Notes: a model not told the origin generated them from the letters alone. Shown: positions 1 to 64,000, numbered from the stretch's first letter. The stretch: DNA of 64,000 nucleotides from a virus (IMGVR_UViG_3300030419_004471:1-64000); one strand, 5' to 3'. Numbers and translations: made by a program.

Positions 1-140
1 AGAATTTCTTTTGGATATACTCTTTCGTTTTGGTTAGGTGCTCCGGCTCTTTGAAGAATTCCTTTTACAATAGTTCTACCAGATGAATCTTCGTTCACCC
101 TACCTTCGAATAATCTTGTTTCTATTAGTAAATTTTTCAT
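1..140 (-). CDS. 21: Prohead core protease gp21, N-terminal fragment
   Basis: The frame opens with ATG at 140 and runs off the left edge, giving about 46 residues. The visible part contains GILQRAGAPNQNERVYPKEI at about residues 27-46. This matches the conserved N-terminal strand of T4-type gp21 proteases, in which a G-x-aliphatic-Q stretch is followed by N-x-N-x-R-hydrophobic-YP-x-x-hydrophobic-L. In T4, gp21 matures the prohead by cutting scaffold and capsid proteins, usually after (L/I)-x-E. Its start overlaps the stop of the 57-residue gene upstream as TAATG, so the two are probably translationally coupled. Position downstream of the portal gene agrees with T4 order (20, small core genes, 21). 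The catalytic residues lie outside the window, so activity cannot be judged. Confidence 0.8.
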   Translation of the reverse strand, partial: MKNLLIETRLFEGRVNEDSSGRTIVKGILQRAGAPNQNERVYPKEI

Positions 141-313
141 TATGCTCCCCAACTTTTTCGTTTTTTAAACAGTTCAAAAAATATAGCAGAAACTTCTTGA
201 CGAATAATCTTTCTGATTCTATCTTCATCTGATTCAGAAAGTTCCTCATTAATACCCCATTTAGTATTGATGATTTCTTCTTCTATAATTTGTTTTAACT
301 CTTTTAATTTCAT
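140..313 (-). CDS. Small prohead-region protein, 57 aa
   Basis: A short frame begins at the ATG at 313 and ends with TAA at 142-140, sharing one base with the gp21 start. The product is highly charged. It opens with MKLKELKQIIEEEI, an amphipathic helix, and ends in a basic stretch (FKKRKSWGA). I do not recognise a family. In T4 the genes between portal and gp21 are the small prohead core proteins gp67 and gp68, and this gene holds an equivalent position. Its N-terminus resembles those of several other head-region proteins here and may direct it into the prohead core. Support comes from tight packing with both neighbours and coding-like amino-acid composition. Confidence 0.65.
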   Translation of the reverse strand: MKLKELKQIIEEEIINTKWGINEELSESDEDRIRKIIRQEVSAIFFELFKKRKSWGA

Positions 314-319
314 ATCCCA

Positions 320-568
320 TTAAAGTTTTTTAAGTACATCGACATCTGCAGCAACCCAATCCTTACCAGAACCACCCTTCGCATAAAATGCTTTTCTGAT
401 TGCCTCTACCGTGTTCCTAGCTTTTACTCTAACAGGTTTATTATCTAATTCAAGTTTATTAATTCTTTTTCTAGCAAATTTAACTTCCCAAGTTGCAAAT
501 CCTTCACTTAATGTAGTGGGAGTTTCATTTACTGGTTTTAAATCGATAAGTCCACCTAATTTAATCAT
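320..568 (-). CDS. Small prohead-region protein, about 82 aa
   Basis: The open frame extends to 637, but I choose the internal ATG at 568. It overlaps the stop of the preceding 66-residue gene by 8 bases, as expected for coupled phage genes, whereas the longer form would run 77 bases into that gene. The product contains LSEGFATWEVKFARKRINKL followed by a basic segment (KPVRVKARNTVEAIRKAFYAKG), suggesting a small alpha/beta protein. No family recognised. Its place between portal and gp21 makes a prohead core role like that of T4 gp67/gp68 possible, on synteny only. Confidence 0.65.
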   Translation of the reverse strand: MIKLGGLIDLKPVNETPTTLSEGFATWEVKFARKRINKLELDNKPVRVKARNTVEAIRKAFYAKGGSGKDWVAADVDVLKKL

Positions 569-761
569 CTTTTCTTTTTTCTCCCTTAGCTTTCCAAGCT
601 GCATCGATTTTGTTAAAAAACTTCTTTTTCTCGTCATCAGACATAGATGTAATACTTTTACCAGCTTTTTCTAAAGCTGTTTTGAAGAACTTCTGATATT
701 CAGACTCTTCCATTAATACATCCTTTATTATTTCTTTTAGTCTACTTTTTGTTATTTTCAT
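561..761 (-). CDS. Small charged prohead-region protein, 66 aa
   Basis: The product opens with MKITKSRLKEIIKDVLMEE, an amphipathic helix rich in Lys, Ile/Leu and Glu. A second helical part follows, ending in a very basic tail (AAWKAKGEKRKDD). It starts 4 bases inside the end of the 152-residue gene and ends over the start of the next one, so it is part of a tightly coupled chain. I recall similar small proteins near head genes of uncultured T4-like phages, but cannot name a family. The opening helix resembles those of the proteins at 140-313, 758-1216 and 6960-10568, which may mark proteins targeted to the prohead core. Confidence 0.65.
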   Translation of the reverse strand: MKITKSRLKEIIKDVLMEESEYQKFFKTALEKAGKSITSMSDDEKKKFFNKIDAAWKAKGEKRKDD

Positions 762-1216
762 TGGTCTAACTCCTTTATACTTTGTGCGATGTTAATTAAT
801 CTTTCTTTTACATTATATATATGACGATGGGTTCTTTTCCAATACTTATCTTTTGATAATTCATTCATATTTCTAATCTTATTGTACCATCTAAAAAACA
901 TCTCAACTTCTGCTAATTGATATTTAAGTTCTTTTAAACCAATAGCTAATTTTTGATTTGGTGTTCTAGTCTCATCATTTTTAAGCTCTAACCATCTATT
1001 TACAGGTCTTTTTGGTTTTCTACCTTCACCAACTATCTTCATTCCAAATTGAGTAGCAATTTTTTTCCTCTTTTCTTTGTTTTTTTTCTTACCACCAGTA
1101 AAAGCATGAGGTGTGTCGTAACCATCAATGTTTCCAGTTACGTTTACTTCATCCAATTCTTCTTCAACTTCTTGGACAAGTTTACGAATATATTGTTTAA
1201 GCTTTGTTTCTAACAT
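758..1216 (-). CDS. Head-region protein of unknown function, 152 aa
   Basis: This soluble, highly charged protein starts with MLETKLKQYIRKLVQEVEEE, a Lys/Leu/Glu amphipathic helix. A flexible part follows (GNIDGYDTPHAFTGGKK), then a basic patch (KKKNKEKRKKI), then a C-terminal half predicted to be helical with conserved-looking aromatic residues (EMFFRWYNKIRN). It overlaps the 291-residue gene upstream by 20 bases and the 66-residue gene downstream by 4. I do not recognise a family. Placement between portal and protease argues for a structural or core protein of the prohead. The (V/L)-x-E pattern near the end of the opening helix could be a gp21 cleavage site, which is inference. Confidence 0.7.
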   Translation of the reverse strand: MLETKLKQYIRKLVQEVEEELDEVNVTGNIDGYDTPHAFTGGKKKNKEKRKKIATQFGMKIVGEGRKPKRPVNRWLELKNDETRTPNQKLAIGLKELKYQLAEVEMFFRWYNKIRNMNELSKDKYWKRTHRHIYNVKERLINIAQSIKELDQ

Positions 1217-2072
1217 TTTTTATTTCGTTAATCAATTCGTATGCTATCATCATAGCAGATACTTGATTATCTGAAACCACCCTACCAATCTTTGCGTTTT
1301 TCAATACATTGATAGTTTCTTTTAACTTAATTTTTGTAACCTTGTCTTTAACGACTTTATGTTGACCTACTAAATTGGTAATAACTTCTTTTAATTGTTG
1401 AGTATAGTATTCTTTAAATTTGGAAGTATTACTAACATTATTAATATATTCTCTTAATAATGCTTTCTGAGATTTGTTTAGTGTTTTGTGTTTTTTATTG
1501 AAAGTTTCTAATAAAACTTTTGTAGTTAAGAATCTTTCCTCTTTAGATTGTTGTTTAAATTGCTGAATTGCTTTTTGTTCAACTATTTTATTCTTATTCT
1601 TAACTTCAGTTCCTATCAAACTTTCTACTATTGTGTATTTTGAGTTAAATACATCTTTTATATCATAATTCTTAGCCGATTGAGATTCAAATATCTTATA
1701 AATTGAAGCCATCACCTTATAATTTGATATTGGTGATGATAAAAATTGTTGGATATCGAAAGATTCTTGTATTTTTTTAACTAAATTGTATTTTTCTTTA
1801 ATTAATCTTTTTGAATCTATTCTTTTTCTAGCTTCTAAAATAGTATCGATGAATTTTTCAGCACGATTCTCTGATTTATACTTTTCTTCTGATAATAACT
1901 GGTATAATCTAAGCTCTTTACCGATTTCGGTTTTTTGACTAAAGAATTCCTTTAATATTTTCTGTGCATTTTCTTTCGAATTACCGCTCAGAACCTCTAA
2001 AGTTATTTGTCTAACGAGTAATTCAAACAGAACGCCTGTGTTTTTGAATTTACTGTGTCTTATTTTTTTCAT
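1197..2072 (-). CDS. Head-region helical protein, 291 aa, unknown
   Basis: The first gene after the portal. The product is almost entirely helical and rich in Lys, Gln and Asn. It starts MKKIRHSKFKNTGVLFELLV, with a recurring pattern of hydrophobic residues and few glycines or prolines. I remember proteins starting with a similar KFKNTGVLFELLVRQ block from uncultured marine T4-like phages, where they are hypothetical. It could be a scaffold-like or neck-associated protein, but no catalytic motif is visible. A copy of the recurrent ATATTTATA motif lies 39 bases before the ATG, so it probably leads the small prohead transcription unit that continues to gp21. Confidence 0.7.
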   Translation of the reverse strand: MKKIRHSKFKNTGVLFELLVRQITLEVLSGNSKENAQKILKEFFSQKTEIGKELRLYQLLSEEKYKSENRAEKFIDTILEARKRIDSKRLIKEKYNLVKKIQESFDIQQFLSSPISNYKVMASIYKIFESQSAKNYDIKDVFNSKYTIVESLIGTEVKNKNKIVEQKAIQQFKQQSKEERFLTTKVLLETFNKKHKTLNKSQKALLREYINNVSNTSKFKEYYTQQLKEVITNLVGQHKVVKDKVTKIKLKETINVLKNAKIGRVVSDNQVSAMMIAYELINEIKNVRNKA

Positions 2073-2110
2073 TTTTCTCTTCCAATTTTGATAGAATACT
2101 AAATCTCTAA

Positions 2111-2119
2111 TATAAATAT
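2111..2119 (-). promoter_or_regulatory. Putative late promoter motif ATATTTATA
   Basis: On the minus strand this reads ATATTTATA in the 69-base gap between the portal stop and the start of the 291-residue gene, 39 bases before its ATG. It is one of 12 exact copies at starts of inferred transcription units. Promoter function is inferred from position and recurrence. Confidence 0.55.
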
Positions 2120-2141
2120 AAAAATATTTATTAAAAGGAAT

Positions 2142-3869
2142 TTAATCGTCTATAATGTTACTTTCATCCAACATATCTGTTTCTTGTAGAAACTTTCTTT
2201 TTGGTGCAACACCATTGACTATATTCTTGATTTTTTCGGCGGAAAACTTATTTTCTTTCTTTACGGCTTTCTTCCTTTCTTCATCTCCGAGAGGGTCTCT
2301 ACCATAAGGATGTTTATCTTTCTTATAAGTATTACCTTCTCTTGGTCTACCACCTTTATCCTTTATCTCTTTTTTTATATTCTCTAAAGATTCTTCAATA
2401 TCTTCTCCTTCGTCCTCCATCGCAGGGTCATTACCCTCATCTTCAATAGAACGATGTCTAAATCTATCTTTTAAATCCTCAATCATTGTTTCTCTTTCTT
2501 TATTGGATTCACCTTTACTTAATTTAAAGATATTATCATAAACCCAATCTTTAGATAACATATTTAATCCTTGAATATCTTGAGCTAATCTAATCTTTTC
2601 ACTCCAAAGATTTACTTTTTCTTGCTCATATATAAACGATGGATTAACTAATGATAATTCAAAATCGGTTAATCTAGCATCAGATATTCCCTGTGAATAT
2701 AAATGAACTATTGCAATCTTACTTAATTCAGATACAACAATTCTTTGTATTCTCTCAATAGTTCTTGCAAATCTAACATCTTCTGCTGCTAATGTTGCTT
2801 TACCATTGATTTGCTCTTCATATCCTAAATATGCCTTTGGAATTTTTAATGCTGCAAATAATTTAGCTTTTAGATAATCAATATCATCTGTATTGTTAAA
2901 TTCTAACCCAGATAAGTTTTCAATATTAGTTCCACTATCACCACCTCTAACAGGAAGATAGAAATCTTCACTAAGGTTCTGCATATTATACTTTAAATTA
3001 TAATCACCTGTATTTTTATCTACAAAAGGTGTTTTTTTCATTTTGTTGATAATCCTTTGCATATAGTTATCAACTTCGTTTGGTGGTATATTACCAATAT
3101 CAATCTTAAAAATTCTTTTTTCAGGAGCTCTCATAATCCTATGAATTAACATAGCATCTTCCATAAGAGATAATTGCTTCCACAATCTTCTACCATTTTC
3201 AATCATAGCTTTACCATATGGTAACCAGTTTGTATCTGCTAATAATCTAAAATGAGCTACCTCATAGTTTTCATAATCCACCTTACCCATATTATCATCT
3301 TCAACGTGGAATTTTACATAATTAGGATTATCTGGTTCTGCTCCTTCTAACCTTTGTGTATTGTAAACTGAAAAAGGACTTACATTTACAATACCTTTAC
3401 CTTCAGCCATTTCTAAACTTAGGAAGAAGTCTCCATACTTACACATATTTCTTACCCAAGGCCAAAGGTTGAATTCGATGTTTAGTACATCATAGAATAA
3501 GTTGTTTAGAATAGCTTGTATCTCTGAATCTTTTGAACGAATTGTTAGTACATCACCATATTCGTTCTTTAATGTAGATTCATCTGCGTATATATCGAGT
3601 GCTGATGCGATAATTGGGTCATTATCCATAGCATCGTAATCTCTGAATATCTCTCTACGAACTTGTTGGTAAGCCATTGATTGTGCTCCCCCAGCTTGTT
3701 CATAGTATGATTTCTGAAGTTTTGTATATCTATCTCTTAGGTGAGATAAATTAGTAATCTGTCTTTCATCGGTATCTGAAACTCTTCTTCTTCCTTTACT
3801 ATCTACTGTTACAATAGCTTGGGCTGAAAAAAGTTTTCTTAATCTACCGAAAAATGAAGTATCTGCCAT
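2142..3869 (-). CDS. 20: Portal vertex protein gp20
   Basis: At 575 residues this is close to T4 gp20 (524). Portal-type features include the early block REIFRDYDAMDNDPIIASAL (about 68-87), followed by DIYADES. An IEFNLWPWVRNMCKYGDFFL-type region follows near 130-150. A block around LIHRIMRAPEKRIFKIDIGN (about 241-260) is typical of gp20 and is followed by a Met/Lys-rich stem (MQRIINKMKKTP). A late segment reads AKLFAALKIPKAYLGYEEQI. The protein forms the dodecameric ring through which DNA is packaged and to which the neck attaches. The C-terminal 100 residues are charged and less conserved-looking. It follows the terminase gene directly, with only a promoter-like gap, whereas T4 has sheath and tube genes between them. 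Confidence 0.95.
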   Translation of the reverse strand: MADTSFFGRLRKLFSAQAIVTVDSKGRRRVSDTDERQITNLSHLRDRYTKLQKSYYEQAGGAQSMAYQQVRREIFRDYDAMDNDPIIASALDIYADESTLKNEYGDVLTIRSKDSEIQAILNNLFYDVLNIEFNLWPWVRNMCKYGDFFLSLEMAEGKGIVNVSPFSVYNTQRLEGAEPDNPNYVKFHVEDDNMGKVDYENYEVAHFRLLADTNWLPYGKAMIENGRRLWKQLSLMEDAMLIHRIMRAPEKRIFKIDIGNIPPNEVDNYMQRIINKMKKTPFVDKNTGDYNLKYNMQNLSEDFYLPVRGGDSGTNIENLSGLEFNNTDDIDYLKAKLFAALKIPKAYLGYEEQINGKATLAAEDVRFARTIERIQRIVVSELSKIAIVHLYSQGISDARLTDFELSLVNPSFIYEQEKVNLWSEKIRLAQDIQGLNMLSKDWVYDNIFKLSKGESNKERETMIEDLKDRFRHRSIEDEGNDPAMEDEGEDIEESLENIKKEIKDKGGRPREGNTYKKDKHPYGRDPLGDEERKKAVKKENKFSAEKIKNIVNGVAPKRKFLQETDMLDESNIIDD

Positions 3870-3927
3870 TTGTTTTTGTTTTTGTTTTAAATATTTATTA
3901 TCTTTACTAAATAAAACTCCTATATCC

Positions 3928-3936
3928 TATAAATAT
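3928..3936 (-). promoter_or_regulatory. Putative late promoter motif ATATTTATA
   Basis: Lies in the 81-base gap between terminase and portal, 59 bases before the portal ATG, the longest leader among the copies. The intervening sequence is A-rich just before the ATG and has no clear Shine-Dalgarno site. Confidence 0.5.
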
Positions 3937-3950
3937 AATAATTTTATATA

Positions 3951-5531
3951 TTAGTTAATTAACCAAGTTAAATCTTCATCTACATCACCAACTCTTTGTG
4001 TCCAAGGATTATTTTCTAATCCAGATGGAGTTCCTCCATACACTCCACTATGTTGTTGTGATGCTATTCCACCTAACGCTCTTTTGGTTAAATCAATTCC
4101 TTCTTGTCTTAATCTTAAAGCTGTATCTCTAACCCATAATCCGATTGAGAAACTCATAACCAAGTCATCATTATAACTTTTCATTGCTTCTGCTCTATTT
4201 CCCTTCCATATAAATGTAAATAATTCATCTATCAATCTATGAGAACGTACTGTAACTGATTTTTCTCTGAAATAGTCATCTAACTTTGATATTATTAATG
4301 GTCTTGTTTTTTGTGTAGTACTGAATCCAGCAACCATCCCTCTTTCTTCAGCTCTGTATCTGTTAGTCATTTGATGTTCTACATCTACATATTTTAAATC
4401 CTTACTCATATAAAAAAGATTCTTATAAGACCTATCTATTATTTGTTGGATTACCGCCCAACCTATATTTGCGTTCTCCACCACCAATAATGCTTCATTA
4501 TACTCTGTTGCTAATGCAACTAAGAAGTTTCCAAAATCTTTTGTATCTAACTTTCCTTTATATTCTGCAACTTGAGTTGCTTGTTCTATATCTATTACGT
4601 GACAAGCGGAATAATCCGAAGAATCTCCTCGTGCAACGTCAGCCACAACCATATATCCTTTATTATAGTCTGGATATTCCCATTTCCATAAGTTTCCATC
4701 GAATCCTGTCTTTTCTAAAGGGTCTTGACAATATGATTCTTTATAGAATTGTAATAGTTGTGGGTCAATCACTGTATCACCAGAAGAAACGAAATCACAA
4801 TCACATTCTTGAGCTGCTCCTTTTGGTCCTAATAGTTTTTCTTGTTCATCTCTCCAACTTTGGTCTCTTTCAGGATGTACACTCCAATGTAATCTTATAG
4901 TATTAAATGAGTTGTTGTTTTCTTCTGCATCAACCCAAGTCTTATGGAAAAAATTACCAACACCATTTGGAGTCGATAAAATGATTGCATCTCCACCTGT
5001 TGATAGTGTTGATTGTGCTGATACCCATATATCTTCAATGTTATCAATAAATGCTGCCTCATCAAATACCAATAAGGATAGTGCTTCTGAACGTCCTGCA
5101 TCTCCACTGGATGAAGTTGCTTTGATTTGAGACCCATTAGAATATCTTAATGAAAGTTTATTATCTTCTATTGTTGTTTGTTTTAACCAGCTTGGTAAAT
5201 TATCATTCATATACCTAACTTTAGTTACTAAGTTCTTAGCTACCTCTTGTTTGGTTGCAATTACCAATGCATTAAAATCATTATTAAATAACATCTTCCA
5301 TAAAGCATATCCAGCACATAACGTTGATATACCTGTTTGTCTTGATTTAAGAACTATGTTATATCGTTCTTTGTCAAATTCACTAAGTGTTCTTTCTTGG
5401 AATTGATATAAATGAAAAGGTATTCTACCCCGAACAGGGTGTTGTATCATACAATACTTTTTCATAAAATGTATCGGGTCTACCGCACACTTCTGATATT
5501 CTAATTTTATTATATCCTTTAAGGATGCCAT
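3951..5531 (-). CDS. 17: Terminase large subunit gp17 (ATPase and nuclease)
   Basis: A 526-residue packaging motor subunit (T4 gp17 has 610). The ATPase half shows a Walker A-like VLKSRQTGISTLCAGYALW near residue 60. Walker B is LLVFDEAAF near 153, and the coupling motif ILSTPNGVGNF lies near 184. The nuclease half has the RNase H-like acidic residues in MVVADVARGDSSDYSACHVI (about 294), in LVVENANIGW (about 349) and in SYNDDLVMSFSIGLW (about 461). The usual Walker A GKT/GKS lysine is replaced: the segment reads TGIST, and a lysine stands three residues earlier (KSRQ). The protein translocates DNA into the prohead and cuts concatemers. It is preceded directly by the 235-residue gene with no gap. 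Confidence 0.95.
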   Translation of the reverse strand: MASLKDIIKLEYQKCAVDPIHFMKKYCMIQHPVRGRIPFHLYQFQERTLSEFDKERYNIVLKSRQTGISTLCAGYALWKMLFNNDFNALVIATKQEVAKNLVTKVRYMNDNLPSWLKQTTIEDNKLSLRYSNGSQIKATSSSGDAGRSEALSLLVFDEAAFIDNIEDIWVSAQSTLSTGGDAIILSTPNGVGNFFHKTWVDAEENNNSFNTIRLHWSVHPERDQSWRDEQEKLLGPKGAAQECDCDFVSSGDTVIDPQLLQFYKESYCQDPLEKTGFDGNLWKWEYPDYNKGYMVVADVARGDSSDYSACHVIDIEQATQVAEYKGKLDTKDFGNFLVALATEYNEALLVVENANIGWAVIQQIIDRSYKNLFYMSKDLKYVDVEHQMTNRYRAEERGMVAGFSTTQKTRPLIISKLDDYFREKSVTVRSHRLIDELFTFIWKGNRAEAMKSYNDDLVMSFSIGLWVRDTALRLRQEGIDLTKRALGGIASQQHSGVYGGTPSGLENNPWTQRVGDVDEDLTWLIN

Positions 5532-6239
5532 TTATTTTTTCTTCTTAAATGAAAGTTTCCAATACATAGAACCGCCGATATATGGAGTTACATCATTGTT
5601 AGCATTTATTACACCTAAGTCAAGTCCAAATACTTTATCTTTTTTATCTTTGTATAATAAACCAAATTTAGCACTACCAATAAAATCAGTTTTATTGAAA
5701 CCAGCACCTATTCCATAATATAATTGTCTTGTAGGTAATTCTTTAACAATTTTTGTATTGTATATAGTAGGAATCTGAAAGTTCCATTCTATTTTTCTAC
5801 TTATGATTCTATTTTGAGATATCGTATCTGTAAGGAATCCGAATCCAAGAGATGGATTTGGTTTTGTTCCTAATGAATCAATTGTTATTTCAGGACCAAA
5901 ATCATATGTTAGATTTAATGTATCCTTTACTATGTATTTTGCGTAGTAATCTTCAACTACTTTAAGTGAGTCAACATCAGCTGGTACTTCAACTTCAACA
6001 GTCTCTATTTTTGTAATATATTTTGGAACATACTTTGGTACTTCTATTACTTTCTCAACAAAGACTGTATCTATCTTTTGTTCTAATAATTCGTAATCTT
6101 TACCATCTACAGTTACTATATCTTTAGGGTCTGTGGATGAATCTCCACTACAAGCTCTCATCAATAGTATTACAACTATCAATCCTACAATTAGTATCTC
6201 CTTGAAATACTTTCGTAATATACTAAAGAATATGTTCAT
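5532..6239 (-). CDS. Membrane-anchored protein with beta-rich C-terminus, 235 aa
   Basis: One transmembrane segment lies at about residues 14-30 (EILIVGLIVVILLMRAC), followed immediately by a Cys and a polar stretch. A Val/Pro/Lys-rich linker (VEKVIEVPKYVPKYITKI) comes next, of a kind common in Bacteroidota and their phages. The last 80 residues (YGIGAGFNKTDFIGSAKFGLLY and beyond) alternate like beta strands, ending in a basic tail. An envelope-spanning role such as a spanin is conceivable, but the topology does not match a known spanin and I leave function open. The end abuts the gp17 start and the beginning overlaps the zinc-finger gene upstream by 17 bases, so it belongs to the packaging transcript. 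Confidence 0.65.
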   Translation of the reverse strand: MNIFFSILRKYFKEILIVGLIVVILLMRACSGDSSTDPKDIVTVDGKDYELLEQKIDTVFVEKVIEVPKYVPKYITKIETVEVEVPADVDSLKVVEDYYAKYIVKDTLNLTYDFGPEITIDSLGTKPNPSLGFGFLTDTISQNRIISRKIEWNFQIPTIYNTKIVKELPTRQLYYGIGAGFNKTDFIGSAKFGLLYKDKKDKVFGLDLGVINANNDVTPYIGGSMYWKLSFKKKK

Positions 6240-6891
6240 AATTTTTTTCTTTTATTCTATCGAAACACTCTTGTCTCATTTCTTTTAATTTTTCTATTTC
6301 TTTCATACTTTTATCTACGAACTCTCTCATCTCTGCTTTCATCTCTTCAACAGGTCTTGGTAATGTGTATGATTCAACTATCTTACCATCTTCACCTATG
6401 TGGTCGTATGTTTGTTTCAAATCACTTATATCTTGCTTAACTGCATCAACTTTTAATAATCCATCCGCAATCATATTACCAAATACTTTATATTTTTCGT
6501 AATCTTCATAAATTCCATTGATTCGAAGTTCTCTTTCCATTTTTTTATTACAATTAATACAAAATCCGGTCTTTCTAATTAATTTTTTATTTGTAGGTCC
6601 GAACTTTCCTACATGGTCACAATCTGGATTCTTACAACGATTTAAATCTTCAAGATACTTTCTTATCTGTTGCATGCTTTCGTGATTCTTACCAGTTTTC
6701 ATAGTATATCCTTCATGCTTTTCGTATCTATTATGCTCATCTTCCCAAACGTCTCCAACCTCTCTCTCTTGCTTTTTGGATTCCCAACCTATTGTTGTAT
6801 TCTTCTCATACTCACCCCCGGTTCTAACCATATCGTGTAGTTTCCTACGGGTGGGATGCATAAATTTTCGTTTGAATTCTTTCTTTGCCAT
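6223..6891 (-). CDS. Zinc-finger and coiled-coil protein, 222 aa
   Basis: The N-terminal 70 residues are basic and charged. A four-cysteine cluster follows: CKNPDC at about 87-92 and CINCNKK near 112, which could bind one zinc ion. The C-terminal third is helical and charged (MKAEMREFVDKSMKEIEKLK), likely a coiled coil. It sits two genes upstream of the large terminase in the same transcription unit. In T4 that place belongs to gp16, the coiled-coil small terminase, so a DNA-recognition role in packaging is possible. I see no sequence match to gp16, and gp16 has no zinc finger that I know of, so this is only a positional suggestion. Confidence 0.65.
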   Translation of the reverse strand: MAKKEFKRKFMHPTRRKLHDMVRTGGEYEKNTTIGWESKKQEREVGDVWEDEHNRYEKHEGYTMKTGKNHESMQQIRKYLEDLNRCKNPDCDHVGKFGPTNKKLIRKTGFCINCNKKMERELRINGIYEDYEKYKVFGNMIADGLLKVDAVKQDISDLKQTYDHIGEDGKIVESYTLPRPVEEMKAEMREFVDKSMKEIEKLKEMRQECFDRIKEKNYEHIL

Positions 6892-6923
6892 AATAATTAA
6901 TTATTACACATTATATATGTATA

Positions 6924-6932
6924 TATAAATAT
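6924..6932 (-). promoter_or_regulatory. Putative late promoter motif ATATTTATA
   Basis: Stands 33 bases before the start of the zinc-finger gene, in the 68-base gap after the 1202-residue gene. It would drive the zinc-finger, membrane protein and terminase genes. Confidence 0.55.
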
Positions 6933-6959
6933 CACTAAATTGTAAAAACATAATATATT

Positions 6960-9900
6960 TTAAAAGAATATTCCTAATATTTGATTTACAGATGCAAATG
7001 TACCAGTAAGTTTAAAAGTTTTACCTTTATATTGGAATACAATTCCTTCATTTGGTACAATTTTTTTAGCACCTCCGATAGAATTTAATCTCTGAAGTTC
7101 CAGTCTAAGTTTTTCTATCTTTTTAGGGTCACCTGATTTTTTAACATCTTTAGTTGTTTTATCTAATCGCTTCTTTATATCACGAATAGCTTTATCAGGA
7201 TTTACAGTTAGTGCAGATGAAGTAAATTCGAGTACTTCGGCTCCTAATCCTAAGAAAATGTTTTCAAATTTCATTAAGTTATCTTTAGCTATTTTCTTGT
7301 GATTATCTTTTTCATGCTTTTTAGCCCATTCAAGAGTTTTTGCATCTTTAATATTTTTATTATCTAATCTAAACTTCTTATCCATAAATGCCCATCTCTT
7401 AACCAATCCCATTTTGGTTTTATTATCCAATGTAGTTGGAGAATTTTTATCAACCCAATTCTCCCACCAAGATTGATGATATACGGCTACACCATCTGTA
7501 TCTTTTAATTTAAATTCTTTTTGTAGTTTAGAAATTTTAGAATTATACTTTCCTTTTTTAGAAGATAATTTTTGTGATTTAGGTAACTTTACAACTGGTG
7601 GTCCTTGAATTGTATAATTATCTTGAACATCTTTATTCACTTGCTTAATCATACCAGCTAACATTCTAGCTGCTTCTTTATTTTCACCTATTGCATTACC
7701 ATCATCATCATACTCCATAGTTCCGTGGAATATTAATAAAGCTTGTCCATAAGGAATCACATTTACCGAAGTTGGATATATAACTTCAAGGTTCATAAAA
7801 CATGCTCCATCTTTGAACACTTTTTCTCTTTGTTTATCAGTAAGAGATGAGATGGCTTTAGATAAGTCTTTCATTGCGAAGTTATATGCATCACTCAATC
7901 CACCCCTGCCTTGAAACTTATCCGATACTCCCTTTATATCTAAAGCGTTCTCACCTTTGTTTTTAAGGTGTCCCTTATTACGAGCCGCAACCAATCTTCC
8001 ATCCTTCCAACTAATTGCTAATGCTTGCCCGTCTGTTTTTTCTGTTGTTAAATCTAATTCACCATCAAGTGCTCTGTTTACAATATCTTTCAATTGACCG
8101 AAGGTTAAATTTATATCAGTATCAAATGGGTGTGCCATATGTCCATAAGCACCACCTTCGGTAATTATCTCTTCACCCAATCCACTTCTATCGTGTTTAG
8201 AGAATTTACCTAACTTATCAAATGCTCTAAATGCCTTTAACTTCATTACCTTTTGGATTCTCATATTATCTAATTGTTTGAATCTCATATGATTCTTTAC
8301 AATGTAATAAACATTAGCAGTATTACCACCAACTGATTCAATCCAATTTTTATATTTCTTAACTAAATTAGCTGATACCTTTTCGTGTCCAAAGTGTGTG
8401 ATGTGTCCTTTCTTTGGATGGATACCAGCAGTTTCATCTTTTCCAATATCATGCAACATTGCTGCAATTGCAATATCAATATCATCTTCTTTGATTGAAC
8501 GATTTACAACTGTGATTGTGTGTTTAAGTACATTCCCTTCAGGATGTTTATCAACTCTTTGTCCAAAGTTTTTTAAGTTATACACTCTCTTTTGTAAATC
8601 AGAAGGCATTTTCTTAAATAAAGATTTGAAATCTGTGATTCCCATTTCTTTCAATCCTTCTTTTACATATTTATCCTTTTTCAGCATTTTATGTAATTCA
8701 CTACCATCTACTTTACTCCACGATTTATTTGCTCCAAATTGTTTTTTCCAAAGTAATTCAAAAAATGTTTTCTTTTCTTTAGGTGATAATCCTTTTATCT
8801 TTCTATTGATTTCTCCTCTTCGCTTCCAAACATATTTTTTGAAATCCATATAAAAGAATTCATTAACTCTCTCATCTATTTTTTTGTATTGATAATCTTT
8901 ATCTGAATCTGTATTACTTCGTTGGTTATCCACTCTCTTTTTAATTTGAGCCATTTCCTTTTTACCAGGATATCCTAATGATTCTTTACCATCGAACTTA
9001 TCTGCTTCTTTTGCTCTTAATGCTGGTAAGAATCTAAATTTTGCTCTCTTTAAAACTCTTTTCTTTTTTCTTAATACATTTTTATGAACAATCTTTGCTT
9101 GTTGAATCGATAATTCTTTTTTCTTCATACCAGGATATAAGTCTTTCATAAACTCATCATATACTTGTAGGTATGCTTTTTTGTATGCAATCTTTTTAAG
9201 TTTAGCAAGAGGTTTTCTTCTCTTCATCGTTCTTGCTCTTCTTCTTGCTATAGCAGCTCTTTTACCAGCCATCGCTGCTTTCCTTCTAAGTAAATCAGCA
9301 GGTCTTAGTTTACCTTTACTTCTCTCATCTAATTCAACTTCGAATCCTTCTTTCATTAGTCGGAAAGTCACTACCTTCCTTCCATTGATAGTTGGCATTC
9401 CGTGGTCATCTACTCCTATATCTTTAACAACCAATTTCTTATTCTTAAATCTTCCTACCAATATAGTATCACCAATTTCTACTGGTAATGTTATTGCCTC
9501 ATCTAATGATGCTTCAAATTCTTTTTCCAATTCTTTACTATCTTTTGCATCATCACCACTTAATTCTTTTTCTTGTTTTATATCACTCTTATCTACTACT
9601 ACTTCATATCCCACCAATGCAGCTTTACGAGTTACATGCTTATACCAATCTGAATATGCTTGTGATGAATAAATATCTACTTGATTGTTTGGTGTTTTAG
9701 TTCCAATTACACCAGCTGGGAAATATGATACTGAGTTTTGTGGTCCATTAGGATATTCTGGATGTTCGTAATAATCTTCGAACTTTTCATCACCAATCAT
9801 ATTGATAACAGTCCATCCCAATTTTGCTGCTCTCTTCGCAGATACTTTCTTAAATGTTTTATAGTTTGGTATAAAGAAGTTAGGTCCATCATCTACATCT

Positions 9901-10568
9901 GCTCCAGTTAAAGAACCCATAGTTATTTCGTTAATAACATATTCTTCAATTCTTTCTTTAGATACGAATAATCCTTCGTTTAATTTATCTGTAATTATCT
10001 TAAAGATAGTTTTATTAAATTTACCATAAGCAGTATCTTTAAAGAATTTTTCTTTTTGGTCATCTGAACCTAAAGATAATCCTTGTCTAACTGCCGTACC
10101 ACTTATTCCTCCACCTTGTCTTGGTGCTACATAAAGGTATCCTCTATCCTCATATCCTTGTGTTGGATTACCATCCCACTTTTGAAAGTATTTGTGAGAT
10201 AATCTACTTGCATCCTTTTCACCAACAACAGTTACAAATGCTGTTGTATTCTTATTAAACTTTTTAAGTACTTCGGTAGGAGCGTAAGGATTCTTAACTT
10301 GAACTACTTTGTTTTTTGGAATTGGAAACATAGTAGTCATTATTTGTTTCTTTTCTTTGAAGTTGAATGGTGAACGTCCTTTTTCTGTTTTATTGGATGT
10401 TCCTATGAATACATTCTTTTTACCGAATTTTTGTGTAAGATGTTTATAGACAAGATAATGTCCTTTGTGCATAGGTTGAAATCTCCCAACATATACTACA
10501 ACAGTATCTTTTATTACTGATTCCTCTAATAGAATCTGGTCAACTAAATAATTACTAAGTTTGCTCAT
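6960..10568 (-). CDS. Multidomain protein: nucleotidyltransferase, HD domain, ligase-like domain
   Basis: A 1202-residue fusion. Residues about 22-190 are an NMN-adenylyltransferase-type domain, with GRFQPMHKGH at 28-37 (the HxGH nucleotide-binding motif) and ISGTAVR at 155-161. The middle holds an unassigned segment and an extremely basic stretch near 415-540 (RRKAAMAGKRAAIARRRART). Around 665-790 is an HD-type metal-dependent phosphohydrolase region, with an early His and the pair in AAMLHDIGKD. From about 815 to the end is a region like the ligase/capping nucleotidyltransferase fold. It has a KTDG motif near 844, FMNLEVIYP further on, and EGIVFQYKGKTFKLTG near the C-terminus. I recall a similar three-part architecture in other marine T4-like phages. 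Substrates are unknown. The N-terminus MSKLSNYLVDQILLEE resembles those of small head proteins, so it may be a head-internal protein. Confidence 0.8.
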   Translation of the reverse strand: MSKLSNYLVDQILLEESVIKDTVVVYVGRFQPMHKGHYLVYKHLTQKFGKKNVFIGTSNKTEKGRSPFNFKEKKQIMTTMFPIPKNKVVQVKNPYAPTEVLKKFNKNTTAFVTVVGEKDASRLSHKYFQKWDGNPTQGYEDRGYLYVAPRQGGGISGTAVRQGLSLGSDDQKEKFFKDTAYGKFNKTIFKIITDKLNEGLFVSKERIEEYVINEITMGSLTGADVDDGPNFFIPNYKTFKKVSAKRAAKLGWTVINMIGDEKFEDYYEHPEYPNGPQNSVSYFPAGVIGTKTPNNQVDIYSSQAYSDWYKHVTRKAALVGYEVVVDKSDIKQEKELSGDDAKDSKELEKEFEASLDEAITLPVEIGDTILVGRFKNKKLVVKDIGVDDHGMPTINGRKVVTFRLMKEGFEVELDERSKGKLRPADLLRRKAAMAGKRAAIARRRARTMKRRKPLAKLKKIAYKKAYLQVYDEFMKDLYPGMKKKELSIQQAKIVHKNVLRKKKRVLKRAKFRFLPALRAKEADKFDGKESLGYPGKKEMAQIKKRVDNQRSNTDSDKDYQYKKIDERVNEFFYMDFKKYVWKRRGEINRKIKGLSPKEKKTFFELLWKKQFGANKSWSKVDGSELHKMLKKDKYVKEGLKEMGITDFKSLFKKMPSDLQKRVYNLKNFGQRVDKHPEGNVLKHTITVVNRSIKEDDIDIAIAAMLHDIGKDETAGIHPKKGHITHFGHEKVSANLVKKYKNWIESVGGNTANVYYIVKNHMRFKQLDNMRIQKVMKLKAFRAFDKLGKFSKHDRSGLGEEIITEGGAYGHMAHPFDTDINLTFGQLKDIVNRALDGELDLTTEKTDGQALAISWKDGRLVAARNKGHLKNKGENALDIKGVSDKFQGRGGLSDAYNFAMKDLSKAISSLTDKQREKVFKDGACFMNLEVIYPTSVNVIPYGQALLIFHGTMEYDDDGNAIGENKEAARMLAGMIKQVNKDVQDNYTIQGPPVVKLPKSQKLSSKKGKYNSKISKLQKEFKLKDTDGVAVYHQSWWENWVDKNSPTTLDNKTKMGLVKRWAFMDKKFRLDNKNIKDAKTLEWAKKHEKDNHKKIAKDNLMKFENIFLGLGAEVLEFTSSALTVNPDKAIRDIKKRLDKTTKDVKKSGDPKKIEKLRLELQRLNSIGGAKKIVPNEGIVFQYKGKTFKLTGTFASVNQILGIFF

Positions 10569-10586
10569 AGATATACCTTATCAGTA

Positions 10587-10595
10587 TATAAATAT
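10587..10595 (-). promoter_or_regulatory. Putative late promoter motif ATATTTATA
   Basis: Located 19 bases before the ATG of the 1202-residue gene. A weak AT-stem hairpin precedes it on the transcribed strand, repeating the terminator-then-promoter order seen at 43.6 and 61.05 kb. Confidence 0.5.
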
Positions 10596-10599
10596 AATG

Positions 10600-10623
10600 A
10601 AAAAATAAAGGGGGTTATTTTTT
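10600..10623 (-). terminator. Weak terminator-like AT hairpin
   Basis: A 9-bp stem made only of A-T pairs surrounds a C-rich loop (minus strand), and its 3' arm is itself T-rich. It overlaps the stop of the 35-residue gene that ends the glycan operon. With no G-C pairs the stem would be weak, so termination is uncertain. Confidence 0.3.
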
Positions 10624-10722
10624 GTAGACAAACGGGTCTCTCTTTTTTAACTCTTTAATTTTCTTTTTATATAGACGTTCCATTTTCCAATCCATATATT
10701 TTCTTTTTATCCAAGCTATCAT
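10615..10722 (-). CDS. Very small basic protein, 35 aa
   Basis: ATG at 10722 and TAA at 10617-10615. It starts one base after the stop of the glycosyltransferase upstream. The product (MIAWIKRKYMDWKMERLYKK, ending RDPFVYKK) is a basic helix with two tryptophans. A DPF(V/I)Y ending is one I associate with small conserved T4-like phage proteins, but I cannot name it. Support is the tight spacing and the absence of any other use for the 155-base gap. It is the last gene of the glycan operon. Confidence 0.5.
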   Translation of the reverse strand: MIAWIKRKYMDWKMERLYKKKIKELKKRDPFVYKK

Positions 10723-10723
10723 A

Positions 10724-12184
10724 TTAATAAGTAGGTTTAATTATTTTTAAAAGATTCTTTTTAAATTTAGTTGAAATTATTTTATCATAATTTTTTACAA
10801 TATCAAATAAAAATTTTCTATTATACTCAATAATTGGTTTAATATTTTCCATCCATTCTAATTTTTCAGAATCACTTAAATTTGTCAATCTAACTATCTC
10901 TCCCATAATCAGTTCACATCTATCTTCAGCCTTTCTAACTGTATCATATGTTTCATCAATAAAAGGTGAGAATGTTTTAAATCCAATATCTCTTAATTCT
11001 TTTAAAGTTCCTTGACTACCAAAAACTATAAATGGATGACTTTGACCAATCGGTTTAAATACTTTTTCAGAAATATAGTATTCACCAGGATGTGCAGATG
11101 TTTCTGTTACTACTGAAAACATTGAATCATTATAAACCGATGCATCTTCCCAAAACAAACCATCTAATTTTTGTAAATCCTTATGGTCATAATGAAAGCT
11201 TGGTCTATTATCTCTTATATCAAATAAATACTTATCTATAAATTTAAAATCCATCCACTCACGCTTAGCTATAATTTCTAAGTCTTTTGTTTCGTTAATA
11301 TTATCATCTATTGTAAAATCATATGTTACTAAATTTTTTTCTAATAAACCATATTGTTTTAACTTAGCTAATAAATAAAGTCTATGTGTTCTCAATCTTC
11401 TATTAAGACAATTAAAATCATATTTCTTTTTTTCTATAACATATTTCTTTGATATTCTATCAAATTCCTCATTTCTATATTCCTTTAAAAATTCTTCACC
11501 CTTTGCTCTATATACCCAATGGCTATAAAGTACATTCATTGGATTTTCTATTTTATAATGCCCAATAATATATTTCATCCATCTTTCTTGATTGAACCCA
11601 GCAAATGTAAAAATTACTTTATTTGCTGGTATCTTAAATTTTTCTAATAGTTTGTGAAATGAATCGATAGTAGTATGATGCATAATCCCCTCCCAATGAT
11701 AATTTACAAACAAATAAAAGTTTTGTTCATTTTGTAAATAATTTAAAGCTTTCTTAGAAATTTTACCAACTCCTTCATTTCTATAAGATTGTTTACTTGC
11801 TGGATTATCTTCTACTTCTTCTTCTATAGGGTTTAAGAAGTGTTGACCGCTACCATGCAAATCTACAATGTAAAGATATACATTACCATCATTGACTTTT
11901 ATATTAGATATATTTTTATATTCAATTGGTAAATTTTCTAATTCCTTTATAAACGGTATTTTCCTTACAGTATGAGGAATTCCACCATATTTTATATTTA
12001 CATTTTTATCAATTAATTGACTCACTTTCCAATATGCAGGTTCACCATCTGGCCACTGGGCATCAACTTTAGATTTTTTGGAATCCAAGTGTTGTCTCAT
12101 TTCATCTGTATAATTTATAATATCAAATGCATTTGGAAAAGTTTCCCAATCAAATTCATAATCATGCACATAGTAAAACTTCAT
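10724..12184 (-). CDS. Putative glycosyltransferase, SEK-x-x-KP family, 486 aa
   Basis: The C-terminal half contains YYISEKVFKPIGQSHPFIVF (about 368-387), then an LRDIGFKTFSPFIDETYD block. The region near 255-275 reads KKKYDFNCLNRRLRTHRLYL. The neighbouring 487-residue protein has both blocks nearly unchanged (KKKYDFNCLLRQIRPHR; YISEKVLKPMMHNHPFILF), so the two are tandem paralogues. The SEK-x-x-KP segment resembles the donor-binding part of some GT-B-type transferases, where a Glu-Lys pair precedes a region chosen for nucleotide-sugar binding. That is weak evidence, strengthened by the operon. No signal peptide or membrane segment, so the protein is cytoplasmic. The acceptor is unknown. Confidence 0.6.
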   Translation of the reverse strand: MKFYYVHDYEFDWETFPNAFDIINYTDEMRQHLDSKKSKVDAQWPDGEPAYWKVSQLIDKNVNIKYGGIPHTVRKIPFIKELENLPIEYKNISNIKVNDGNVYLYIVDLHGSGQHFLNPIEEEVEDNPASKQSYRNEGVGKISKKALNYLQNEQNFYLFVNYHWEGIMHHTTIDSFHKLLEKFKIPANKVIFTFAGFNQERWMKYIIGHYKIENPMNVLYSHWVYRAKGEEFLKEYRNEEFDRISKKYVIEKKKYDFNCLNRRLRTHRLYLLAKLKQYGLLEKNLVTYDFTIDDNINETKDLEIIAKREWMDFKFIDKYLFDIRDNRPSFHYDHKDLQKLDGLFWEDASVYNDSMFSVVTETSAHPGEYYISEKVFKPIGQSHPFIVFGSQGTLKELRDIGFKTFSPFIDETYDTVRKAEDRCELIMGEIVRLTNLSDSEKLEWMENIKPIIEYNRKFLFDIVKNYDKIISTKFKKNLLKIIKPTY

Positions 12185-12185
12185 A

Positions 12186-13649
12186 TTAAATTGCTTTCTT
12201 TTTCATTTCAGTTATCTCATCAAGTATTTCAGTATCTTCTAATGTATAATCATATGCCATAAAATGATTAAAATTATGTTCGACTATTGGTTTAACATTT
12301 TTCATCCATTCTAATTTCTCTTCGTCAGTTTGATTACATAGTCTTTGTATCTCTGCACCAATAACAGAAAATCTTGCAACATCTTCTTTTATTTCATCAT
12401 ATGTTTCATCTATATATGGGTGAAATGTTTTAAAACCTTTTTCTTTTAAAAATTTTAAGATGCCTGGTTTTGCAAATAAAATAAATGGATGATTGTGCAT
12501 CATTGGTTTTAAAACTTTTTCTGATATATAGTGTACTTTACTTCCTTCAAAGAAATAAGATTCAGAAACTATAGTAAACATAGAATCTTTATATGGTATA
12601 TCATTTTCCATACGCAATCCGTGTATCTCTTCTGTATTTTCTATATCAACTACCTTTTTTGGTTGCTCTATCCATAATTGTGAATATTCTCTCAAATAAT
12701 CCCTCCAGTTGAATGGGTCTTTATCAGAAACAAGTGGATAATCTCTATTTGTATAGTCATTACCTTCTATTAACCAATGCCATCCGTGCTGAAACGTAAA
12801 TCCTAAAGAATGCAAATCATATGATACTAAATTTTTATCTAATAATTTAACCAATCGTAAAAAACATAATAATAAAATTCTATGTGGTCTTATTTGCCTT
12901 AATAAACAATTAAAATCGTATTTCTTTTTTTCTACTTTATATTCTAAATTAAATGATTGATTACTTTCAGAAGTTCTAAATTTTTTATATTCATCAATTA
13001 TAGGTCTATAATAACCTGGCATATATTGTAATGGCCATACATAAGAGATAAAGTTTAATTTTTTGTTTATTATATCTGATTTAGATATCTCATTCCACCA
13101 ATCATCTATATCGTGATTTCCATATACGAAATAAATTTTATCTTCTGGTATTTCATATTTTTTCATCCACTTATAGAGATTTTCCATTTCGCTAGTATAA
13201 ACAATTCCTTCATAAAAATAATTAATCATTAAATAAAAATTGGGAGATGTTTTAACTTCTTCTACTACATCTTTGGTTATTTTATCAAATACCATATTTT
13301 CATAATCCCCAATAGAATTGATTGCTTCAGAATAAAGTGCTATTGGATAGAAAAATAATGTTTTTCTAAACTTAGGTTTTAATTTTTTTTTGTAATGATA
13401 AAAACTTACAGAAGGATGTACTCCTATAAAATTAGGGACTTGATTATATGCTTGTGGTGCGGTTTTATATTTTTTTGAATACCAATCTACATATTGCCCA
13501 GAATCCATTTTTTTTGTATCATCATAATATTCAGCAAAAGCTTCTAAGTTAATACAATTGTGAGTACTTTGATATGCTTCAAACCATTTTGATTCTGGCT
13601 CTACTGATGGGAAGTTGTAGTCATAAACAAGTTGAACATCATAGTGCAT
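12186..13649 (-). CDS. Putative glycosyltransferase, SEK-x-x-KP family, 487 aa
   Basis: Tandem paralogue of the gene that follows it by one base. Shared landmarks are the KKKYDFNCLLRQIRPHRILL block, the YISEKVLKPMMHNHPFILF block and the GFKTFHPYIDETYDEI block. Also shared is a late EEKLEWMKNVKPIVEHN helix. The N-terminal halves are more different, as expected if they recognise different acceptors. The first residues of both (MHYDVQLVYDYNFP here, MKFYYVHDYEFDWETFPNAF in the other) are also alike. Function as a glycosyltransferase is inferred from the operon and the conserved EK motif and is not certain. More distant members of the same family lie at 37231-38229 and 38213-39388. Confidence 0.6.
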   Translation of the reverse strand: MHYDVQLVYDYNFPSVEPESKWFEAYQSTHNCINLEAFAEYYDDTKKMDSGQYVDWYSKKYKTAPQAYNQVPNFIGVHPSVSFYHYKKKLKPKFRKTLFFYPIALYSEAINSIGDYENMVFDKITKDVVEEVKTSPNFYLMINYFYEGIVYTSEMENLYKWMKKYEIPEDKIYFVYGNHDIDDWWNEISKSDIINKKLNFISYVWPLQYMPGYYRPIIDEYKKFRTSESNQSFNLEYKVEKKKYDFNCLLRQIRPHRILLLCFLRLVKLLDKNLVSYDLHSLGFTFQHGWHWLIEGNDYTNRDYPLVSDKDPFNWRDYLREYSQLWIEQPKKVVDIENTEEIHGLRMENDIPYKDSMFTIVSESYFFEGSKVHYISEKVLKPMMHNHPFILFAKPGILKFLKEKGFKTFHPYIDETYDEIKEDVARFSVIGAEIQRLCNQTDEEKLEWMKNVKPIVEHNFNHFMAYDYTLEDTEILDEITEMKKKAI

Positions 13650-13658
13650 ATTGAAGTT

Positions 13659-14207
13659 TTATTGATTATAATATAGTTCTGGATATTCTACTATAATATG
13701 TATCCCACCATCAGATAATGCTTTCTTATATGCTGGGAGTATTTTTTCTACTTTATCTAATTTGTGAATAGTAGAGTTTGTAACTATTTGTTCAAAAGCA
13801 TCTGTATAATCTGCTTTGTGTTGATGACCAGGGTCTAATGGTTTATCACTTCCCTTACCAACTCTTACAATTACATTTGGTTTCCACTCACCATCAGACA
13901 TTGCTTCCAATTTATCTAAATGATTTACTAACTGATTACAAGCGAGAATTAAAAAATCCCAACGTGGATAAAAAGTAACTACTTGATGACCAGCCATAGC
14001 CAATCCCATAGTCATTCCCATTTGGGTTTCTTCCATTACTGGTGTTTCTATCATTCTCTCTTTTGGTAATCCCTCAATGGTTTTACTCATTGGGTTACCA
14101 TAATAAACTATTTGTTGTCCGATGAATATTGTTTTATCATCTTCCATCGTAAGTTTCATTGCTTCAGTTAAAGCATCTAAATAAGGTGTGTATTCTGGGT
14201 TTGCCAT
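13659..14207 (-). CDS. Thiamine-diphosphate enzyme, pyrimidine-binding (E1-beta-like) subunit
   Basis: At 182 residues this matches a single transketolase-type pyrimidine-binding domain. It has ERMIETPVMEETQMGMTMGL (about 50-69), where a Glu in the equivalent position activates thiamine diphosphate. A typical GHQVVTFYPRWDFLILACNQ stretch follows, then a basic/Gly loop (VRVGKGSDKP). It lacks the C-terminal transketolase domain of full E1-beta chains. The complementary cofactor-binding half is encoded at 16118-16759 in the same operon, so the two probably form one split enzyme. Without lipoyl partners nearby, a two-carbon transfer or decarboxylation on a sugar or keto acid is more likely than a dehydrogenase complex. 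It shares TAATG with the upstream gene. Confidence 0.8.
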   Translation of the reverse strand: MANPEYTPYLDALTEAMKLTMEDDKTIFIGQQIVYYGNPMSKTIEGLPKERMIETPVMEETQMGMTMGLAMAGHQVVTFYPRWDFLILACNQLVNHLDKLEAMSDGEWKPNVIVRVGKGSDKPLDPGHQHKADYTDAFEQIVTNSTIHKLDKVEKILPAYKKALSDGGIHIIVEYPELYYNQ

Positions 14208-15193
14208 TATGGTTTTGAATTTGGGTTATATTCGTGTTTATGTTCTTTGTACCAATCGAGTGCATCTTTCAATCCACTCCTTAAATCGTATTTTGGTTTC
14301 CATCCTAACTTTCTCAATTTCTCATTTGATAATAATCTCTTTGGAATCATAGGGGCTTTGTTGTTTACGAATTCGATAGGATTGTCGTTATCCTCCAATT
14401 CTTTGATAAGTTCTAATACTTCCATTACAGTATGCCCTTTACCGTAACATACATTATAGATATCATATTCATCTACATTCTCTGCTACACATATGAATCC
14501 ACTTACCATATCATCAACGTGAATAACATCTCTAACTTCAGTTCCATCTCCCCAAAGTGGAATAGGATTTAAATTATCTGCTACCTTTCTAATATTAGCA
14601 GGTGTTACGTGGCATTTTTCGAAATCATACTTATCATTTGGTCCGAATGCATTTGATGGTCTTATAATTACGCATTGCATCGGGTTATGTATTTGGTTTG
14701 AGAAGAATTCACAAAGTGTTTCTCCATATCTTTTCATCCAACCTACTGCTTTATATACAGGATATATGTTTGGAGTTTGTACATTCATATCTTCAGTACA
14801 ATATTCATCCCCTACATCAGGATATGTTGTATTTGATGATATAAACATAAATTTACGAACTTTGTTTCTCCAACTTTGTTCCATTAAGTTTACATTCATC
14901 TCTACATTAGGTGTAACGTGTAATAGTGGGTTTACTTTAGTGTCTAATGCATTCGATGTGTTAGCTGCTGCATGAAATACTACATCTACATCTTTAGATA
15001 CCTTCTCACAGAAGTCTGCATCTTGTAGATTACCTATTATATGTTCCGTTTTCCATTTATAGTCATCTCTTAAGTCTCTACTATATGATGTAGTTCTGAT
15101 ATTGGTGTATCCATTATCGTATAACATCTTTACCAACCTCGAACCAATGAATCCACTAGCTCCCGTTACTAATATTTTGTCTTTTTTCTTCAT
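14207..15193 (-). CDS. NAD-dependent sugar epimerase/dehydratase (extended SDR)
   Basis: I choose ATG 15193, which gives MKKKDKILVTGASGFIGSRL; the frame could start at 15226, but that only adds unrelated residues. The Rossmann glycine motif GASGFIG is at about 10-16. The catalytic YxxxK is present in IYPVYKAVG, where a Tyr lies four residues before the Lys. Later landmarks are VIIRPSNAFGPND and GDGTEVRDVIHVDDMVSGFI, typical of extended SDR enzymes acting on nucleotide sugars. Substrate cannot be fixed from sequence; GDP- or dTDP-sugar 4-epimerases and 4,6-dehydratases share this layout. It overlaps the next SDR gene upstream by 38 bases. Confidence 0.85.
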   Translation of the reverse strand: MKKKDKILVTGASGFIGSRLVKMLYDNGYTNIRTTSYSRDLRDDYKWKTEHIIGNLQDADFCEKVSKDVDVVFHAAANTSNALDTKVNPLLHVTPNVEMNVNLMEQSWRNKVRKFMFISSNTTYPDVGDEYCTEDMNVQTPNIYPVYKAVGWMKRYGETLCEFFSNQIHNPMQCVIIRPSNAFGPNDKYDFEKCHVTPANIRKVADNLNPIPLWGDGTEVRDVIHVDDMVSGFICVAENVDEYDIYNVCYGKGHTVMEVLELIKELEDNDNPIEFVNNKAPMIPKRLLSNEKLRKLGWKPKYDLRSGLKDALDWYKEHKHEYNPNSKP

Positions 15194-16118
15194 AATGTTT
15201 ATATGTGTTTTTAATTCCTTGTTCAAATCCTAATTTTGGTAATAATCCATATTCCTCTTGTATTTTAGTACTCATTTTTCTCCTCATATCACCGTTGGGC
15301 TTAGAAGTGTCCCAATTTATGTTAATTTCTTTACCACTAACCTTTGAAACGGTCTCAATCATCCTTTTTATTGATATTTCTTCACCACTTCCTAAATTAG
15401 TTGTTATATGTAGTTTATCTTCGAAGCATTTTATACATCCATTAGCTACATCACCAGCATAAATGAAATCTCTTGTTGGTGTACCATCTCCCCATGCTTC
15501 TATTTCACCATCAGAGTCATAAATCTTTCTACAAGTAGCTCCAATAACAGTAGCACCCTCTCCAAAGTTATCATATTCTCCAAATATGTTAGCAGGTCTA
15601 ACAATTGTCCATTTATCATACCCATGCTGAACCTTATATGCTTCTAAATAAAGTTCTGGTATTCTTTTACTCCAAGATGGAAACCAATCATTGGGAGATG
15701 GTAGTGTATTCCAAACCGAATCTTCTACAAATTCTTCTGCGGGTTCATAAACTCCAACTGATGACATAAAAACTAACCAACAATTGTGTTTATGAGAATT
15801 ATCTATAATGTTTGTATTAACTTTTATCGATGGTTCTAAGAAATCTAATGGTTTTTCTTTAGCTCTTATAGGTGAACCCTTTATTCCAAATGCATTAATA
15901 ACTCCATTAAAGTTATAATGGTCAAATAATACATTAACCTCATCAGAATCTCTTAAATCCATATCTTGAAATATAAATCTATCACTATCAGGTAATTCTT
16001 TGGAATATTTTAAATCGACTCCTACAACAGAGTAATCATAATCCAATAATTTATGAACTAAATGAGTTCCAACTAACCCACTACATCCCGTAACTAATAT
16101 TCTTCCTTTTGTTCCCAT
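15156..16118 (-). CDS. GDP-fucose synthase-like SDR with altered active site
   Basis: The start is ATG 16118, overlapping the upstream stop as TAATG. The 320-residue product has GCSGLVG near the N-terminus, WGDGTPTRDFIYAGDVANG, LGSGEEISIKRMIETVSKV and WDTSKPNGDMRRKMSTKI. The last two are hallmarks of GDP-L-fucose synthases and relatives. The usual catalytic Tyr of YxxxK is missing: the aligned segment reads PSWSK near residues 147-151, followed by the expected helix (PELYLEAYKVQHG). The enzyme may be inactive, use another residue, or act as a partner for the SDR next to it. The reaction is therefore left open. Confidence 0.8.
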   Translation of the reverse strand: MGTKGRILVTGCSGLVGTHLVHKLLDYDYSVVGVDLKYSKELPDSDRFIFQDMDLRDSDEVNVLFDHYNFNGVINAFGIKGSPIRAKEKPLDFLEPSIKVNTNIIDNSHKHNCWLVFMSSVGVYEPAEEFVEDSVWNTLPSPNDWFPSWSKRIPELYLEAYKVQHGYDKWTIVRPANIFGEYDNFGEGATVIGATCRKIYDSDGEIEAWGDGTPTRDFIYAGDVANGCIKCFEDKLHITTNLGSGEEISIKRMIETVSKVSGKEININWDTSKPNGDMRRKMSTKIQEEYGLLPKLGFEQGIKNTYKHYEEKRQNISNGS

Positions 16119-16759
16119 TAAAATACCACCCATTTACCAGTACCATAATGCGGGTACTTCGATTCATACTTATAATAGATTACATCTTCTGGTATTTCTC
16201 TTTGAATACCACCCCAAGTATCTAATGTTGGTGTATTTGTTGATACACCATTATCTTCTACCACAAAATAAAGTGGTAAATCGTAATTTCTAGCATATTT
16301 GTGTACTTCATAGAAGATTCCACTCTCAAAAGCCATATCTCCTACAAAAACCCATACCTTTTCATCACTTTTTTTAAGTTTAAGTGCCTTTGCAACACCT
16401 AAAGCTATTGGTAATGTACCTGTTACGATTGCAGATGCATAAAATTTACAATCCTTTTCTACAATTGTTATAGATTTACCATCTAATATTTTCTTTTTTA
16501 ACTTTTTTGGTTCTATTCCGTGCAATAATCCGTGGTAATGAGACCTCCAAGTAGAAAAAACCCAATCCGTTGGATGTATTTTTGAAAATATTTTGATTAA
16601 TTGCTCTTCGTTACCATTTGATAAATGAACTGGACCTGTTATTTCTCCGTTTGACCAATGCGTTATGATATCATCTTCGAAATCTATCAAATCTTGCTTT
16701 GACCAATTACCTTCTGTCCATCTATCTTTGTGATAATCTAAATTATTTATCTTTCCCAT
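16118..16759 (-). CDS. Thiamine-diphosphate enzyme, cofactor-binding (E1-alpha-like) subunit
   Basis: The 213-residue product has the thiamine-diphosphate motif GD (140-141) then DN (169-170), 28 residues apart, within VFVGDMAFESG and YFVVEDNGVSTN. Upstream are STWRSHYHGLLHG and a Gly-rich stretch (AIVTGTLPIALGVAKALK), as in E1-alpha chains of 2-oxo acid dehydrogenases and related transketolase-like proteins. It is shorter than a typical E1-alpha (about 330-370 residues). The partner half is at 13659-14207, two genes downstream. Placement among sugar epimerases suggests a role in making an unusual, perhaps branched, sugar. Confidence 0.8.
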   Translation of the reverse strand: MGKINNLDYHKDRWTEGNWSKQDLIDFEDDIITHWSNGEITGPVHLSNGNEEQLIKIFSKIHPTDWVFSTWRSHYHGLLHGIEPKKLKKKILDGKSITIVEKDCKFYASAIVTGTLPIALGVAKALKLKKSDEKVWVFVGDMAFESGIFYEVHKYARNYDLPLYFVVEDNGVSTNTPTLDTWGGIQREIPEDVIYYKYESKYPHYGTGKWVVF

Positions 16760-17318
16760 TTTTATCTCTTTTAGAAATTATTGGATTAGCGCAAGGCCAT
16801 TCTATATTGAACTCTTTGCTATTCCATTTTATTGTTTGTTGTTTATCTACATCATTAAATTCACCTTCATATGCCATCTTATAATAAAATATTGAATCCT
16901 TTTCCATTACATAATGTCCATTGGCAAATCCTGGTGGAATTAATACCTGTATTCGTGTTGATGGTGATAAAATAAAGTTCTCCCACTTTCCTGTCTTTAT
17001 ATCTAATACAACTAAATATATCTTTCCACTTAGACACGATACCATCTTCCAAGTCTTATCATCATAATGCAATCCTCTAAGAACATTAAATTCAGATTTA
17101 GAGTATCTATCATGCTTAAATTGTACTCCTCTATCTCGTTCTTCTAATGGAATTAATGAATCGTAATAATCAGAATGATATGTTGTTGAAATTTCTCCTC
17201 GTGATTCGTAATATACCGATGGATTTATTACTGTAACTCCAGGTAATACTTTGGAAGTATAAAATGGAAAATCATTCCACTTTCTTTCTTTATAATATGT
17301 ACTATGTTTGATTTCCAT
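16743..17318 (-). CDS. dTDP-4-dehydrorhamnose 3,5-epimerase-like (RmlC) cupin
   Basis: A 191-residue protein of the RmlC cupin family. It contains NVLRGLHYDDKTWKMVSCLS (about 79-98), whose RGLHYD includes the catalytic His. The strand GKIYLVVLDIKTGKW follows, then STRIQVLIPPGFANGHYVM and a late IKWNSKEFNIEWPCANPIIS. These match the order seen in 3,5-epimerases, which invert C3 and/or C5 of a 4-keto-6-deoxy nucleotide sugar. The exact sugar is unknown. It overlaps both neighbours by about 17 bases. Together with the dehydratase-like SDR genes it argues for 6-deoxy sugar synthesis. Confidence 0.85.
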   Translation of the reverse strand: MEIKHSTYYKERKWNDFPFYTSKVLPGVTVINPSVYYESRGEISTTYHSDYYDSLIPLEERDRGVQFKHDRYSKSEFNVLRGLHYDDKTWKMVSCLSGKIYLVVLDIKTGKWENFILSPSTRIQVLIPPGFANGHYVMEKDSIFYYKMAYEGEFNDVDKQQTIKWNSKEFNIEWPCANPIISKRDKNGKDK

Positions 17319-18270
17319 AACCTAAAGGGAATCCGTTCCTATATTTTGAACTTAAATCCGATATTAAAATGTTATATGTTTTAATTAATTCTACTATTCC
17401 TCTATCTAAATTAAATTGTGGAGTCCACATTGTTTTTTCCAACTTTTCATTAGATACTATATAATCTCTTTTGTCAGGATCTTGATAATAATCAGAATAA
17501 GTTACTGCAAAATCTGGTATGTATTCTTGTATTTTCTCTACTAACTCTTGCTTTGATAAATTTGCGTTAGATAAACCTACATTAAATACTTCTCCACTAT
17601 ATTTTTCATATCTGTCCATCATAAATACAAATGTATATGCAACATCTCTAATATGAATATAGTTTCTTTTAAAATTCTTTTCAAAAATAGTAATGTACTT
17701 ATCAGTTAATGCTTTATATACAAATTCATTAACCAACAAATCCATTCTCATTCTTTGGGATGAACCAAAGACGGTGGCAAGTCTTAATGAAATGCCACCA
17801 ACTTTCAATACCTCTCGTTCTGCATCAATCTTCGTTATTCCATAATGAGATATTGGGTTTAGAGGACTATCTTCGGTACATATACCATCCTCTCCTATTC
17901 CGTATCCGCTATTTGTATTCGGATATAATATTTTTTGAGTTTTTGTTAGGTTATTACAAATAAATTTTATATGTTTGTAATTAACATCAGTTGCGAGTTT
18001 CTTATCTCTATCACAAGCTGGAAATCCAACTATAGCTGCTAATGGAACAATCACATCAGCTTCTTTTACATAAGGTAGTAGTTTTTTATGGTTTCTAACA
18101 TCACCATTTATAAATTCAAAGTTTGTTCTCCAAGAATGTCCTATTAATGATGTTTGATTGTACATCAAATTATCATATACTGTTAGTTTTGTTATTCCAC
18201 CATTTCTTAATAGAGTTTCAACTAATATTGAACCTAAATAACCTGCTCCTCCTGTAATTAATATCTTCAT
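17302..18270 (-). CDS. NAD-dependent epimerase/dehydratase (extended SDR)
   Basis: The 322-residue product begins MKILITGGAGYLGSILVETL, the NAD-binding motif GGAGYLG. The active-site Tyr and Lys are present in SHYGITKIDAE, and a Ser/Thr-rich strand (LYPNTNSGYGIG) stands where the catalytic Ser/Thr is expected. Later landmarks are GISLRLATVFGSSQRMRMDL and NYIHIRDVAYTFVFMMD, which fit nucleotide-sugar 4-epimerases and 4,6-dehydratases. The substrate is not assignable. The stop overlaps the 3,5-epimerase gene and the start overlaps the 133-residue gene by 4 bases (ATGA type). Confidence 0.85.
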   Translation of the reverse strand: MKILITGGAGYLGSILVETLLRNGGITKLTVYDNLMYNQTSLIGHSWRTNFEFINGDVRNHKKLLPYVKEADVIVPLAAIVGFPACDRDKKLATDVNYKHIKFICNNLTKTQKILYPNTNSGYGIGEDGICTEDSPLNPISHYGITKIDAEREVLKVGGISLRLATVFGSSQRMRMDLLVNEFVYKALTDKYITIFEKNFKRNYIHIRDVAYTFVFMMDRYEKYSGEVFNVGLSNANLSKQELVEKIQEYIPDFAVTYSDYYQDPDKRDYIVSNEKLEKTMWTPQFNLDRGIVELIKTYNILISDLSSKYRNGFPLGYGNQT

Positions 18271-18668
18271 TCTATAGTAACTTTTTCTTTTTCTTGAACT
18301 TTATCGTAAAAATCTTTTTCGAATTCGTTAAAATCTTTTATATCTTTACCATTTATTTTTATTTTAATATTTCTTTCTGAATTTAATATCCAATTTATTG
18401 TAGTTGGTGATAAATTTTCAATATTACATTCTTTATCATAATCAATTGGGAATATAAATGATTCATTTTCATCATATCCTACTTTATGTGCTTCTAAAAT
18501 ACTCCAACATTTTATATTATTGTTATCATCTTTATATAAATGATTTTTTGTTGGTTCTTCTTTAGATGCTATTGTATTTTTTTTAAACTCATTTAATAAT
18601 TTGTTTTTATCATATCCATTAAGACAATAACCATTTGGTTCTACTATTTCAAATAAAAAATCTATCAT
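18267..18668 (-). CDS. Unknown small protein in glycan operon, 133 aa
   Basis: A soluble, charged protein with early LFEIVEPNGYCLNGYDKN and a central IKCWSILEAHKVGYDENESF. No recognised domain, signal peptide or membrane segment. Its 4-base overlaps with both neighbours argue that it is translated. The strong Lys/Asn bias equals the local composition and gives no sign of recent transfer. It might be a partner of the LamG protein encoded just upstream, but this is only position. Confidence 0.6.
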   Translation of the reverse strand: MIDFLFEIVEPNGYCLNGYDKNKLLNEFKKNTIASKEEPTKNHLYKDDNNNIKCWSILEAHKVGYDENESFIFPIDYDKECNIENLSPTTINWILNSERNIKIKINGKDIKDFNEFEKDFYDKVQEKEKVTIE

Positions 18669-19402
18669 AACAATTTAACTCTTTCATTTACAACCAAATT
18701 ATATTCTAAGTGCATTGAGTTTCCTGATAAATCCCACACTTTATATTTTGTATGTTCTCTTGGGTTCATAACAAACACTGGATTTTCTAACATTTTCATA
18801 GGAACTCTTGTAGCATTTTTATTTTTCTCTAACATATCTAACACTTCCTGTTCACTGTGTATTGTTGAAAACAATCCACACTCTTTTAAATCAAAACTAC
18901 AAAATCCTATATGTTCTGGGTCAGGAATAATTCCTTCATAATAATTACAAAATCCAAAATGAAATGGCGCTGATGTATAATCGTGCAATTCTCCTTTATA
19001 TATTTGTTTTCTTCTTATAGTATCTCCAGTATATTCATTTCTAACATAAAGTTCAAACTTTTTTTGTTCTGCGTGATGATGTACTATAAAAGTAGCCTCA
19101 TCCCATATAGCTTGTCCAAGATGTTCAGTTGTCATTGTCCAAAAAGTTGGATGGTCTATACCTTCTTCTTGACTCCACCAGTCCCAACTAAAACATCCCC
19201 CATTAAGTTTAGCAAATAAACCATAATGCATTCCTGGTCTAACGAATATACCTTTATTGTATGTGTCCGATGGGTCTCTTAATAATTTAAATCTTATATA
19301 AAATGTAAAATCACCCTGCATAGATGGTCCGCTCATTACATCTGATAGTTCGTATAAACGATTTTGTTCTATGTTCCAAGGCTTTCTATAATTTATAATC
19401 AT
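18665..19402 (-). CDS. Stand-alone LamG-like (concanavalin A-like) protein, 245 aa
   Basis: The sequence is beta-rich with LamG-type landmarks: DFTFYIRFKLLRDP near 34-47, GIFVRPGMHYGLF, an IWDEATFIVHHHAEQKKFELYV strand pair, and a terminal MVFSTI/EVLDMLE-like helix followed by KYKVWDLSGNSMHLEY. WDLSGN-x-x-(H/D) is a common ending of LamG_3-like modules. Such domains bind glycans or proteins. It has no catalytic motif. The same fold appears to be inserted in the two GT7-like proteins of this operon, so this may be a free acceptor-binding module. No secretion signal seen. Confidence 0.7.
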   Translation of the reverse strand: MIINYRKPWNIEQNRLYELSDVMSGPSMQGDFTFYIRFKLLRDPSDTYNKGIFVRPGMHYGLFAKLNGGCFSWDWWSQEEGIDHPTFWTMTTEHLGQAIWDEATFIVHHHAEQKKFELYVRNEYTGDTIRRKQIYKGELHDYTSAPFHFGFCNYYEGIIPDPEHIGFCSFDLKECGLFSTIHSEQEVLDMLEKNKNATRVPMKMLENPVFVMNPREHTKYKVWDLSGNSMHLEYNLVVNERVKLL

Positions 19403-19406
19403 ATAA

Positions 19407-20969
19407 TTATTTTTGTATATATAATTGTTTATCGTGGTTAAACTCTATGTTACCCCACTTATGATAAAGCTCATCAAATTCAGGAAATACTTTTAAAAAG
19501 TCTGTTCCTCTTCTTTTATCGTGTGCTTTCATAAAGTTATGAAAGTTTAATCTGGTTTTATTTACCCAAGATTCATCTGCTATTTCACCATATGGTTTTT
19601 TGAAATCTCCCTCCATCCAATCGTGAAGTCTTTTAATTTTTTGTATTTCAATATCAGAATATCCAACATAATCATATCCGAAAGATGGAATTCCATAATA
19701 AAACATAAGTTTAGCTTGGTCAAATACTTTTTTGTTCCAAGATTTTGGTAATATTTGTACGGCTTGATGGGGTGGATGTCTTAAATAAGATGTATCTAAG
19801 AAAACAGCTGATTCCCAAAATCTATCACTACTACCATATTCGTGCTTTAGCTGATATACTCCATCAAGTAATTTATGATAACTTGGAACTGATAATGCGT
19901 TGTAAGTACTCATAATAGTAATATTAACTCTTGGACATTTAGTTAATATTGTATTCATATTATTCCAAAATCTATTAAATACTAATCCGTGTCTTGCATA
20001 TTCAGCTTGTTGACCCCATCCATCAACTGAAGTAAATATAATAAATTCTTTTACTCTTCTTTCATCACATATTCTATTTATCTTATCACAAAATTTATCA
20101 ATTAACTCATCGGGTACTCCCAAATTTGAATTTATTGCTAATTGTAATTTTCTATTTGGTTTTGGTTGCTCAATTATATAATCTAAAACTTTCCAAGTAT
20201 CTTTAGATAATAAAGGTTCTCCTCCAGTAATTCTAAAAGTATGTAAATCCCAATATAGGTCAGGCCACCATTTCCAAAATGCTTCTACATAAGGATTATG
20301 TTCTGTTTGTTTTTGAGGCCACTTATCTTCAATCTGATGTTGTTTTATACCATTAAAATCATCAGTAGTTGGATACCCTCCATACTTTTCTATCTCTTGT
20401 TGCCAAGTTGTTGAATATGCAGGTCCACAATATGAACATTTGAAGTTACAAGTATGTGAGAATGATACCTCAACATAACGTGGATTAAAATCTCCTCTCC
20501 AATCAGATTTTCGTATCTCATCATAATGGGGTTTAGACCAACTTTCGTTTGATTTAAATGTCCTATCTGAAAAGTGGTTTGAATTATCCTCTACATTCCA
20601 ACAATAACCACATTCTTTTGGTCTTTTGTTTTCCAACATCTCTTTTCTTCTAAGCTTCTTAAATCTTGTATTGTGAAGTGCAGATGGATTTCTTTTTATT
20701 TCAGCTTCAGATACTTTATGTGTTCCAGGGTGGTGACAGGAATGATTATGTCCTGTCTGCATTTGTATTGTAACTTGTGTCCATTTCGCTAAACAAAATC
20801 CACAACCAACATCATCCAGCTTAGTTTTCATTTCACGGAAGTCTTGATTTTCATATATAAAATCATTTCCTTTAGGAGCAATATCTTTATGTTTCTCTTG
20901 CTCCTTCTTTACCGCATCCCTTTGTTCTTGTGCCGCCTTATCTAAATTCTCTTTTAATGCTTCTGACAT
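19407..20969 (-). CDS. Radical SAM enzyme with N-terminal cysteine cluster, 520 aa
   Basis: The radical SAM motif CxxxCxxC is at CNFKCSYCGP (about 173-182), in the strand VEVSFSHTCNFKCSYC. ITGGEPLLSKDTW (about 248) is the usual SAM-binding GGE element. N-terminal cysteines in CGFCLAKW and SCHHPG, and later KECGYCWNVED, could hold an auxiliary iron-sulfur cluster, as in twitch or SPASM-type proteins. I know this layout from viral and marine bacterial proteins, but the substrate is unknown. In this operon a radical epimerisation, methyl transfer or deoxygenation of a sugar, or modification of a peptide, are all possible. Cytoplasmic, 24 bases after the upstream GT7-like gene. Confidence 0.85.
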   Translation of the reverse strand: MSEALKENLDKAAQEQRDAVKKEQEKHKDIAPKGNDFIYENQDFREMKTKLDDVGCGFCLAKWTQVTIQMQTGHNHSCHHPGTHKVSEAEIKRNPSALHNTRFKKLRRKEMLENKRPKECGYCWNVEDNSNHFSDRTFKSNESWSKPHYDEIRKSDWRGDFNPRYVEVSFSHTCNFKCSYCGPAYSTTWQQEIEKYGGYPTTDDFNGIKQHQIEDKWPQKQTEHNPYVEAFWKWWPDLYWDLHTFRITGGEPLLSKDTWKVLDYIIEQPKPNRKLQLAINSNLGVPDELIDKFCDKINRICDERRVKEFIIFTSVDGWGQQAEYARHGLVFNRFWNNMNTILTKCPRVNITIMSTYNALSVPSYHKLLDGVYQLKHEYGSSDRFWESAVFLDTSYLRHPPHQAVQILPKSWNKKVFDQAKLMFYYGIPSFGYDYVGYSDIEIQKIKRLHDWMEGDFKKPYGEIADESWVNKTRLNFHNFMKAHDKRRGTDFLKVFPEFDELYHKWGNIEFNHDKQLYIQK

Positions 20970-20993
20970 TTGTTGTTCTTATATTAATATATA

Positions 20994-22436
20994 TTATAAC
21001 TTAACATTTATTAATTTTGCTTTTGGATTTATTTCTTCAACTCCAACTAACTCATATTTTAGTTGTTTAATACCATCCGATTTATAATCCCAATTACCTT
21101 GCTGCATTTCTAAAACGTATCTTCTTTCATTTGCAGCTGTAGTTTCTCCTTTAGCCCATCTATCTTGTCCTTTATCATCGGTAATTAATCCTTCATCTTT
21201 ATGAGGTAAACAAGTCATTCTACCTTCTCTTCTATGTGGTATTGGTGCTTGTGCTATCGTTATCTCATCTTCTCCTGTTATTATAGTATCTACGTTACCA
21301 TCGTTATCATTACCACTAATATCTTTAGCCTCACCCTCATTAAATTCATAATGTAATTTTAATCCGTCTGATGGGATTTCATTCATTAAATTTTTGATTT
21401 CTTCTGTTTCTAATTTTCTGTTCCATAACATAACCTTTGCTATATCACCTTTAAAGAATTTATTTACATCTCTCTCACCAACTGAAGTTGTGTATCCTAT
21501 AGTATATGGTACTGAACCATATCTTTTTAAACTACCTTCATATTTTTGTGGTGAATGAGTTCCATGCCCATGCCTTGCATCTGATTCTCTTCCATTTAAA
21601 TAAAAATGAATAAAATTATTTTCAGTATCAACTGTTAATGTAACCCAACTCCAATAATTTTCGTATCTCTTCATCCATTGATATAAAGCTTCTTTTTTAT
21701 TATTCCATAAAAGTGCAGTATATGCTCTACTATTGTTATAAGATAATCCCCAATCATATCCTGCTCTTCTTATAATTGGATATTCAGTAAATCTTCTATC
21801 ATAATCACCAACTAACCAAATTGGTACTTTGTGTTCTTGTTGATTTGCTCTAACTAAAACTGAAACAGTATGTGATTTAGTAGTAAGGTGAGCTGTATCT
21901 CTATTTGTTGGTATTGTTACTCCAGAATTTATTCCATTAAAAGAAAAGAACTCTTGATGACCTAATTTTGTTTCTTTTACATCCGCCATTCCTTCTAAAT
22001 AACATCTCCAGAATAAATCATCATCTTCCATTCCCCAATCCCAATAATCATTAGAATATCCATTTGTTTTTTCTACTTGTTCTTTAGAAAATATTACTGC
22101 TCCTCCAAAATATTCTTGATATTTTAATTGATAATCCATTTGAGATATGTTCGTTGCAATATGAATTGGATATTTTTCAGGAAAAGAATAATCACATCCT
22201 TCTTCTGGTATCATATCTATATCATGCCAAACAACATAATCACATCCTTCTTTAAATGCCCATTCAGCAGCTACATTCTTCATAGCTCCCCTATTAAAAA
22301 GTTTATCATCTACTTGATGACCAAAATACATACAATAATCTATTCCTTTAGATTCTAAATATGCTCCAACTTTTGGTACAAACTCTTTTAAGTGAGCTTC
22401 TCTATTTCTATATGGTACACAAACTCCTAATTTCAT
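20994..22436 (-). CDS. GT7-like galactosyltransferase with internal LamG domain, 480 aa
   Basis: Residues 1-160 carry the beta-1,4-galactosyltransferase signatures in order: VPYRNR (7-12), FNRG (47-50), HDIDMIP (71-77, metal site), YFGG (109-112), and YWDWGMEDDDLFWR (131-144). Residues about 180-375 are a LamG-like module, with FIHFYLNGRE, AKVMLWNRKL and a closing DGLKLHYEFNEGEAKDISGN. Then GT7 features resume: RREGRMTCLPHKDEG (402-416) and SDGIKQLKY (453-461). These match the C-terminal R-x-x-x-H-x-x-D-x-x-N and DGLnSLxY of animal beta4GalT. So the LamG seems inserted in the GT7 fold, not appended. Cytoplasmic, no signal or anchor. Sugar and acceptor unknown. Confidence 0.85.
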   Translation of the reverse strand: MKLGVCVPYRNREAHLKEFVPKVGAYLESKGIDYCMYFGHQVDDKLFNRGAMKNVAAEWAFKEGCDYVVWHDIDMIPEEGCDYSFPEKYPIHIATNISQMDYQLKYQEYFGGAVIFSKEQVEKTNGYSNDYWDWGMEDDDLFWRCYLEGMADVKETKLGHQEFFSFNGINSGVTIPTNRDTAHLTTKSHTVSVLVRANQQEHKVPIWLVGDYDRRFTEYPIIRRAGYDWGLSYNNSRAYTALLWNNKKEALYQWMKRYENYWSWVTLTVDTENNFIHFYLNGRESDARHGHGTHSPQKYEGSLKRYGSVPYTIGYTTSVGERDVNKFFKGDIAKVMLWNRKLETEEIKNLMNEIPSDGLKLHYEFNEGEAKDISGNDNDGNVDTIITGEDEITIAQAPIPHRREGRMTCLPHKDEGLITDDKGQDRWAKGETTAANERRYVLEMQQGNWDYKSDGIKQLKYELVGVEEINPKAKLINVKL

Positions 22437-22439
22437 AAT

Positions 22440-22910
22440 TTAATCTAATTCCATTTTTCGTTCAAAGTATTTTGCATCTTCAATACACTTTGGATTTTGT
22501 TTTATAGTTTGCATTGCTATCATATCTTTCATCTTGGTTGTTGACCAACCATGTGCTCTAGTAGTATATACAATCTTTGGAGGTAAGTCATCACCTGTAA
22601 AGGGTTTACCTATATAATCTTCACCCAAAATTCTTATATCCGGCTTAAAGAACTCAATTAATTTATAAAGTTCTTTTTCGGTTTGATATACATATACTTC
22701 ATCTATATATTTTATAGCCATCAACGTTCTATATCTTTCGTGTAATGGTATAACTGGTTTGTATTTTGATTTCCTATGTTCATTCGGGTCTCTCTGTAAG
22801 AATACTATAAACTTATCACAATGTTCTTTTGCTGCTTCAAAGGTATAAATGTAACCTGGATGAATCAAATCAAAATTACCCGCCGTAAATCCTACTATTT
22901 CTTTTTTCAT
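22440..22910 (-). CDS. Cytidylyltransferase-like protein (TagD/RfaE family), 156 aa
   Basis: The nucleotide-binding motif is GNFDLIHPGYIYTFEAA (about 11-27), where HPGY stands for the usual HxGH. RILGEDYIG (about 94) is the conserved (I/L)GxDY-like element, and TRAHGWSTTKMKDM near 120 fits the ending RTxGxSTTxL of glycerol-3-phosphate and related cytidylyltransferases. The length fits a single-domain enzyme (130-160 residues). It likely activates a polyol or sugar phosphate as a CDP or ADP derivative for glycan synthesis. The final His of HxGH is Tyr, so activity should not be assumed. It shares ATGA with the small gene upstream. Confidence 0.85.
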   Translation of the reverse strand: MKKEIVGFTAGNFDLIHPGYIYTFEAAKEHCDKFIVFLQRDPNEHRKSKYKPVIPLHERYRTLMAIKYIDEVYVYQTEKELYKLIEFFKPDIRILGEDYIGKPFTGDDLPPKIVYTTRAHGWSTTKMKDMIAMQTIKQNPKCIEDAKYFERKMELD

Positions 22911-23065
22911 TTTATTCCACCATTTTCAATTGTGTCTATCATAGTTATTATCTGGTCGTGCCATTTACTATAAGTGTCTCTATCGCCTTCCCAAGTTGCC
23001 TGTTCGCATCTTGTTTTATAAAAATCTCTAATTATTACTAATAATTTAACTATTACGCTCTTCAT
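22907..23065 (-). CDS. Small protein between GT7-like and cytidylyltransferase genes, 52 aa
   Basis: ATG at 23065 and TGA at 22909-22907. It overlaps the upstream GT7-like gene by 4 bases (ATGA) and the downstream cytidylyltransferase start by 4 bases (ATGA), the strongest support that it is translated. The product starts with a hydrophobic-basic helix (MKSVIVKLLVIIRDFYKTRC) and ends with a Trp/Asp-containing helix (SKWHDQIITMIDTIENGG). No recognised family. Without it the operon would have a 150-base hole. Confidence 0.65.
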   Translation of the reverse strand: MKSVIVKLLVIIRDFYKTRCEQATWEGDRDTYSKWHDQIITMIDTIENGGIK

Positions 23066-24507
23066 AATTCTGCTACAATATAGTTAACATCTACTGAACC
23101 ATTTTCTACTCCAAATTTTAATTTATTATCACTAACAGTTTTATATTTTAATGTTTCTATACCATCTCTTCTCCAATTAGTTTCACCTTTTAAAACTTCA
23201 TTGTAAAATCTTAATTGGTTTTTTCTTGTTTCGGTATAAATCCATTTGTTTTCATAAAATCCATTATCTTCGTGAAATAATAGTTTAAATTTAGATTCTC
23301 TTCTCCAAGGAACTACTTCTTCTTGATAAGCTTCTGTATGTGGGCTTTGTACTCTATTACAATAATGTACTTTTCCGTCAACTTTGTTACCGCTCAAATC
23401 ATATAATTGATGGTTGGTTGATGCTTTTGCATCGTAAGCTACTTCCAAACAATGTGGAGTTGTATAACCATCATATCCTTCACTAACACCAAGATATAAG
23501 TTATTATAAACTGCTTCAACTTGTCCTGGTTCTAATGAATGATTCCAAACTGCGAATTGATGAATCAATCCCTTAAATCCTCTACGATTATTTGCAGATT
23601 TTGGAAGTGTCTTACCTAAATACATAAATTTCTCATTGTGGTAAGGTAGTAATCTTCCTTTGAATGTTGCTTCATCGATTAATTTACCATCCTGATATAA
23701 TTTTATGAATTTATTATATTGGTCTACAACAACCATTAAAGTTGTTCTGCGTTCAGTTTGTATTGTTGATTTTAAACTTATACATTGTTTACTTGTTGTA
23801 AAAGTTTCGAATTTGTATCTTCTAAAAGAATTAAATGTAAATCCAGTATCGTAACCTGGTACTGCTACAATAGAATATTCATCTATTTCTAAATCTTCTC
23901 TACAATCTATTTTATAAGGTTCGCATTCTAATAGCATAGTGTAATTATCTAAACCAAATTTCATTGGTATTTTAACTTCACTATCCCAACCATTGAATTC
24001 TAAACCTACGGTATTCCAAGTTTTAATTGGTGTTTGTTTTTTATTTAAATCAAAGAAGTTTTCTTTACATCTAAATAATAAGTCATCATCCTCATATCCC
24101 CAGCCCCAATATTCGTTAGAGTAACCATTTATTTTATAATAGTCCATTATAGGAAATAAGGTTACTCCACCAAAATATGAATCGAATATGACTCTCCTCT
24201 CACCAACATCTGATTCGAAGTTTGTAGCAAGGTGTGTAGGTCTATTGACATATGAATAATCTACATCAATAGGTAGCATATCTACATCATGCAGGGCTAT
24301 GTAGGTACATCCTAACTTCTTTGCCTTCTCAACACCAATGTTGAGTAGTTTACCTCTATTAAATGGTTTATCATCAGCTTGTTCAGCAACAATCAATTCA
24401 TATTTGATTTTTTGCTTCTTTAAATGAGATGATATAGATGTTATAAATTGGTTAAGATGTGCCCTACGATTTCTGTAGGGAACAATTATACCAATCTTAT
24501 TTATCAT
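23062..24507 (-). CDS. GT7-like galactosyltransferase with internal LamG domain, 481 aa
   Basis: Second copy of the same architecture. GT7 motifs: VPYRNR (9-14), FNRG (49-52), HDVDMLP (73-79), SYFGGVTLF (110-118), and GWGYEDDDLLFR (135-146). The LamG-like part spans about 185-380 (FIKLYQDGKLIDEATFKGRL, IHQFAVWNHSL and the late YDLSGNKVDGKV). GT7 resumes with WRRESKFKLLFHEDNG (401-416) and RRDGIETLKY (446-455). The two proteins are clear paralogues in the catalytic parts, but their LamG modules are more diverged, which would fit different acceptors. GT7 enzymes are mainly known from animals, and the phage proteins lack the Golgi anchor. The start is ATG 24507, overlapping the 74-residue gene by 11 bases. 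Confidence 0.85.
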   Translation of the reverse strand: MINKIGIIVPYRNRRAHLNQFITSISSHLKKQKIKYELIVAEQADDKPFNRGKLLNIGVEKAKKLGCTYIALHDVDMLPIDVDYSYVNRPTHLATNFESDVGERRVIFDSYFGGVTLFPIMDYYKINGYSNEYWGWGYEDDDLLFRCKENFFDLNKKQTPIKTWNTVGLEFNGWDSEVKIPMKFGLDNYTMLLECEPYKIDCREDLEIDEYSIVAVPGYDTGFTFNSFRRYKFETFTTSKQCISLKSTIQTERRTTLMVVVDQYNKFIKLYQDGKLIDEATFKGRLLPYHNEKFMYLGKTLPKSANNRRGFKGLIHQFAVWNHSLEPGQVEAVYNNLYLGVSEGYDGYTTPHCLEVAYDAKASTNHQLYDLSGNKVDGKVHYCNRVQSPHTEAYQEEVVPWRRESKFKLLFHEDNGFYENKWIYTETRKNQLRFYNEVLKGETNWRRDGIETLKYKTVSDNKLKFGVENGSVDVNYIVAEL

Positions 24508-24721
24508 CTATAAACTTCTCTTTCCACATTGATAAATACCACTCAATTCTTGGTCCCCACTCTTCTTTATCGATTTCTTCAAACCATAAAGTAAGCGCGT
24601 CAATTGAATTAGCCATTTTTTCTAAAGCTTTAACTTTTCTCTCTTCTAAAAGAGGGTCAAATCCAGCTCCAGAATCAGCTCCTGAAATTTTAACGTGTCC
24701 TTTTGTCGTTTTTGTTGCCAT
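24497..24721 (-). CDS. Small acidic protein in glycan operon, 74 aa
   Basis: The product has a polar start (ATKTTKGHVKISGADSGAGF), then a helical and acidic part (WFEEIDKEEWGPRIEWYLSM). It overlaps the GT7-like gene by 11 bases and follows the upstream glycosyltransferase stop by 4 bases. No family recognised. The gene fills a clear coding slot, and its charged, Trp-rich composition is not what a random frame would give. Possibly an accessory or scaffolding peptide for the glycosyltransferases, by position only. Confidence 0.6.
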   Translation of the reverse strand: MATKTTKGHVKISGADSGAGFDPLLEERKVKALEKMANSIDALTLWFEEIDKEEWGPRIEWYLSMWKEKFIDDK

Positions 24722-24725
24722 AATT

Positions 24726-25589
24726 TTAAATTTTAATTATTCCTTTTGTTAATCTATTCCAATATTGATAATCCCAATGTTCGTTCTGAAACGGTACTTG
24801 TTGTTCCATTCCGAATGTAGGATTACTAATATCAATTCTACAATCAGATTCTCTGATTGCATTATACATCTTTTTGTATTCTTGCCAAAAAGTGTAATCT
24901 TCTTCTGTTTCTGAAACTTCTTTTAATCTTTCTAAAACAGTAGAATCCCATTTAAAGTGATGGACTTGTATAAACCCTTCACCTCTATTTGGAGGATATC
25001 TAAGAGGATGGGATGCTCCCTCTTCTCCCCAAACATCTTTGTCATCAATGATTGCATAATGTTGTCCAGATGATATTTTTATCTTTCCTTTCATTACACA
25101 AACTTTGTTTGGACAAGCACCACTAAGTGGATATCTAAAGAACCCAGCATATGGAAATAATTCCCATATATTAGAATCTTTTTTAATTACAGGAAATGTT
25201 CCATCATCTCCTATTCTATCTAAAAATCCACCTGTGATAAATTCCCAACCATTTTGTTCACACTCTTCAATCATTGTCTCAATTGGTTTTGGATAAACCT
25301 GAATCTCATCATCATCTGATACTATCCACCAATCGTTTGGTTTAGTCATCTTCACTTCATTATAAAGTTCAGTAACCTTCTCCCAATGAAACTTTGGTTC
25401 AGTAACAACTTTGTAAGGTGTTATACCTAATTCTTCTATTTGTTCCAATATACCATCATCTTCAGATTGTCTATAAACTACGATAAAAATATTATCTTTG
25501 TTTCTAACAATATTCTGATAGTATTCCAGCATATGTGGTAACATAGTGATATTGTGCCCTACTACTGTAACTAAGTTTAAGTTCTGCAT
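24726..25589 (-). CDS. Glycosyltransferase (GT2/GT92-like), about 287 aa
   Basis: I choose ATG 25589 (MQNLNLVTVVGHN). A longer frame to 25667 would overlap the methyltransferase gene by 91 bases, and its first 26 residues look unrelated. The product has an N-terminal beta strand then helix, as in GT-A enzymes, and an acidic WWIVSDDDEIQVYP near residue 93, the probable metal-binding DxD. Later FRYPLSGACPNKVCVMKG and a final HHFKW near 230 are typical of GT92-like or glycosyltransferase 2-like proteins, in which a late His helps hold the metal. Cytoplasmic. The acceptor is unknown. Confidence 0.75.
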   Translation of the reverse strand: MQNLNLVTVVGHNITMLPHMLEYYQNIVRNKDNIFIVVYRQSEDDGILEQIEELGITPYKVVTEPKFHWEKVTELYNEVKMTKPNDWWIVSDDDEIQVYPKPIETMIEECEQNGWEFITGGFLDRIGDDGTFPVIKKDSNIWELFPYAGFFRYPLSGACPNKVCVMKGKIKISSGQHYAIIDDKDVWGEEGASHPLRYPPNRGEGFIQVHHFKWDSTVLERLKEVSETEEDYTFWQEYKKMYNAIRESDCRIDISNPTFGMEQQVPFQNEHWDYQYWNRLTKGIIKI

Positions 25590-26356
25590 TTTTGTATCAA
25601 TGTTAGTCCAGTCGATGATGGTTTCTCTCTCATCGCTCCGTTGTTCCAAAAATTGAAAAGTTCCCATTCTTTGCTTTCGTTTAATTCTTTTATGAGTTTA
25701 TTAGGTCCATCAAATGGAGCATGATGTTTTTTATCTTTTACATCTTCAGTTACGATGAGTTCTTTCTCAAAAGATTCATCAGTATCGTGAATCGATATTA
25801 CACCATAATCCGATAGGATACTTGAATAAAGAGTAAAATCATTTTTAACATCATCATATGAGTGTCCTGCATCTATATGAAGATAATCTATCTTTATATC
25901 TTCCTTTACAAAGTAATTGTAAAATGCATTTTCTGTAGTATCTAGTATAACTCTACAGTCAAAGTTCTTTCGGAAAAATGAACGTTTGTCTGTCCAATCT
26001 GTATAACCTCCAACTCCGTTATCTGCATCTACTAAGATTGTTGTACCACAACCACCCCACTCCATTTGTTTTGAACCACTAAATATTTTTTGGTCATGCA
26101 AGTCTATTCTAGCTTGCGTCATTATACGAGGAATAAATCCTCCCCCACTACCCAAACATACACATACTTTTGCTCTCATATGTTGGATAATAGAATATAC
26201 TAACAAACCATCACCCAAATGTAAATCAGTTGCTCCGTGAGTCCATCTATATTTGACAGGAACAAATTCATTAAAGAGTTTACCATTTGAATCTCTTTTT
26301 TTGGTTTGATTATTTGTTAAATACTTTTGTGTTAATCCTAAATTCAATAAAGACAT
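25577..26356 (-). CDS. SAM-dependent methyltransferase (class I), 259 aa
   Basis: First gene of the glycan operon. SAM-binding landmarks: VCVCLGSGGGFIPRIM (about 68-83, motif I), a later TTILVDADNG, and DYLHIDAGHSYDDVKNDFTL (about 155-174), with GVISIHDTD after it. The last two are typical of the cephalosporin hydroxylase/methyltransferase_24 type. It probably methylates a sugar hydroxyl or amino group in the glycan made by this operon. Its end overlaps the next gene's ATG by 13 bases. The ATATTTATA motif stands 24 bases before its ATG, making this the likely operon promoter. Confidence 0.8.
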   Translation of the reverse strand: MSLLNLGLTQKYLTNNQTKKRDSNGKLFNEFVPVKYRWTHGATDLHLGDGLLVYSIIQHMRAKVCVCLGSGGGFIPRIMTQARIDLHDQKIFSGSKQMEWGGCGTTILVDADNGVGGYTDWTDKRSFFRKNFDCRVILDTTENAFYNYFVKEDIKIDYLHIDAGHSYDDVKNDFTLYSSILSDYGVISIHDTDESFEKELIVTEDVKDKKHHAPFDGPNKLIKELNESKEWELFNFWNNGAMREKPSSTGLTLIQKCRT

Positions 26357-26379
26357 TAATCTTAGATTATGGTGTTGTA

Positions 26380-26388
26380 TATAAATAT
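26380..26388 (-). promoter_or_regulatory. Putative promoter of the glycan operon
   Basis: ATATTTATA on the minus strand, 24 bases before the methyltransferase ATG, within the 60-base gap after the tail-fibre unit. No copy of the motif is found between here and 10595, so 18 genes over about 16 kb may depend on it. Confidence 0.55.
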
Positions 26389-26416
26389 ATGAATATTTAC
26401 AAAACGATAAAAAAAG

Positions 26417-27403
26417 TTAAAAAATATTGATGATTTTTTTCGCCCATCTTTTTTTGTTATTATATTTTTTCATCCAATGTTGTAAGTTTCCGAAATTATC
26501 TAAAATTTCATCAAAAGAATCTGAGGATATTGCTTTTACCATTTCATCGAATTCTTTTTTATTGGATGCTCTATATTTGTAATTTACATCTCCCCAATCA
26601 GAATGTATAATAGGTACTTTTCCATAATCAACGGCTTGGAATATTGAGTACCCAAATGGTTCATTGGTATGACAAGAATGTGATATAGTCCAATTCTTTT
26701 TCATAAACGAATCTAATATTTTTATATCCCATTGATAAAATCTAATCTTATCAAAATTATAATTACTATTTTCTACTATATTTCTCCAATCATATTGCGA
26801 ACTAAGTACACATCCTTGATGATTATCCAAATAGTGTACATTTTTACGAGATTCTATTCGAGAAGTAAATCCAATTTTATTATTTTGTAAATTTTTTAGA
26901 AATATATTGTGTTTAAATTCATAAAAGTTAGGAATTGTTATGGTATTGGAAGGATAATCTTTAAATAATTGTGAATCTGTTAATCCAACCCATACTCTTT
27001 TCTTACAATATCTCATTAAATCATTTACTGCTCCAGTTTCTACCTTTGTTTGAAATTGTCTTTTGGAATCTCCATACTTTAACATATCAGGAAGATATGC
27101 ATGAACGAAAATAGTATCCCATTTATTTCTATGTTTCCATAAATGGTCTCTATAATGATAATTGGAATGTAAGAAGTGTATTTTATCGCACCTATTAAGT
27201 AAACTTTCTGTAGTTGATGGACTTTCATCGTGAAAGTGAAAATTTGTTAATTCACTTTTAAATCCAACTGGTCGTTTTCCATCAACTAAAATATAATAAG
27301 AATCTTTTAATTTCGGTAGAACTAAATCAATAAAATGATTTACCCATATATCCGCACCACCTTGTATAATGTTTCCGAAACCGGTTGTTACTAATAAATT
27401 CAT
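26417..27403 (-). CDS. Putative GT-B glycosyltransferase, 328 aa
   Basis: The N-terminus MNLLVTTGFGNIIQGGADIW has a Gly-rich first loop as in GT4-family GT-B enzymes (a GG-x-(D/E) acceptor loop). Further on are WVGLTDSQLFKDYPSNTITIPNFYEF, NKIGFTSRIESRKNVHYLDN (about 195, the linker and donor-domain start) and SHSCHTNEPFGYSIFQAVDY (about 260). The latter matches the GT4 E-x-F-G-x-(S/T)-x-x-E-A element with Gln/Ala for the last acidic residue. The start overlaps the tail-fibre stop by 4 bases, so it may glycosylate the fibre, which is inference. Cytoplasmic. Confidence 0.75.
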   Translation of the reverse strand: MNLLVTTGFGNIIQGGADIWVNHFIDLVLPKLKDSYYILVDGKRPVGFKSELTNFHFHDESPSTTESLLNRCDKIHFLHSNYHYRDHLWKHRNKWDTIFVHAYLPDMLKYGDSKRQFQTKVETGAVNDLMRYCKKRVWVGLTDSQLFKDYPSNTITIPNFYEFKHNIFLKNLQNNKIGFTSRIESRKNVHYLDNHQGCVLSSQYDWRNIVENSNYNFDKIRFYQWDIKILDSFMKKNWTISHSCHTNEPFGYSIFQAVDYGKVPIIHSDWGDVNYKYRASNKKEFDEMVKAISSDSFDEILDNFGNLQHWMKKYNNKKRWAKKIINIF

Positions 27404-30400
27404 TCAGAACCGCTTATTTGATTTTCTAATTCTGTTACCTTTGTAGATAACTCTTGTATTGCTTTAATCATTGGTGCAATCATTTCATTATATCTTAATC
27501 CTAAGTGAGTATCTACCACTGTAAAGTTATTTATATTCCAACCCTGTGCCTCTATTTCTCTCTTATCACCAATAGCACTACCACTTTGATATATTACATT
27601 TTTAATGTATCCAGCAAAGTTATCTGTATGTACAGAGGATGATGCCAAAGATTCGGATACTTGTTGAGCGGTTAAACCATAATGAGTTCTACTACCCGTT
27701 ATAAAATTATATTTTATTGGGTTAAGGTTATTAATAAATTCTAAACCTAAATCAGAACCACTAATATTTTCTTTTTGATTTTTATCAGATGTTTGAATTG
27801 TTCCATTTGTTGCATAAACATCATCCCATCTTCTACCACTAGTACCTAAATCATCAGAATCATCAGTTGCTGGGAAAAAATAACTGGAGTTTGTTCCATA
27901 TCCTTGATTTGTAATAAAGGGACTTCCTACCTCTCTTATATTATCAAAAGAAGCTGATTGGAAATCTCCAAAGTTTGCCGTTAAATCAGCAGTATTACCG
28001 TCCACACCATCAATTTCAACTTTACCTCCTTTAACTTTTAAAAGGGTTGGTTGAGTTCCAAATCCTGTATCCAATCTTGAAACTTGAACATATGTATTTG
28101 AATCAGTTAAAAGTTGTAATCCCTTTGAAGTTAATTCAACAACATTTGATGGAATTACAATAGTTGCATCTGCCATTACAGAAGTACCACTATAAGCCGA
28201 ATATGCAAATTGGTCTGCTGTATAATTAAACGTTTGGTTTCCAGATGAATCTGTTGTTCTATTATAACCAGAATACACTCCTACTCTAGTTTCATATCTA
28301 AACTTATAAGTTCCTGCTTTAAGATATATTGATTTAGATAATTCAGCTGCATTACCACTATAGTTTGTAGTAGAAGCATTGGTAGTAGTTCCTGAATTGT
28401 AATCCCATGCTAAAGTACCACCTCCTATATCCACAGCCACATAATATGGTGAACTTGTGTAATCTCCTTTATGGTATACTGTTTTAAGAAGTACTCTAGT
28501 TTGAGTTCCTGCATTATCTCCTGTTATACCATCTGCAACAAAATATGTGTATAAATAAAACATAATTGGTTGTGAGTTATTTGACCAAGGATGTTGTTGT
28601 CCTACAAATGATGGATTATAGTTTGGATATGCAGTAGTACCAGCACTTATAGCAGCTGGTTCAGATAATGTTACTGTATGCGCTTGGCGTGCTTGTAATT
28701 CATAAGTACCATCTTGGTCTATTGTGTATGTAGATGTTGTATTTGTTTCGTTAATATATGGACCAAATTGACCACTAGCATTACTTCCAGAAGATGTTGG
28801 TAATGAACCCGATGCTGATAAACTAGCCATTGTATAATCTATACCTGAAATTGATAGATTTCCTCCAGTTGTACTTGACCACTCGGAGGCTGGTTTTAAT
28901 CTTAATTTTGTATCAAGAGTAGTAGAACCAGATTTAAATAACATTTCAGGAGTTGCAGGGTCTAATATTAAACTTGATGAAGCTGCTAATTGTGCACTTT
29001 GTAATGCACCACCCGAACCAGATTCTATTACATGCCACAATCCTACAATACCATCATCAACTGATATTGAACCAGAGATGGTTGCATCTTGAGCTGTCAT
29101 ATTACCATTCTCATCTACACTAAATTTTGGATTGTTTGCATCTGGAATATTAAGTGTACTACCAGCTATAGTTCCACCTTCTATAGATGAACCACTTACC
29201 CTACCGTGTACTAATAAAGAAGATGAACCTGCATTCCATCTTAAAAATCCATCAGTACCATTTAATTCAAAATCACCACTAGATGACATATATGTTTGCC
29301 ACGCCGATGCACTAAAGAATCCTAAATTACTTGCTCCTAAAAATAACCCATCACCATCTGAAGATGATGGTGTTATTGGTTTGTTAAGTTTACCCGAAGA
29401 ACCACTAATTGTAGGTACAGATGATGCTGTAAAATTATTAAGTGGTGTTAAATCAACATCTTCAGAACCATTGGTTAAAACAATAGCTCCTCCAATTTGT
29501 AATGTTTGTCCATCCCATCTAAGATAGTTAGAAGAATTACTACCAGTTAAGAAAAATTGGCCTGCGTTATCCATATAACTATTCCATTTAGATGCACTAT
29601 AAAATCCTAAATTAGTAGAACCTAAATATAATCCATTACTTGAGGGTGCTGGTGCTTTTGTAATAAGACCTGTTGATGGGTCTACTGAACCACTAGCCGA
29701 TGCCGATAAAGCCGCATTAGCTGCAAATGCCGAACCACTCAATACTGAATTATTTCCAGCGAGTGTAGCAGCTGCTGAACCACTTAATACCGCATTATCA
29801 TTTCCAGTTAAAGCTACTGAAGCTGATACTGAACCTGTAAGAGCTGCATTCAATACCCCTGTTTGTAATGAAGCTGTCTCAGCTTGTAATGATGCGGTCT
29901 CAGCCATTAATGATGAGGTAGCTAATTGTAATGATGCGGTCTCAGCTTGTAATGAAGCTGTCTCAGCCATTAATGATGAGGTAGCTAATCGTAAAGATGC
30001 AGTTTCTGCATTTAGTCGGGCTGTTGTACCTTCAAGCGATGCGGTAGATACCGATAATTGTGTTGTTTGGGTTTCCAACGATGCCGTAGCTGCTTCTAAT
30101 GATGCCGTAGCTACTGATAATTGTGTTGTTTGAGTGTCAACCGATGAACTAAATGTAGCTGGATTACCAAGACCTGTAATAGTTGAAATTGTCGATGTAC
30201 CAATTGAAGTCGTTGTAATATTTACAACTCCACCTGCATCTACACTTAATACATCACCAGCATCAGCTACACCCGATGCTGATACCAATACTGCTGTTTC
30301 TAAAATTCTTGATTGATTACCTTTTGTAAATGGTACACTTTGTTCTACTTTGATTGGAATGAAGTTATTATTAATATCATAAAACTCTACTCTAAAATCA

Positions 30401-31986
30401 AATTGTTCTGTTGGGTTTTTTCTTGGTATATCTACAATAGCTGTATATTCATCAGGTGAATACGAAGATTCTTCTGCATTCTTTAATGATAATCTATTAA
30501 AGTAAAATTGTCCTCCACCATTTGTTGTATTTGCTTCCGCTCTAATTTGTGTTTTACCAGTAATATCTGAAAAGAAGTTCTTTGTAGTTTTCTGAATATT
30601 ACCCAATCCATTAGAATTTCTATCATATGAACCACTAACTAAATCTAATGATTGTGTTGTAACAGTACAATTAGTGGTATTGTTGGATGAAGTTACAATT
30701 AAGAATCTTAAACTATCTCCAGCTACAGAAGCTCCTGAACCAGAGTATCTAGCGGAATATGAAAATTGATATTCTGAACCACTTACTACTTCAAACTCTC
30801 CAATAGTACCAGCTGATTCAACACTATGTGAACCACTAACCAATAAAGAGTTTATTAAATGTTCATTATGTATTTGTACACCTGATGATGTTGTATAATA
30901 AACATCTCCTACATCTGATACTATATTTTCTTTTCTTAGTTTACCATAATTAATTACTGTTCTATTGTCTACGGTAAAATCTCTTAGTAATTCTGTTGAA
31001 TCTAATTTGTTTTCTTGTACAACTTGGAAATCTCCTAAATCGTTTCTTGATTTTCTAAATATTTTTATTCTAGCTACATCACCAGTAAATGTGGCTAAGT
31101 TCTCTAATCGTATTTCTGCATATGATGCGACAACATTTGAACCAGTATTTACAGTTGCATCTTCAACCGATTCAAATTCCATTGAATAAGATGTTGCATT
31201 AAATTCATTTACTATATTGTTTACTAAATAAGGCCTTTTAACTAACATTTCATCTTCATTTAGTACTTCTAATACGGAAGATGAATATCCTATACTATCA
31301 ACAATCAACGTTGTGTTTTCATCCATTGATTGTGTAAACTTATTTCCTTCTTGTAGTTTAATTAAATATGAAGATGGTGCAGTCCAATTACTAAAATCAG
31401 AACCAGTATCAGGAGTATTTGCAATACCAATAACTGAACCTGATTTATTTAAAGTCATATTAGATTTAATCAATAAAGATTTTTCTATTTCTGTAACAGA
31501 AAATGTTGGTCTTTTAAAAAATCTAACTTGTGTGGAATTTGGTATCTTTGGATTTACTTTGAAGTTTTGTGTCCAACGAATGTTAGGCCTACCTCTGTAT
31601 TCATTAGGTACTTTCTTAACCTGTCCTTTATCATCTAAACAAGTTTCTAATTCACCTACAATTGAAATACTACCAACACCAATTGGAGTATCATCATATA
31701 TATGTACAGATAGTACTGTGGAATTACCATCTCTAAAAGTTTTTCCATATTTTTTTCCTGGCTCTACATAAATTGTATTTCCTTGAACATCTAATATTTC
31801 AAATAATACCTTAGAACCTTTTTTTAAAAAAGTACTTCCTTCAAATAAAAAGGCATTTTTTCCTCCAGTAAAAGTTTTTGGAAATTCTGTTATATTGAAA
31901 TAAGGTGAGTCTGGATTTTTATCTTCTATAAAAACATCCAGATTTTTCAGACCTAATTTGGGTGAATATTTTTTTACTATTGCCAT
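27400..31986 (-). CDS. Tail fibre with S74-type intramolecular chaperone, 1528 aa
   Basis: The long beta-rich protein has an N-terminal block (FKTFTGG-like and Ser/Gly-rich domains to about 610). Residues about 619-705 are a repetitive coiled-coil stem of 21-residue repeats (for example LATSSLMAETASLQAETASL). Two similar modules follow, each with LYLGSTNLGFYSASKW or LFLGASNLGFFSASAW. A variable part to about 1390 precedes the C-terminal chaperone: GTSGRRWDDVYATNGTIQT, then SDKNQKENI, then LNPIKYNF and HYGLTAQQV. This is the usual peptidase S74 layout, where the Ser before Asp is the expected self-cleavage residue. It is probably the host-recognition fibre. Start: ATG 31986, only 4 bases from the promoter-like motif. 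Confidence 0.85.
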   Translation of the reverse strand: MAIVKKYSPKLGLKNLDVFIEDKNPDSPYFNITEFPKTFTGGKNAFLFEGSTFLKKGSKVLFEILDVQGNTIYVEPGKKYGKTFRDGNSTVLSVHIYDDTPIGVGSISIVGELETCLDDKGQVKKVPNEYRGRPNIRWTQNFKVNPKIPNSTQVRFFKRPTFSVTEIEKSLLIKSNMTLNKSGSVIGIANTPDTGSDFSNWTAPSSYLIKLQEGNKFTQSMDENTTLIVDSIGYSSSVLEVLNEDEMLVKRPYLVNNIVNEFNATSYSMEFESVEDATVNTGSNVVASYAEIRLENLATFTGDVARIKIFRKSRNDLGDFQVVQENKLDSTELLRDFTVDNRTVINYGKLRKENIVSDVGDVYYTTSSGVQIHNEHLINSLLVSGSHSVESAGTIGEFEVVSGSEYQFSYSARYSGSGASVAGDSLRFLIVTSSNNTTNCTVTTQSLDLVSGSYDRNSNGLGNIQKTTKNFFSDITGKTQIRAEANTTNGGGQFYFNRLSLKNAEESSYSPDEYTAIVDIPRKNPTEQFDFRVEFYDINNNFIPIKVEQSVPFTKGNQSRILETAVLVSASGVADAGDVLSVDAGGVVNITTTSIGTSTISTITGLGNPATFSSSVDTQTTQLSVATASLEAATASLETQTTQLSVSTASLEGTTARLNAETASLRLATSSLMAETASLQAETASLQLATSSLMAETASLQAETASLQTGVLNAALTGSVSASVALTGNDNAVLSGSAAATLAGNNSVLSGSAFAANAALSASASGSVDPSTGLITKAPAPSSNGLYLGSTNLGFYSASKWNSYMDNAGQFFLTGSNSSNYLRWDGQTLQIGGAIVLTNGSEDVDLTPLNNFTASSVPTISGSSGKLNKPITPSSSDGDGLFLGASNLGFFSASAWQTYMSSSGDFELNGTDGFLRWNAGSSSLLVHGRVSGSSIEGGTIAGSTLNIPDANNPKFSVDENGNMTAQDATISGSISVDDGIVGLWHVIESGSGGALQSAQLAASSSLILDPATPEMLFKSGSTTLDTKLRLKPASEWSSTTGGNLSISGIDYTMASLSASGSLPTSSGSNASGQFGPYINETNTTSTYTIDQDGTYELQARQAHTVTLSEPAAISAGTTAYPNYNPSFVGQQHPWSNNSQPIMFYLYTYFVADGITGDNAGTQTRVLLKTVYHKGDYTSSPYYVAVDIGGGTLAWDYNSGTTTNASTTNYSGNAAELSKSIYLKAGTYKFRYETRVGVYSGYNRTTDSSGNQTFNYTADQFAYSAYSGTSVMADATIVIPSNVVELTSKGLQLLTDSNTYVQVSRLDTGFGTQPTLLKVKGGKVEIDGVDGNTADLTANFGDFQSASFDNIREVGSPFITNQGYGTNSSYFFPATDDSDDLGTSGRRWDDVYATNGTIQTSDKNQKENISGSDLGLEFINNLNPIKYNFITGSRTHYGLTAQQVSESLASSSVHTDNFAGYIKNVIYQSGSAIGDKREIEAQGWNINNFTVVDTHLGLRYNEMIAPMIKAIQELSTKVTELENQISGSE
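29860..30130 (-). repeat. Tandem repeats in the tail-fibre stem
   Basis: A 63-base unit, encoding 21 residues, occurs in near-perfect tandem: a 26-base identical block starts at 29901 and again at 29964. Further degenerate copies with ASLEA/ASLET/SLEGT variants extend to about 30130. It encodes the coiled-coil segment of the fibre. Copy-number change here could alter stem length. Confidence 0.85.
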
Positions 31987-31989
31987 ACA

Positions 31990-31998
31990 TATAAATAT
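31990..31998 (-). promoter_or_regulatory. Putative promoter motif beside the tail-fibre ATG
   Basis: ATATTTATA on the minus strand lies only 4 bases from the annotated ATG. If it is a -10-type element, the mRNA would be leaderless or start just inside the gene, or the true start is further downstream. Another explanation is that the motif is not a promoter here. Confidence 0.4.
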
Positions 31999-32013
31999 GT
32001 AAAAGTAGAATTG

Positions 32014-32835
32014 TTATGAAATAACTGCCCTACCTTTCATATCTAACCAATCTTTGTTACTCCTAACCTCTTCATTTGTTTTTCTTGCAGCCCATAAAAC
32101 ATTGTTTACGGCTCTAAGGTTAATAGCAACATCTATTATAGCTGATAAATCTTTTGGGAAACAATGTCCACCGAATCCAAAATCACCATCTGGTCCCGGT
32201 ACATTCCAATGTGATTTTCCTAATCGTTCATCATCTAATGCGTATTCAATAACTTTATCATAATCTGCCCCAGATTCCTTACATATCTGATACATTTCGT
32301 TAGCAAACGATACTTTTACAGATAAAAATGCATTTGTTAAGTATTTTACTAACTCTGCGGTGGTTGAATCTGTTTTAATTATTTTTGCAGTTGGAAATAC
32401 TTTTGAAAATATTGTTTTTAATTCTGTTGTTGCTGGTATTGGTCCTCCCAATATAATTCTTTTTTGATTTGAGTAATCACTTACTGCGTTTCTTTCTGTT
32501 AGAAACTCTGGATTAAAAACAATTTGTATATTTTCAAATTGAGTTTGCCATCTTGCTACTGTATTTGGTGGTACAGTCGATTTAATAACTACAATTCTAT
32601 TTGTTCCGATTGTATTTAATAATTCTAATTCTTTTTCTACAATATTCGTATGACAACTCCCATCAGCATTCATCGGAGTTGGTAAACATAAAAATACAAC
32701 TTCTTGTCGTTGTACTATTCTCTTTTTAGAGTTACTTAAATTTTTATCTTTATCGTATGTTAGTACTCTAAAAAAATCTCTAAATTTTTCGTGGACTGCG
32801 TTACCAACAAATCCTTGTCCTATAATTCCTATCAT
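32014..32835 (-). CDS. UDP-glucose/GDP-mannose 6-dehydrogenase-like, short form
   Basis: Residues 1-180 form the NAD domain: IGIIGQGFVGNAV at the start, VVFLCLPTPMNADGSCHTNI, VVIKSTVPPNTVARW and FNPEFLTERNAVSDY. The central domain has SVKVSFANEMYQICKESGAD, and the catalytic Cys lies in GPDGDFGFGGHCFPKDL. The protein is 273 residues, whereas cellular enzymes are about 400-450, so the C-terminal nucleotide-binding domain is absent. It ends about 50 residues after the Cys (KTNEEVRSNKDWLDMKG). This could be a compact phage version or one that needs a partner. Product would be a uronic acid nucleotide sugar. It overlaps the next gene by 4 bases. Confidence 0.85.
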   Translation of the reverse strand: MIGIIGQGFVGNAVHEKFRDFFRVLTYDKDKNLSNSKKRIVQRQEVVFLCLPTPMNADGSCHTNIVEKELELLNTIGTNRIVVIKSTVPPNTVARWQTQFENIQIVFNPEFLTERNAVSDYSNQKRIILGGPIPATTELKTIFSKVFPTAKIIKTDSTTAELVKYLTNAFLSVKVSFANEMYQICKESGADYDKVIEYALDDERLGKSHWNVPGPDGDFGFGGHCFPKDLSAIIDVAINLRAVNNVLWAARKTNEEVRSNKDWLDMKGRAVIS

Positions 32836-33209
32836 TTTATAATTCTATTTATCCAGTTATATCTTTTTCTCATTTTTAAATACATTAAATCTTTATCATT
32901 ATCATAAGCTTCTCTTTCAAATGAAATATTGTAATATGCTTTTGCTCCATAAAAAGGTAATTTTAATATCCACTCCAAAACATATAAAATATAAAATGGA
33001 ATTACTCCTAATTCTAATGCTTGTTGAAAATGAATTGTTTCGTGATTTATAGTTTCAATACCTCTTTGTTTCCAAAAATCATTACCATCTCTATATTTTT
33101 CTCTTAAAATAATAAATGGAAAAAGAGATATTCCGCCTATCCTCATAAACAAGCCTATAGTATCTAAAAACTTATCGTTGTATTTTATAAATGGTTTCCA
33201 ATTTTTCAT
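32832..33209 (-). CDS. Small membrane protein with HExxH motif, 125 aa
   Basis: The sequence has GIETINHETIHFQQALELGV (about 49-68), which contains HETIH, the zinc-binding HExxH of metallopeptidases. FEREAYDNDKDLM near 99 supplies a Glu in a position typical of a third ligand. Hydrophobic stretches (IGLFMRIGGISLFPFIILRE; VIPFYILYVLEWILKLPF) indicate membrane association. I recall small proteins of this layout in bacteria and phages as hypotheticals. A peptidase function is plausible but rests on the motif. It sits between RmlB-like and UDP-sugar dehydrogenase genes with 4-base overlaps. Confidence 0.65.
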   Translation of the reverse strand: MKNWKPFIKYNDKFLDTIGLFMRIGGISLFPFIILREKYRDGNDFWKQRGIETINHETIHFQQALELGVIPFYILYVLEWILKLPFYGAKAYYNISFEREAYDNDKDLMYLKMRKRYNWINRIIK

Positions 33210-34096
33210 AATTGTTCTTTTAAATAATCAAATAGTGTTTTTGTTATTTTTGTTTTGGGGTGGAATTTGCTATTGAGATGATATCTTCTATCATGCCCTA
33301 ATCTATCTTCAACAAATTCATACTTAGGTTCTTTACCTAATATATATCCTATCTCATTTATGATATCAATATTTTGAAGAGTATCCCCACTACTAATGTT
33401 ATAAATTCCAGTATCATCACTTAACATTAATTTTAATATTTGTTTAACATTATCCTCTACCCAAATCCATTCTCTTATTTGTTTTCCATCTCCATATATT
33501 GGAATGTTATTATCTTCTTTTATACTATTAATTATAGTTGGTATAAACTTTTCTTTATTCTGTCTGATTCCAAAGTTGTTACAAGTACGAGTAATTAAAT
33601 AAGGTAACCCGAATGTATGATTACAACTATAAACCAACATATCTGCTGCTGCTTTAGTTGCTGAATAATAAGAAGATGGATATAAAGTATCGTTTTCAAA
33701 AGATGGGCCGTATCCATTATGTCCTTCATCTAAATCTCCATAAACTTCATCTGTAGATATTTGTACAAACTTTTTTAATTTTTTATTTTTTCTAGCTAAC
33801 TCTAATAAATTATATGTTCCTTCTATATTTGATTTAACAAATGGCTTACCATCTTTAATAGAATTATCTACGTGTGATTCTGCAGCAAAATTTACTAAAT
33901 AATCATATTCACCCAAATCCTCTTCAGTTAAATCACAAATATCGGATACTAATAATTCGGTATCCATTGGTAACCAATCTTCATTTGCGGCGTAAGTTAT
34001 TTTATCTACAACCAATACTTCGTGTTGTAGGTTCTTACATAAATCTACGAAAGATGAACCGATAAATCCTAATCCTCCCGTTACTACTATTCTCAT
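33206..34096 (-). CDS. dTDP-glucose 4,6-dehydratase-like (RmlB)
   Basis: The 296-residue protein has MRIVVTGGLGFIGSSFVDLC (NAD motif), VNFAAESHVDNSIKDGKPFV (the typical H(A/V)AAESHVDxSI block), the strand FVQISTDEVYGDLDEG (catalytic Thr, Asp, Glu triad region) and YYSATKAAADMLV (Tyr and Lys). TRTCNNFGIRQNKEKFIPTI, then IREWIWVEDNV complete the match. These are RmlB hallmarks, giving a 4-keto-6-deoxy sugar nucleotide. It could feed the 3,5-epimerase encoded in the glycan operon, although the two lie about 16 kb apart. It follows the fused nuclease gene by one base and overlaps the HExxH gene. Confidence 0.9.
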   Translation of the reverse strand: MRIVVTGGLGFIGSSFVDLCKNLQHEVLVVDKITYAANEDWLPMDTELLVSDICDLTEEDLGEYDYLVNFAAESHVDNSIKDGKPFVKSNIEGTYNLLELARKNKKLKKFVQISTDEVYGDLDEGHNGYGPSFENDTLYPSSYYSATKAAADMLVYSCNHTFGLPYLITRTCNNFGIRQNKEKFIPTIINSIKEDNNIPIYGDGKQIREWIWVEDNVKQILKLMLSDDTGIYNISSGDTLQNIDIINEIGYILGKEPKYEFVEDRLGHDRRYHLNSKFHPKTKITKTLFDYLKEQL

Positions 34097-34097
34097 A

Positions 34098-37000
34098 TTA
34101 ATATTTTATATTACTAAATCCGTTTACTTTTTTAATTTCAACCAAACTATCTACAACATCTCTCATTGAATCTATGTGTGATATAATCATAACAAAATCA
34201 AATTGAGTTTTTAAATATGCGAACAACATATAAAGAGATGTTAGGTTTTCATTATCCAATGTACCAAATCCTTCATCAATTACTAAGAAGTTAGGTCTTG
34301 GAAGATTACATACGTTGATTAGAGCAATTCTAATTGCTAATCCTGATATGAATCGTTCCATACCACTACACATCTCTAATCCCCACCTCTGGTCATCATA
34401 AACGATAAATGCGTTAACATTCTTACCATCCATCTCTAACTGCATTCCAAAGTCAACAATCTGTCCTAATATATTATTTACTTCACCTTCAATCATTGGT
34501 AGTGCTTTTTGTATCAATTCATATGATACACCATCTCTACCTAATGAATTAAGATAGTATTCAAAGAGATTATGTGTTTCTTCTAAATCTTTAACTTCTT
34601 GTATCCTATCTTCAATTGTTTCTTTTTGATTTTGAAGAGCTGATATCTTTCCATTCATTTTTAAAACATCAGAGTTTATCTTTTTTAACTTTTGTTTAAC
34701 ATTATTCAATGTTTCTCTAACCGAACTTATATTTGCTCTTATTTCTTTATTCTTTTTAATTTGTTTTTCATTTGAATAATATTCTTCAATAAGAGTTTCT
34801 TGTGTAGTTAATTGAGTAGAAATCTTTAATTCTTCAGTTTCGGTTGTTGATAACCTGTTCATAAGTTGAGATATCTCTCTATCTATCTTATCTTCCTTTT
34901 GTTTAGCTTCTTCATAGTTCTTCCACTCTTTTTCATATCCCTTTAAAGATTTTATCTTAACATCGGTATCTGCGTAATCTTTGTTAAGCTTTGATAAGAT
35001 TTCTTCACCGCCTTTAATATTCTCCCCAACCGTACCTTTTTGTTCTAATATAGTTTGGGAGTTTTCCATACAAACATCACACTCTTCATTGTATTTATGA
35101 GAATCTAAATGTTCTTTTCTTTCATACAGAGAATCTAATTTAATTTTAATTTTATCTCTTTCAGATTCTATACCAGACAATTTGATTTTTTGCTCATTTA
35201 ACTCAGCTATACTATTTTCTAATACTTCTTCATCAAATTTATCTAATATTTCATCTAAGGTTATCTGTAGTTCTTCTCGGTGGGTAATTCTATCTTGAAT
35301 TGAATCTTTTTGTTTCTTTAACTCATCATTCTTCTTTTGTAATATATTTCTTCTCTTTTCCAACTCCTCAACCGATACACCACTATCCGCATTTAACTTT
35401 ACAATTTTTTCATTAAGGGATATAATCTTTTTATTTAATTTTTCCTCTTCATCCTTTGTATTCGTTTGTGAACTCTCCAATAATTTGTATTCATCCTTAT
35501 TCAATTTTAATTCGTTTTCGATTTGAGCCAATCGAGTCGTAAAATCGTCAGACTTGAATTTTCTGATTAGTGATGCGTTGTCTCTGTTTTCATCCCATGC
35601 AAATCCATATAGTTTATCAAAGATATCTACTCCCATAAATTGAGCTAATATCTCTTTTCTCTCACTTTGTGATTTATCAATGAATAAAGCATTATCTCCT
35701 TGAAGTGAAAGAGCAGTTAATACAAAATCTTCATACTTACCCAAATATTGAATAATGTTCTTATTCGTATCCTTTCTTTGCTCACCATTAAGTGATTCTC
35801 TTTCTCCTCCATTATCTCTCCAAAAATCAACATCTACTTTTAGATTCTTTCCGTGATTGATTAATCGTGCTCTTCTTTCAATGTAGTAATTTACATCTTC
35901 TATTTGGAAATGTAATTTACACATAAAGTTTTTTCTTCTATTGTTAAGAATGTTCTTAGCAATATATGTTCTACTTGTTTTATCATAGATACAAAATGAT
36001 AGAGCATCGAATAAAGCAGATTTACCACTAGCGTTTGGAGCGAAGATACCAACGATACCATTTGTTTTGGTAAAGTCAATACTATTATCTTCACCATATG
36101 AAAACATATTAGTAAATTCAAATGATTGTGGTATCCATTGTATATTAGGAGTTACATCATCATCTGTAAGTTTAGTATTTATATCTCTATTGATTTGTTG
36201 TATCTTATCTATTGTAGCATCATCTGCTAAGTATTGTCTCTCTAAGTAATCTTTTATGAGTTCATTCTGAAACTCTACATCTCTTACATTACCGATTGCC
36301 AAATTGGTATCGAAATCACCAATTTTCTTTTTAGTTAATGTATCCATTCGAGTTACAGTAAACTCTTGTACTTTATATTTCTTTTTGATTTGAGTTATTG
36401 CCCTTTTGATTTGAGATGGGTCAGTATTTGATATCCTTACTCTTAATCGAGGTTTCTTTGGCATATCAGTTACATTAGGTACTACTCCATTATCTACATC
36501 TAACGTATAGAATCCATAATCATTAGATATATTAAATTCTTCAAATGTACGAGTAGGTACATCCCATAGTAGATATCCGTGCTTCTCTAATGATTCTCCG
36601 TGATTCTGTTGAATCATTGAACCAGCATATGCTATATGATTTCCTCCAATAGTTTGTCTTTTATGAATATCCCCTAATAGAGCCATATCAAACCCATCAA
36701 ACATATCAGAAGTAAATGAGTTAGATGATACAGTATATCCTACATCAGTTTCAGAATCATTTACCGGTCCGTGAAATAAACAGATTGTATTTTCCCCCTC
36801 AACCGTTTTACCATCAGGCCAATTTCGCTTATTATCCATAATAGAATAGACAACGAAAGTAAGGTTGTGAATAGGATAAATGCCAGTATCACGAAGGTAA
36901 TGGATACGAGGATTATTAAGATTTTCGATAATTGGTGTGAGTACATCTAGTCTGTAGTTATTGTTTAAGTTACAATCGTGGTTACCAGTAATAAGTACTA

Positions 37001-37241
37001 CTTCTCTAAGTTTAGAACATTCTGTTAAGAACCAACTTATTTCTTGTACTAATTCAGGTGACATTTCTGTTTTAGCGTGTGCTATATCACCAGCAATATA
37101 AATGATAGAATCTTCTATCTTATCTTTCTTTACTTGTTTTAAAAATTTGTTGAATACTTCTCTGTATTCTTTGTGTCTCTTCAGATTTCTAATATGTAAA
37201 TCTGCTAAGTGATAAATTTTGTTAATTGTTTTATCCGCCAT
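34098..37241 (-). CDS. 47-46: Fused Mre11/Rad50-type nuclease-ATPase (gp47-gp46 fusion)
   Basis: 1047 residues. Residues 1-340 are a calcineurin-like nuclease with the Mre11/SbcD/gp47 motifs: HLADLHI (11-17), AGDIAHA (50-56), ITGNHDCN (84-91), LFHGPV (155-160), GDIHKRQ (190-196). Residues about 370-1047 are an SbcC/Rad50/gp46 ATPase: Walker A FAPNASGKSAL (400-410), long coiled coils, a CDVC zinc-hook (721-724), a signature-like CSGMERFISGLAIRIAL, and Walker B FLVIDEGFGTLD with a following H-loop (IISHIDSM). T4 has the two subunits in separate genes. The complex resects DNA ends for recombination-dependent replication. The frame is continuous through the join, so this is a real fusion. It overlaps the upstream gene by 11 bases. 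Confidence 0.95.
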   Translation of the reverse strand: MADKTINKIYHLADLHIRNLKRHKEYREVFNKFLKQVKKDKIEDSIIYIAGDIAHAKTEMSPELVQEISWFLTECSKLREVVLITGNHDCNLNNNYRLDVLTPIIENLNNPRIHYLRDTGIYPIHNLTFVVYSIMDNKRNWPDGKTVEGENTICLFHGPVNDSETDVGYTVSSNSFTSDMFDGFDMALLGDIHKRQTIGGNHIAYAGSMIQQNHGESLEKHGYLLWDVPTRTFEEFNISNDYGFYTLDVDNGVVPNVTDMPKKPRLRVRISNTDPSQIKRAITQIKKKYKVQEFTVTRMDTLTKKKIGDFDTNLAIGNVRDVEFQNELIKDYLERQYLADDATIDKIQQINRDINTKLTDDDVTPNIQWIPQSFEFTNMFSYGEDNSIDFTKTNGIVGIFAPNASGKSALFDALSFCIYDKTSRTYIAKNILNNRRKNFMCKLHFQIEDVNYYIERRARLINHGKNLKVDVDFWRDNGGERESLNGEQRKDTNKNIIQYLGKYEDFVLTALSLQGDNALFIDKSQSERKEILAQFMGVDIFDKLYGFAWDENRDNASLIRKFKSDDFTTRLAQIENELKLNKDEYKLLESSQTNTKDEEEKLNKKIISLNEKIVKLNADSGVSVEELEKRRNILQKKNDELKKQKDSIQDRITHREELQITLDEILDKFDEEVLENSIAELNEQKIKLSGIESERDKIKIKLDSLYERKEHLDSHKYNEECDVCMENSQTILEQKGTVGENIKGGEEILSKLNKDYADTDVKIKSLKGYEKEWKNYEEAKQKEDKIDREISQLMNRLSTTETEELKISTQLTTQETLIEEYYSNEKQIKKNKEIRANISSVRETLNNVKQKLKKINSDVLKMNGKISALQNQKETIEDRIQEVKDLEETHNLFEYYLNSLGRDGVSYELIQKALPMIEGEVNNILGQIVDFGMQLEMDGKNVNAFIVYDDQRWGLEMCSGMERFISGLAIRIALINVCNLPRPNFLVIDEGFGTLDNENLTSLYMLFAYLKTQFDFVMIISHIDSMRDVVDSLVEIKKVNGFSNIKY

Positions 37242-38229
37242 ATAATTCTTTTAATATGTTTTTAAGTTTCTTTTTTTGATTTTTTAAAAAAAGTTTTAAC
37301 ATCTTATAATTGTGATTAGAAATATCCGAATATTGATATGCCCAATGTTGAGCCTCATCTCGTGATAATTCACAAATCTTTTTACAAATTTCCATTTGTT
37401 GTGTTCTATGATTTAATCCAAAATAATTTGGAAATATAAATCCATGCTTTTCAAGATAATCGAATGCTTCATTTTGCATTACATTTACCGATGGTCTTTT
37501 GTACATAAATGATTTTAATGTTTTTTCTGTACAACTAATTAGTTTTGGTGTTCCTCCAAAAGTTGAACACCTTGTCTCAACATCTAATGATGCTATACTC
37601 ATAAAATCTTCCTTTGGAAGTCTATATGATTTGAAATCTCCTTTAGCTCCTATTTCAGATTTAAAAGAAACAGAAGGTATATCACTAACACCATATCCTA
37701 TATTATTTATACTAAATACAAATCTATCATAATTTTTTAAAGCTTCATAATATGGTATCTTATCTCCATTAGGTCTACCAAATTTTGAGATTAGATTATA
37801 GTGTGGAGTTTCCTTTTTAAAATCATAATAATCTAAGTATAATTCTGTTATATCACTAAATGCCCCAACAGTTGTAAATGATTTGGATTTTAAGTTAAAT
37901 GGAGATTCATCAGAAAAGAAGTTAAATATAATATGAACATTATCATCTAATAAATCATTTATAGGTTCATCAGTATTACATTCATCCCAATAAATTTCAG
38001 ACATATATAGAATTACTTTTTCATATCTTTTTGATAATCTCTGTTCTTTTATTAATCTTAATGCGTTTAAAACTTTTTCATTTGATTCAATAAATAAAAC
38101 ATATGGATTATCAAAACTTTTTAATTCTTTAATTAATGTTCTGTATCGTTTGTCTCTCTCAAAAAATATTGTATCAATATTTGTTGGCTGTATTAACTTT
38201 ATTTCGCCTGCTCTATGTCTTGCTATCAT
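37231..38229 (-). CDS. Putative glycosyltransferase relative, 332 aa
   Basis: No standard domain is obvious. Late in the protein a block ISCTEKTLKSFMYKRPSVNV, followed by LEKHGFIFPNY, parallels the SEK-x-x-KP and L-x-x-x-GF-x-x-F pattern of the proteins at 10724-12184 and 12186-13649, though only weakly. The central part (SINNIGYGVSDIPSVSF; YRLPKEDFMSIASLDVETRC) is unassigned. It overlaps the genes on both sides (17 bases upstream, 11 downstream). I treat it as a distant member of that putative glycosyltransferase family with low certainty. A role in DNA replication, given its neighbours primase and nuclease, cannot be excluded. Confidence 0.5.
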   Translation of the reverse strand: MIARHRAGEIKLIQPTNIDTIFFERDKRYRTLIKELKSFDNPYVLFIESNEKVLNALRLIKEQRLSKRYEKVILYMSEIYWDECNTDEPINDLLDDNVHIIFNFFSDESPFNLKSKSFTTVGAFSDITELYLDYYDFKKETPHYNLISKFGRPNGDKIPYYEALKNYDRFVFSINNIGYGVSDIPSVSFKSEIGAKGDFKSYRLPKEDFMSIASLDVETRCSTFGGTPKLISCTEKTLKSFMYKRPSVNVMQNEAFDYLEKHGFIFPNYFGLNHRTQQMEICKKICELSRDEAQHWAYQYSDISNHNYKMLKLFLKNQKKKLKNILKELYGG

Positions 38230-39388
38230 TCAGTTTGTTTTTTAAAACTTCAACATAACCATCTGCTAATCTTTCTAAATTTTGAAAATTATTTTCTATT
38301 CTAGGGAGATTAGAACGATATATGTTGTGAACTTCTTGTCTACTCATTTTAGCTATCTTTTTTACATTTTCATATTGTAGCTCAAATCGTTTGATATCAT
38401 TCAACTCATCATCAAAACTCAAATCAAATATATCTTCAAACACATCGAATCCTAATTTCTTTAATACTTTGTATAATCCTGCTACGCCAAAGAATATTGG
38501 TATTTGCCAAGACAAATATGGTTTAAATATTTTTTCTGATGTGTATATTGGATATTGATTTCCCTCACATGCATAGTTAGTACATCCAACAAGATGAAAA
38601 TAACTATTACTCGAATATGGTATTGTGGTTGAATCTTGTCCTACATTACCTTTCCACTCAGTATCTAAAACAATTGGTAAATCTTTTATAATATCTTCAT
38701 ATTCATTATTACTCAATCTATTTGGAGTTAAGGATTGAAAATGGTCTTTATATTTTGGTGTAGATTGTCCTTCCATATCATATCCAAGATAAGAAGTAAA
38801 ACAAGTATTTAATAGTCCATCCTTTTTTAAATATCCATACAATAACGTTCTATGTTCTTTAAACACTCCATTTGTAAATTGAAAATGTTTGTATCTAAGC
38901 ATATCCTGAAACCTAAGACTTAATAATGCATTTAACCACCTATTTCTATTTTTTCCTGTATTGTTTAAATACATATTGTATTGTGATTTGCATTTATTAC
39001 TACTCCATTTAGTATCGTATTGTGGAAATATAAACTCTATATCATCACCACCAGTATCACCAAATCCATTATCAGGATGAAATATTAATATTTTCTTATA
39101 CTTTAATTTTTCTCTTAAAAGTTTATACACATCCCCAATTTCCATTGATACCAGATTGGGTTGTTCAAAAACAAAAGCACTATCCATTAGTAGATAATCA
39201 TCTTCGGTTAAAATACTTTGTAAATAATCAATATTAGATTCTATATATCTTTTATTGTTTATCACATGCTGACCTGTTAGCATATCGTTGACCAAGGTTT
39301 TATATTTTATCCCTGTTCTTTTTAATGTATCTAACCAATCGGTTTCATACATTCCTTGACTATAATCATATTCTAGTGTATAAACCAT
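38213..39388 (-). CDS. Putative glycosyltransferase, SEK-x-x-KP family, 391 aa
   Basis: The block YTSEKIFKPYLSWQIPIFFG near 305-324 is followed by LKKLGFDVFEDIFDLSFDDE and a helix (NDIKRFELQYENVKKIAKM). This order, SEKxxKP, then a P-hydrophobic segment, then LxxxGFxxF and an acidic element, is the same as in the two tandem proteins at 10724-13649. The N-terminal half is different and rich in Tyr and Asn. The start overlaps the SGNH-like gene by 23 bases. Glycosyltransferase function is inferred, and the fixed position of the block relative to the C-terminus supports common ancestry. Confidence 0.55.
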   Translation of the reverse strand: MVYTLEYDYSQGMYETDWLDTLKRTGIKYKTLVNDMLTGQHVINNKRYIESNIDYLQSILTEDDYLLMDSAFVFEQPNLVSMEIGDVYKLLREKLKYKKILIFHPDNGFGDTGGDDIEFIFPQYDTKWSSNKCKSQYNMYLNNTGKNRNRWLNALLSLRFQDMLRYKHFQFTNGVFKEHRTLLYGYLKKDGLLNTCFTSYLGYDMEGQSTPKYKDHFQSLTPNRLSNNEYEDIIKDLPIVLDTEWKGNVGQDSTTIPYSSNSYFHLVGCTNYACEGNQYPIYTSEKIFKPYLSWQIPIFFGVAGLYKVLKKLGFDVFEDIFDLSFDDELNDIKRFELQYENVKKIAKMSRQEVHNIYRSNLPRIENNFQNLERLADGYVEVLKNKLNDSKT

Positions 39389-40184
39389 TTATATAGTTGT
39401 AAAGTTTATCTGCTATAATTTTATATCCCTTTATATTTGGGTGTAATGCATTTACATATTTTTTTTGTTTTCCTTGAGTTTTCATCGTTTCTGTAAATTC
39501 ACCTTGCCATATATCATCACCCTCATCTTTAATCTCATCAAAAAGTGTTGAATCTGGTTTGAAGAATGTTTTAGAAAATAATTTTGATGATTGTGATTCA
39601 AATGCATTACATTGTAAAAGTGGTATTTTATAATATGCACAATACTCTTGAATCATCAATTTATAATTTAGTGTTTTGTGTTCAAAGTATGAAGTATCTA
39701 AAAGATTAGATATATAATATTTTTTCCAATAAGCTTCAAATGGTGAACTTGTATTTTGATAAAACCTCTCTTTGTTTTCTATCAAATCATTACTCCAAAA
39801 AATAATTGAAGAATCTCTATCAAACGTATTTGGAAAAAAATCTGCTTGTTCTCTTAATGCCGATGACCATCCTATTATTACTAATGTGTTTTTATCAATC
39901 TTTCCCTCTTGCCTCAATTCCATAAAGAATTGTTGAAATTGATGATTAGCTCCACCAGATACTGCGAATACTTCATATGGTACATTAAACTTATCTGCTA
40001 ACCATCTAGTGTAACTATGTGTGGTTCTGAGTTCGTACAATGCTTTTGGTTGTCCTGCGAATCCGCTACCATCCTTTTCCCAATCGGGGATTTTTGATAA
40101 TTTAACAGCTTCATCTTCGTGGCTTATCCATCCTTCACCAATAGTCCAACTATCACCAATACCTATTATTTTATTAAACTTCAT
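39366..40184 (-). CDS. SGNH/GDSL-like hydrolase, 272 aa
   Basis: The N-terminal block FNKIIGIGDSWTIGEGW contains the GDS of SGNH hydrolases, with the catalytic Ser. An SGGANHQFQQFFMEL near 85 supplies the Gly/Asn element, and a TLVIIGWSS strand follows. The C-terminal block KKYVNALHPNIKGYKIIADK contains the His, but the usual acidic residue three before it is Asn (NALH). Such enzymes deacetylate or deacylate sugars or lipids. The missing acid may lower activity or be replaced. No signal peptide, so it is probably cytoplasmic or virion-associated. A sugar O-deacetylase role would fit the glycan genes, on inference. Confidence 0.65.
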   Translation of the reverse strand: MKFNKIIGIGDSWTIGEGWISHEDEAVKLSKIPDWEKDGSGFAGQPKALYELRTTHSYTRWLADKFNVPYEVFAVSGGANHQFQQFFMELRQEGKIDKNTLVIIGWSSALREQADFFPNTFDRDSSIIFWSNDLIENKERFYQNTSSPFEAYWKKYYISNLLDTSYFEHKTLNYKLMIQEYCAYYKIPLLQCNAFESQSSKLFSKTFFKPDSTLFDEIKDEGDDIWQGEFTETMKTQGKQKKYVNALHPNIKGYKIIADKLYNYINGLYTRI

Positions 40185-41122
40185 ATACCCATTAGTTTTT
40201 GAGATATGATATCTTCAAAATCAGTTTTATTTTTTTCTTTTAATATTGAATTAACTTGTGAGAATCCCATCTCACCTGCATCTTTTTCGGTAGGTAAAAT
40301 ATTTGTAACCACTATGCCATTATTCATAAAGTAATTTACATAATATAGTGCTTGTTCCTGTGCATCATTATCCAACAATATTTTAATCTCCTTAACACCT
40401 TTTTTATAAATAGTATCCATTAGGGTTTTTGGGATAAATTTACCCAATAATGGAATTGCATTTCTTTTAATTGCTAAAGCATCAAATACACCCTCACATA
40501 ATGTAATTGGTTGATTCCAGTTTATTTGGTTTTCAAACATTGTAACATTTTTTGAAACTGGTGGATTTTTATACTTAAACTTCTCCTCAACAAATACAGA
40601 CCTTGCGATGAAGTAATTAAGTCTATTATCAGAATCATAAGAAGGAATAATAATCCTATTATTGTAAATACCACCATCACAATAACCGATATTATATCTG
40701 ATAATATCCTCTTTAGTGATTTCCCTATCTTTTGCATATTGTACCACCTTCTTATATAATGGATTCAATCCCTTTGGTTTTACCAATAGTGATTTAAATT
40801 CTGATGGTAACCTTAGTTCTACCCTTTCATCATCAGTAGAAACTGTAGAAACGATATAATCATCTCCATAGATTTCATATACCTTTTTTATTCTTTTATT
40901 ATCAACGTGTAATCTTCGTAAAAGGGTTTGTATTTTTCTTCCCTTTGAATCACAAACCCAGCAATGCCATTGTTGTGTATTTAAGTTTACTTGTAATTTC
41001 TTTTTATGATGATGACAAAATGGACAATGATGTGCTTGTTCATTACCTTTTAGGGATGTTCCTATTCCTAAAACATCATCTAAAATACCGATAATAATCG
41101 ATTTATCTCGTTGAGAAAGCAT
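40181..41122 (-). CDS. 61: DNA primase (gp61-like), 313 aa
   Basis: A CHC2-type zinc-binding domain at the N-terminus reads HHCPFCHHHKKKLQVNLNTQ, with a second Cys pair in WHCWVCDSKG (about 27-60). The middle has DIIRYNIGYCDGGIYNNRII (RNA polymerase domain region). A TOPRIM-like domain comes next: LCEGVFDALAIKRN (about 212) with the Glu, and IKILLDNDAQEQA (about 247) with two Asp. Length is close to T4 gp61 (342). It makes RNA primers at the fork. A motif variant (GTATATTTAC) 19-28 bases before the ATG may serve as promoter. No helicase or polymerase gene is in the window. Confidence 0.85.
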   Translation of the reverse strand: MLSQRDKSIIIGILDDVLGIGTSLKGNEQAHHCPFCHHHKKKLQVNLNTQQWHCWVCDSKGRKIQTLLRRLHVDNKRIKKVYEIYGDDYIVSTVSTDDERVELRLPSEFKSLLVKPKGLNPLYKKVVQYAKDREITKEDIIRYNIGYCDGGIYNNRIIIPSYDSDNRLNYFIARSVFVEEKFKYKNPPVSKNVTMFENQINWNQPITLCEGVFDALAIKRNAIPLLGKFIPKTLMDTIYKKGVKEIKILLDNDAQEQALYYVNYFMNNGIVVTNILPTEKDAGEMGFSQVNSILKEKNKTDFEDIISQKLMGI

Positions 41123-41140
41123 ATTTATTCAATTAACAAT

Positions 41141-41150
41141 GTAAATATAC
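41141..41150 (-). promoter_or_regulatory. Variant of the late promoter motif
   Basis: Minus strand GTATATTTAC shares TATATTTA with the common motif but has C where the others have T. It lies 19 bases before the primase ATG in the 51-base gap. Possibly a weaker or differently timed site. Confidence 0.35.
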
Positions 41151-41173
41151 GAAAAATATTCGAGAAATCCAAA

Positions 41174-41656
41174 TTAAATTATACTTTTTTTTGTATTTAG
41201 TATTGCAAAATGAATAGCATACCTATTTCCTTTGGTTATTTGTGTAACTTCGTGTATATCAGTTCTACTAAATGTAAATAATTCACCAATTTCAATATTA
41301 TTTAGTGTATTTCCTTTTATAATGTAATCCCCACCATCAAAATCTTGATTTAACAAATACCCTGCACTCAAATAAGCATCATATGATGATTGGTCTGTAT
41401 GTGGTTTAAAATAATCTCCTTTTTTATAAACCATAAATGAAACCCAATCAGAAATTTCATAATTTGGATTTAATTTTTTAACATCTTTTTTTAATAATTC
41501 TATAAACCATTTATAATGTTGAGTGGGGCCATAATCAGAATTATGGTGTATCTCTGCTTTAATATGTTTTTTATGAGGTTCATCATATTCTTTCCAGTGT
41601 AATGCTGAATCGTTTATTACTTGAGTTATTAATTGTTTACAATATTTCTTTTCCAT
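41174..41656 (-). CDS. 2-oxoglutarate/Fe(II)-dependent dioxygenase, 160 aa
   Basis: The Fe(II) motif HxD...H is seen as FKPHTDQSSYDAYLSAGYLL (about 74-93; HTD) and a later TDIHEVTQITKGNRYAIHFA (about 132-151; H, then R eight residues on for 2-oxoglutarate). Between them is the expected GGDYIIKGNTLNNIEIGELF strand pair. This matches compact prolyl-4-hydroxylase-like or PiuC-type oxygenases, common in T4-like phages. The substrate is unknown (protein, nucleobase or sugar). It overlaps the GIY-YIG-like gene by 20 bases. Confidence 0.85.
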   Translation of the reverse strand: MEKKYCKQLITQVINDSALHWKEYDEPHKKHIKAEIHHNSDYGPTQHYKWFIELLKKDVKKLNPNYEISDWVSFMVYKKGDYFKPHTDQSSYDAYLSAGYLLNQDFDGGDYIIKGNTLNNIEIGELFTFSRTDIHEVTQITKGNRYAIHFAILNTKKSII

Positions 41657-42062
41657 CTTCTAAATCTTTTGTAAAGAACTTTCCTAATATATTATCATTC
41701 TTACAAGCAGTATTACCAAGAGCATTGTGTTTTATTTGTTCTTCTAATTCGTAATAAGTCATTGCTTTTTTTGTTTTACAGAATCTTAATATAGTTTTAG
41801 ATATAGTATCTTGTTCCCATTTTTTTACTTCTGAGTTTGATGATTGGTAGTCTTTCCAATCTGTTTCTTTAACTACCTTACGTTTTCTCTTAAATCCTTT
41901 AAGGGGTGGTAGTTTTCTATGTGAATATAGTGATTTTCTTCCGATATAGAATTCGCCTGTAAATTTGTGTTGAATTTTGTAAATGAATCCAATTACATCT
42001 TCAGGCATGTCGGATAGTTCGGTAATCAATTTACCTCCGAATGTCCAAGTTGGCATAGTCAA
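41637..42062 (-). CDS. GIY-YIG-like protein, putative nuclease, 141 aa
   Basis: The segment VIGFIYKIQHKFTGEFYIGR (about 23-42) matches the two-strand core of GIY-YIG nucleases, with IYK in place of GIY and YIG kept, and an Arg in the next helix (RKSLYSHRK). A late YYELEEQIKHNALGNTACKN has the Glu that could bind metal and an Asn. T4-like phages often carry such proteins, either as homing endonucleases or as host-DNA nucleases. No homing signature, such as an interrupted neighbour, is seen. It starts five bases after the stop of the 59-residue gene. Confidence 0.65.
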   Translation of the reverse strand: MTMPTWTFGGKLITELSDMPEDVIGFIYKIQHKFTGEFYIGRKSLYSHRKLPPLKGFKRKRKVVKETDWKDYQSSNSEVKKWEQDTISKTILRFCKTKKAMTYYELEEQIKHNALGNTACKNDNILGKFFTKDLEDGKEIL

Positions 42063-42067
42063 AAATT

Positions 42068-42247
42068 TTATCGTTGAACTGAATCTGAATAAGGTTTTAG
42101 ATTAAGTTTAGCGCCTCTAGCTTTTTCTAAGTTTTTTTCATTTGCTAAATCAACTCCACCATCTACTGAGATAGGTGTTTTATCTGCATCCGATTTTCCT
42201 ATTTTAGAAAATTCTGATTTTTTAAATAAATCTATTATTGAAGCCAT
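42068..42247 (-). CDS. Small protein following the structural paralogue, 59 aa
   Basis: ATG at 42247 with a clear Shine-Dalgarno-like GAGGAAAAATT before it, and the ATATTTATA motif 17 bases upstream. TAA at 42070-42068. The product begins MASIIDLFKKSEFSKIGKSD, then has DADKTPISVDGGVDLANEKN and a C-terminal KARGAKLNLKPYSDSVQR. No recognised family. It has its own promoter-like site and good ribosome-binding site, suggesting real and perhaps strong expression. It may be a small virion protein. Confidence 0.65.
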   Translation of the reverse strand: MASIIDLFKKSEFSKIGKSDADKTPISVDGGVDLANEKNLEKARGAKLNLKPYSDSVQR

Positions 42248-42263
42248 AATTTTTCCTCTTTTA

Positions 42264-42272
42264 TATAAATAT
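42264..42272 (-). promoter_or_regulatory. Putative late promoter motif ATATTTATA
   Basis: Lies 17 bases before the 59-residue gene, close to its Shine-Dalgarno-like site, in the 36-base gap after the 427-residue gene. Confidence 0.55.
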
Positions 42273-42283
42273 AAGTTTTTTAG

Positions 42284-43567
42284 TTAAACATCAATTCTTA
42301 CAATAAAGTTCACAGGATAATCTGGTAAGTTCTTTATTGGTTTTGGTAATTTAGCTATTCCTAACATTTCATTATCACTATTATATAATCCAATAGTTGT
42401 AATAAATGGTGCTAAATATGAACCAGTTAAATCTGTTGAACCAGAATCCCAATAATCATCCCAACTTCCACTAACCCAATCATTAGTAGCTGAACTTGTA
42501 ACTGAACCAGAGTAATATGGTACTCGTTCTAGTCCAAAATTTTCAGTTATTTTTACTGAACCAGTGTTACCTCCTCTAACTAATGGGGTTGTATGAAAAT
42601 TATATGAACCGCTTGTAAAACTTTTAATTGCCGTTGGGTTTTGTGAGTAATTAAATTCACAATCTCCAACCTCTAAAAAGAATTCATGCTCATATATTGT
42701 ATGTGTAGCTCTATATCTTAATGTATAACCTTTTTCTAATGAAGTACAATTACTATCAGTCATTACAAGTAACCCATCATCATAGAATACATTACCCACA
42801 ATCCATTGTGACCAATTTGTTACATCTTCGAATGGATTATCTTCATCTCCAAATAAGATAATACCACATTGGAAATCCATTGTTAAAATGGATATATCAT
42901 TCATAGCGGTTGCTCTAGTATCTGCTGAACCTTGTGGTACTAATGTTAATACATTTAAAGAACCACTTTCTAAATCAGCGTTATCAGTTGTACCCTTATA
43001 TTGGTTACCGTCAAAATCTTCAAAATTGATTAATCCATTTTCAGCATCAAATAAAGTTATTTTAGCAGCTCTTGATGATGGTAGTAAATTACCATATCCA
43101 TCATCAACAACTTTTAGTTCGTTTGAATCTACTTTTGTTGAGGTTATAGTTAATTCTACTGAACCAGGTTGTATCTCTTCACCAAACTTAGATTGTGAAA
43201 CCGCTAATATTTCTATTTGTTTAGATAATAATCTTTGATTACCATATGCAAATTGTGGATGCTGTCTACCTGCTCCAGTTAATACAGATGATTTATTTGA
43301 TGGATGATAATATTTTGCGTTAATAGAATGATATAATGCTCTTTGAAAAAAGATATCTGTTTTCGATTCATTAATCGGGTCAAATAAAGTATTATTATCA
43401 AAAGCTGGAGTTCTTTGTAGGAATTCGGATTGTGCAGCTAAATCCCAATCTCCTATAGATGCTGATACTGCTGAATATAATGTATAATCACTTTGATTGG
43501 TAACATACGTTTTGTGAGTTACAAACGGTCTTATATTAACATTCTCAAATGGTATTTCTTTTAACAT
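42284..43567 (-). CDS. Putative virion structural protein A, 427 aa
   Basis: The protein has Ser/Gly/Thr-rich beta-like sequence throughout. The C-terminal 50 residues (FITTIGLYNSDNEMLGIAKL, then VNFIVRIDV) are similar to those of the 417-residue protein at 43659-44912 (YITTIGLYNNANEMLAVAKT ... VKVKLDF). Both also share a NPTxxxSG element near 330 (CEFNYSQNPTAIKSFTSGSY here). The pair are therefore paralogues or share one domain. N-terminal sequences differ. Flanked by a promoter-like motif and, upstream, a terminator, so it can be expressed on its own. Role in neck, tail or capsid decoration is open; I do not assign it as sheath. Confidence 0.65.
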   Translation of the reverse strand: MLKEIPFENVNIRPFVTHKTYVTNQSDYTLYSAVSASIGDWDLAAQSEFLQRTPAFDNNTLFDPINESKTDIFFQRALYHSINAKYYHPSNKSSVLTGAGRQHPQFAYGNQRLLSKQIEILAVSQSKFGEEIQPGSVELTITSTKVDSNELKVVDDGYGNLLPSSRAAKITLFDAENGLINFEDFDGNQYKGTTDNADLESGSLNVLTLVPQGSADTRATAMNDISILTMDFQCGIILFGDEDNPFEDVTNWSQWIVGNVFYDDGLLVMTDSNCTSLEKGYTLRYRATHTIYEHEFFLEVGDCEFNYSQNPTAIKSFTSGSYNFHTTPLVRGGNTGSVKITENFGLERVPYYSGSVTSSATNDWVSGSWDDYWDSGSTDLTGSYLAPFITTIGLYNSDNEMLGIAKLPKPIKNLPDYPVNFIVRIDV

Positions 43568-43588
43568 ATAGATATTCCTTTTACTTTA

Positions 43589-43597
43589 TATAAATAT
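43589..43597 (-). promoter_or_regulatory. Putative late promoter motif ATATTTATA
   Basis: Lies 22 bases before the start of the 427-residue gene, directly after a terminator hairpin at 43601-43632 on the same strand. Spacing equals that of the copies at 58537 and 61046. Confidence 0.6.
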
Positions 43598-43600
43598 TAC

Positions 43601-43632
43601 AAAAAGAAAAACCCCATTTATAATGAGGTTTT
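43601..43632 (-). terminator. Rho-independent terminator after structural protein B
   Basis: On the minus strand AAAACCTCA, a 7-base loop and TGGGGTTTT form a 9-bp stem with one T-G wobble, followed by TTTC. It ends the transcript of the 417-residue gene 26 bases past its stop. Confidence 0.75.
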
Positions 43633-43658
43633 CTACGTTTGAAATGTGTGCCTACGGT

Positions 43659-44912
43659 TTAAAAGTCTAATTTAACTTTAACTAATACTTCTTTATCGAA
43701 TGATTTTGCGATTGGTTGTGAAGTCTTTGCTACTGCTAGCATTTCGTTTGCGTTATTATACAATCCAATGGTTGTAATATATGTTCTTGGGTCTCTCTTA
43801 AATGATGAAACTGCGAATGTGTTATCTGAACCACTTACGAATGTTGGGTTGTTAGAGAAGTTAAAATCTCTATTCTGTGCCCTTACAAAGTAATGTGATG
43901 TAGATACATTTTCAGTTCTTCTTGCTTCGAAATCTCCTCCACCCTTAATTGCGTTATACAACCAAGTGTGTGCTTTCATATCATCATATACACCAGTAAA
44001 GTTTGAACCAGTTGTTGAGTATCCCTTTTTAGAACCACTATCTATAGAAACACCTACTTCAGCTTCTATAGCGCCAGGATTTAATATTATAATTCCTTGG
44101 TCTGGATAGAATAAACCATATCCTTGTCCTTTTGCGAAGTTAGTTCCTGAACCAGATGTGTATGTTTGTTCAACAGTTGCTTCAGCTGAAGTACCTAAGT
44201 TTAGTGAACCACTAACTACATTAAATACTCTACCTGATTTACCAACAGTGTCTGAAAATTTCTTTCCACTATCATCGATGAATGTTCCGATACCATGCGA
44301 ACCACTTATACTTAGTGACCAGTTACCAGGATCCATCATCTCTTTATATCTAGCTCTTGCTACATTAATAACAAATATATCTTCAGTATTATGACCATCA
44401 TCACCCGATTCTGTTACGAAACTAAAGTGAGAATCTGCTTGTCCTAATAAATAAGAACGATACTGCATGTATGTTGCTTTTGTTGGATTCTTAGCATCAT
44501 CATCAGTTGATAGTGCGACAGAACCACTACCACTAATATGTCCGTATGCTACTGCAAATTGTACTACTTGGTCTCCTAAAGATGCTGTTTGATAAACATT
44601 ATAATAATAATCACCCGAAGATGAAGCTGCTTGAGATGAAGAATGAAATTGTCCTAATGAACCTGTATTCCCCGTCCATAATCCTGTTGTTACTACTTCA
44701 ACCTTCCCAGTTACTTTGTCAAATTCATTGAATTTTTTATATATTCCAGATGCTGCTGATGTTCCTTCATTACTTAGTTGGTCTCCTCCACTTAAATATT
44801 CGTTTATGATTCCTGCTAAATCTTGAGAGTTAATTTCACCATCAGCGTTCTGTAGATACTGCGCCAACTCATTGGTTAACGATGCTCCTTGTTGTCCTGA
44901 TATTTCTGCCAT
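43659..44912 (-). CDS. Putative virion structural protein B, 417 aa
   Basis: The start is MAEISGQQGASLTNELAQYL. A Gly/Ser-rich, mostly beta-type region follows, with VETVTTGLW-like and GSLGQFHSSSQAASSS stretches. The C-terminal domain has AQNRDFNFSNNPTFVSGSDN (about 355) and YITTIGLYNNANEMLAVAKT, similar to those of protein A. It is terminated by a strong hairpin and comes just after the 208-residue gene in one transcription unit. The independent terminator suggests a gene expressed at a high level. A decoration, tail or neck protein is plausible. It is far too short and unlike T4 sheath (659 residues). Confidence 0.65.
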   Translation of the reverse strand: MAEISGQQGASLTNELAQYLQNADGEINSQDLAGIINEYLSGGDQLSNEGTSAASGIYKKFNEFDKVTGKVEVVTTGLWTGNTGSLGQFHSSSQAASSSGDYYYNVYQTASLGDQVVQFAVAYGHISGSGSVALSTDDDAKNPTKATYMQYRSYLLGQADSHFSFVTESGDDGHNTEDIFVINVARARYKEMMDPGNWSLSISGSHGIGTFIDDSGKKFSDTVGKSGRVFNVVSGSLNLGTSAEATVEQTYTSGSGTNFAKGQGYGLFYPDQGIIILNPGAIEAEVGVSIDSGSKKGYSTTGSNFTGVYDDMKAHTWLYNAIKGGGDFEARRTENVSTSHYFVRAQNRDFNFSNNPTFVSGSDNTFAVSSFKRDPRTYITTIGLYNNANEMLAVAKTSQPIAKSFDKEVLVKVKLDF

Positions 44913-44926
44913 TTTTATTTACCCTT

Positions 44927-45553
44927 TTATTTTGCTACATATGTTATTGTTACTGGAATAGTTTGTGAACCACCAGTTTCATTACCATATACTGTTATTG
45001 TTGTCTTTATAGTTTCAGTTATATTAGGGTTCGGAATAAACGTAAATTTTAACCCTCCTTCAACTGCTGCTGTTGTAGTAACTTCATCACCTAAGAAAAT
45101 TGGAACTGAACCTGCTGATACTGCCAATCCACTACCAACAATTGAACCAGCGTTTTTATTTGCTAATACAACTGTATATCCAGCGGTAGAATTACCTGAT
45201 GGAGATGTAGTTGGTGCTAACGATACCTCACCACTATTCTGATTAACAGATATAGAAGGAACTCCAAATTCCACTTTAGGAATCTTTGTAGTACCTTTTG
45301 GTAATGTTACTAATTTATATCTTAATACTTGTGTTTCGTCTGGGGATGCTTCTAATATTGGAATTGCTTTGATAGCTGCATCATAATATGCAGACCCTTT
45401 TGGATGAGCTGGTTCGTATAAACCATAATCAATCTCATCATCACCCAAAGCAAATCTAGTAATATTCAATCCCTCGCCTGTTGCGAGCTTCTCTCTACCT
45501 TTTTTGGTAAGAATCGCATCGACTGTTATTTCTGTGTTGTCTAAATATGCCAT
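44927..45553 (-). CDS. Putative virion protein with Ig-like C-terminus, 208 aa
   Basis: The N-terminus MAYLDNTEITVDAILTKKGR is followed by LNITRFALGDDEIDYGLYEP and a stretch rich in Ile and Pro. The last 100 residues are a beta-sandwich-like region (GLKFTFIPNPNITETIKTTI; GGSQTIPVTITYVAK), perhaps Ig-like. I recall similar ITVDAILTKKGR(E/K) proteins in marine T4-like phages as structural hypotheticals. It has its own ATATTTATA motif 28 bases upstream and is followed at 14 bases by protein B. Function is open; a virion or baseplate part is likely by place. Confidence 0.65.
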   Translation of the reverse strand: MAYLDNTEITVDAILTKKGREKLATGEGLNITRFALGDDEIDYGLYEPAHPKGSAYYDAAIKAIPILEASPDETQVLRYKLVTLPKGTTKIPKVEFGVPSISVNQNSGEVSLAPTTSPSGNSTAGYTVVLANKNAGSIVGSGLAVSAGSVPIFLGDEVTTTAAVEGGLKFTFIPNPNITETIKTTITVYGNETGGSQTIPVTITYVAK

Positions 45554-45580
45554 AATGTTTATTCCCTATGTTTTACAATA

Positions 45581-45589
45581 TATAAATAT
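45581..45589 (-). promoter_or_regulatory. Putative late promoter motif ATATTTATA
   Basis: Located 28 bases before the 208-residue gene, in the 59-base gap after the 1975-residue gene. No clear terminator hairpin was seen in this gap. Confidence 0.55.
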
Positions 45590-45612
45590 AACTATTTTAA
45601 AAAATAATAAAA

Positions 45613-48600
45613 CTATTCTACTTCTAATATCGGTTCTCCACTTCCTCTACCACTATCTGATACTTTTAGAGTGTTAGGATTAGTAGTAAATACCTCTACT
45701 GGAGGTGTTCCATCTAATGTAGTAGCTTGTGTTTGTTTACATCCTTTAAAATATAAATTTTCTAATGCAGTTGGTTTTTCCGATACCAGTTCATAATGAC
45801 CTGGTAATATTCCCTCAGCTGCTGTTACTTGTACAATTGTTCCATCCTCATCTTCTGTTCCTACCATTCCTGATAATGAACTAGTCCAATATTCATTTGA
45901 AGCTGATGGAACAAATGATACTATTGTTTTAAATCTTGATACTGATTCAGAAACTTGTGTACCTATAGATTTATCTTTTGAATCAATATTTATCTTTTGT
46001 TTAAATTTTTTCTCTTTTTTAATAATCCAAACTCTTACATCTTCTTTTTTGTAATTATTAAATTTATCCCTATAGATTCTTTGCCCATATCCATTTTTTA
46101 CAGGCCCCAATCCATATCCTATATTACTAAAGCTATAATCATCTAAACCAATAAATGTTCCAGTAAGTGATTCTAATTCAGATGAAGAAGATTCTGGTGC
46201 ATCTACTACTGTATCTATTGGAACTACAAAACTTCCATCTGTAGAACCAGAGTTTCTTAATATTGATGATTCTAAATTAGTAGTTGCAATATTATCTATT
46301 TCAGTATTATAGTTAAGGAAAGCTGTATCTAAATCTACAGTTGAACTTTCACTAATATATGTTTCATATTGAAGATTATAAGCTTCAAACTCAACTGATG
46401 ATGTTAAGTTTAAGGTACTATCTTTTTGTAGTAATGATAAATCTACGTTAACTACAGAACCCTTAGATACATCAAAATCACCTTGCGATGAAGTCATTAT
46501 TGTTCCTGTAGGTTTTTTTCTTTCTTCTTTACTTCTTTCTAAAAAGTGTGGTTCAATTAATAATCCATCAACTAATTTTGCTCTAGCTGGTATCATTTGT
46601 TTGACTGTTTCAAACAAAGATTTATCTATATATTTAATTAAATTAATATATTCGTAAATATTTAAATTGTATCTTGCAAATACATAATCTCTTAATTCAT
46701 CTAAATCAGGATAAGTATCTTTATACTGATGACCTGGCTCACCGATGTAATCATCTATACTTAAATCAGGTAATGATTTGATGATATCCATATTTAATTC
46801 TTTTGTTGGTGAAACAAATAATCCTAATCTATTAGAATCTTGTGGTGCTAAATCAAATGCCTTTTTAGTTACTCTTTGTTTATATGATAAATTTCCAGTC
46901 AATGATGATGATTCAAATCTAAATTTATCAGCAGGTCCGAATCCCATCGATGGTACTTTAGCAGTAACTTCTCTATCATATACCTCAAAGTGATATGGAT
47001 AAGATGTGTTAGTACTAAATCCACTAGCAGTTGCGTAAGATACATTGTATGAACCACCACCAACTGCAACATTTGATATAGATGTTGAAACATTTAAGTT
47101 TTCAGGATTTTCGAAATCCAATCTAAATTCTAAATCTTCAGTAGATGATGATACGTGATTACCAGATGTTTTATCAGGCATAAAGGAATGGTCTCTTATA
47201 ACAGATGCAGATAATGCTGAACTCCATATTCTAAATTCATCCAATGAACCTGTAAACCCATTACCAACTGATAATTGTGAACCACTAAAATATGAGTTTA
47301 TTGTATTTACTGGTTTAAAGTCAGTAGATGAACTCATTTCCATTCTAATTCTTCCTTGGAAATCCTGCATCGCAACCAATTCAATAGAAGCAGATGCATC
47401 TCCCGTAGATGCTGAATCAAAGTTTGTGTTTATAACTAAGTTTGTAAATTCATCATTAAATAATGAACCCGATTCTGTAATTACACTACCAAATGAAGAT
47501 GAGAAGTTTAATCTACCTACGTTTCCACGCTGATGTTCTAATGTTAGATTCCAATAAGGTTCGTTTGTTATTACTGATTGTGTATGTTGATTAGATGTTT
47601 TAAATCTTAATTCTACTGCGCTTGAAGATGATGCATCATTTTCTAAATTCCAATCTACTAATATCTTTGTATTTTGTTCATCGTTTGGCATCACAACTGC
47701 TGATGTTCTATCATCAAACGTGTATGTAGATGTTTGTGAGGTTTGTTGTCTTGGTCCTCCAAACTCCATAATGGTAAGAAGTGAAGATGGAACTCCATAT
47801 GTGGATAAAACTGCGCTTAATCCTCTTTTAGTTCCTTTATGTTTTAAAAGATATGGTAAGTTATTTAAAATTCTTCTCCAAATTGTATTTTCATAATCTT
47901 TACCAGTTATATTAAGTTGAGATGTTTGAGCGCTATCTCTATATCCTAAAACATATTCCCATAATTTTTTTGTTGATTGTGATGAGTGAGGTATCCAACT
48001 ATAATTTTTTAGAACATGCTTCAGCATATCATCACTAATTCCAACTCTTTTCTTTTCTTCTATTTTAATGTTTTTTGATAATGCTTTCGTATATGCCCAC
48101 AATATATCGAAGTGATGACCAATCATATCTAAGAACAATACAAAATCTTCTTGTTCACCATCGTTTCTAATATATTCAGGTATGTTATTTACTAAGTAAT
48201 TTTCATTTAATGTATCATATGCTGATGATGAAACTAATAATGTATCATACCAAGCTACTGTATCTGTACTTCCTGTTGATTGTAATGTTACACCATCTGA
48301 TTCTTTTGGGTATGCCAATGATGATGTTGAATTATATAAGAATTTTTCGAATCCATCAAAGTTTACTTTAATATCATTTTGTTTCTTAACAATACTTTCT
48401 CTTTCTCTTACTACTGATAATGAACCAGTTGAACTACCACTACCACTATCTATTCTATCTAAACTAGCAGAATATATTTCTAATAAAGATACTTTATAGT
48501 GAAAGTTTCTAGCTCTTTCTTCTGAAGAACCAAAATGTGCAAAGTTTTCAAACTTATAGGTTTCGCCTATTGAGCCATCAACACTATATCCATACTCTGT

Positions 48601-51540
48601 TTCGGCATAATCGTAAGATGAAGATACATATTCTATATCTAATTTCTCAGTATCAATTCCACTTTGTGATACAAATGTATTTATTAATTTAGCTGATGAT
48701 GTTGAACCACTTGATACCAATTCATCTATAAGTTCATATCCCGTATCTGCTGGTGAACCACAAGCATTAACTCCAAAGTTAGGTCCTTGAAGATGAATAC
48801 AAGCTTGTTTAGAATCATCTACAATAGATACCTCATCTATAATTGGTGCAGTTATTATTTTAGAAATCCAAAGTTCTTGATTAGGTTCAACTTCTTTTGG
48901 TAATGGTTCGTACATTTTAAGAACCAATGCATCGTTCTTTCCATTATCAAGTCTTATATTTGGGTCTGGTTGTCCTGTTAGTTTGTCTATTTTATATTCT
49001 GCAAATGTTACATCATCTCTTTCCCAGTTTGCTATTAATTTATTATCTCCTTTACCAAAATGAGCTAAATGTGTTAAATATTTAGAAGTATCATCATCGA
49101 ATAAATTAAAATCAAATTCAAAAGCACTACATAAATCATCTATTACATTTTGTCTTGGAAGGTCTAAATCACTTTTATCAAAAGTTATTTCTAATACTTC
49201 TGTTTTACCAATTACTTCTTTGCTTGTAGAAGTGTTGTGTGGTATTAATAATACATTAAATTTTAAATCACCATTAGTTTCTTTTATTTGATTACCTATT
49301 TTTTTCAATACAGTTAACATATTGAAATCTACACTTTGATTTGGTGAGAATTTTCCATATAGGTTATCTTTACTACCTAAATAAATGTTAACAAAATTTG
49401 TATTTATTGATTGATACTGAATTGTAAAGTTTACATCGTATCCTCTAAAATCTGCTCCTTTAATTAATGAAGGATAACTAATATTTACAATATCTGGTTC
49501 TTCTACTTCAACTTCATTAACAACATTTATATTAAATCTTTGTGGCTCTCCATCTCCATATCCTACATTTGATGGAATCACATAACCAGTATATTGACCT
49601 GCTCCATTTTTGAACATTGTTTTTGATATTTCAAATATACCTGATTCTTCTGTTCTTTCTATTGTTGTTGCTCCTAGTTGAAATCTAACACTATCTGTAT
49701 TTGTTCCATCATATCCCAAAGGTATCTTTTGTGGATTACCTAAATTATATCTAAACGATGTACCGCTTAATCTTACCGATGGGGTTAGAACTTGTGAAAC
49801 TTTTTCAAAGTTTACTAAAAGTGTCATTGGTCCACCAACATCTAATGTTAATTGGTTAGCTGGTATAGTTTCAAACCCAACCGAATCCTCATCTCCTAAT
49901 CTTCCTTTTAATAATTGGAAATCTTTTATTCTATATTGTGAAGAATCTGCTGCTTGTATTGTTATATTAAAAGCTTCTGTTGCTTTGAATGTATTACTAT
50001 CAATTCTTTGTACATCACCACTGGAATTAACTGTAGCTGAATATAATTGAGTAAGTTCAGAACCATCTTCATTATCACCTGCTGGTGTTAGTACTAATAA
50101 TTCTGGTACTGCAACTACTGGGTCTGGGTCACCCAGATCTGGGTCTTGTCTAGCTCCAACCAAATCAAAATACATATCAAATACACCTGATTCAGAAAAC
50201 TCACCTGGATTAGTAATAGTACCATTAACTCTTTTTGTAACTTTAACTTTGAATTTATTTACTGACTGAGTAATGGTTCGTAATTCGTTTCTTATTGTTG
50301 ATGTACCTCTTCCCGAAGAACCTCCCATTCCTGGTCTATCAGGATTATAACCAAATGCTCCTCCGGCTGTACCTCCACCCATTCTTGCTAACATATTAGC
50401 TTCAGGAGAACCCTGTCCACTAAATCTGCCCTGCATCAATGGATTTAATCCTGCTTGCTCAAATGATGATGCCGTTCCTCCACCAAATCTTCTATAGTTC
50501 TCTAACGTATAATCAACTTGTGTTTGTATTCCTATATCATCAAAAACAGGTATCGATACTTGTTTTTCAAATGTTTCTTCAACCATTTTACCTTGTATAG
50601 TATAGGTTGTTGTATTTGTATGTCCAGTTTTTTGAACTGTTATAGTTTTTGCGTTATCTAATATTTCTTTTTTACTAAAGTTTAATACGCCAGGTGTATT
50701 ACCTGCACCAACTGAACGACCATTTACTAAAATTTCTGCATCTGATGGGTCTGATTTAACTCTAACATTTACCAATCCACTTCCTATTGTATCTGAACCT
50801 TTTGGTACTGTTAGTACTTGGTCTTTTGGGGTTGGCATAGGTGGTATAGCTTCTCCAGCTAATATTAATGCTCTATCTCCCGGTGAATCTCCACTAACTA
50901 TTGGAAGTCCTAATTCAGCTCTGTTTACCTCATCATCAAATGCTCTATCACCAGGAACTCCTCTTACTCTCCTATCCGTTTCATCAAATGCTCTTAATCC
51001 TTCTTTCGTTGAAATTCTACTTTTGTTAAGTCCTCTATTTCTAATAGCATCCATAGCACTTATATCTCCAGGTCGTGCTGGTCTTTCGAAATCCTTTCCT
51101 AAAATGATATCTCTAGTACGTTGTGGTACTCCTGATGATACTACATCTGAAAATCCTCTATCTTGTTTAACTCCTCTACCAGGAATTATTGGTTGTACTT
51201 TAGGTTTTGGTGGAGCTGGTTTTGTTTTTGGATATATCTTAATTGGTGCTGTTGGTCTAAATACAGGCGGGTTTACCATCTGTGGTGGGGCTGGTGATGG
51301 TAATGGTGGTTTTGGTGGAGCTGGGAAAACTCTTGGAGTAGATAATATCTTTTGTATGTTTGATAGAATTGGAATAGGTACTGTTGGTGGTTTTACCACT
51401 TTAGGTAATGACACAGGAGTTTTTATCGAACTTAATCGATTCTTAACGCTAGTTGGTATATTCTTCCTTTTTCCCTTAAAAGGATTACTAGCTTTTCTTC
51501 TTTTGGTCATTCGCCTTTTCTTACTTCTTCTAAACGCCAT
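45613..51540 (-). CDS. Giant baseplate-wedge-like protein with LamG-like region, 1975 aa
   Basis: Residues 1-130 are basic and very Pro-rich. At about 262-330 a PEGA-like segment reads VKSDPSDAEILVNGRSVGAG. The central part is beta-rich, and 950-1210 is helical. A conserved-looking block, NNLPYLLKHKGTKRGLSAVL then STYGVPSSLLTIMEFGG, lies near 1218-1255. It is of the sort found in tail protein I/gp7-like baseplate proteins. Next, about 1270-1460, is a LamG-like region (LTLEHQRGNVGRLNFSSS; FTGSLDEFRIWSSALS). A late helical domain (about 1570-1640) holds DELRDYVFARYNLNIYEYIN. The length and place after gp6 suggest an equivalent of T4 gp7 or gp10, but I cannot prove either. Confidence 0.75.
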   Translation of the reverse strand: MAFRRSKKRRMTKRRKASNPFKGKRKNIPTSVKNRLSSIKTPVSLPKVVKPPTVPIPILSNIQKILSTPRVFPAPPKPPLPSPAPPQMVNPPVFRPTAPIKIYPKTKPAPPKPKVQPIIPGRGVKQDRGFSDVVSSGVPQRTRDIILGKDFERPARPGDISAMDAIRNRGLNKSRISTKEGLRAFDETDRRVRGVPGDRAFDDEVNRAELGLPIVSGDSPGDRALILAGEAIPPMPTPKDQVLTVPKGSDTIGSGLVNVRVKSDPSDAEILVNGRSVGAGNTPGVLNFSKKEILDNAKTITVQKTGHTNTTTYTIQGKMVEETFEKQVSIPVFDDIGIQTQVDYTLENYRRFGGGTASSFEQAGLNPLMQGRFSGQGSPEANMLARMGGGTAGGAFGYNPDRPGMGGSSGRGTSTIRNELRTITQSVNKFKVKVTKRVNGTITNPGEFSESGVFDMYFDLVGARQDPDLGDPDPVVAVPELLVLTPAGDNEDGSELTQLYSATVNSSGDVQRIDSNTFKATEAFNITIQAADSSQYRIKDFQLLKGRLGDEDSVGFETIPANQLTLDVGGPMTLLVNFEKVSQVLTPSVRLSGTSFRYNLGNPQKIPLGYDGTNTDSVRFQLGATTIERTEESGIFEISKTMFKNGAGQYTGYVIPSNVGYGDGEPQRFNINVVNEVEVEEPDIVNISYPSLIKGADFRGYDVNFTIQYQSINTNFVNIYLGSKDNLYGKFSPNQSVDFNMLTVLKKIGNQIKETNGDLKFNVLLIPHNTSTSKEVIGKTEVLEITFDKSDLDLPRQNVIDDLCSAFEFDFNLFDDDTSKYLTHLAHFGKGDNKLIANWERDDVTFAEYKIDKLTGQPDPNIRLDNGKNDALVLKMYEPLPKEVEPNQELWISKIITAPIIDEVSIVDDSKQACIHLQGPNFGVNACGSPADTGYELIDELVSSGSTSSAKLINTFVSQSGIDTEKLDIEYVSSSYDYAETEYGYSVDGSIGETYKFENFAHFGSSEERARNFHYKVSLLEIYSASLDRIDSGSGSSTGSLSVVRERESIVKKQNDIKVNFDGFEKFLYNSTSSLAYPKESDGVTLQSTGSTDTVAWYDTLLVSSSAYDTLNENYLVNNIPEYIRNDGEQEDFVLFLDMIGHHFDILWAYTKALSKNIKIEEKKRVGISDDMLKHVLKNYSWIPHSSQSTKKLWEYVLGYRDSAQTSQLNITGKDYENTIWRRILNNLPYLLKHKGTKRGLSAVLSTYGVPSSLLTIMEFGGPRQQTSQTSTYTFDDRTSAVVMPNDEQNTKILVDWNLENDASSSSAVELRFKTSNQHTQSVITNEPYWNLTLEHQRGNVGRLNFSSSFGSVITESGSLFNDEFTNLVINTNFDSASTGDASASIELVAMQDFQGRIRMEMSSSTDFKPVNTINSYFSGSQLSVGNGFTGSLDEFRIWSSALSASVIRDHSFMPDKTSGNHVSSSTEDLEFRLDFENPENLNVSTSISNVAVGGGSYNVSYATASGFSTNTSYPYHFEVYDREVTAKVPSMGFGPADKFRFESSSLTGNLSYKQRVTKKAFDLAPQDSNRLGLFVSPTKELNMDIIKSLPDLSIDDYIGEPGHQYKDTYPDLDELRDYVFARYNLNIYEYINLIKYIDKSLFETVKQMIPARAKLVDGLLIEPHFLERSKEERKKPTGTIMTSSQGDFDVSKGSVVNVDLSLLQKDSTLNLTSSVEFEAYNLQYETYISESSTVDLDTAFLNYNTEIDNIATTNLESSILRNSGSTDGSFVVPIDTVVDAPESSSSELESLTGTFIGLDDYSFSNIGYGLGPVKNGYGQRIYRDKFNNYKKEDVRVWIIKKEKKFKQKINIDSKDKSIGTQVSESVSRFKTIVSFVPSASNEYWTSSLSGMVGTEDEDGTIVQVTAAEGILPGHYELVSEKPTALENLYFKGCKQTQATTLDGTPPVEVFTTNPNTLKVSDSGRGSGEPILEVE

Positions 51541-51543
51541 CTA

Positions 51544-53391
51544 TTATCCTCCTTTCCTATATCCACTAAATGTATTTCCTGGTGTAAACCTATTTTGCAT
51601 TCTACCACCACCCATTATGCCTGAATTTGCAAATGGATTTCCATAATCAGGTCCTGCTGAAACTCCTCCTCCACTTCTTGGTAATCTTGGAGCTGGTGGT
51701 AATTTTATTGTTCCTAAGTTTTTTAATGCACTAAGATTAATTGGTGGAACTTGAAATTTTGTTCTAATTGGTGGAGGTGGTACAACTGGTAATGATTGTT
51801 TAAAATTTTGTACTGCTCCTGCATCCCCAGTAGCACCAGGTGCATATATTGGTCCAATATTAATTTTTGGAAATGCTGGAGTAAATATTGGTGGTAATTT
51901 TATTTCTGGTAAGTCAAATTTTATTTTAGTAAAATCCATCTTCTCCAAATTTCTTTTAACTTCTTCTTGAATCTTGTCTAAATCAATCAATGGTGGAAGT
52001 TCTGGCACTGTTGTTTTTGGTATTATAAACTTAGGTACTGGAGTATTCTCCATACAAAGTTCTTTTTTTACAATAGTAACTCCTGATATTGATGCTTTAA
52101 CAGTTCCTTCTTCTGCACATATTTTTGCGTTTTTACCTTTTGGTATATTAAATGATATTGCTTCTCCTCCCATATTTTTATATTTAACAACAGCCGTATC
52201 TGGAGCGCTAACATTAGTTACTGCATAGTAGTAGTAACAAATAGGTGGAGTAGTTACCTTTACTGGTGGAGATGGTATTGGTTTTTCCTTTTTTGGTTTA
52301 GGTAATGGTGCTGGTGGATTATATACAGCTGCAGCTGAAACAAGAGATTGTGGTTTTACAATTCTTCTTCTTTGAGTTACCTTTGTATCTATACTTTTGC
52401 TTGAATTAAATTTTTGTAATATCTTTTTTACTTTATCTCTTGATTCCAATAATTCCATTGTTGGTAAAGATTTTACTTGTAAATTTCTTAATGGTAAATA
52501 ATAATCTATTACATCACAAACTATTTTATTCGATTTTCTTATTAATCTTCTAACATCTAATCTTTGTGCCGATGGTTTTCTTTTTCTACCTCTACGATTT
52601 TGTTTTCTCTTACCTTTAAATTCAAATACATTGTTAGATAAAGGTTTACCATAATTGTTACTTCTAATATTAAATTCTCTATTAGTAACAAAATAGTTTA
52701 TAGCTTCTCTTGCTTTATCAACCACATCGTTTATAAACAAATCGAAATTATCTATTTTAAATTCTCTTTTAATTTGATTTATATAATCTTCACCAAACAA
52801 AGCTCTTAATTTTTCCTTTACAGTAATTGCGTTTAAAGAATTAGTAAACCCATCTAATCTATTTATAATATCATCTCTAAAATCTCCATTTTCTAATAAG
52901 ATATTATATCTTTCATTTAAATCATTAGCTAATCTTTCATCTGTAGCTTTAATTGGTAATACTCTAATCTCTGTTCTTGATGGTGATATTTCGTGAATCC
53001 AAACTTTATTTTGATTATGTTCACTACCAACTCTTTTATTTAATAATGTTACTTGAGTTCTAAATAATCCGTTACTATATCCAGCCTCATTTATTAATCT
53101 TTCAATATCTACAAAATATTCAGCTGGTTTATTTGATGCTTGTTCTCTTGCTATAAGAATATATTTTCTAATGTTTTCTACATCTGAAATATTTACATAC
53201 CTAACCATCTTTCCTTCTTCACCCTGTGGTAATTGGTTATCTCCTTGGTCATAAAGAATAAATTCGATTGTATCAGTTACTCCTCTACCGAAATAAGAAG
53301 GTAAGACTCCTCTTTCAAAGATTTTTCTATCTTTGATATCAACTCTCTGAGCTACTTTGTTTAATACTTCTTTGTAATTCTTTATAGCCAT
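51544..53391 (-). CDS. Baseplate-region protein, Pro-rich C-terminus, 615 aa
   Basis: Residues 1-330 look like a folded alpha/beta domain, beginning MAIKNYKEVLNKVAQRVDIK and including IRKYILIAREQASNKPAEYF. Highly basic segments follow (FKGKRKQNRRGRKRKPSAQR). Residues 340-560 are rich in Pro and Lys, with a beta-like insert (CYYYYAVTNVSAPDTAVVKY), and the C-terminus is Gly/Arg-rich. No family assigned. It stands between the coiled-coil protein and the giant wedge protein, with only 2- to 3-base gaps on both sides, arguing for a baseplate role. The Pro-rich part resembles that of the giant protein downstream, as if they interact. Confidence 0.7.
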   Translation of the reverse strand: MAIKNYKEVLNKVAQRVDIKDRKIFERGVLPSYFGRGVTDTIEFILYDQGDNQLPQGEEGKMVRYVNISDVENIRKYILIAREQASNKPAEYFVDIERLINEAGYSNGLFRTQVTLLNKRVGSEHNQNKVWIHEISPSRTEIRVLPIKATDERLANDLNERYNILLENGDFRDDIINRLDGFTNSLNAITVKEKLRALFGEDYINQIKREFKIDNFDLFINDVVDKAREAINYFVTNREFNIRSNNYGKPLSNNVFEFKGKRKQNRRGRKRKPSAQRLDVRRLIRKSNKIVCDVIDYYLPLRNLQVKSLPTMELLESRDKVKKILQKFNSSKSIDTKVTQRRRIVKPQSLVSAAAVYNPPAPLPKPKKEKPIPSPPVKVTTPPICYYYYAVTNVSAPDTAVVKYKNMGGEAISFNIPKGKNAKICAEEGTVKASISGVTIVKKELCMENTPVPKFIIPKTTVPELPPLIDLDKIQEEVKRNLEKMDFTKIKFDLPEIKLPPIFTPAFPKINIGPIYAPGATGDAGAVQNFKQSLPVVPPPPIRTKFQVPPINLSALKNLGTIKLPPAPRLPRSGGGVSAGPDYGNPFANSGIMGGGRMQNRFTPGNTFSGYRKGG

Positions 53392-53393
53392 TA

Positions 53394-54407
53394 TTATCCT
53401 CTATGATGTGTGTTCTTATAATATAAACTAACTTCAGCGCCAGCTGCTTTTACTCTCAATGTTCCTTTGTAATCATTTTTCTTTCTACCTCTTCCGTTTA
53501 GAGCTTTTTTACCTGCAGGTCCGCACTTTACAATTTTGTTTTCACCTGGTTGTAATGTTACGTCAGGTGGTGGTACTAGCCACTTATCTCCATCTCTTGT
53601 AAAGGTAACAGTTATTGGTTCTGTAAATGTGTTTAGTAATTCAATATTTGGTCCATTTTTCCAACCAGTGTTTCTTGTTCCTCTTCTTGTACTATAGTAA
53701 TATAATTCTGCAGAAGTTGAATCAGATGATTTTGGAGTACAATTAACAGTAAACTTATCTCCACCCGCTTCTGCCCCTGCAGCTAATTGAGCTGTCTTAC
53801 CAGCAACTTGCTCTTCCAATGTACTAACTTGCTTAACTAATGCTTCTTTTTGTGCAGTTAAACCTTCTACTTGTGCTTCCAATGAAACTCTTTCAATTGC
53901 TTCTGCTACTGATTTTGCAATAGCTTGTTGTAAATCTGTTACGGTGTTTGAGTATTTATCTGCTAATGCTTCGGCACTATTTTCTGCAACAGCTACTCTT
54001 AATTCAGCTGAATCTAATTCGGCTTTTAATCCTTCTATTTGTGATTCTAAATCAGATACCTTAGCTCTAAGGTTATCTATTATTGATTGTAATTCTTTTT
54101 CTCTCTCCAAACAAGCATTTAATTGAGCTAAAAGAGAATCATAGTCTTCTTGTAAAACTACTGCAGCTAAATCTTTTGGCTTATCTCCTATAAGTTCATC
54201 TACTACAGTATCAACAGCTAATAGAAGTTGTTCTTCATCGTATTTTTTTCTATGAAGTCTACCGCTCATCTCACCATCCATTGAACCATTCTTTTTCTTC
54301 ATTTGCTCTGCAAAGAAGTTATGCCTTCCATATGGGTCTATGGATTTGATGGCTTGTGAACCGCTTGTGGTAAGTTCGTCTATTCTTGTTTGTTTGTCTA
54401 ATGCCAT
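53394..54407 (-). CDS. Coiled-coil protein with beta C-terminal domain, 337 aa
   Basis: Residues about 105-215 are a long heptad coiled coil (for example LEREKELQSIIDNLRAKVSD and ALADKYSNTVTDLQQAIAKS), likely trimeric or dimeric. It is preceded by a polar N-terminus with RHNFFAEQMKKKNGSMDGEM and followed by a beta domain (CTPKSSDSTSAELYYYSTRR, ITVTFTRDGDKWLVPPPDVT). The C-terminus is basic. Length and shape fit a baseplate-associated rod or fibre, but no family is recognised. It overlaps the upstream gene by one base (TAATG) and leaves a 2-base gap downstream. Confidence 0.65.
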   Translation of the reverse strand: MALDKQTRIDELTTSGSQAIKSIDPYGRHNFFAEQMKKKNGSMDGEMSGRLHRKKYDEEQLLLAVDTVVDELIGDKPKDLAAVVLQEDYDSLLAQLNACLEREKELQSIIDNLRAKVSDLESQIEGLKAELDSAELRVAVAENSAEALADKYSNTVTDLQQAIAKSVAEAIERVSLEAQVEGLTAQKEALVKQVSTLEEQVAGKTAQLAAGAEAGGDKFTVNCTPKSSDSTSAELYYYSTRRGTRNTGWKNGPNIELLNTFTEPITVTFTRDGDKWLVPPPDVTLQPGENKIVKCGPAGKKALNGRGRKKNDYKGTLRVKAAGAEVSLYYKNTHHRG

Positions 54408-55465
54408 TATTCAGTTACTTCAAATATATAATCATCATCGTGATATTCTATAGAACCACTTCGTTCTATTTTTAATTCTACCTTATAACTTCTGTTTACC
54501 TCAAAGTTTGTTAAATCTAACTTAATCCTACTTTTATTATCATAGGTACTAATCTTAGAGTAATCACCATAAGGAATAATGATATCATTACTTTCATTAT
54601 CTCTAATTTGGTAGAATGATGATGTTGGAAGTAAACTGCCTGTGGAGTATCCGAATGTATTGCTAAATGTTTTTTGTGGATACAATTCTCTTGCGAATAC
54701 CTCTATATCACCTCTCCAACCAAGTTTATAAGATTTTTTTAATCGTTTTAATGATACTTTGTATTCTTCTGCTAGTGCGGTTAATGAACCTGTTTCATAT
54801 TGACTATCATCCCAACCAATTCTAATTTTTGGTTGATATATTGTATGAGTTTCTTTACTGAAGAATTTTAGTTGTCCATAATCAACATCATCATTTTCCT
54901 TAGTTGAACTATGTTTTATGATAAATCCTTCATTTGAATATCCCCCATCTATCCAGAATGATAAAGATGAAGAAACATCTACTATTAAATCCGATGATTC
55001 ATAATCATATGATTGAGTTACTTGAGAACCAGTGTACCACATTCCTCCTTTTCCATCATCAGAACCTGTAGCGCTTCCACTGTTAGGTACACCTGATGGT
55101 AACCAATCTGAACCACTATCTCTATAGTTCCAAGTTACTCCATCAATTGATATGTCATCAAAACGAGTTCCAACTCCCATTTCCCAGCTTTGTGATACTG
55201 GATTTATTTCTAATGAATAATTTAATGCAATTTCTGATGGTTCTGTTTCTCTCATTACCAATTCAGCAACACTCATTGTTACATCCCCATCAACTAAACT
55301 TTGTGATAACGTATTTGTATCGAATTTAACAAGAGAACGGGCAACATCTTTTAACGAGCCATAATAAATTTTAGACACTTCTAATATCTCATCCAACCCA
55401 GTGTTCTGAGTTGGTTGTTGTTGAAATATAGTTGCATCTTTAGATGCTGTTAAAAAATAATACAT
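54407..55465 (-). CDS. Baseplate-region beta protein, 352 aa
   Basis: The start MYYFLTASKDATIFQQQPTQ then NTGLDEILEVSKIYYG, then VARSLVKFDTNTL, resembles the opening of DNRLRE/CBM96-type carbohydrate-binding domains (DATI, N-x-G, R-x-L-hydrophobic-x-FD). Beta-rich sequence with Trp residues follows (SQSWEMGVGTRFDDISIDGV), ending with acidic strands. The likely role is a baseplate or fibre-attachment protein, possibly with glycan binding. T4 gp8 is near in length (334), but I see no sequence match. It overlaps gp6 by one base (TAATG). Confidence 0.7.
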   Translation of the reverse strand: MYYFLTASKDATIFQQQPTQNTGLDEILEVSKIYYGSLKDVARSLVKFDTNTLSQSLVDGDVTMSVAELVMRETEPSEIALNYSLEINPVSQSWEMGVGTRFDDISIDGVTWNYRDSGSDWLPSGVPNSGSATGSDDGKGGMWYTGSQVTQSYDYESSDLIVDVSSSLSFWIDGGYSNEGFIIKHSSTKENDDVDYGQLKFFSKETHTIYQPKIRIGWDDSQYETGSLTALAEEYKVSLKRLKKSYKLGWRGDIEVFARELYPQKTFSNTFGYSTGSLLPTSSFYQIRDNESNDIIIPYGDYSKISTYDNKSRIKLDLTNFEVNRSYKVELKIERSGSIEYHDDDYIFEVTE

Positions 55466-57516
55466 TATACAACCCTCCCCCTTATATCTTTATCTGGATA
55501 TTTAACTTCGAATACACACGGGTCTAACGAAGGATATATTTGTTTATTCTTCGTTGCTGCCAATACATCATATTCATTTACGGAATAACCCGATGCCGTA
55601 CCACATAGATTTTTAAATTCAGTCTTAACAACCGATTGTACTCCTTCTATGTTTCCTATTAACATTTCTACATCTCCAATGTTAATTGGCATATTAAATG
55701 TCCATTTATCTATTTCAAAATATTCTTTAAGAGCAGTAATACAATTAGTTAATACTTCTCTTTTATTATAATCTCCATATACTCTAACATCGAAATCCAA
55801 ACCTATGTTTACTACAAATCCATCAAGGAGATTTACACCATCGGTTAACATTCTATGTTCGCTTAAATATGTTTTTAAATTTTCTTTTACTGCTCTATTA
55901 AGAGAAGCTAATCTTTTGTTTGAATCATATCCTAACACATATAGATTTACTGCAAAAGGATTATTTTTTTCTTTTATGTTTTGTTTTTTGTTTGATAAGA
56001 ATTTAGTTATTGATTCTTTTATCTCACCATCTTCAACCTTTCCATCAGAAACTATATCTTGTACTATTCTGGAAAATTCATCTAATGCGGTTGGTGATGC
56101 TAAAACTGATGATGGTGAATTATCATCCAATCTACCATCAGCTTGTACGAATGCTTTTGTAATATTACCAAACTTAGGTGGCATGGATAATGCTCTTACT
56201 TGATAATCTTTTGCAGTTACTGCTCTATTCTGAGCTCCAAAATTTGCTATTGCATTTTCTCTAATCTCTTCTAATGTTTCTGCTCCTCTACCACCAGTTG
56301 CTGGTTGGTCGTTATCTACTGCTAAAGAGTTCTTTACTGTTGTGTATAAGTTTACTGCTGTTTGGTCGAATGAAGAGGTATCCTCATCATATTCTACTTT
56401 TGTTATTCTTTTTATTGTATTTGCTGCTACATTTGATTTAACTCCACCACCAACTAAATACTTAACAGTCATTGTTGTATTCTTAGGTGATTGTCCATAA
56501 GATTTAGTTAATAAGAAATTTGATGGGTCGAAAGATGCTCCTAACTTATCTATTGAATTTGGTAATCCTAATCCAACATTTTTAAATGTAGGTATCATTA
56601 ACTCATCATTTTTTCCTGCATCCCCACTACCAAATTGAATTGATGTACTTCCATTTGGGTTTGTTACTGCTTTAAATCTTCTAGGAGTTTTTATTACTTT
56701 TAATATTTGTGGTACACTATCTCTAAATTGAAATAAATCTTTATCTTGTCCTTCAGTATTAGAATATTCTACATATACCATTTCTTGTCCCAAATAAGGA
56801 ACTTTGTAATATTTGTTATTGTTAGCATCTCTTACATCAAATATATCAATAACATTATTATCAGGAATATCTATTTTCGCATTTTCAGATTGAGTTGCAC
56901 TAAATGTAATTTCAATCTTTTTCTCTTCGGCTGAAATAACATCAACATATTTTTTTACTAAATAAAATTTAGGATTATTTGTATCTCCATCTCTTTCATA
57001 TATTGTTGTTTCTCTATCTGTTGAATCTGCAAAATCTAACAAATCTGTTGTTCTAAATTGAACACCATCTGCATCCAACTCCATACCTTCTTTAATTCTA
57101 AGGTAATAATCTTCATCTGGCTCAAATGCTAAATCTCCCGATGAGACTGGGTTTGTTAATCTTCTTGATGGTACTAATTGGAACACACTTAGTTTTGTTG
57201 TAGCTGGTGATGTGACTTTTGGTCTGTATCCCATCATCTTTGATAGTTCAAAAATATTTTCTCTATCTTGTGCTGTTGTTAATAATGATTCTCTAAGTGT
57301 ATCATCTATATAATATCCTAATACATCTCCAATATAAGATGCCATCTCTATAAACATCATACCTGGTGATGATTCATTAAAATCATTATATGTAGTAGGG
57401 AAATATGTTTTAGCAAACTCAATTAGATTTTCTCTAAAATCTACAAAGTCTTTATTAAGGTATTTTATATCTCTACCTTTATTCTTAAAATCTTTTATTT
57501 GATTATTTAATGCCAT
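55465..57516 (-). CDS. 6: Baseplate wedge protein gp6 (baseplate J-like)
   Basis: The 683 residues compare with 660 for T4 gp6. The N-terminal helical domain has DFVDFRENLIEFAKTYFPTT (about 22-41) and MMFIEMASYIGDVLGYYIDD (about 53-72), typical of gp6/J proteins. A late RGAETLEEIRENAIANFGAQ followed by NRAVTAKDYQVRA (about 424-456) is the hallmark AQxRAVTxxDY block. The C-terminus has NMPINIGDVEMLIGNIEGVQ (J-type dimer part). gp6 proteins build the ring that holds the baseplate wedges together. Immediately follows gp25 with one base between. Confidence 0.9.
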   Translation of the reverse strand: MALNNQIKDFKNKGRDIKYLNKDFVDFRENLIEFAKTYFPTTYNDFNESSPGMMFIEMASYIGDVLGYYIDDTLRESLLTTAQDRENIFELSKMMGYRPKVTSPATTKLSVFQLVPSRRLTNPVSSGDLAFEPDEDYYLRIKEGMELDADGVQFRTTDLLDFADSTDRETTIYERDGDTNNPKFYLVKKYVDVISAEEKKIEITFSATQSENAKIDIPDNNVIDIFDVRDANNNKYYKVPYLGQEMVYVEYSNTEGQDKDLFQFRDSVPQILKVIKTPRRFKAVTNPNGSTSIQFGSGDAGKNDELMIPTFKNVGLGLPNSIDKLGASFDPSNFLLTKSYGQSPKNTTMTVKYLVGGGVKSNVAANTIKRITKVEYDEDTSSFDQTAVNLYTTVKNSLAVDNDQPATGGRGAETLEEIRENAIANFGAQNRAVTAKDYQVRALSMPPKFGNITKAFVQADGRLDDNSPSSVLASPTALDEFSRIVQDIVSDGKVEDGEIKESITKFLSNKKQNIKEKNNPFAVNLYVLGYDSNKRLASLNRAVKENLKTYLSEHRMLTDGVNLLDGFVVNIGLDFDVRVYGDYNKREVLTNCITALKEYFEIDKWTFNMPINIGDVEMLIGNIEGVQSVVKTEFKNLCGTASGYSVNEYDVLAATKNKQIYPSLDPCVFEVKYPDKDIRGRVV

Positions 57517-57517
57517 C

Positions 57518-57949
57518 TTACTCCTCTACTAAAAATGTTACATTTCCTAATTGTTGTTGTCCTTGTTGTTTAAATTTAATACTTACTTTAGCTTGATTAT
57601 TATCTGTATATTCTTTACTAACATCCACATCAATATCTTCTACGATTACATAAGGTAACCACTTTTCTAATGCTTCATTAATTGTATTCTCAACATCTTC
57701 TTCGAATCTCTCCGTAGCTGGGTTGAATAATAAATCGTGTATTCCACTTCCAAACTCAGGTTGAAATATTCTTTCACCTTTTTTAGTAAGTAATAAATTT
57801 TTAATATTAGATTTAACCTGGTCAAAAGTTTGGAAGGATTGTCTAAAGTATCCTGTCTCTCCTTTTTGAATAGGTAGAGTTATCCCTACTGCAAAGTTAT
57901 TGAACTCTTCAGTATCTATTACAATCTTTTTTGATAACTCATATGCCAT
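57518..57949 (-). CDS. 25: Baseplate wedge protein gp25
   Basis: 143 residues (T4 gp25: 132). The block QSFQTFDQVKSNIKNLLLTK, then KGERIFQPEFGSGIHDLLFN (about 38-75), is the core gp25/lysozyme-like wedge motif: an ER-x-x-x-PxFG-x-G-hydrophobic element. EDVENTINEALEKWLPYVIV follows. gp25 starts sheath polymerisation on the baseplate, so the phage must have a contractile tail even though its sheath gene is outside this window. It lies directly upstream of gp6, the usual order. Confidence 0.93.
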   Translation of the reverse strand: MAYELSKKIVIDTEEFNNFAVGITLPIQKGETGYFRQSFQTFDQVKSNIKNLLLTKKGERIFQPEFGSGIHDLLFNPATERFEEDVENTINEALEKWLPYVIVEDIDVDVSKEYTDNNQAKVSIKFKQQGQQQLGNVTFLVEE

Positions 57950-57951
57950 AA

Positions 57952-58515
57952 TTAAGCTCCCGGTCTAAATCTTTCTTTGTTACTCATAGCTTTTACAAGC
58001 TCTGTATTGTCTCTATTTAAAATCTTATCTAATCCTGCTAATCCAGTTTGTACTCCCAATCCTTTAGGACTTGCTCCTCTTCCTTGAGCTTGTAAATCTC
58101 CATAACCCATTTTTTGAGCCATAGAATCTTTTAATCCTAAACTAACACCAACTGGTGCTTCACTTCCCATTGGAACATTGTGTGTACCAAATGATACAGT
58201 TTTATCTATATCTGGTTCTGCAACTGCTGTTTGGTTTAGTACTTCATTCAATATTGCATTCTTAGTATATTTTATTTCTTCAGAAGATTCTGTATTAGAA
58301 TTTTCTGCTCTATCTTTTTCTAAAACTGCTTCAGCTAAAGAAAATGGGTCAACATCTTTAGTTTCTTTTTTAGAAACTTTAGTTTGTTTCATACGTTTCT
58401 TCACTTCTTCCTCTAATATTTTTGGAAAAGTGGTTTTAAGAAATTGTTCTTGCTTCTTAGCAACTTCAACTTCTACAAGTGATTTTATAACTTTTACTAA
58501 TTTTTTAGAATCCAT
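57952..58515 (-). CDS. Baseplate-module protein of unknown function, 187 aa
   Basis: The N-terminal amphipathic helix MDSKKLVKVIKSLVEVEVAK is followed by a long helical, charged stretch (KKRMKQTKVSKKETKDVDPF) and a Gly-rich C-terminus (GDLQAQGRGASPKGLGVQTG). It ends with RDNTELVKAMSNKERFRPGA. No family recognised. Its promoter-like motif stands 22 bases before the ATG and AAAGGAAAAATT serves as Shine-Dalgarno site, so it leads the long wedge transcription unit down to 45613. The N-terminus resembles those of the small head proteins, which weakens their use as a strict head marker. Confidence 0.65.
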   Translation of the reverse strand: MDSKKLVKVIKSLVEVEVAKKQEQFLKTTFPKILEEEVKKRMKQTKVSKKETKDVDPFSLAEAVLEKDRAENSNTESSEEIKYTKNAILNEVLNQTAVAEPDIDKTVSFGTHNVPMGSEAPVGVSLGLKDSMAQKMGYGDLQAQGRGASPKGLGVQTGLAGLDKILNRDNTELVKAMSNKERFRPGA

Positions 58516-58536
58516 AATTTTTCCTTTGTTTACTAC

Positions 58537-58545
58537 TATAAATAT
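58537..58545 (-). promoter_or_regulatory. Putative late promoter of the wedge unit
   Basis: Lies 22 bases before the 187-residue gene, in a 49-base gap. It would drive genes from 58515 to 45613, including gp25, gp6 and the giant wedge protein. Confidence 0.6.
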
Positions 58546-58564
58546 ACGTTAATTATATTTTACT

Positions 58565-59353
58565 TTAGATTGGGACACTCCAACATCTTTCTCCGTTCTT
58601 TTCAGGATTTTGGCCTACATAATAGTTTCCTTCAAATTCAATAACATCTCCACTGTTAAATAATCCTCCCTCTTCATATTTTTTTACCGATGTTGAACCT
58701 GGTGGTGGAGTATCTCCTAAACTTTGCCAATCAGAAACAACTGCATCTTCATCATCCTTATCTTTATCTAATCTTGGAGGAAGAGGAATGCCAGGTACAA
58801 CATAAGAATTCCATTTTATAATACCAGGACCCGGAGCCAATGAAGGGCCTGCTGGGTATAGTGATGTAGTATATATCATTCCTTCAACCGAAAGTAAATG
58901 AATTTTACATCCTAGTATAAATAAGTCTATTAAAAATGAAGATTTTAATACTGGTGGTGTTTGGAACTCCATTCCCCATTGGCCTGGATTTACACAAATG
59001 TTTTGTGTTACTGCTATGTTTTGAGCAGCGCCTGGTGCTGGTATTAGAGGAATTGGGAATGGAGTCATTATAGCTCCTCCCCAATAAGCTTTTACTGCTG
59101 CTCCCAATTCTTTTAATAATGGAAAATTTCCACTTTGTTGTGCAAATGCTCTTGCTAGTGTTAATACTACCAAAGATTCCATCAACTCGGTATTTCCCTT
59201 TTGTACCTTACATAGATTTATTGATTGAAACCCTCTCTTTATACACAAATCATATTCCATTACCAATCGTTTGGCATACGCTTGGGGTGAAACAACTCCA
59301 CGAGGATTTGCCATATATCCTAACATATTTGTTCTAAATGTTCCCCAGCTCAT
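58565..59353 (-). CDS. Baseplate-module protein, 262 aa
   Basis: The N-terminal half (RTNMLGYMANPRGVVSPQAY; LVMEYDLCIKRGFQSINLCK) is helical with a central hydrophobic stretch (ALIMTP-like Pro-rich segment). The C-terminus is Pro/Gly-rich and ends in ENGERCWSVPI. I recall similar proteins beside gp5 homologues in uncultured T4-like phages without function. It begins with an ATG sharing one base with the gp5-like gene stop (TAATG), so both are coupled. A hub or tail-tip part is likely by position. No catalytic motif. Confidence 0.65.
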   Translation of the reverse strand: MSWGTFRTNMLGYMANPRGVVSPQAYAKRLVMEYDLCIKRGFQSINLCKVQKGNTELMESLVVLTLARAFAQQSGNFPLLKELGAAVKAYWGGAIMTPFPIPLIPAPGAAQNIAVTQNICVNPGQWGMEFQTPPVLKSSFLIDLFILGCKIHLLSVEGMIYTTSLYPAGPSLAPGPGIIKWNSYVVPGIPLPPRLDKDKDDEDAVVSDWQSLGDTPPPGSTSVKKYEEGGLFNSGDVIEFEGNYYVGQNPEKNGERCWSVPI

Positions 59354-60615
59354 TATATTGTAAAGTTCTGCGAACTTAAAATTGTTTTTAATCTTGATTT
59401 GATGCTCGTAAAGGTAGCTGCATTTACGGGTGGGCCTGAAGGGCCTGCTGGTGTTGGGTGTGTCATCTGATTGATAGCATCTATAAGTTCTCCTAATATA
59501 TCTACTAAAGTTTCTCCTTTAGCCATCTTCTCTTCATTACTTGAATTACCCAAATGTATTTCACCAGTACCAGATGTTATATTGAAGTCATTGTTATTTG
59601 TGGTTATGAATGTATCATCACCAAATGACATAAATGCTCCTTCTTTATTATCTATTGATATTGCACCATCTGATATAAATCCATAATTACCTTTTGAGTA
59701 AAAAATCATTTCTGATTCTTTTGATGAAATTATAACCCTACCACTATTAATTAAAATTTGGTCTCCTTTTAATTCAGATGGATAATCTCCAAATGATTTT
59801 GGTTTTTGTTTAAAGTTAGTTGAACCACCATCATCTACAACTCCCGGTTGGAATTCTAACTTACGTTCACCTCCTGATAATACGATTACACTACCGTCTT
59901 TGTTTATATCTTCTAGTGTAGTACCGCCATCTTCAGTATCATTTTGTGATTTATTATTTTCTCTGTTTCTTATTATTATAGATGGGTTTAGGGAATCTAA
60001 CTCATTATTATATCCACTAAATCTTATTGATTGCCCAAATCTACTTTCTATCAGAGTGTCTCCTTCATATAATTTTAATTTATGTATAGATTGTGATTTA
60101 TCATCTTCAAACACATCCCCATATCCTGTATCTTCTCCACTATTAGCATCACTTTTATTAGCTATTCCAGTGTTAGCTGTAGAACCATAATCATCTCCTG
60201 TATTTGAATCATCTCCAGTATTTGATATTCCTGAAAAAAATCTTTCTATTGCACTTGGGTCGTTATCTACATTTGGTGTTATATTATCATTACCTCTTCT
60301 ATAAAAGTATCCTGTAGTTGATTTAAAAATGTCTACTTTTTCATTTTTAACTGGGAGGGTTGTAAAATTTTTATCTAATGGTGCAGCATAGTAGTCAGAA
60401 TCCTTTCCTTCTAAAAATCCTTGATTCATTGGTATGAATTTTATATTACCAACCTTTCCAACACCAACTTTTCTTTCTGTAACGAGAGGATGTTGTTCAT
60501 CTAATATGACATCAAGAACAATACCTTTGAATATTTCAGCATCATCACCACCCGGCCTTCTGTTGAAAATAGCTCCTAGTGGTCTAGAGTTAGTTCTTCT
60601 ACGATTAATCCCCAT
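59353..60615 (-). CDS. 5: Baseplate spike/hub protein, gp5-like without lysozyme
   Basis: The 420-residue product has an OB-fold-like N-terminal part (EIFKGIVLDVILDEQHPLVT; GNIKFIPMNQGFLEG; PVKNEKVDIFKS). A long linker rich in Asn, Asp and Gly follows (GDDSNTGDDYGSTANTGIAN). Then comes a region with LIESRFGQSIRFSGYNNELD and ESEMIFYSKGNYGFISDGAI, typical of gp5-type spike beta-helix stems. It closes with DILGELIDAINQMTHPTPAG. There is no sign of the lysozyme domain that sits in the middle of T4 gp5. Penetration of the outer envelope would rely on the spike alone, or on an enzyme encoded elsewhere. Confidence 0.75.
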   Translation of the reverse strand: MGINRRRTNSRPLGAIFNRRPGGDDAEIFKGIVLDVILDEQHPLVTERKVGVGKVGNIKFIPMNQGFLEGKDSDYYAAPLDKNFTTLPVKNEKVDIFKSTTGYFYRRGNDNITPNVDNDPSAIERFFSGISNTGDDSNTGDDYGSTANTGIANKSDANSGEDTGYGDVFEDDKSQSIHKLKLYEGDTLIESRFGQSIRFSGYNNELDSLNPSIIIRNRENNKSQNDTEDGGTTLEDINKDGSVIVLSGGERKLEFQPGVVDDGGSTNFKQKPKSFGDYPSELKGDQILINSGRVIISSKESEMIFYSKGNYGFISDGAISIDNKEGAFMSFGDDTFITTNNNDFNITSGTGEIHLGNSSNEEKMAKGETLVDILGELIDAINQMTHPTPAGPSGPPVNAATFTSIKSRLKTILSSQNFTI

Positions 60616-61024
60616 TTTTATCTACCTTCTGTTTTAATTCTTCTACTTCGTTAGTAAGTTCATCAACCTTTGTTTCTGTATCATCTTTTACTTCAGATAC
60701 AGTATCTTCTAATTGTTGTAATAATTGTTCTTTTTCTTTATCGGATAAGAATCCTATATCTCCTTCTGCTTTGTTATCAGATGCTATCATACGTTGTGCT
60801 ATAGCTGCCATCTTAATAAGTGATTCATCGTTTCTAACTGAAGTATCAACTAAATCTTTTATGATTGGACCGATAACTGCCATATCACCAGAATGTCTAA
60901 TAATCTTTTTCATTTCAGCTATTAGTTCTGATATTCTTACTTTTTTAGATTTTGTATTTTCGTAGATATCCTTAAATAATCCGCTTAAATCTTTACCAGG
61001 AAATAATTCAAAATTTGTACTCAT
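60605..61024 (-). CDS. Coiled-coil protein at head of the spike unit, 139 aa
   Basis: The product is helical and acidic, with an IAEMKKIIRHSGDMAVIGPI stretch (about 34-53) and a C-terminal coiled coil (DDTETKVDELTNEVEELKQK). No family recognised. It overlaps the gp5-like gene by 11 bases and starts 22 bases after the ATATTTATA motif, so it leads the unit 61024-58565. T4 gp26/gp51-type hub assembly factors are similar in size, but no sequence link is seen. Possibly a chaperone or assembly protein for the spike. Confidence 0.6.
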   Translation of the reverse strand: MSTNFELFPGKDLSGLFKDIYENTKSKKVRISELIAEMKKIIRHSGDMAVIGPIIKDLVDTSVRNDESLIKMAAIAQRMIASDNKAEGDIGFLSDKEKEQLLQQLEDTVSEVKDDTETKVDELTNEVEELKQKVDKNGD

Positions 61025-61045
61025 AATAATCCTATATTGGTTTTA

Positions 61046-61054
61046 TATAAATAT
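61046..61054 (-). promoter_or_regulatory. Putative late promoter of the spike unit
   Basis: Lies 22 bases before the 139-residue gene, directly after the perfect terminator hairpin at 61063-61092. This is one of the clearest terminator-then-promoter pairs in the window. Confidence 0.6.
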
Positions 61055-61062
61055 CATAAACG

Positions 61063-61092
61063 AAAAAACCTCACTTTTTATAGTGAGGTTCT
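61063..61092 (-). terminator. Rho-independent terminator after the holin-like gene
   Basis: AACCTCAC and GTGAGGTT form a perfect 8-bp stem with an 8-base loop, followed on the minus strand by TTTTTT. It ends the transcript of the 78-residue gene 37 bases after its stop. Confidence 0.88.
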
Positions 61093-61128
61093 CTACTTAA
61101 TTGCAATTTTATAAAAGTTTTGTAACTC

Positions 61129-61365
61129 TTATCCTTTATTTTTTAATATGTGGTATAAAACAAATGCTCCTACTAATCCGAGCAACCCTTCATTACTCAA
61201 TCCACCCAAAATACCCATAATATTATCTACTACAGATACATTTGGCCAGAAAGGAATTACTGCGCCTTTAAATAGTACTTCAACCACTACTCCAAGAGCG
61301 ATTACACTTATACCAATTTCAGTTAGTTGATTAGCCCAACCGCCAATCTTTTTTAGAAATTCCAT
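61129..61365 (-). CDS. Holin-like two-helix membrane protein, 78 aa
   Basis: Two hydrophobic segments are visible: GISVIALGVVVEVLFKGAVI (about 18-37) and GLLGLVGAFVLYHILKNKG (about 60-78). They are separated by a short polar loop (PFWPNVSVVDNI). The small size, two membrane helices and charged ends (MEFLKKIGGW; NKG) match class II holins or holin-like proteins. Position between the accessory genes and the tail module, isolated by terminators on both sides, fits a separately expressed lysis gene. No endolysin is present in the window, so the identification stays tentative. Confidence 0.55.
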   Translation of the reverse strand: MEFLKKIGGWANQLTEIGISVIALGVVVEVLFKGAVIPFWPNVSVVDNIMGILGGLSNEGLLGLVGAFVLYHILKNKG

Positions 61366-61500
61366 ACAATTCTCCTCTGTTTTTAGTTAAGTAAAATAAC
61401 TTCTTCCTTAATAAAACGTCGGACATGTCATCAATAACTATAGTATATATGGAATAAAAAACACGCTTTTTGATTTTACCACAAATGTGTAAACAATATC

Positions 61501-61581
61501 GAGTGTCAAATAAAAAACCCAACCTTACGGGGCTGGGTCTTTTCTTGCTAATCACTTTAAATTACGATTAGTTTGTATGTC
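61501..61581 (-). ncRNA. Possible short RNA ending in a terminator
   Basis: The promoter-like motif at 61582-61590 and the terminator at 61511-61541 are only about 50 bases apart with no convincing gene between them. A transcript starting near 61575 and ending near 61510 would be roughly 60-70 bases. This is speculative: the motif may instead serve the holin-like gene through incomplete termination. Confidence 0.25.
61511..61541 (-). terminator. Rho-independent terminator after the secreted-protein gene
   Basis: On the minus strand ACCCAGCC and GGTTGGGT form an 8-bp stem with one wobble around a 6-base loop, followed by TTTTTT. It ends the accessory transcript of the secreted and permease genes. 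The remaining bases to 61366 contain no supported gene. Confidence 0.85.
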
Positions 61582-61590
61582 TATAAATAT
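61582..61590 (-). promoter_or_regulatory. Copy of the late promoter motif without an adjacent gene
   Basis: ATATTTATA lies directly after the stop of the 141-residue gene. It is the only exact copy that is not followed by a supported gene start within about 60 bases. The next element downstream is the terminator at 61511-61541. Confidence 0.35.
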
Positions 61591-62016
61591 CTAAAATTTG
61601 TATTTTAATCGAAATCTGAATGTGTTTGAAGTATCCCATCCTACTCTATATGTAAAATCTTTATAGGGATAATCAATCGCAATAGCTGCATTTTTATTTG
61701 AATTAAACCAAAATTCTTTTTGTATCCATAGTTTAAATTTAGGAAACTTATATAATAGTCTTGGTTCTAATGTAGGTTCGTTCTTCTCTATTTTATAATG
61801 TAAAGGTACGCTTAAATAAAGATTAGAAGTTTCTTTCCAAAAATTATGTCTATAAGTAAATCGATTTTCTAAATCATCACTTCTATGCCTAAGTTCAAAT
61901 CCTTTAAAGGTAACCGCTATATACGATTTACCATTGGTTCTCATTTCGTATCCCATTGATTGAGATAGTAGTGATTGGCTAAATAAGATTAACAATACTG
62001 TCAATAAATGTTTCAT
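61591..62016 (-). CDS. Secreted beta-rich (outer-membrane-like) protein, 141 aa
   Basis: A signal peptide is obvious: MKHLLTVLLILFSQSLLSQS, with cleavage likely after SQS, the type common in Bacteroidota. The mature part alternates polar and aromatic residues in short strands (FKGFELRHRSDDLENRFTYR; FKLWIQKEFWFNS) and ends FRFRLKYKF, whose terminal Phe is a common signal of outer-membrane beta barrels. Only 6-8 strands would fit in 120 residues. It may remodel the host surface, for example block superinfection, or add a porin. It shares TAATG with the permease gene, suggesting joint expression. Confidence 0.65.
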   Translation of the reverse strand: MKHLLTVLLILFSQSLLSQSMGYEMRTNGKSYIAVTFKGFELRHRSDDLENRFTYRHNFWKETSNLYLSVPLHYKIEKNEPTLEPRLLYKFPKFKLWIQKEFWFNSNKNAAIAIDYPYKDFTYRVGWDTSNTFRFRLKYKF

Positions 62017-62942
62017 TATGCAAAGTGTTGAATAGCAATTACAATTGCTACCGAGATTGTAATACCTAATATTAATTTAAGAAAATCTTTACCAATCAAT
62101 GGAAACACCTTTTTGAAGTTTCCAGATGATGAGAATGTACTCAATGCTAATTCCCTACCAGCCAACATTCCAATAAATACAAATGTAGTTGACATTGGTA
62201 TATTGTTATATTGTTTAAAGTAAAGTAATAGGAATGCATAAACTAAATCTATGATTGTTGCTGAACGAACAAACTTGGTGTTGGTTTTTGATATTACTAA
62301 TTGTTGAATCTTACCTCCACCGATTTTAAATACATAACCAAGAACTCCTATATAAAATAATATCATTAAAGAAGTTTCAAGCCAAGTATGTTCTCTTGGT
62401 AAGAATACTGCTATATTTGCATGGTCGTGTTGTAACCATTGAGTCCATAAGAAACCAGTAGAAAACCATTGTCCTATTCTCCACCATTTATCATATTTAG
62501 AATCTGGCTTTGTTTTTTCATCTATAATTTTAGAAATTACAAACCATAAGATATATGCAGTTACAGCTGCTACTCCATATCCTAAAAAACTCTTTACTAA
62601 CATCTTTTCCATTATAAACGATGATGCAAAAGCTGATAGGACTAAGAATGATGTTGATACAGGTATTCCTTTTCTTGTAAGTAGTAGAAGTGCTAGTGGG
62701 GCAAGTACATGCCAAATGGTTGGTTCTATATAAGGTATCTTATCTAATCTACCATATGCAACATCACCCTGAAATTGACCATAGATAAATACTCCTGCTA
62801 ATATAACAGAAGCAAATGCCCATAACCAATACCATTTGATATCTTTATTTGAGTTTAACCAAGTTCCTAAAGTTTGTAGTGAATCGTTTGCAATTACTGC
62901 GTATCCTGCGAGTAAAAAACCTAATAGTGCGAGTGTTTCCAT
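62016..62942 (-). CDS. PiT-like inorganic phosphate permease, about 308 aa
   Basis: I choose ATG 62942 (METLALLGFLLAGYAVIAND), since the frame to 62972 only adds ten unlikely residues. The N-terminal ANDSLQTLGTWLNSN matches the GANDxxNxxGT motif of PiT (PHO4) transporters, and two STT-type loops occur in each half (GIPVSTSFLVLSAFASSF; IPMSTTFVFIGMLAGREL). About eight hydrophobic segments are visible. A central WTQWLQHDHANIAVFLPR is polar in a membrane context. These features fit a short PiT family member, which imports phosphate with sodium or protons. It likely supports DNA synthesis in phosphate-poor water. Substrate is inferred. Confidence 0.75.
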   Translation of the reverse strand: METLALLGFLLAGYAVIANDSLQTLGTWLNSNKDIKWYWLWAFASVILAGVFIYGQFQGDVAYGRLDKIPYIEPTIWHVLAPLALLLLTRKGIPVSTSFLVLSAFASSFIMEKMLVKSFLGYGVAAVTAYILWFVISKIIDEKTKPDSKYDKWWRIGQWFSTGFLWTQWLQHDHANIAVFLPREHTWLETSLMILFYIGVLGYVFKIGGGKIQQLVISKTNTKFVRSATIIDLVYAFLLLYFKQYNNIPMSTTFVFIGMLAGRELALSTFSSSGNFKKVFPLIGKDFLKLILGITISVAIVIAIQHFA

Positions 62943-63006
62943 ATGATAGTGTTTTATATAACACACATACATACTGAAACTCGTTCAATTTGATGTTAAG
63001 TTAATA

Positions 63007-64000
63007 TTATCTTTTCTTAAACTTTAATCGTTTTTTCTTAGAAATGAAGAAGTTACCTATCACTAAGTAATCCATATCACACTTTAGGAAGGTTTCGATG
63101 GCTTCTTTTGAGTTTCTTACCATCGTTTGGTCTTTAAGATTAAATGAAGTATTTAATATAATCGGATACTCATTTTCAATCTCAACTTGTTTTAATAATT
63201 TATATATTTTTTCGTTAAAGTTTTTCTTTACAGTTTGTACTCTAGCCGTTCCGTCTATATGTGTGATTGCTGGTAACTTATCTTGATACTCATCTCTAAC
63301 TTGAACAATCTGATTCATATAAGGAATCTCATCGGTTAGATGAAAATATTTATTTCTATCTTTATAAGTAACCATAGGTGCAAACGGTCTGAATCCTTCT
63401 CTTTTCTTAACAACCATATTTACCCTCTTCTTCATTTGTGGGTCTTTTGGGTTTGCTAATATAGAACGATTACCTAATGCTCTTGCACCAAATTCTAATT
63501 TACCATCAACCCACCCAATAATGTTTCCTTTAGAGATTAGTTTAGCTACCTTTTTTATTAATGCGGTTTCGGTCATAACATCATAATCAATGTAGTTACG
63601 ATTTTCGTATATAGAATATAATGCTTCTGTATTGGTTTCTTCTGGTCCTAAAAATGGAGTTTTGTTTTCTTTCCTATCGTTAGTTATATGATTCCAATAA
63701 TTAAGTGCGGCTCCTATCGCAGAACCAGCATCAGATGGAGCTGGTGGAATCCATATATTTTTAAATGGTGTATTTTCTTTTATCTTTCCGTTGGCTGTTC
63801 CGTTATATGCACATCCTCCACTTAAACATAAGTTATCTGATTTGGTTTTGGTGTGTAGTTTGTTTAATAATCTAAAGAAGTGTTTTTCATAAACATATTG
63901 TAATGCAGCTGCAATGTTTTTATGTTTATCATTTAGTGGTTCGTTTGGTAATCGATTTGGAATACCAAATAATTTAGATAGTTTAGTATTAAACATTGTA
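63007..64000 (-). CDS. Carbamoyltransferase (NodU/CmcH family), 5' end cut by window
   Basis: The frame is open to the right edge; the first in-window ATG is 63996, which gives 329 residues. Typical members are about 550-600, so the N-terminal part is outside. Visible landmarks are LCLSGGCAYNGTANGKI (about 57, ending the Kae1-like N-terminal domain), PPAPSDAGSAIGAALNYW, then the C-terminal domain: GWVDGKLEFGARALGNRSIL (about 161), REGFRPFAPMV and ILNTSFNLKDQTMV. The GRMEfGPRALGNRSIL signature with EFGARALGNRS is highly typical. Such enzymes carbamoylate a sugar hydroxyl, as in Nod factors, using carbamoyl phosphate. It may modify the glycan made by the operon. Confidence 0.85.
   Translation of the reverse strand, partial: TMFNTKLSKLFGIPNRLPNEPLNDKHKNIAAALQYVYEKHFFRLLNKLHTKTKSDNLCLSGGCAYNGTANGKIKENTPFKNIWIPPAPSDAGSAIGAALNYWNHITNDRKENKTPFLGPEETNTEALYSIYENRNYIDYDVMTETALIKKVAKLISKGNIIGWVDGKLEFGARALGNRSILANPKDPQMKKRVNMVVKKREGFRPFAPMVTYKDRNKYFHLTDEIPYMNQIVQVRDEYQDKLPAITHIDGTARVQTVKKNFNEKIYKLLKQVEIENEYPIILNTSFNLKDQTMVRNSKEAIETFLKCDMDYLVIGNFFISKKKRLKFKKR

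Follow-up and report, generated by a model that had tools for sequence, protein, structure and literature searches.

The stretch of DNA analysed here (the window, 64,000 nucleotides) covers the opening 64 kb of a viral record of 213,601 bases. It contains terminase, portal and baseplate wedge genes, and it therefore belongs to a large tailed phage of the myovirus type. The best relatives of the large terminase are found in Flavobacterium phages and in Microcystis phage Mel-JY01, at 56–57% identity. The Bacteroidota-type promoter pattern is not enriched, with 7 occurrences observed and 5.1 expected. Every gene treated here lies on the minus strand.

Two neighbouring genes encode proteins that combine GT7 sequences with a LamG module, and the record has no GT7C match besides them. 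P0002 (GT7-LamG enzyme B, positions 23062–24507) is the upstream member of a conserved pair and has 481 amino acids. Its N-terminal GT7 lobe (residues 1–154, 24046–24507) carries the motifs VPYRNR, HDVDM, YFGG and WGWGYEDDD. It is followed by an inserted LamG module (residues 155–401, 23305–24045) and by a C-terminal GT7 element (residues 402–481, 23065–23304) that includes His412, equivalent to a metal ligand, and the motif DGIETLKY. P0001 (GT7-LamG enzyme A, 20994–22436) is the downstream member and has 480 amino acids, comprising an N-terminal GT7 lobe with VPYRNR, HDIDM, YFGG and WDWGMEDDD (residues 1–153, 21978–22436), a LamG module (residues 154–401, 21234–21977) and a C-terminal GT7 element running RREGRMTCLPH...DGIKQLKY (residues 402–480, 20997–21233). 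The module boundaries were taken from alignment with LamG-free GT7s. The insert measures about 247 residues in each protein, longer than the roughly 200 of the original prediction, which was right that there are two diverged copies side by side on one strand. The two share 30% identity across almost their entire length.

In Pfam the order of domains in both proteins is GT7N, GT7C and Laminin_G_3, all passing the curated cut-offs. The two families of the GT7 N-lobe (PF13733 and PF02709) match with E-values of 7e-15 to 9e-22, and Laminin_G_3 matches the inserts with 46.0 and 38.1 bits (cut-off 27.6). The DxD metal motif and the WG.EDDD catalytic motif are kept in both.

The pair belongs to a cassette with a GT2 glycosyltransferase, a methyltransferase, a twitch radical SAM protein and a free LamG protein. 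Immediately upstream of the cassette is a tail fibre gene with an S74 chaperone (27400–31986), a position that is conserved in relatives; in the window the end of this gene is 2.9 kb upstream of P0002. The genes that follow encode a weakly GT1-like protein (26417–27403; Pfam E 0.011, below the cut-off) with relatives in 28 loci, a Methyltransf_24 methyltransferase (25577–26356) and a GT2-like glycosyltransferase (24726–25667), the last a conserved member. A cytidylyltransferase-like gene of the RfaE domain II/TagD type lies between the two GT7 genes in this genome (22440–22910), a related gene is present in 18 loci. Beyond the pair are another conserved member, the twitch-domain radical SAM protein (19407–20969; NF033640, E 5e-102), and P0003 (18665–19402), a free-standing LamG protein that is related to the inserted modules (LamG HMM E 1.6e-7) and has no Pfam match. 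The sugar-nucleotide genes are also downstream of the pair (13659–18270), they include three NAD epimerase/dehydratases, a dTDP-sugar isomerase and a split TPP-dependent enzyme.

The LamG module and the GT7 catalytic domain

A plain Pfam or PDB search gives GT7 coverage limited to residues ~2–152. This is what would be seen if a complete GT7 fold ended ahead of the LamG module and the last ~80 residues were an unrelated tail, making each protein a two-domain fusion. The C-terminal residues speak against such a fusion. An HMM made from the tails of LamG-free GT7s alone matches P0001 at residues 401–480 (33.5 bits, E 1.9e-9) and P0002 at residues 402–465 (28.0 bits, E 9.1e-8). It scores at least 10 bits in 228 of 235 LamG-form proteins and in none of 1175 shuffled tails. 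Homology to the human enzyme B4GALT1 points the same way. A profile of 56 relatives matches it over N-lobe positions 3–154 (E 2e-49), and a second, colinear match aligns positions 428–476 with the B4GALT1 C-terminus (chain 235–281, conditional E 3.5e-5). Of the C-terminal residues, P400, N436 and G455 are present in all 180 relatives and H412 in 174, conservation that is on par with that of the DxD and EDDD letters of the N-lobe.

The relatives without LamG also argue against a fusion. Where bacteria and uncultured viruses have a GT7 without LamG, its two GT halves are contiguous, with an offset of -3 to 0 in most. For example, the junction reads IFLK-RRNGRYTCLDHK in the LamG-free protein L110, and in P0001 it reads MADV, then 248 aa, then RREGRMTCLPHK. 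The direct junction in these viral and bacterial proteins represents the "empty site". The lengths of GT7 tails are bimodal, 61–105 aa without LamG and more than 250 aa with it, and there is no complete example of an intermediate length. No other domain was found at the insertion site among 301 GT7-containing ORFs, which have either LamG or nothing there. A profile-profile comparison of A1 with A3 aligned the N-lobe alone, because local alignment cannot span the insert.

Both ORFs are confirmed as GT7 enzymes with a single catalytic domain split by a LamG-type module, as had been claimed. The outcome that had been named as fatal to that claim, a complete fold before residue 170 with an unrelated tail, is contradicted by the tail homology, by the His equivalent to H347 together with P400, N436 and G455, and by the direct junction. 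We regard the two-domain fusion as extremely improbable, and it was rejected on the HMM of LamG-free tails and the contiguous halves of LamG-free GT7s.

Insertion site, catalytic residues and predicted structures

B4GALT-type enzymes are the animal milk-sugar-synthase family. Residues were mapped onto the bovine enzyme through single-sequence and profile alignments together with the bovine sequence. On this mapping, in bovine numbering, the insert falls after the WGWGxEDDD helix and ahead of the strand that leads toward Met344 and His347, at the base of the mobile lid loop. In B4GALT1 the metal site is formed by Asp254, Met344 and His347 (PMC7565966). A long flexible loop of this enzyme folds like a lid over donor and metal, and the acceptor site is formed by this closure (PMC4202792).

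The equivalents of DxD, W314, D318 and H347 are retained in ~93–99% of 180 sequences and in both proteins of the window. The two aspartates of DxD, D72 and D74, are found in 178 and 177 of the 180 relatives, the D318 equivalent in 177 and the H347 equivalent in 174. This histidine, which lies in the C-terminal element, is kept in the same domain as the GT7 N-lobe. The Met344 position is Cys409 in P0001 and Leu in P0002, and it is Cys, Ser or Leu across the LamG-form proteins, this ligand is not conserved. It varies in LamG-free bacterial GT7s too, and Met344 is therefore not a family-wide requirement.

Loss of transferase activity, with the proteins acting as lectins or structural proteins, would account for the unconserved Met344 position and for the few diverged third copies in which DxD or EDDD letters are lost. 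The retention of the other catalytic residues makes this very unlikely. A Tyr at position 289 favours Gal over GalNAc as the donor. The equivalent residue is Tyr in 175 of 180 relatives, and for this reason UDP-Gal is the probable donor.

Confident AlphaFold2 models made with the alignments have a pLDDT of 93.0 and a pTM of 0.86 for P0001, and 91.2 and 0.87 for P0002. In the models the insert is nearly all beta, with a beta-sandwich fold, and is followed by a helix and two strands as expected for a GT7 C-terminus. In Foldseek searches of the PDB, GT7 structures match the N-lobe with an rmsd of about 1.2–2.3 Å over ~152 residues; both GT halves together were not aligned at low rmsd in this search. 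It is the pTM, the secondary structure and the sequence homology that place the two halves together in one predicted fold. The insert matches separately in the PDB to pentraxins and BACOVA_03559 (E 1e-7 to 3e-11) and to ConA-like structures, and the LamG part resembles the lectin domains of sialidases, pentraxins and an arabinanase there.

No full-length counterpart of the architecture was found in the PDB, or among the matches listed for the predicted viral structures of BFVD (best query TM 0.39).

Distribution and gene neighbourhood

The proposed search of viral databases for the same architecture succeeded in IMG/VR, where examples are many, and gave no full-length counterpart in INPHARED or among the BFVD matches listed. 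IMG/VR has 24 loci for P0002; the stretches that match P0001 number at least 173, and those that match the alignment at least 503. The full-length LamG-form ORFs number at least 235, nearly all from IMG/VR; the arrangement had been called unusual, and within its own phage group it is not rare. Among the sequenced phages of INPHARED, from which records close to the window may be missing, no relative was found at E 1e-5 for P0001, P0002, the radical SAM protein or a LamG-free viral GT7, nor for P0003 at E 0.01. The LamG form is present on three MAG contigs in GTDB, which we suspect to be phage sequence that was binned with bacterial contigs. Bacteria and uncultured viruses readily yield LamG-free GT7s, and the family is not mainly an animal one as had been thought. 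We collected 52 full-length LamG-free ORFs.

In a tree of the GT halves only (79 rows) the LamG trait requires one change, against a mean of 26 when shuffled; deep branches are weakly supported, including those which part the LamG and LamG-free forms. The LamG module is the fastest-changing part of these proteins. In the P0001 group the mean identity is 0.56 for LamG, 0.65 for the C-terminal element and 0.79 for the N-lobe. Pairwise identities of LamG correlate with those of both GT halves at 0.91–0.92, and over all pairs the three parts correlate at 0.91–0.93, therefore the modules have not been visibly shuffled.

In 102 of 104 loci the P0002-type gene is the first of the two and the P0001-type gene the second, and their ends most often abut or overlap by a few bases. 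A third, diverged GT7-LamG copy is present in 29 loci, and in many loci a free-standing LamG gene (P0003 here) is downstream of the pair. Of 116 viral loci with LamG-form genes, 94 have the twitch radical SAM gene nearby and 88 a GT2 gene; neither was seen near LamG-free viral GT7s (0 of 38 for each). Among the 16 LamG-form records having an S74 match, 14 have the fibre gene on the same strand at a distance of 2.8–7.1 kb upstream. In the remaining two, one fibre is 17.5 kb upstream and one record has none upstream nearby. A terminase was located in 17 LamG-form records, and in 16 of them it is on the same strand, 14–35 kb downstream. The link to the tail fibre could reflect shared late-gene synteny and not function.

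Proposed function and related enzymes

We think it fairly probable that these proteins are soluble, metal-dependent GT7s in which the LamG module positions the acceptor. Each would be an enzyme of the beta-1,4-galactosyltransferase type with one GT-A domain split by LamG, and would carry out Mn-dependent transfer of sugar from UDP-Gal. LamG is plausible as a putative acceptor-binding domain, whose most likely role is to hold or position the acceptor glycan beside the lid while the lid closes. P0002 and P0001 most likely add consecutive sugars to one glycan, with galactose favoured. This glycan would be made by the fibre-linked cassette, including its variable sugar-nucleotide genes, and may decorate the tail fibre or virion, which we favour, or the host surface.

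A more specific version of this proposal is tentative, and we are inclined to doubt it: a lectin may be wired into the lid of a galactosyltransferase such that acceptor capture is coupled to donor closure, with two or three enzymes acting in sequence and, together with the twitch radical SAM protein, yielding a modified tail-fibre glycan.

The epimerases, the dTDP-sugar isomerase and the cytidylyltransferase resemble genes of O-antigen and capsule loci. They suggest a serious, though less favoured, alternative target in the host cell surface, where late in infection the cassette would remodel the polysaccharide of the host, so as to exclude superinfecting phages or mask receptors. That fibre, cassette and terminase genes keep their places in one run on a single strand fits virion assembly, and a non-systematic look recognised no TM segment or lipid-carrier enzyme.

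LamG and pentraxin folds often oligomerise. Two or three GT7-LamG genes are adjacent, and in many loci a free LamG from that family is found downstream of them; the module may mainly serve assembly. The inserted and free LamGs would then pack together or with a virion protein, forming a complex of the GT7s and free LamG, and would not bind sugar. We consider this unlikely: that LamG changes fastest of the three parts agrees no less well with variable ligands than with a fixed interface.

Among the closest known enzymes are animal B4GALT1 and B4GALT7 (CAZy GT7). They resemble the phage proteins in the N-lobe (E about 1e-26 with a single sequence, 2e-49 with the profile) and in DxD, WGWGxEDDD, the metal-ligand His and a C-terminal DGL..L.Y element. 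They differ in being without LamG, and their Met344 is Cys or Leu in the phage proteins. Animal B4GALTs are type II Golgi membrane proteins. The LamG-free bacterial and viral GT7s (L110–L123; also L213, L217 and L230) have 208–464 aa with the same halves in the same order, but these are contiguous and their neighbourhood lacks the radical SAM and GT2 cassette.

Transferases that bear lectins are already known; no report of a LamG inserted inside a GT7 catalytic domain was found in the open-access literature. The lectin domains of polypeptide GalNAc-transferases and GnT-IVa have other folds and are appended at the C-terminus, and they are not known to lie inside the catalytic domain. Unlike the phage proteins these enzymes belong to other GT families. 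In them a GT-A transferase is joined to a domain that binds carbohydrate and modulates activity (GnT-IVa is MGAT4A; PMC4432651, PMC9296478). The phage proteins add a glycosyltransferase architecture with an entire lectin-like domain inside the catalytic domain, beside the metal site and the mobile lid, and offer a testable system for how acceptor recognition gets built into a GT-A enzyme. That many uncultured phages have a conserved glycan cassette adjoining the tail-fibre gene bears on what phage glycosylation genes decorate.

A GT7-type enzyme and LamG proteins also occur together in Aureococcus anophagefferens virus, which is a eukaryotic giant virus; its beta-1,4-galactosyltransferase and several LamG proteins are listed as separate proteins (PMC7507832).

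Companion genes of the GT7-LamG pair

The paired GT7 enzymes with inserted LamG modules are accompanied near-constantly by a twitch-domain radical SAM protein, which is present in 94 of the 116 viral loci; near viral GT7s that lack the LamG module it is found in none of 38 loci. In the window this gene lies at 19407-20969 on the minus strand (NF033640, E 5e-102). A tblastn search with its protein against 50,697 phage records gave no match at E 1e-5. P0003, a free-standing LamG protein (18665-19402, minus strand), is related to the LamGs within the GT7s, a Pfam search with it gave no match. In many related loci P0003-like ORFs follow the radical SAM gene.

A third GT7-LamG copy

Upstream of the pair, 29 loci (including L030, L032, L060, L084 and L237) carry a third GT7-LamG copy. 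This copy is strongly diverged, at about 25-29% identity, and some members have lost the DxD or EDDD letters.

Neighbouring genes and other large proteins

The surrounding glycan cassette adjoins an S74 tail fibre (27400-31986, minus strand), which contains Ser/Thr/Ala-rich repeats such as ATSSLMAETASLQAETASLQ. This fibre is a possible O-glycosylation substrate for the cassette.

Two short minus-strand genes amid sugar epimerases (13659-14207 and 16118-16759) resemble the halves of a TPP-dependent enzyme, Transket_pyr and E1_dh; these may serve to make a branched or modified sugar.

A 1975-amino-acid protein amid the tail genes (45613-51540) includes a third, weak LamG match (47197-47601, E 1.4e-5, under the curated cut-off). 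Another large protein, of 1202 amino acids (6960-10568), combines a cytidylyltransferase-like domain with an HD domain.
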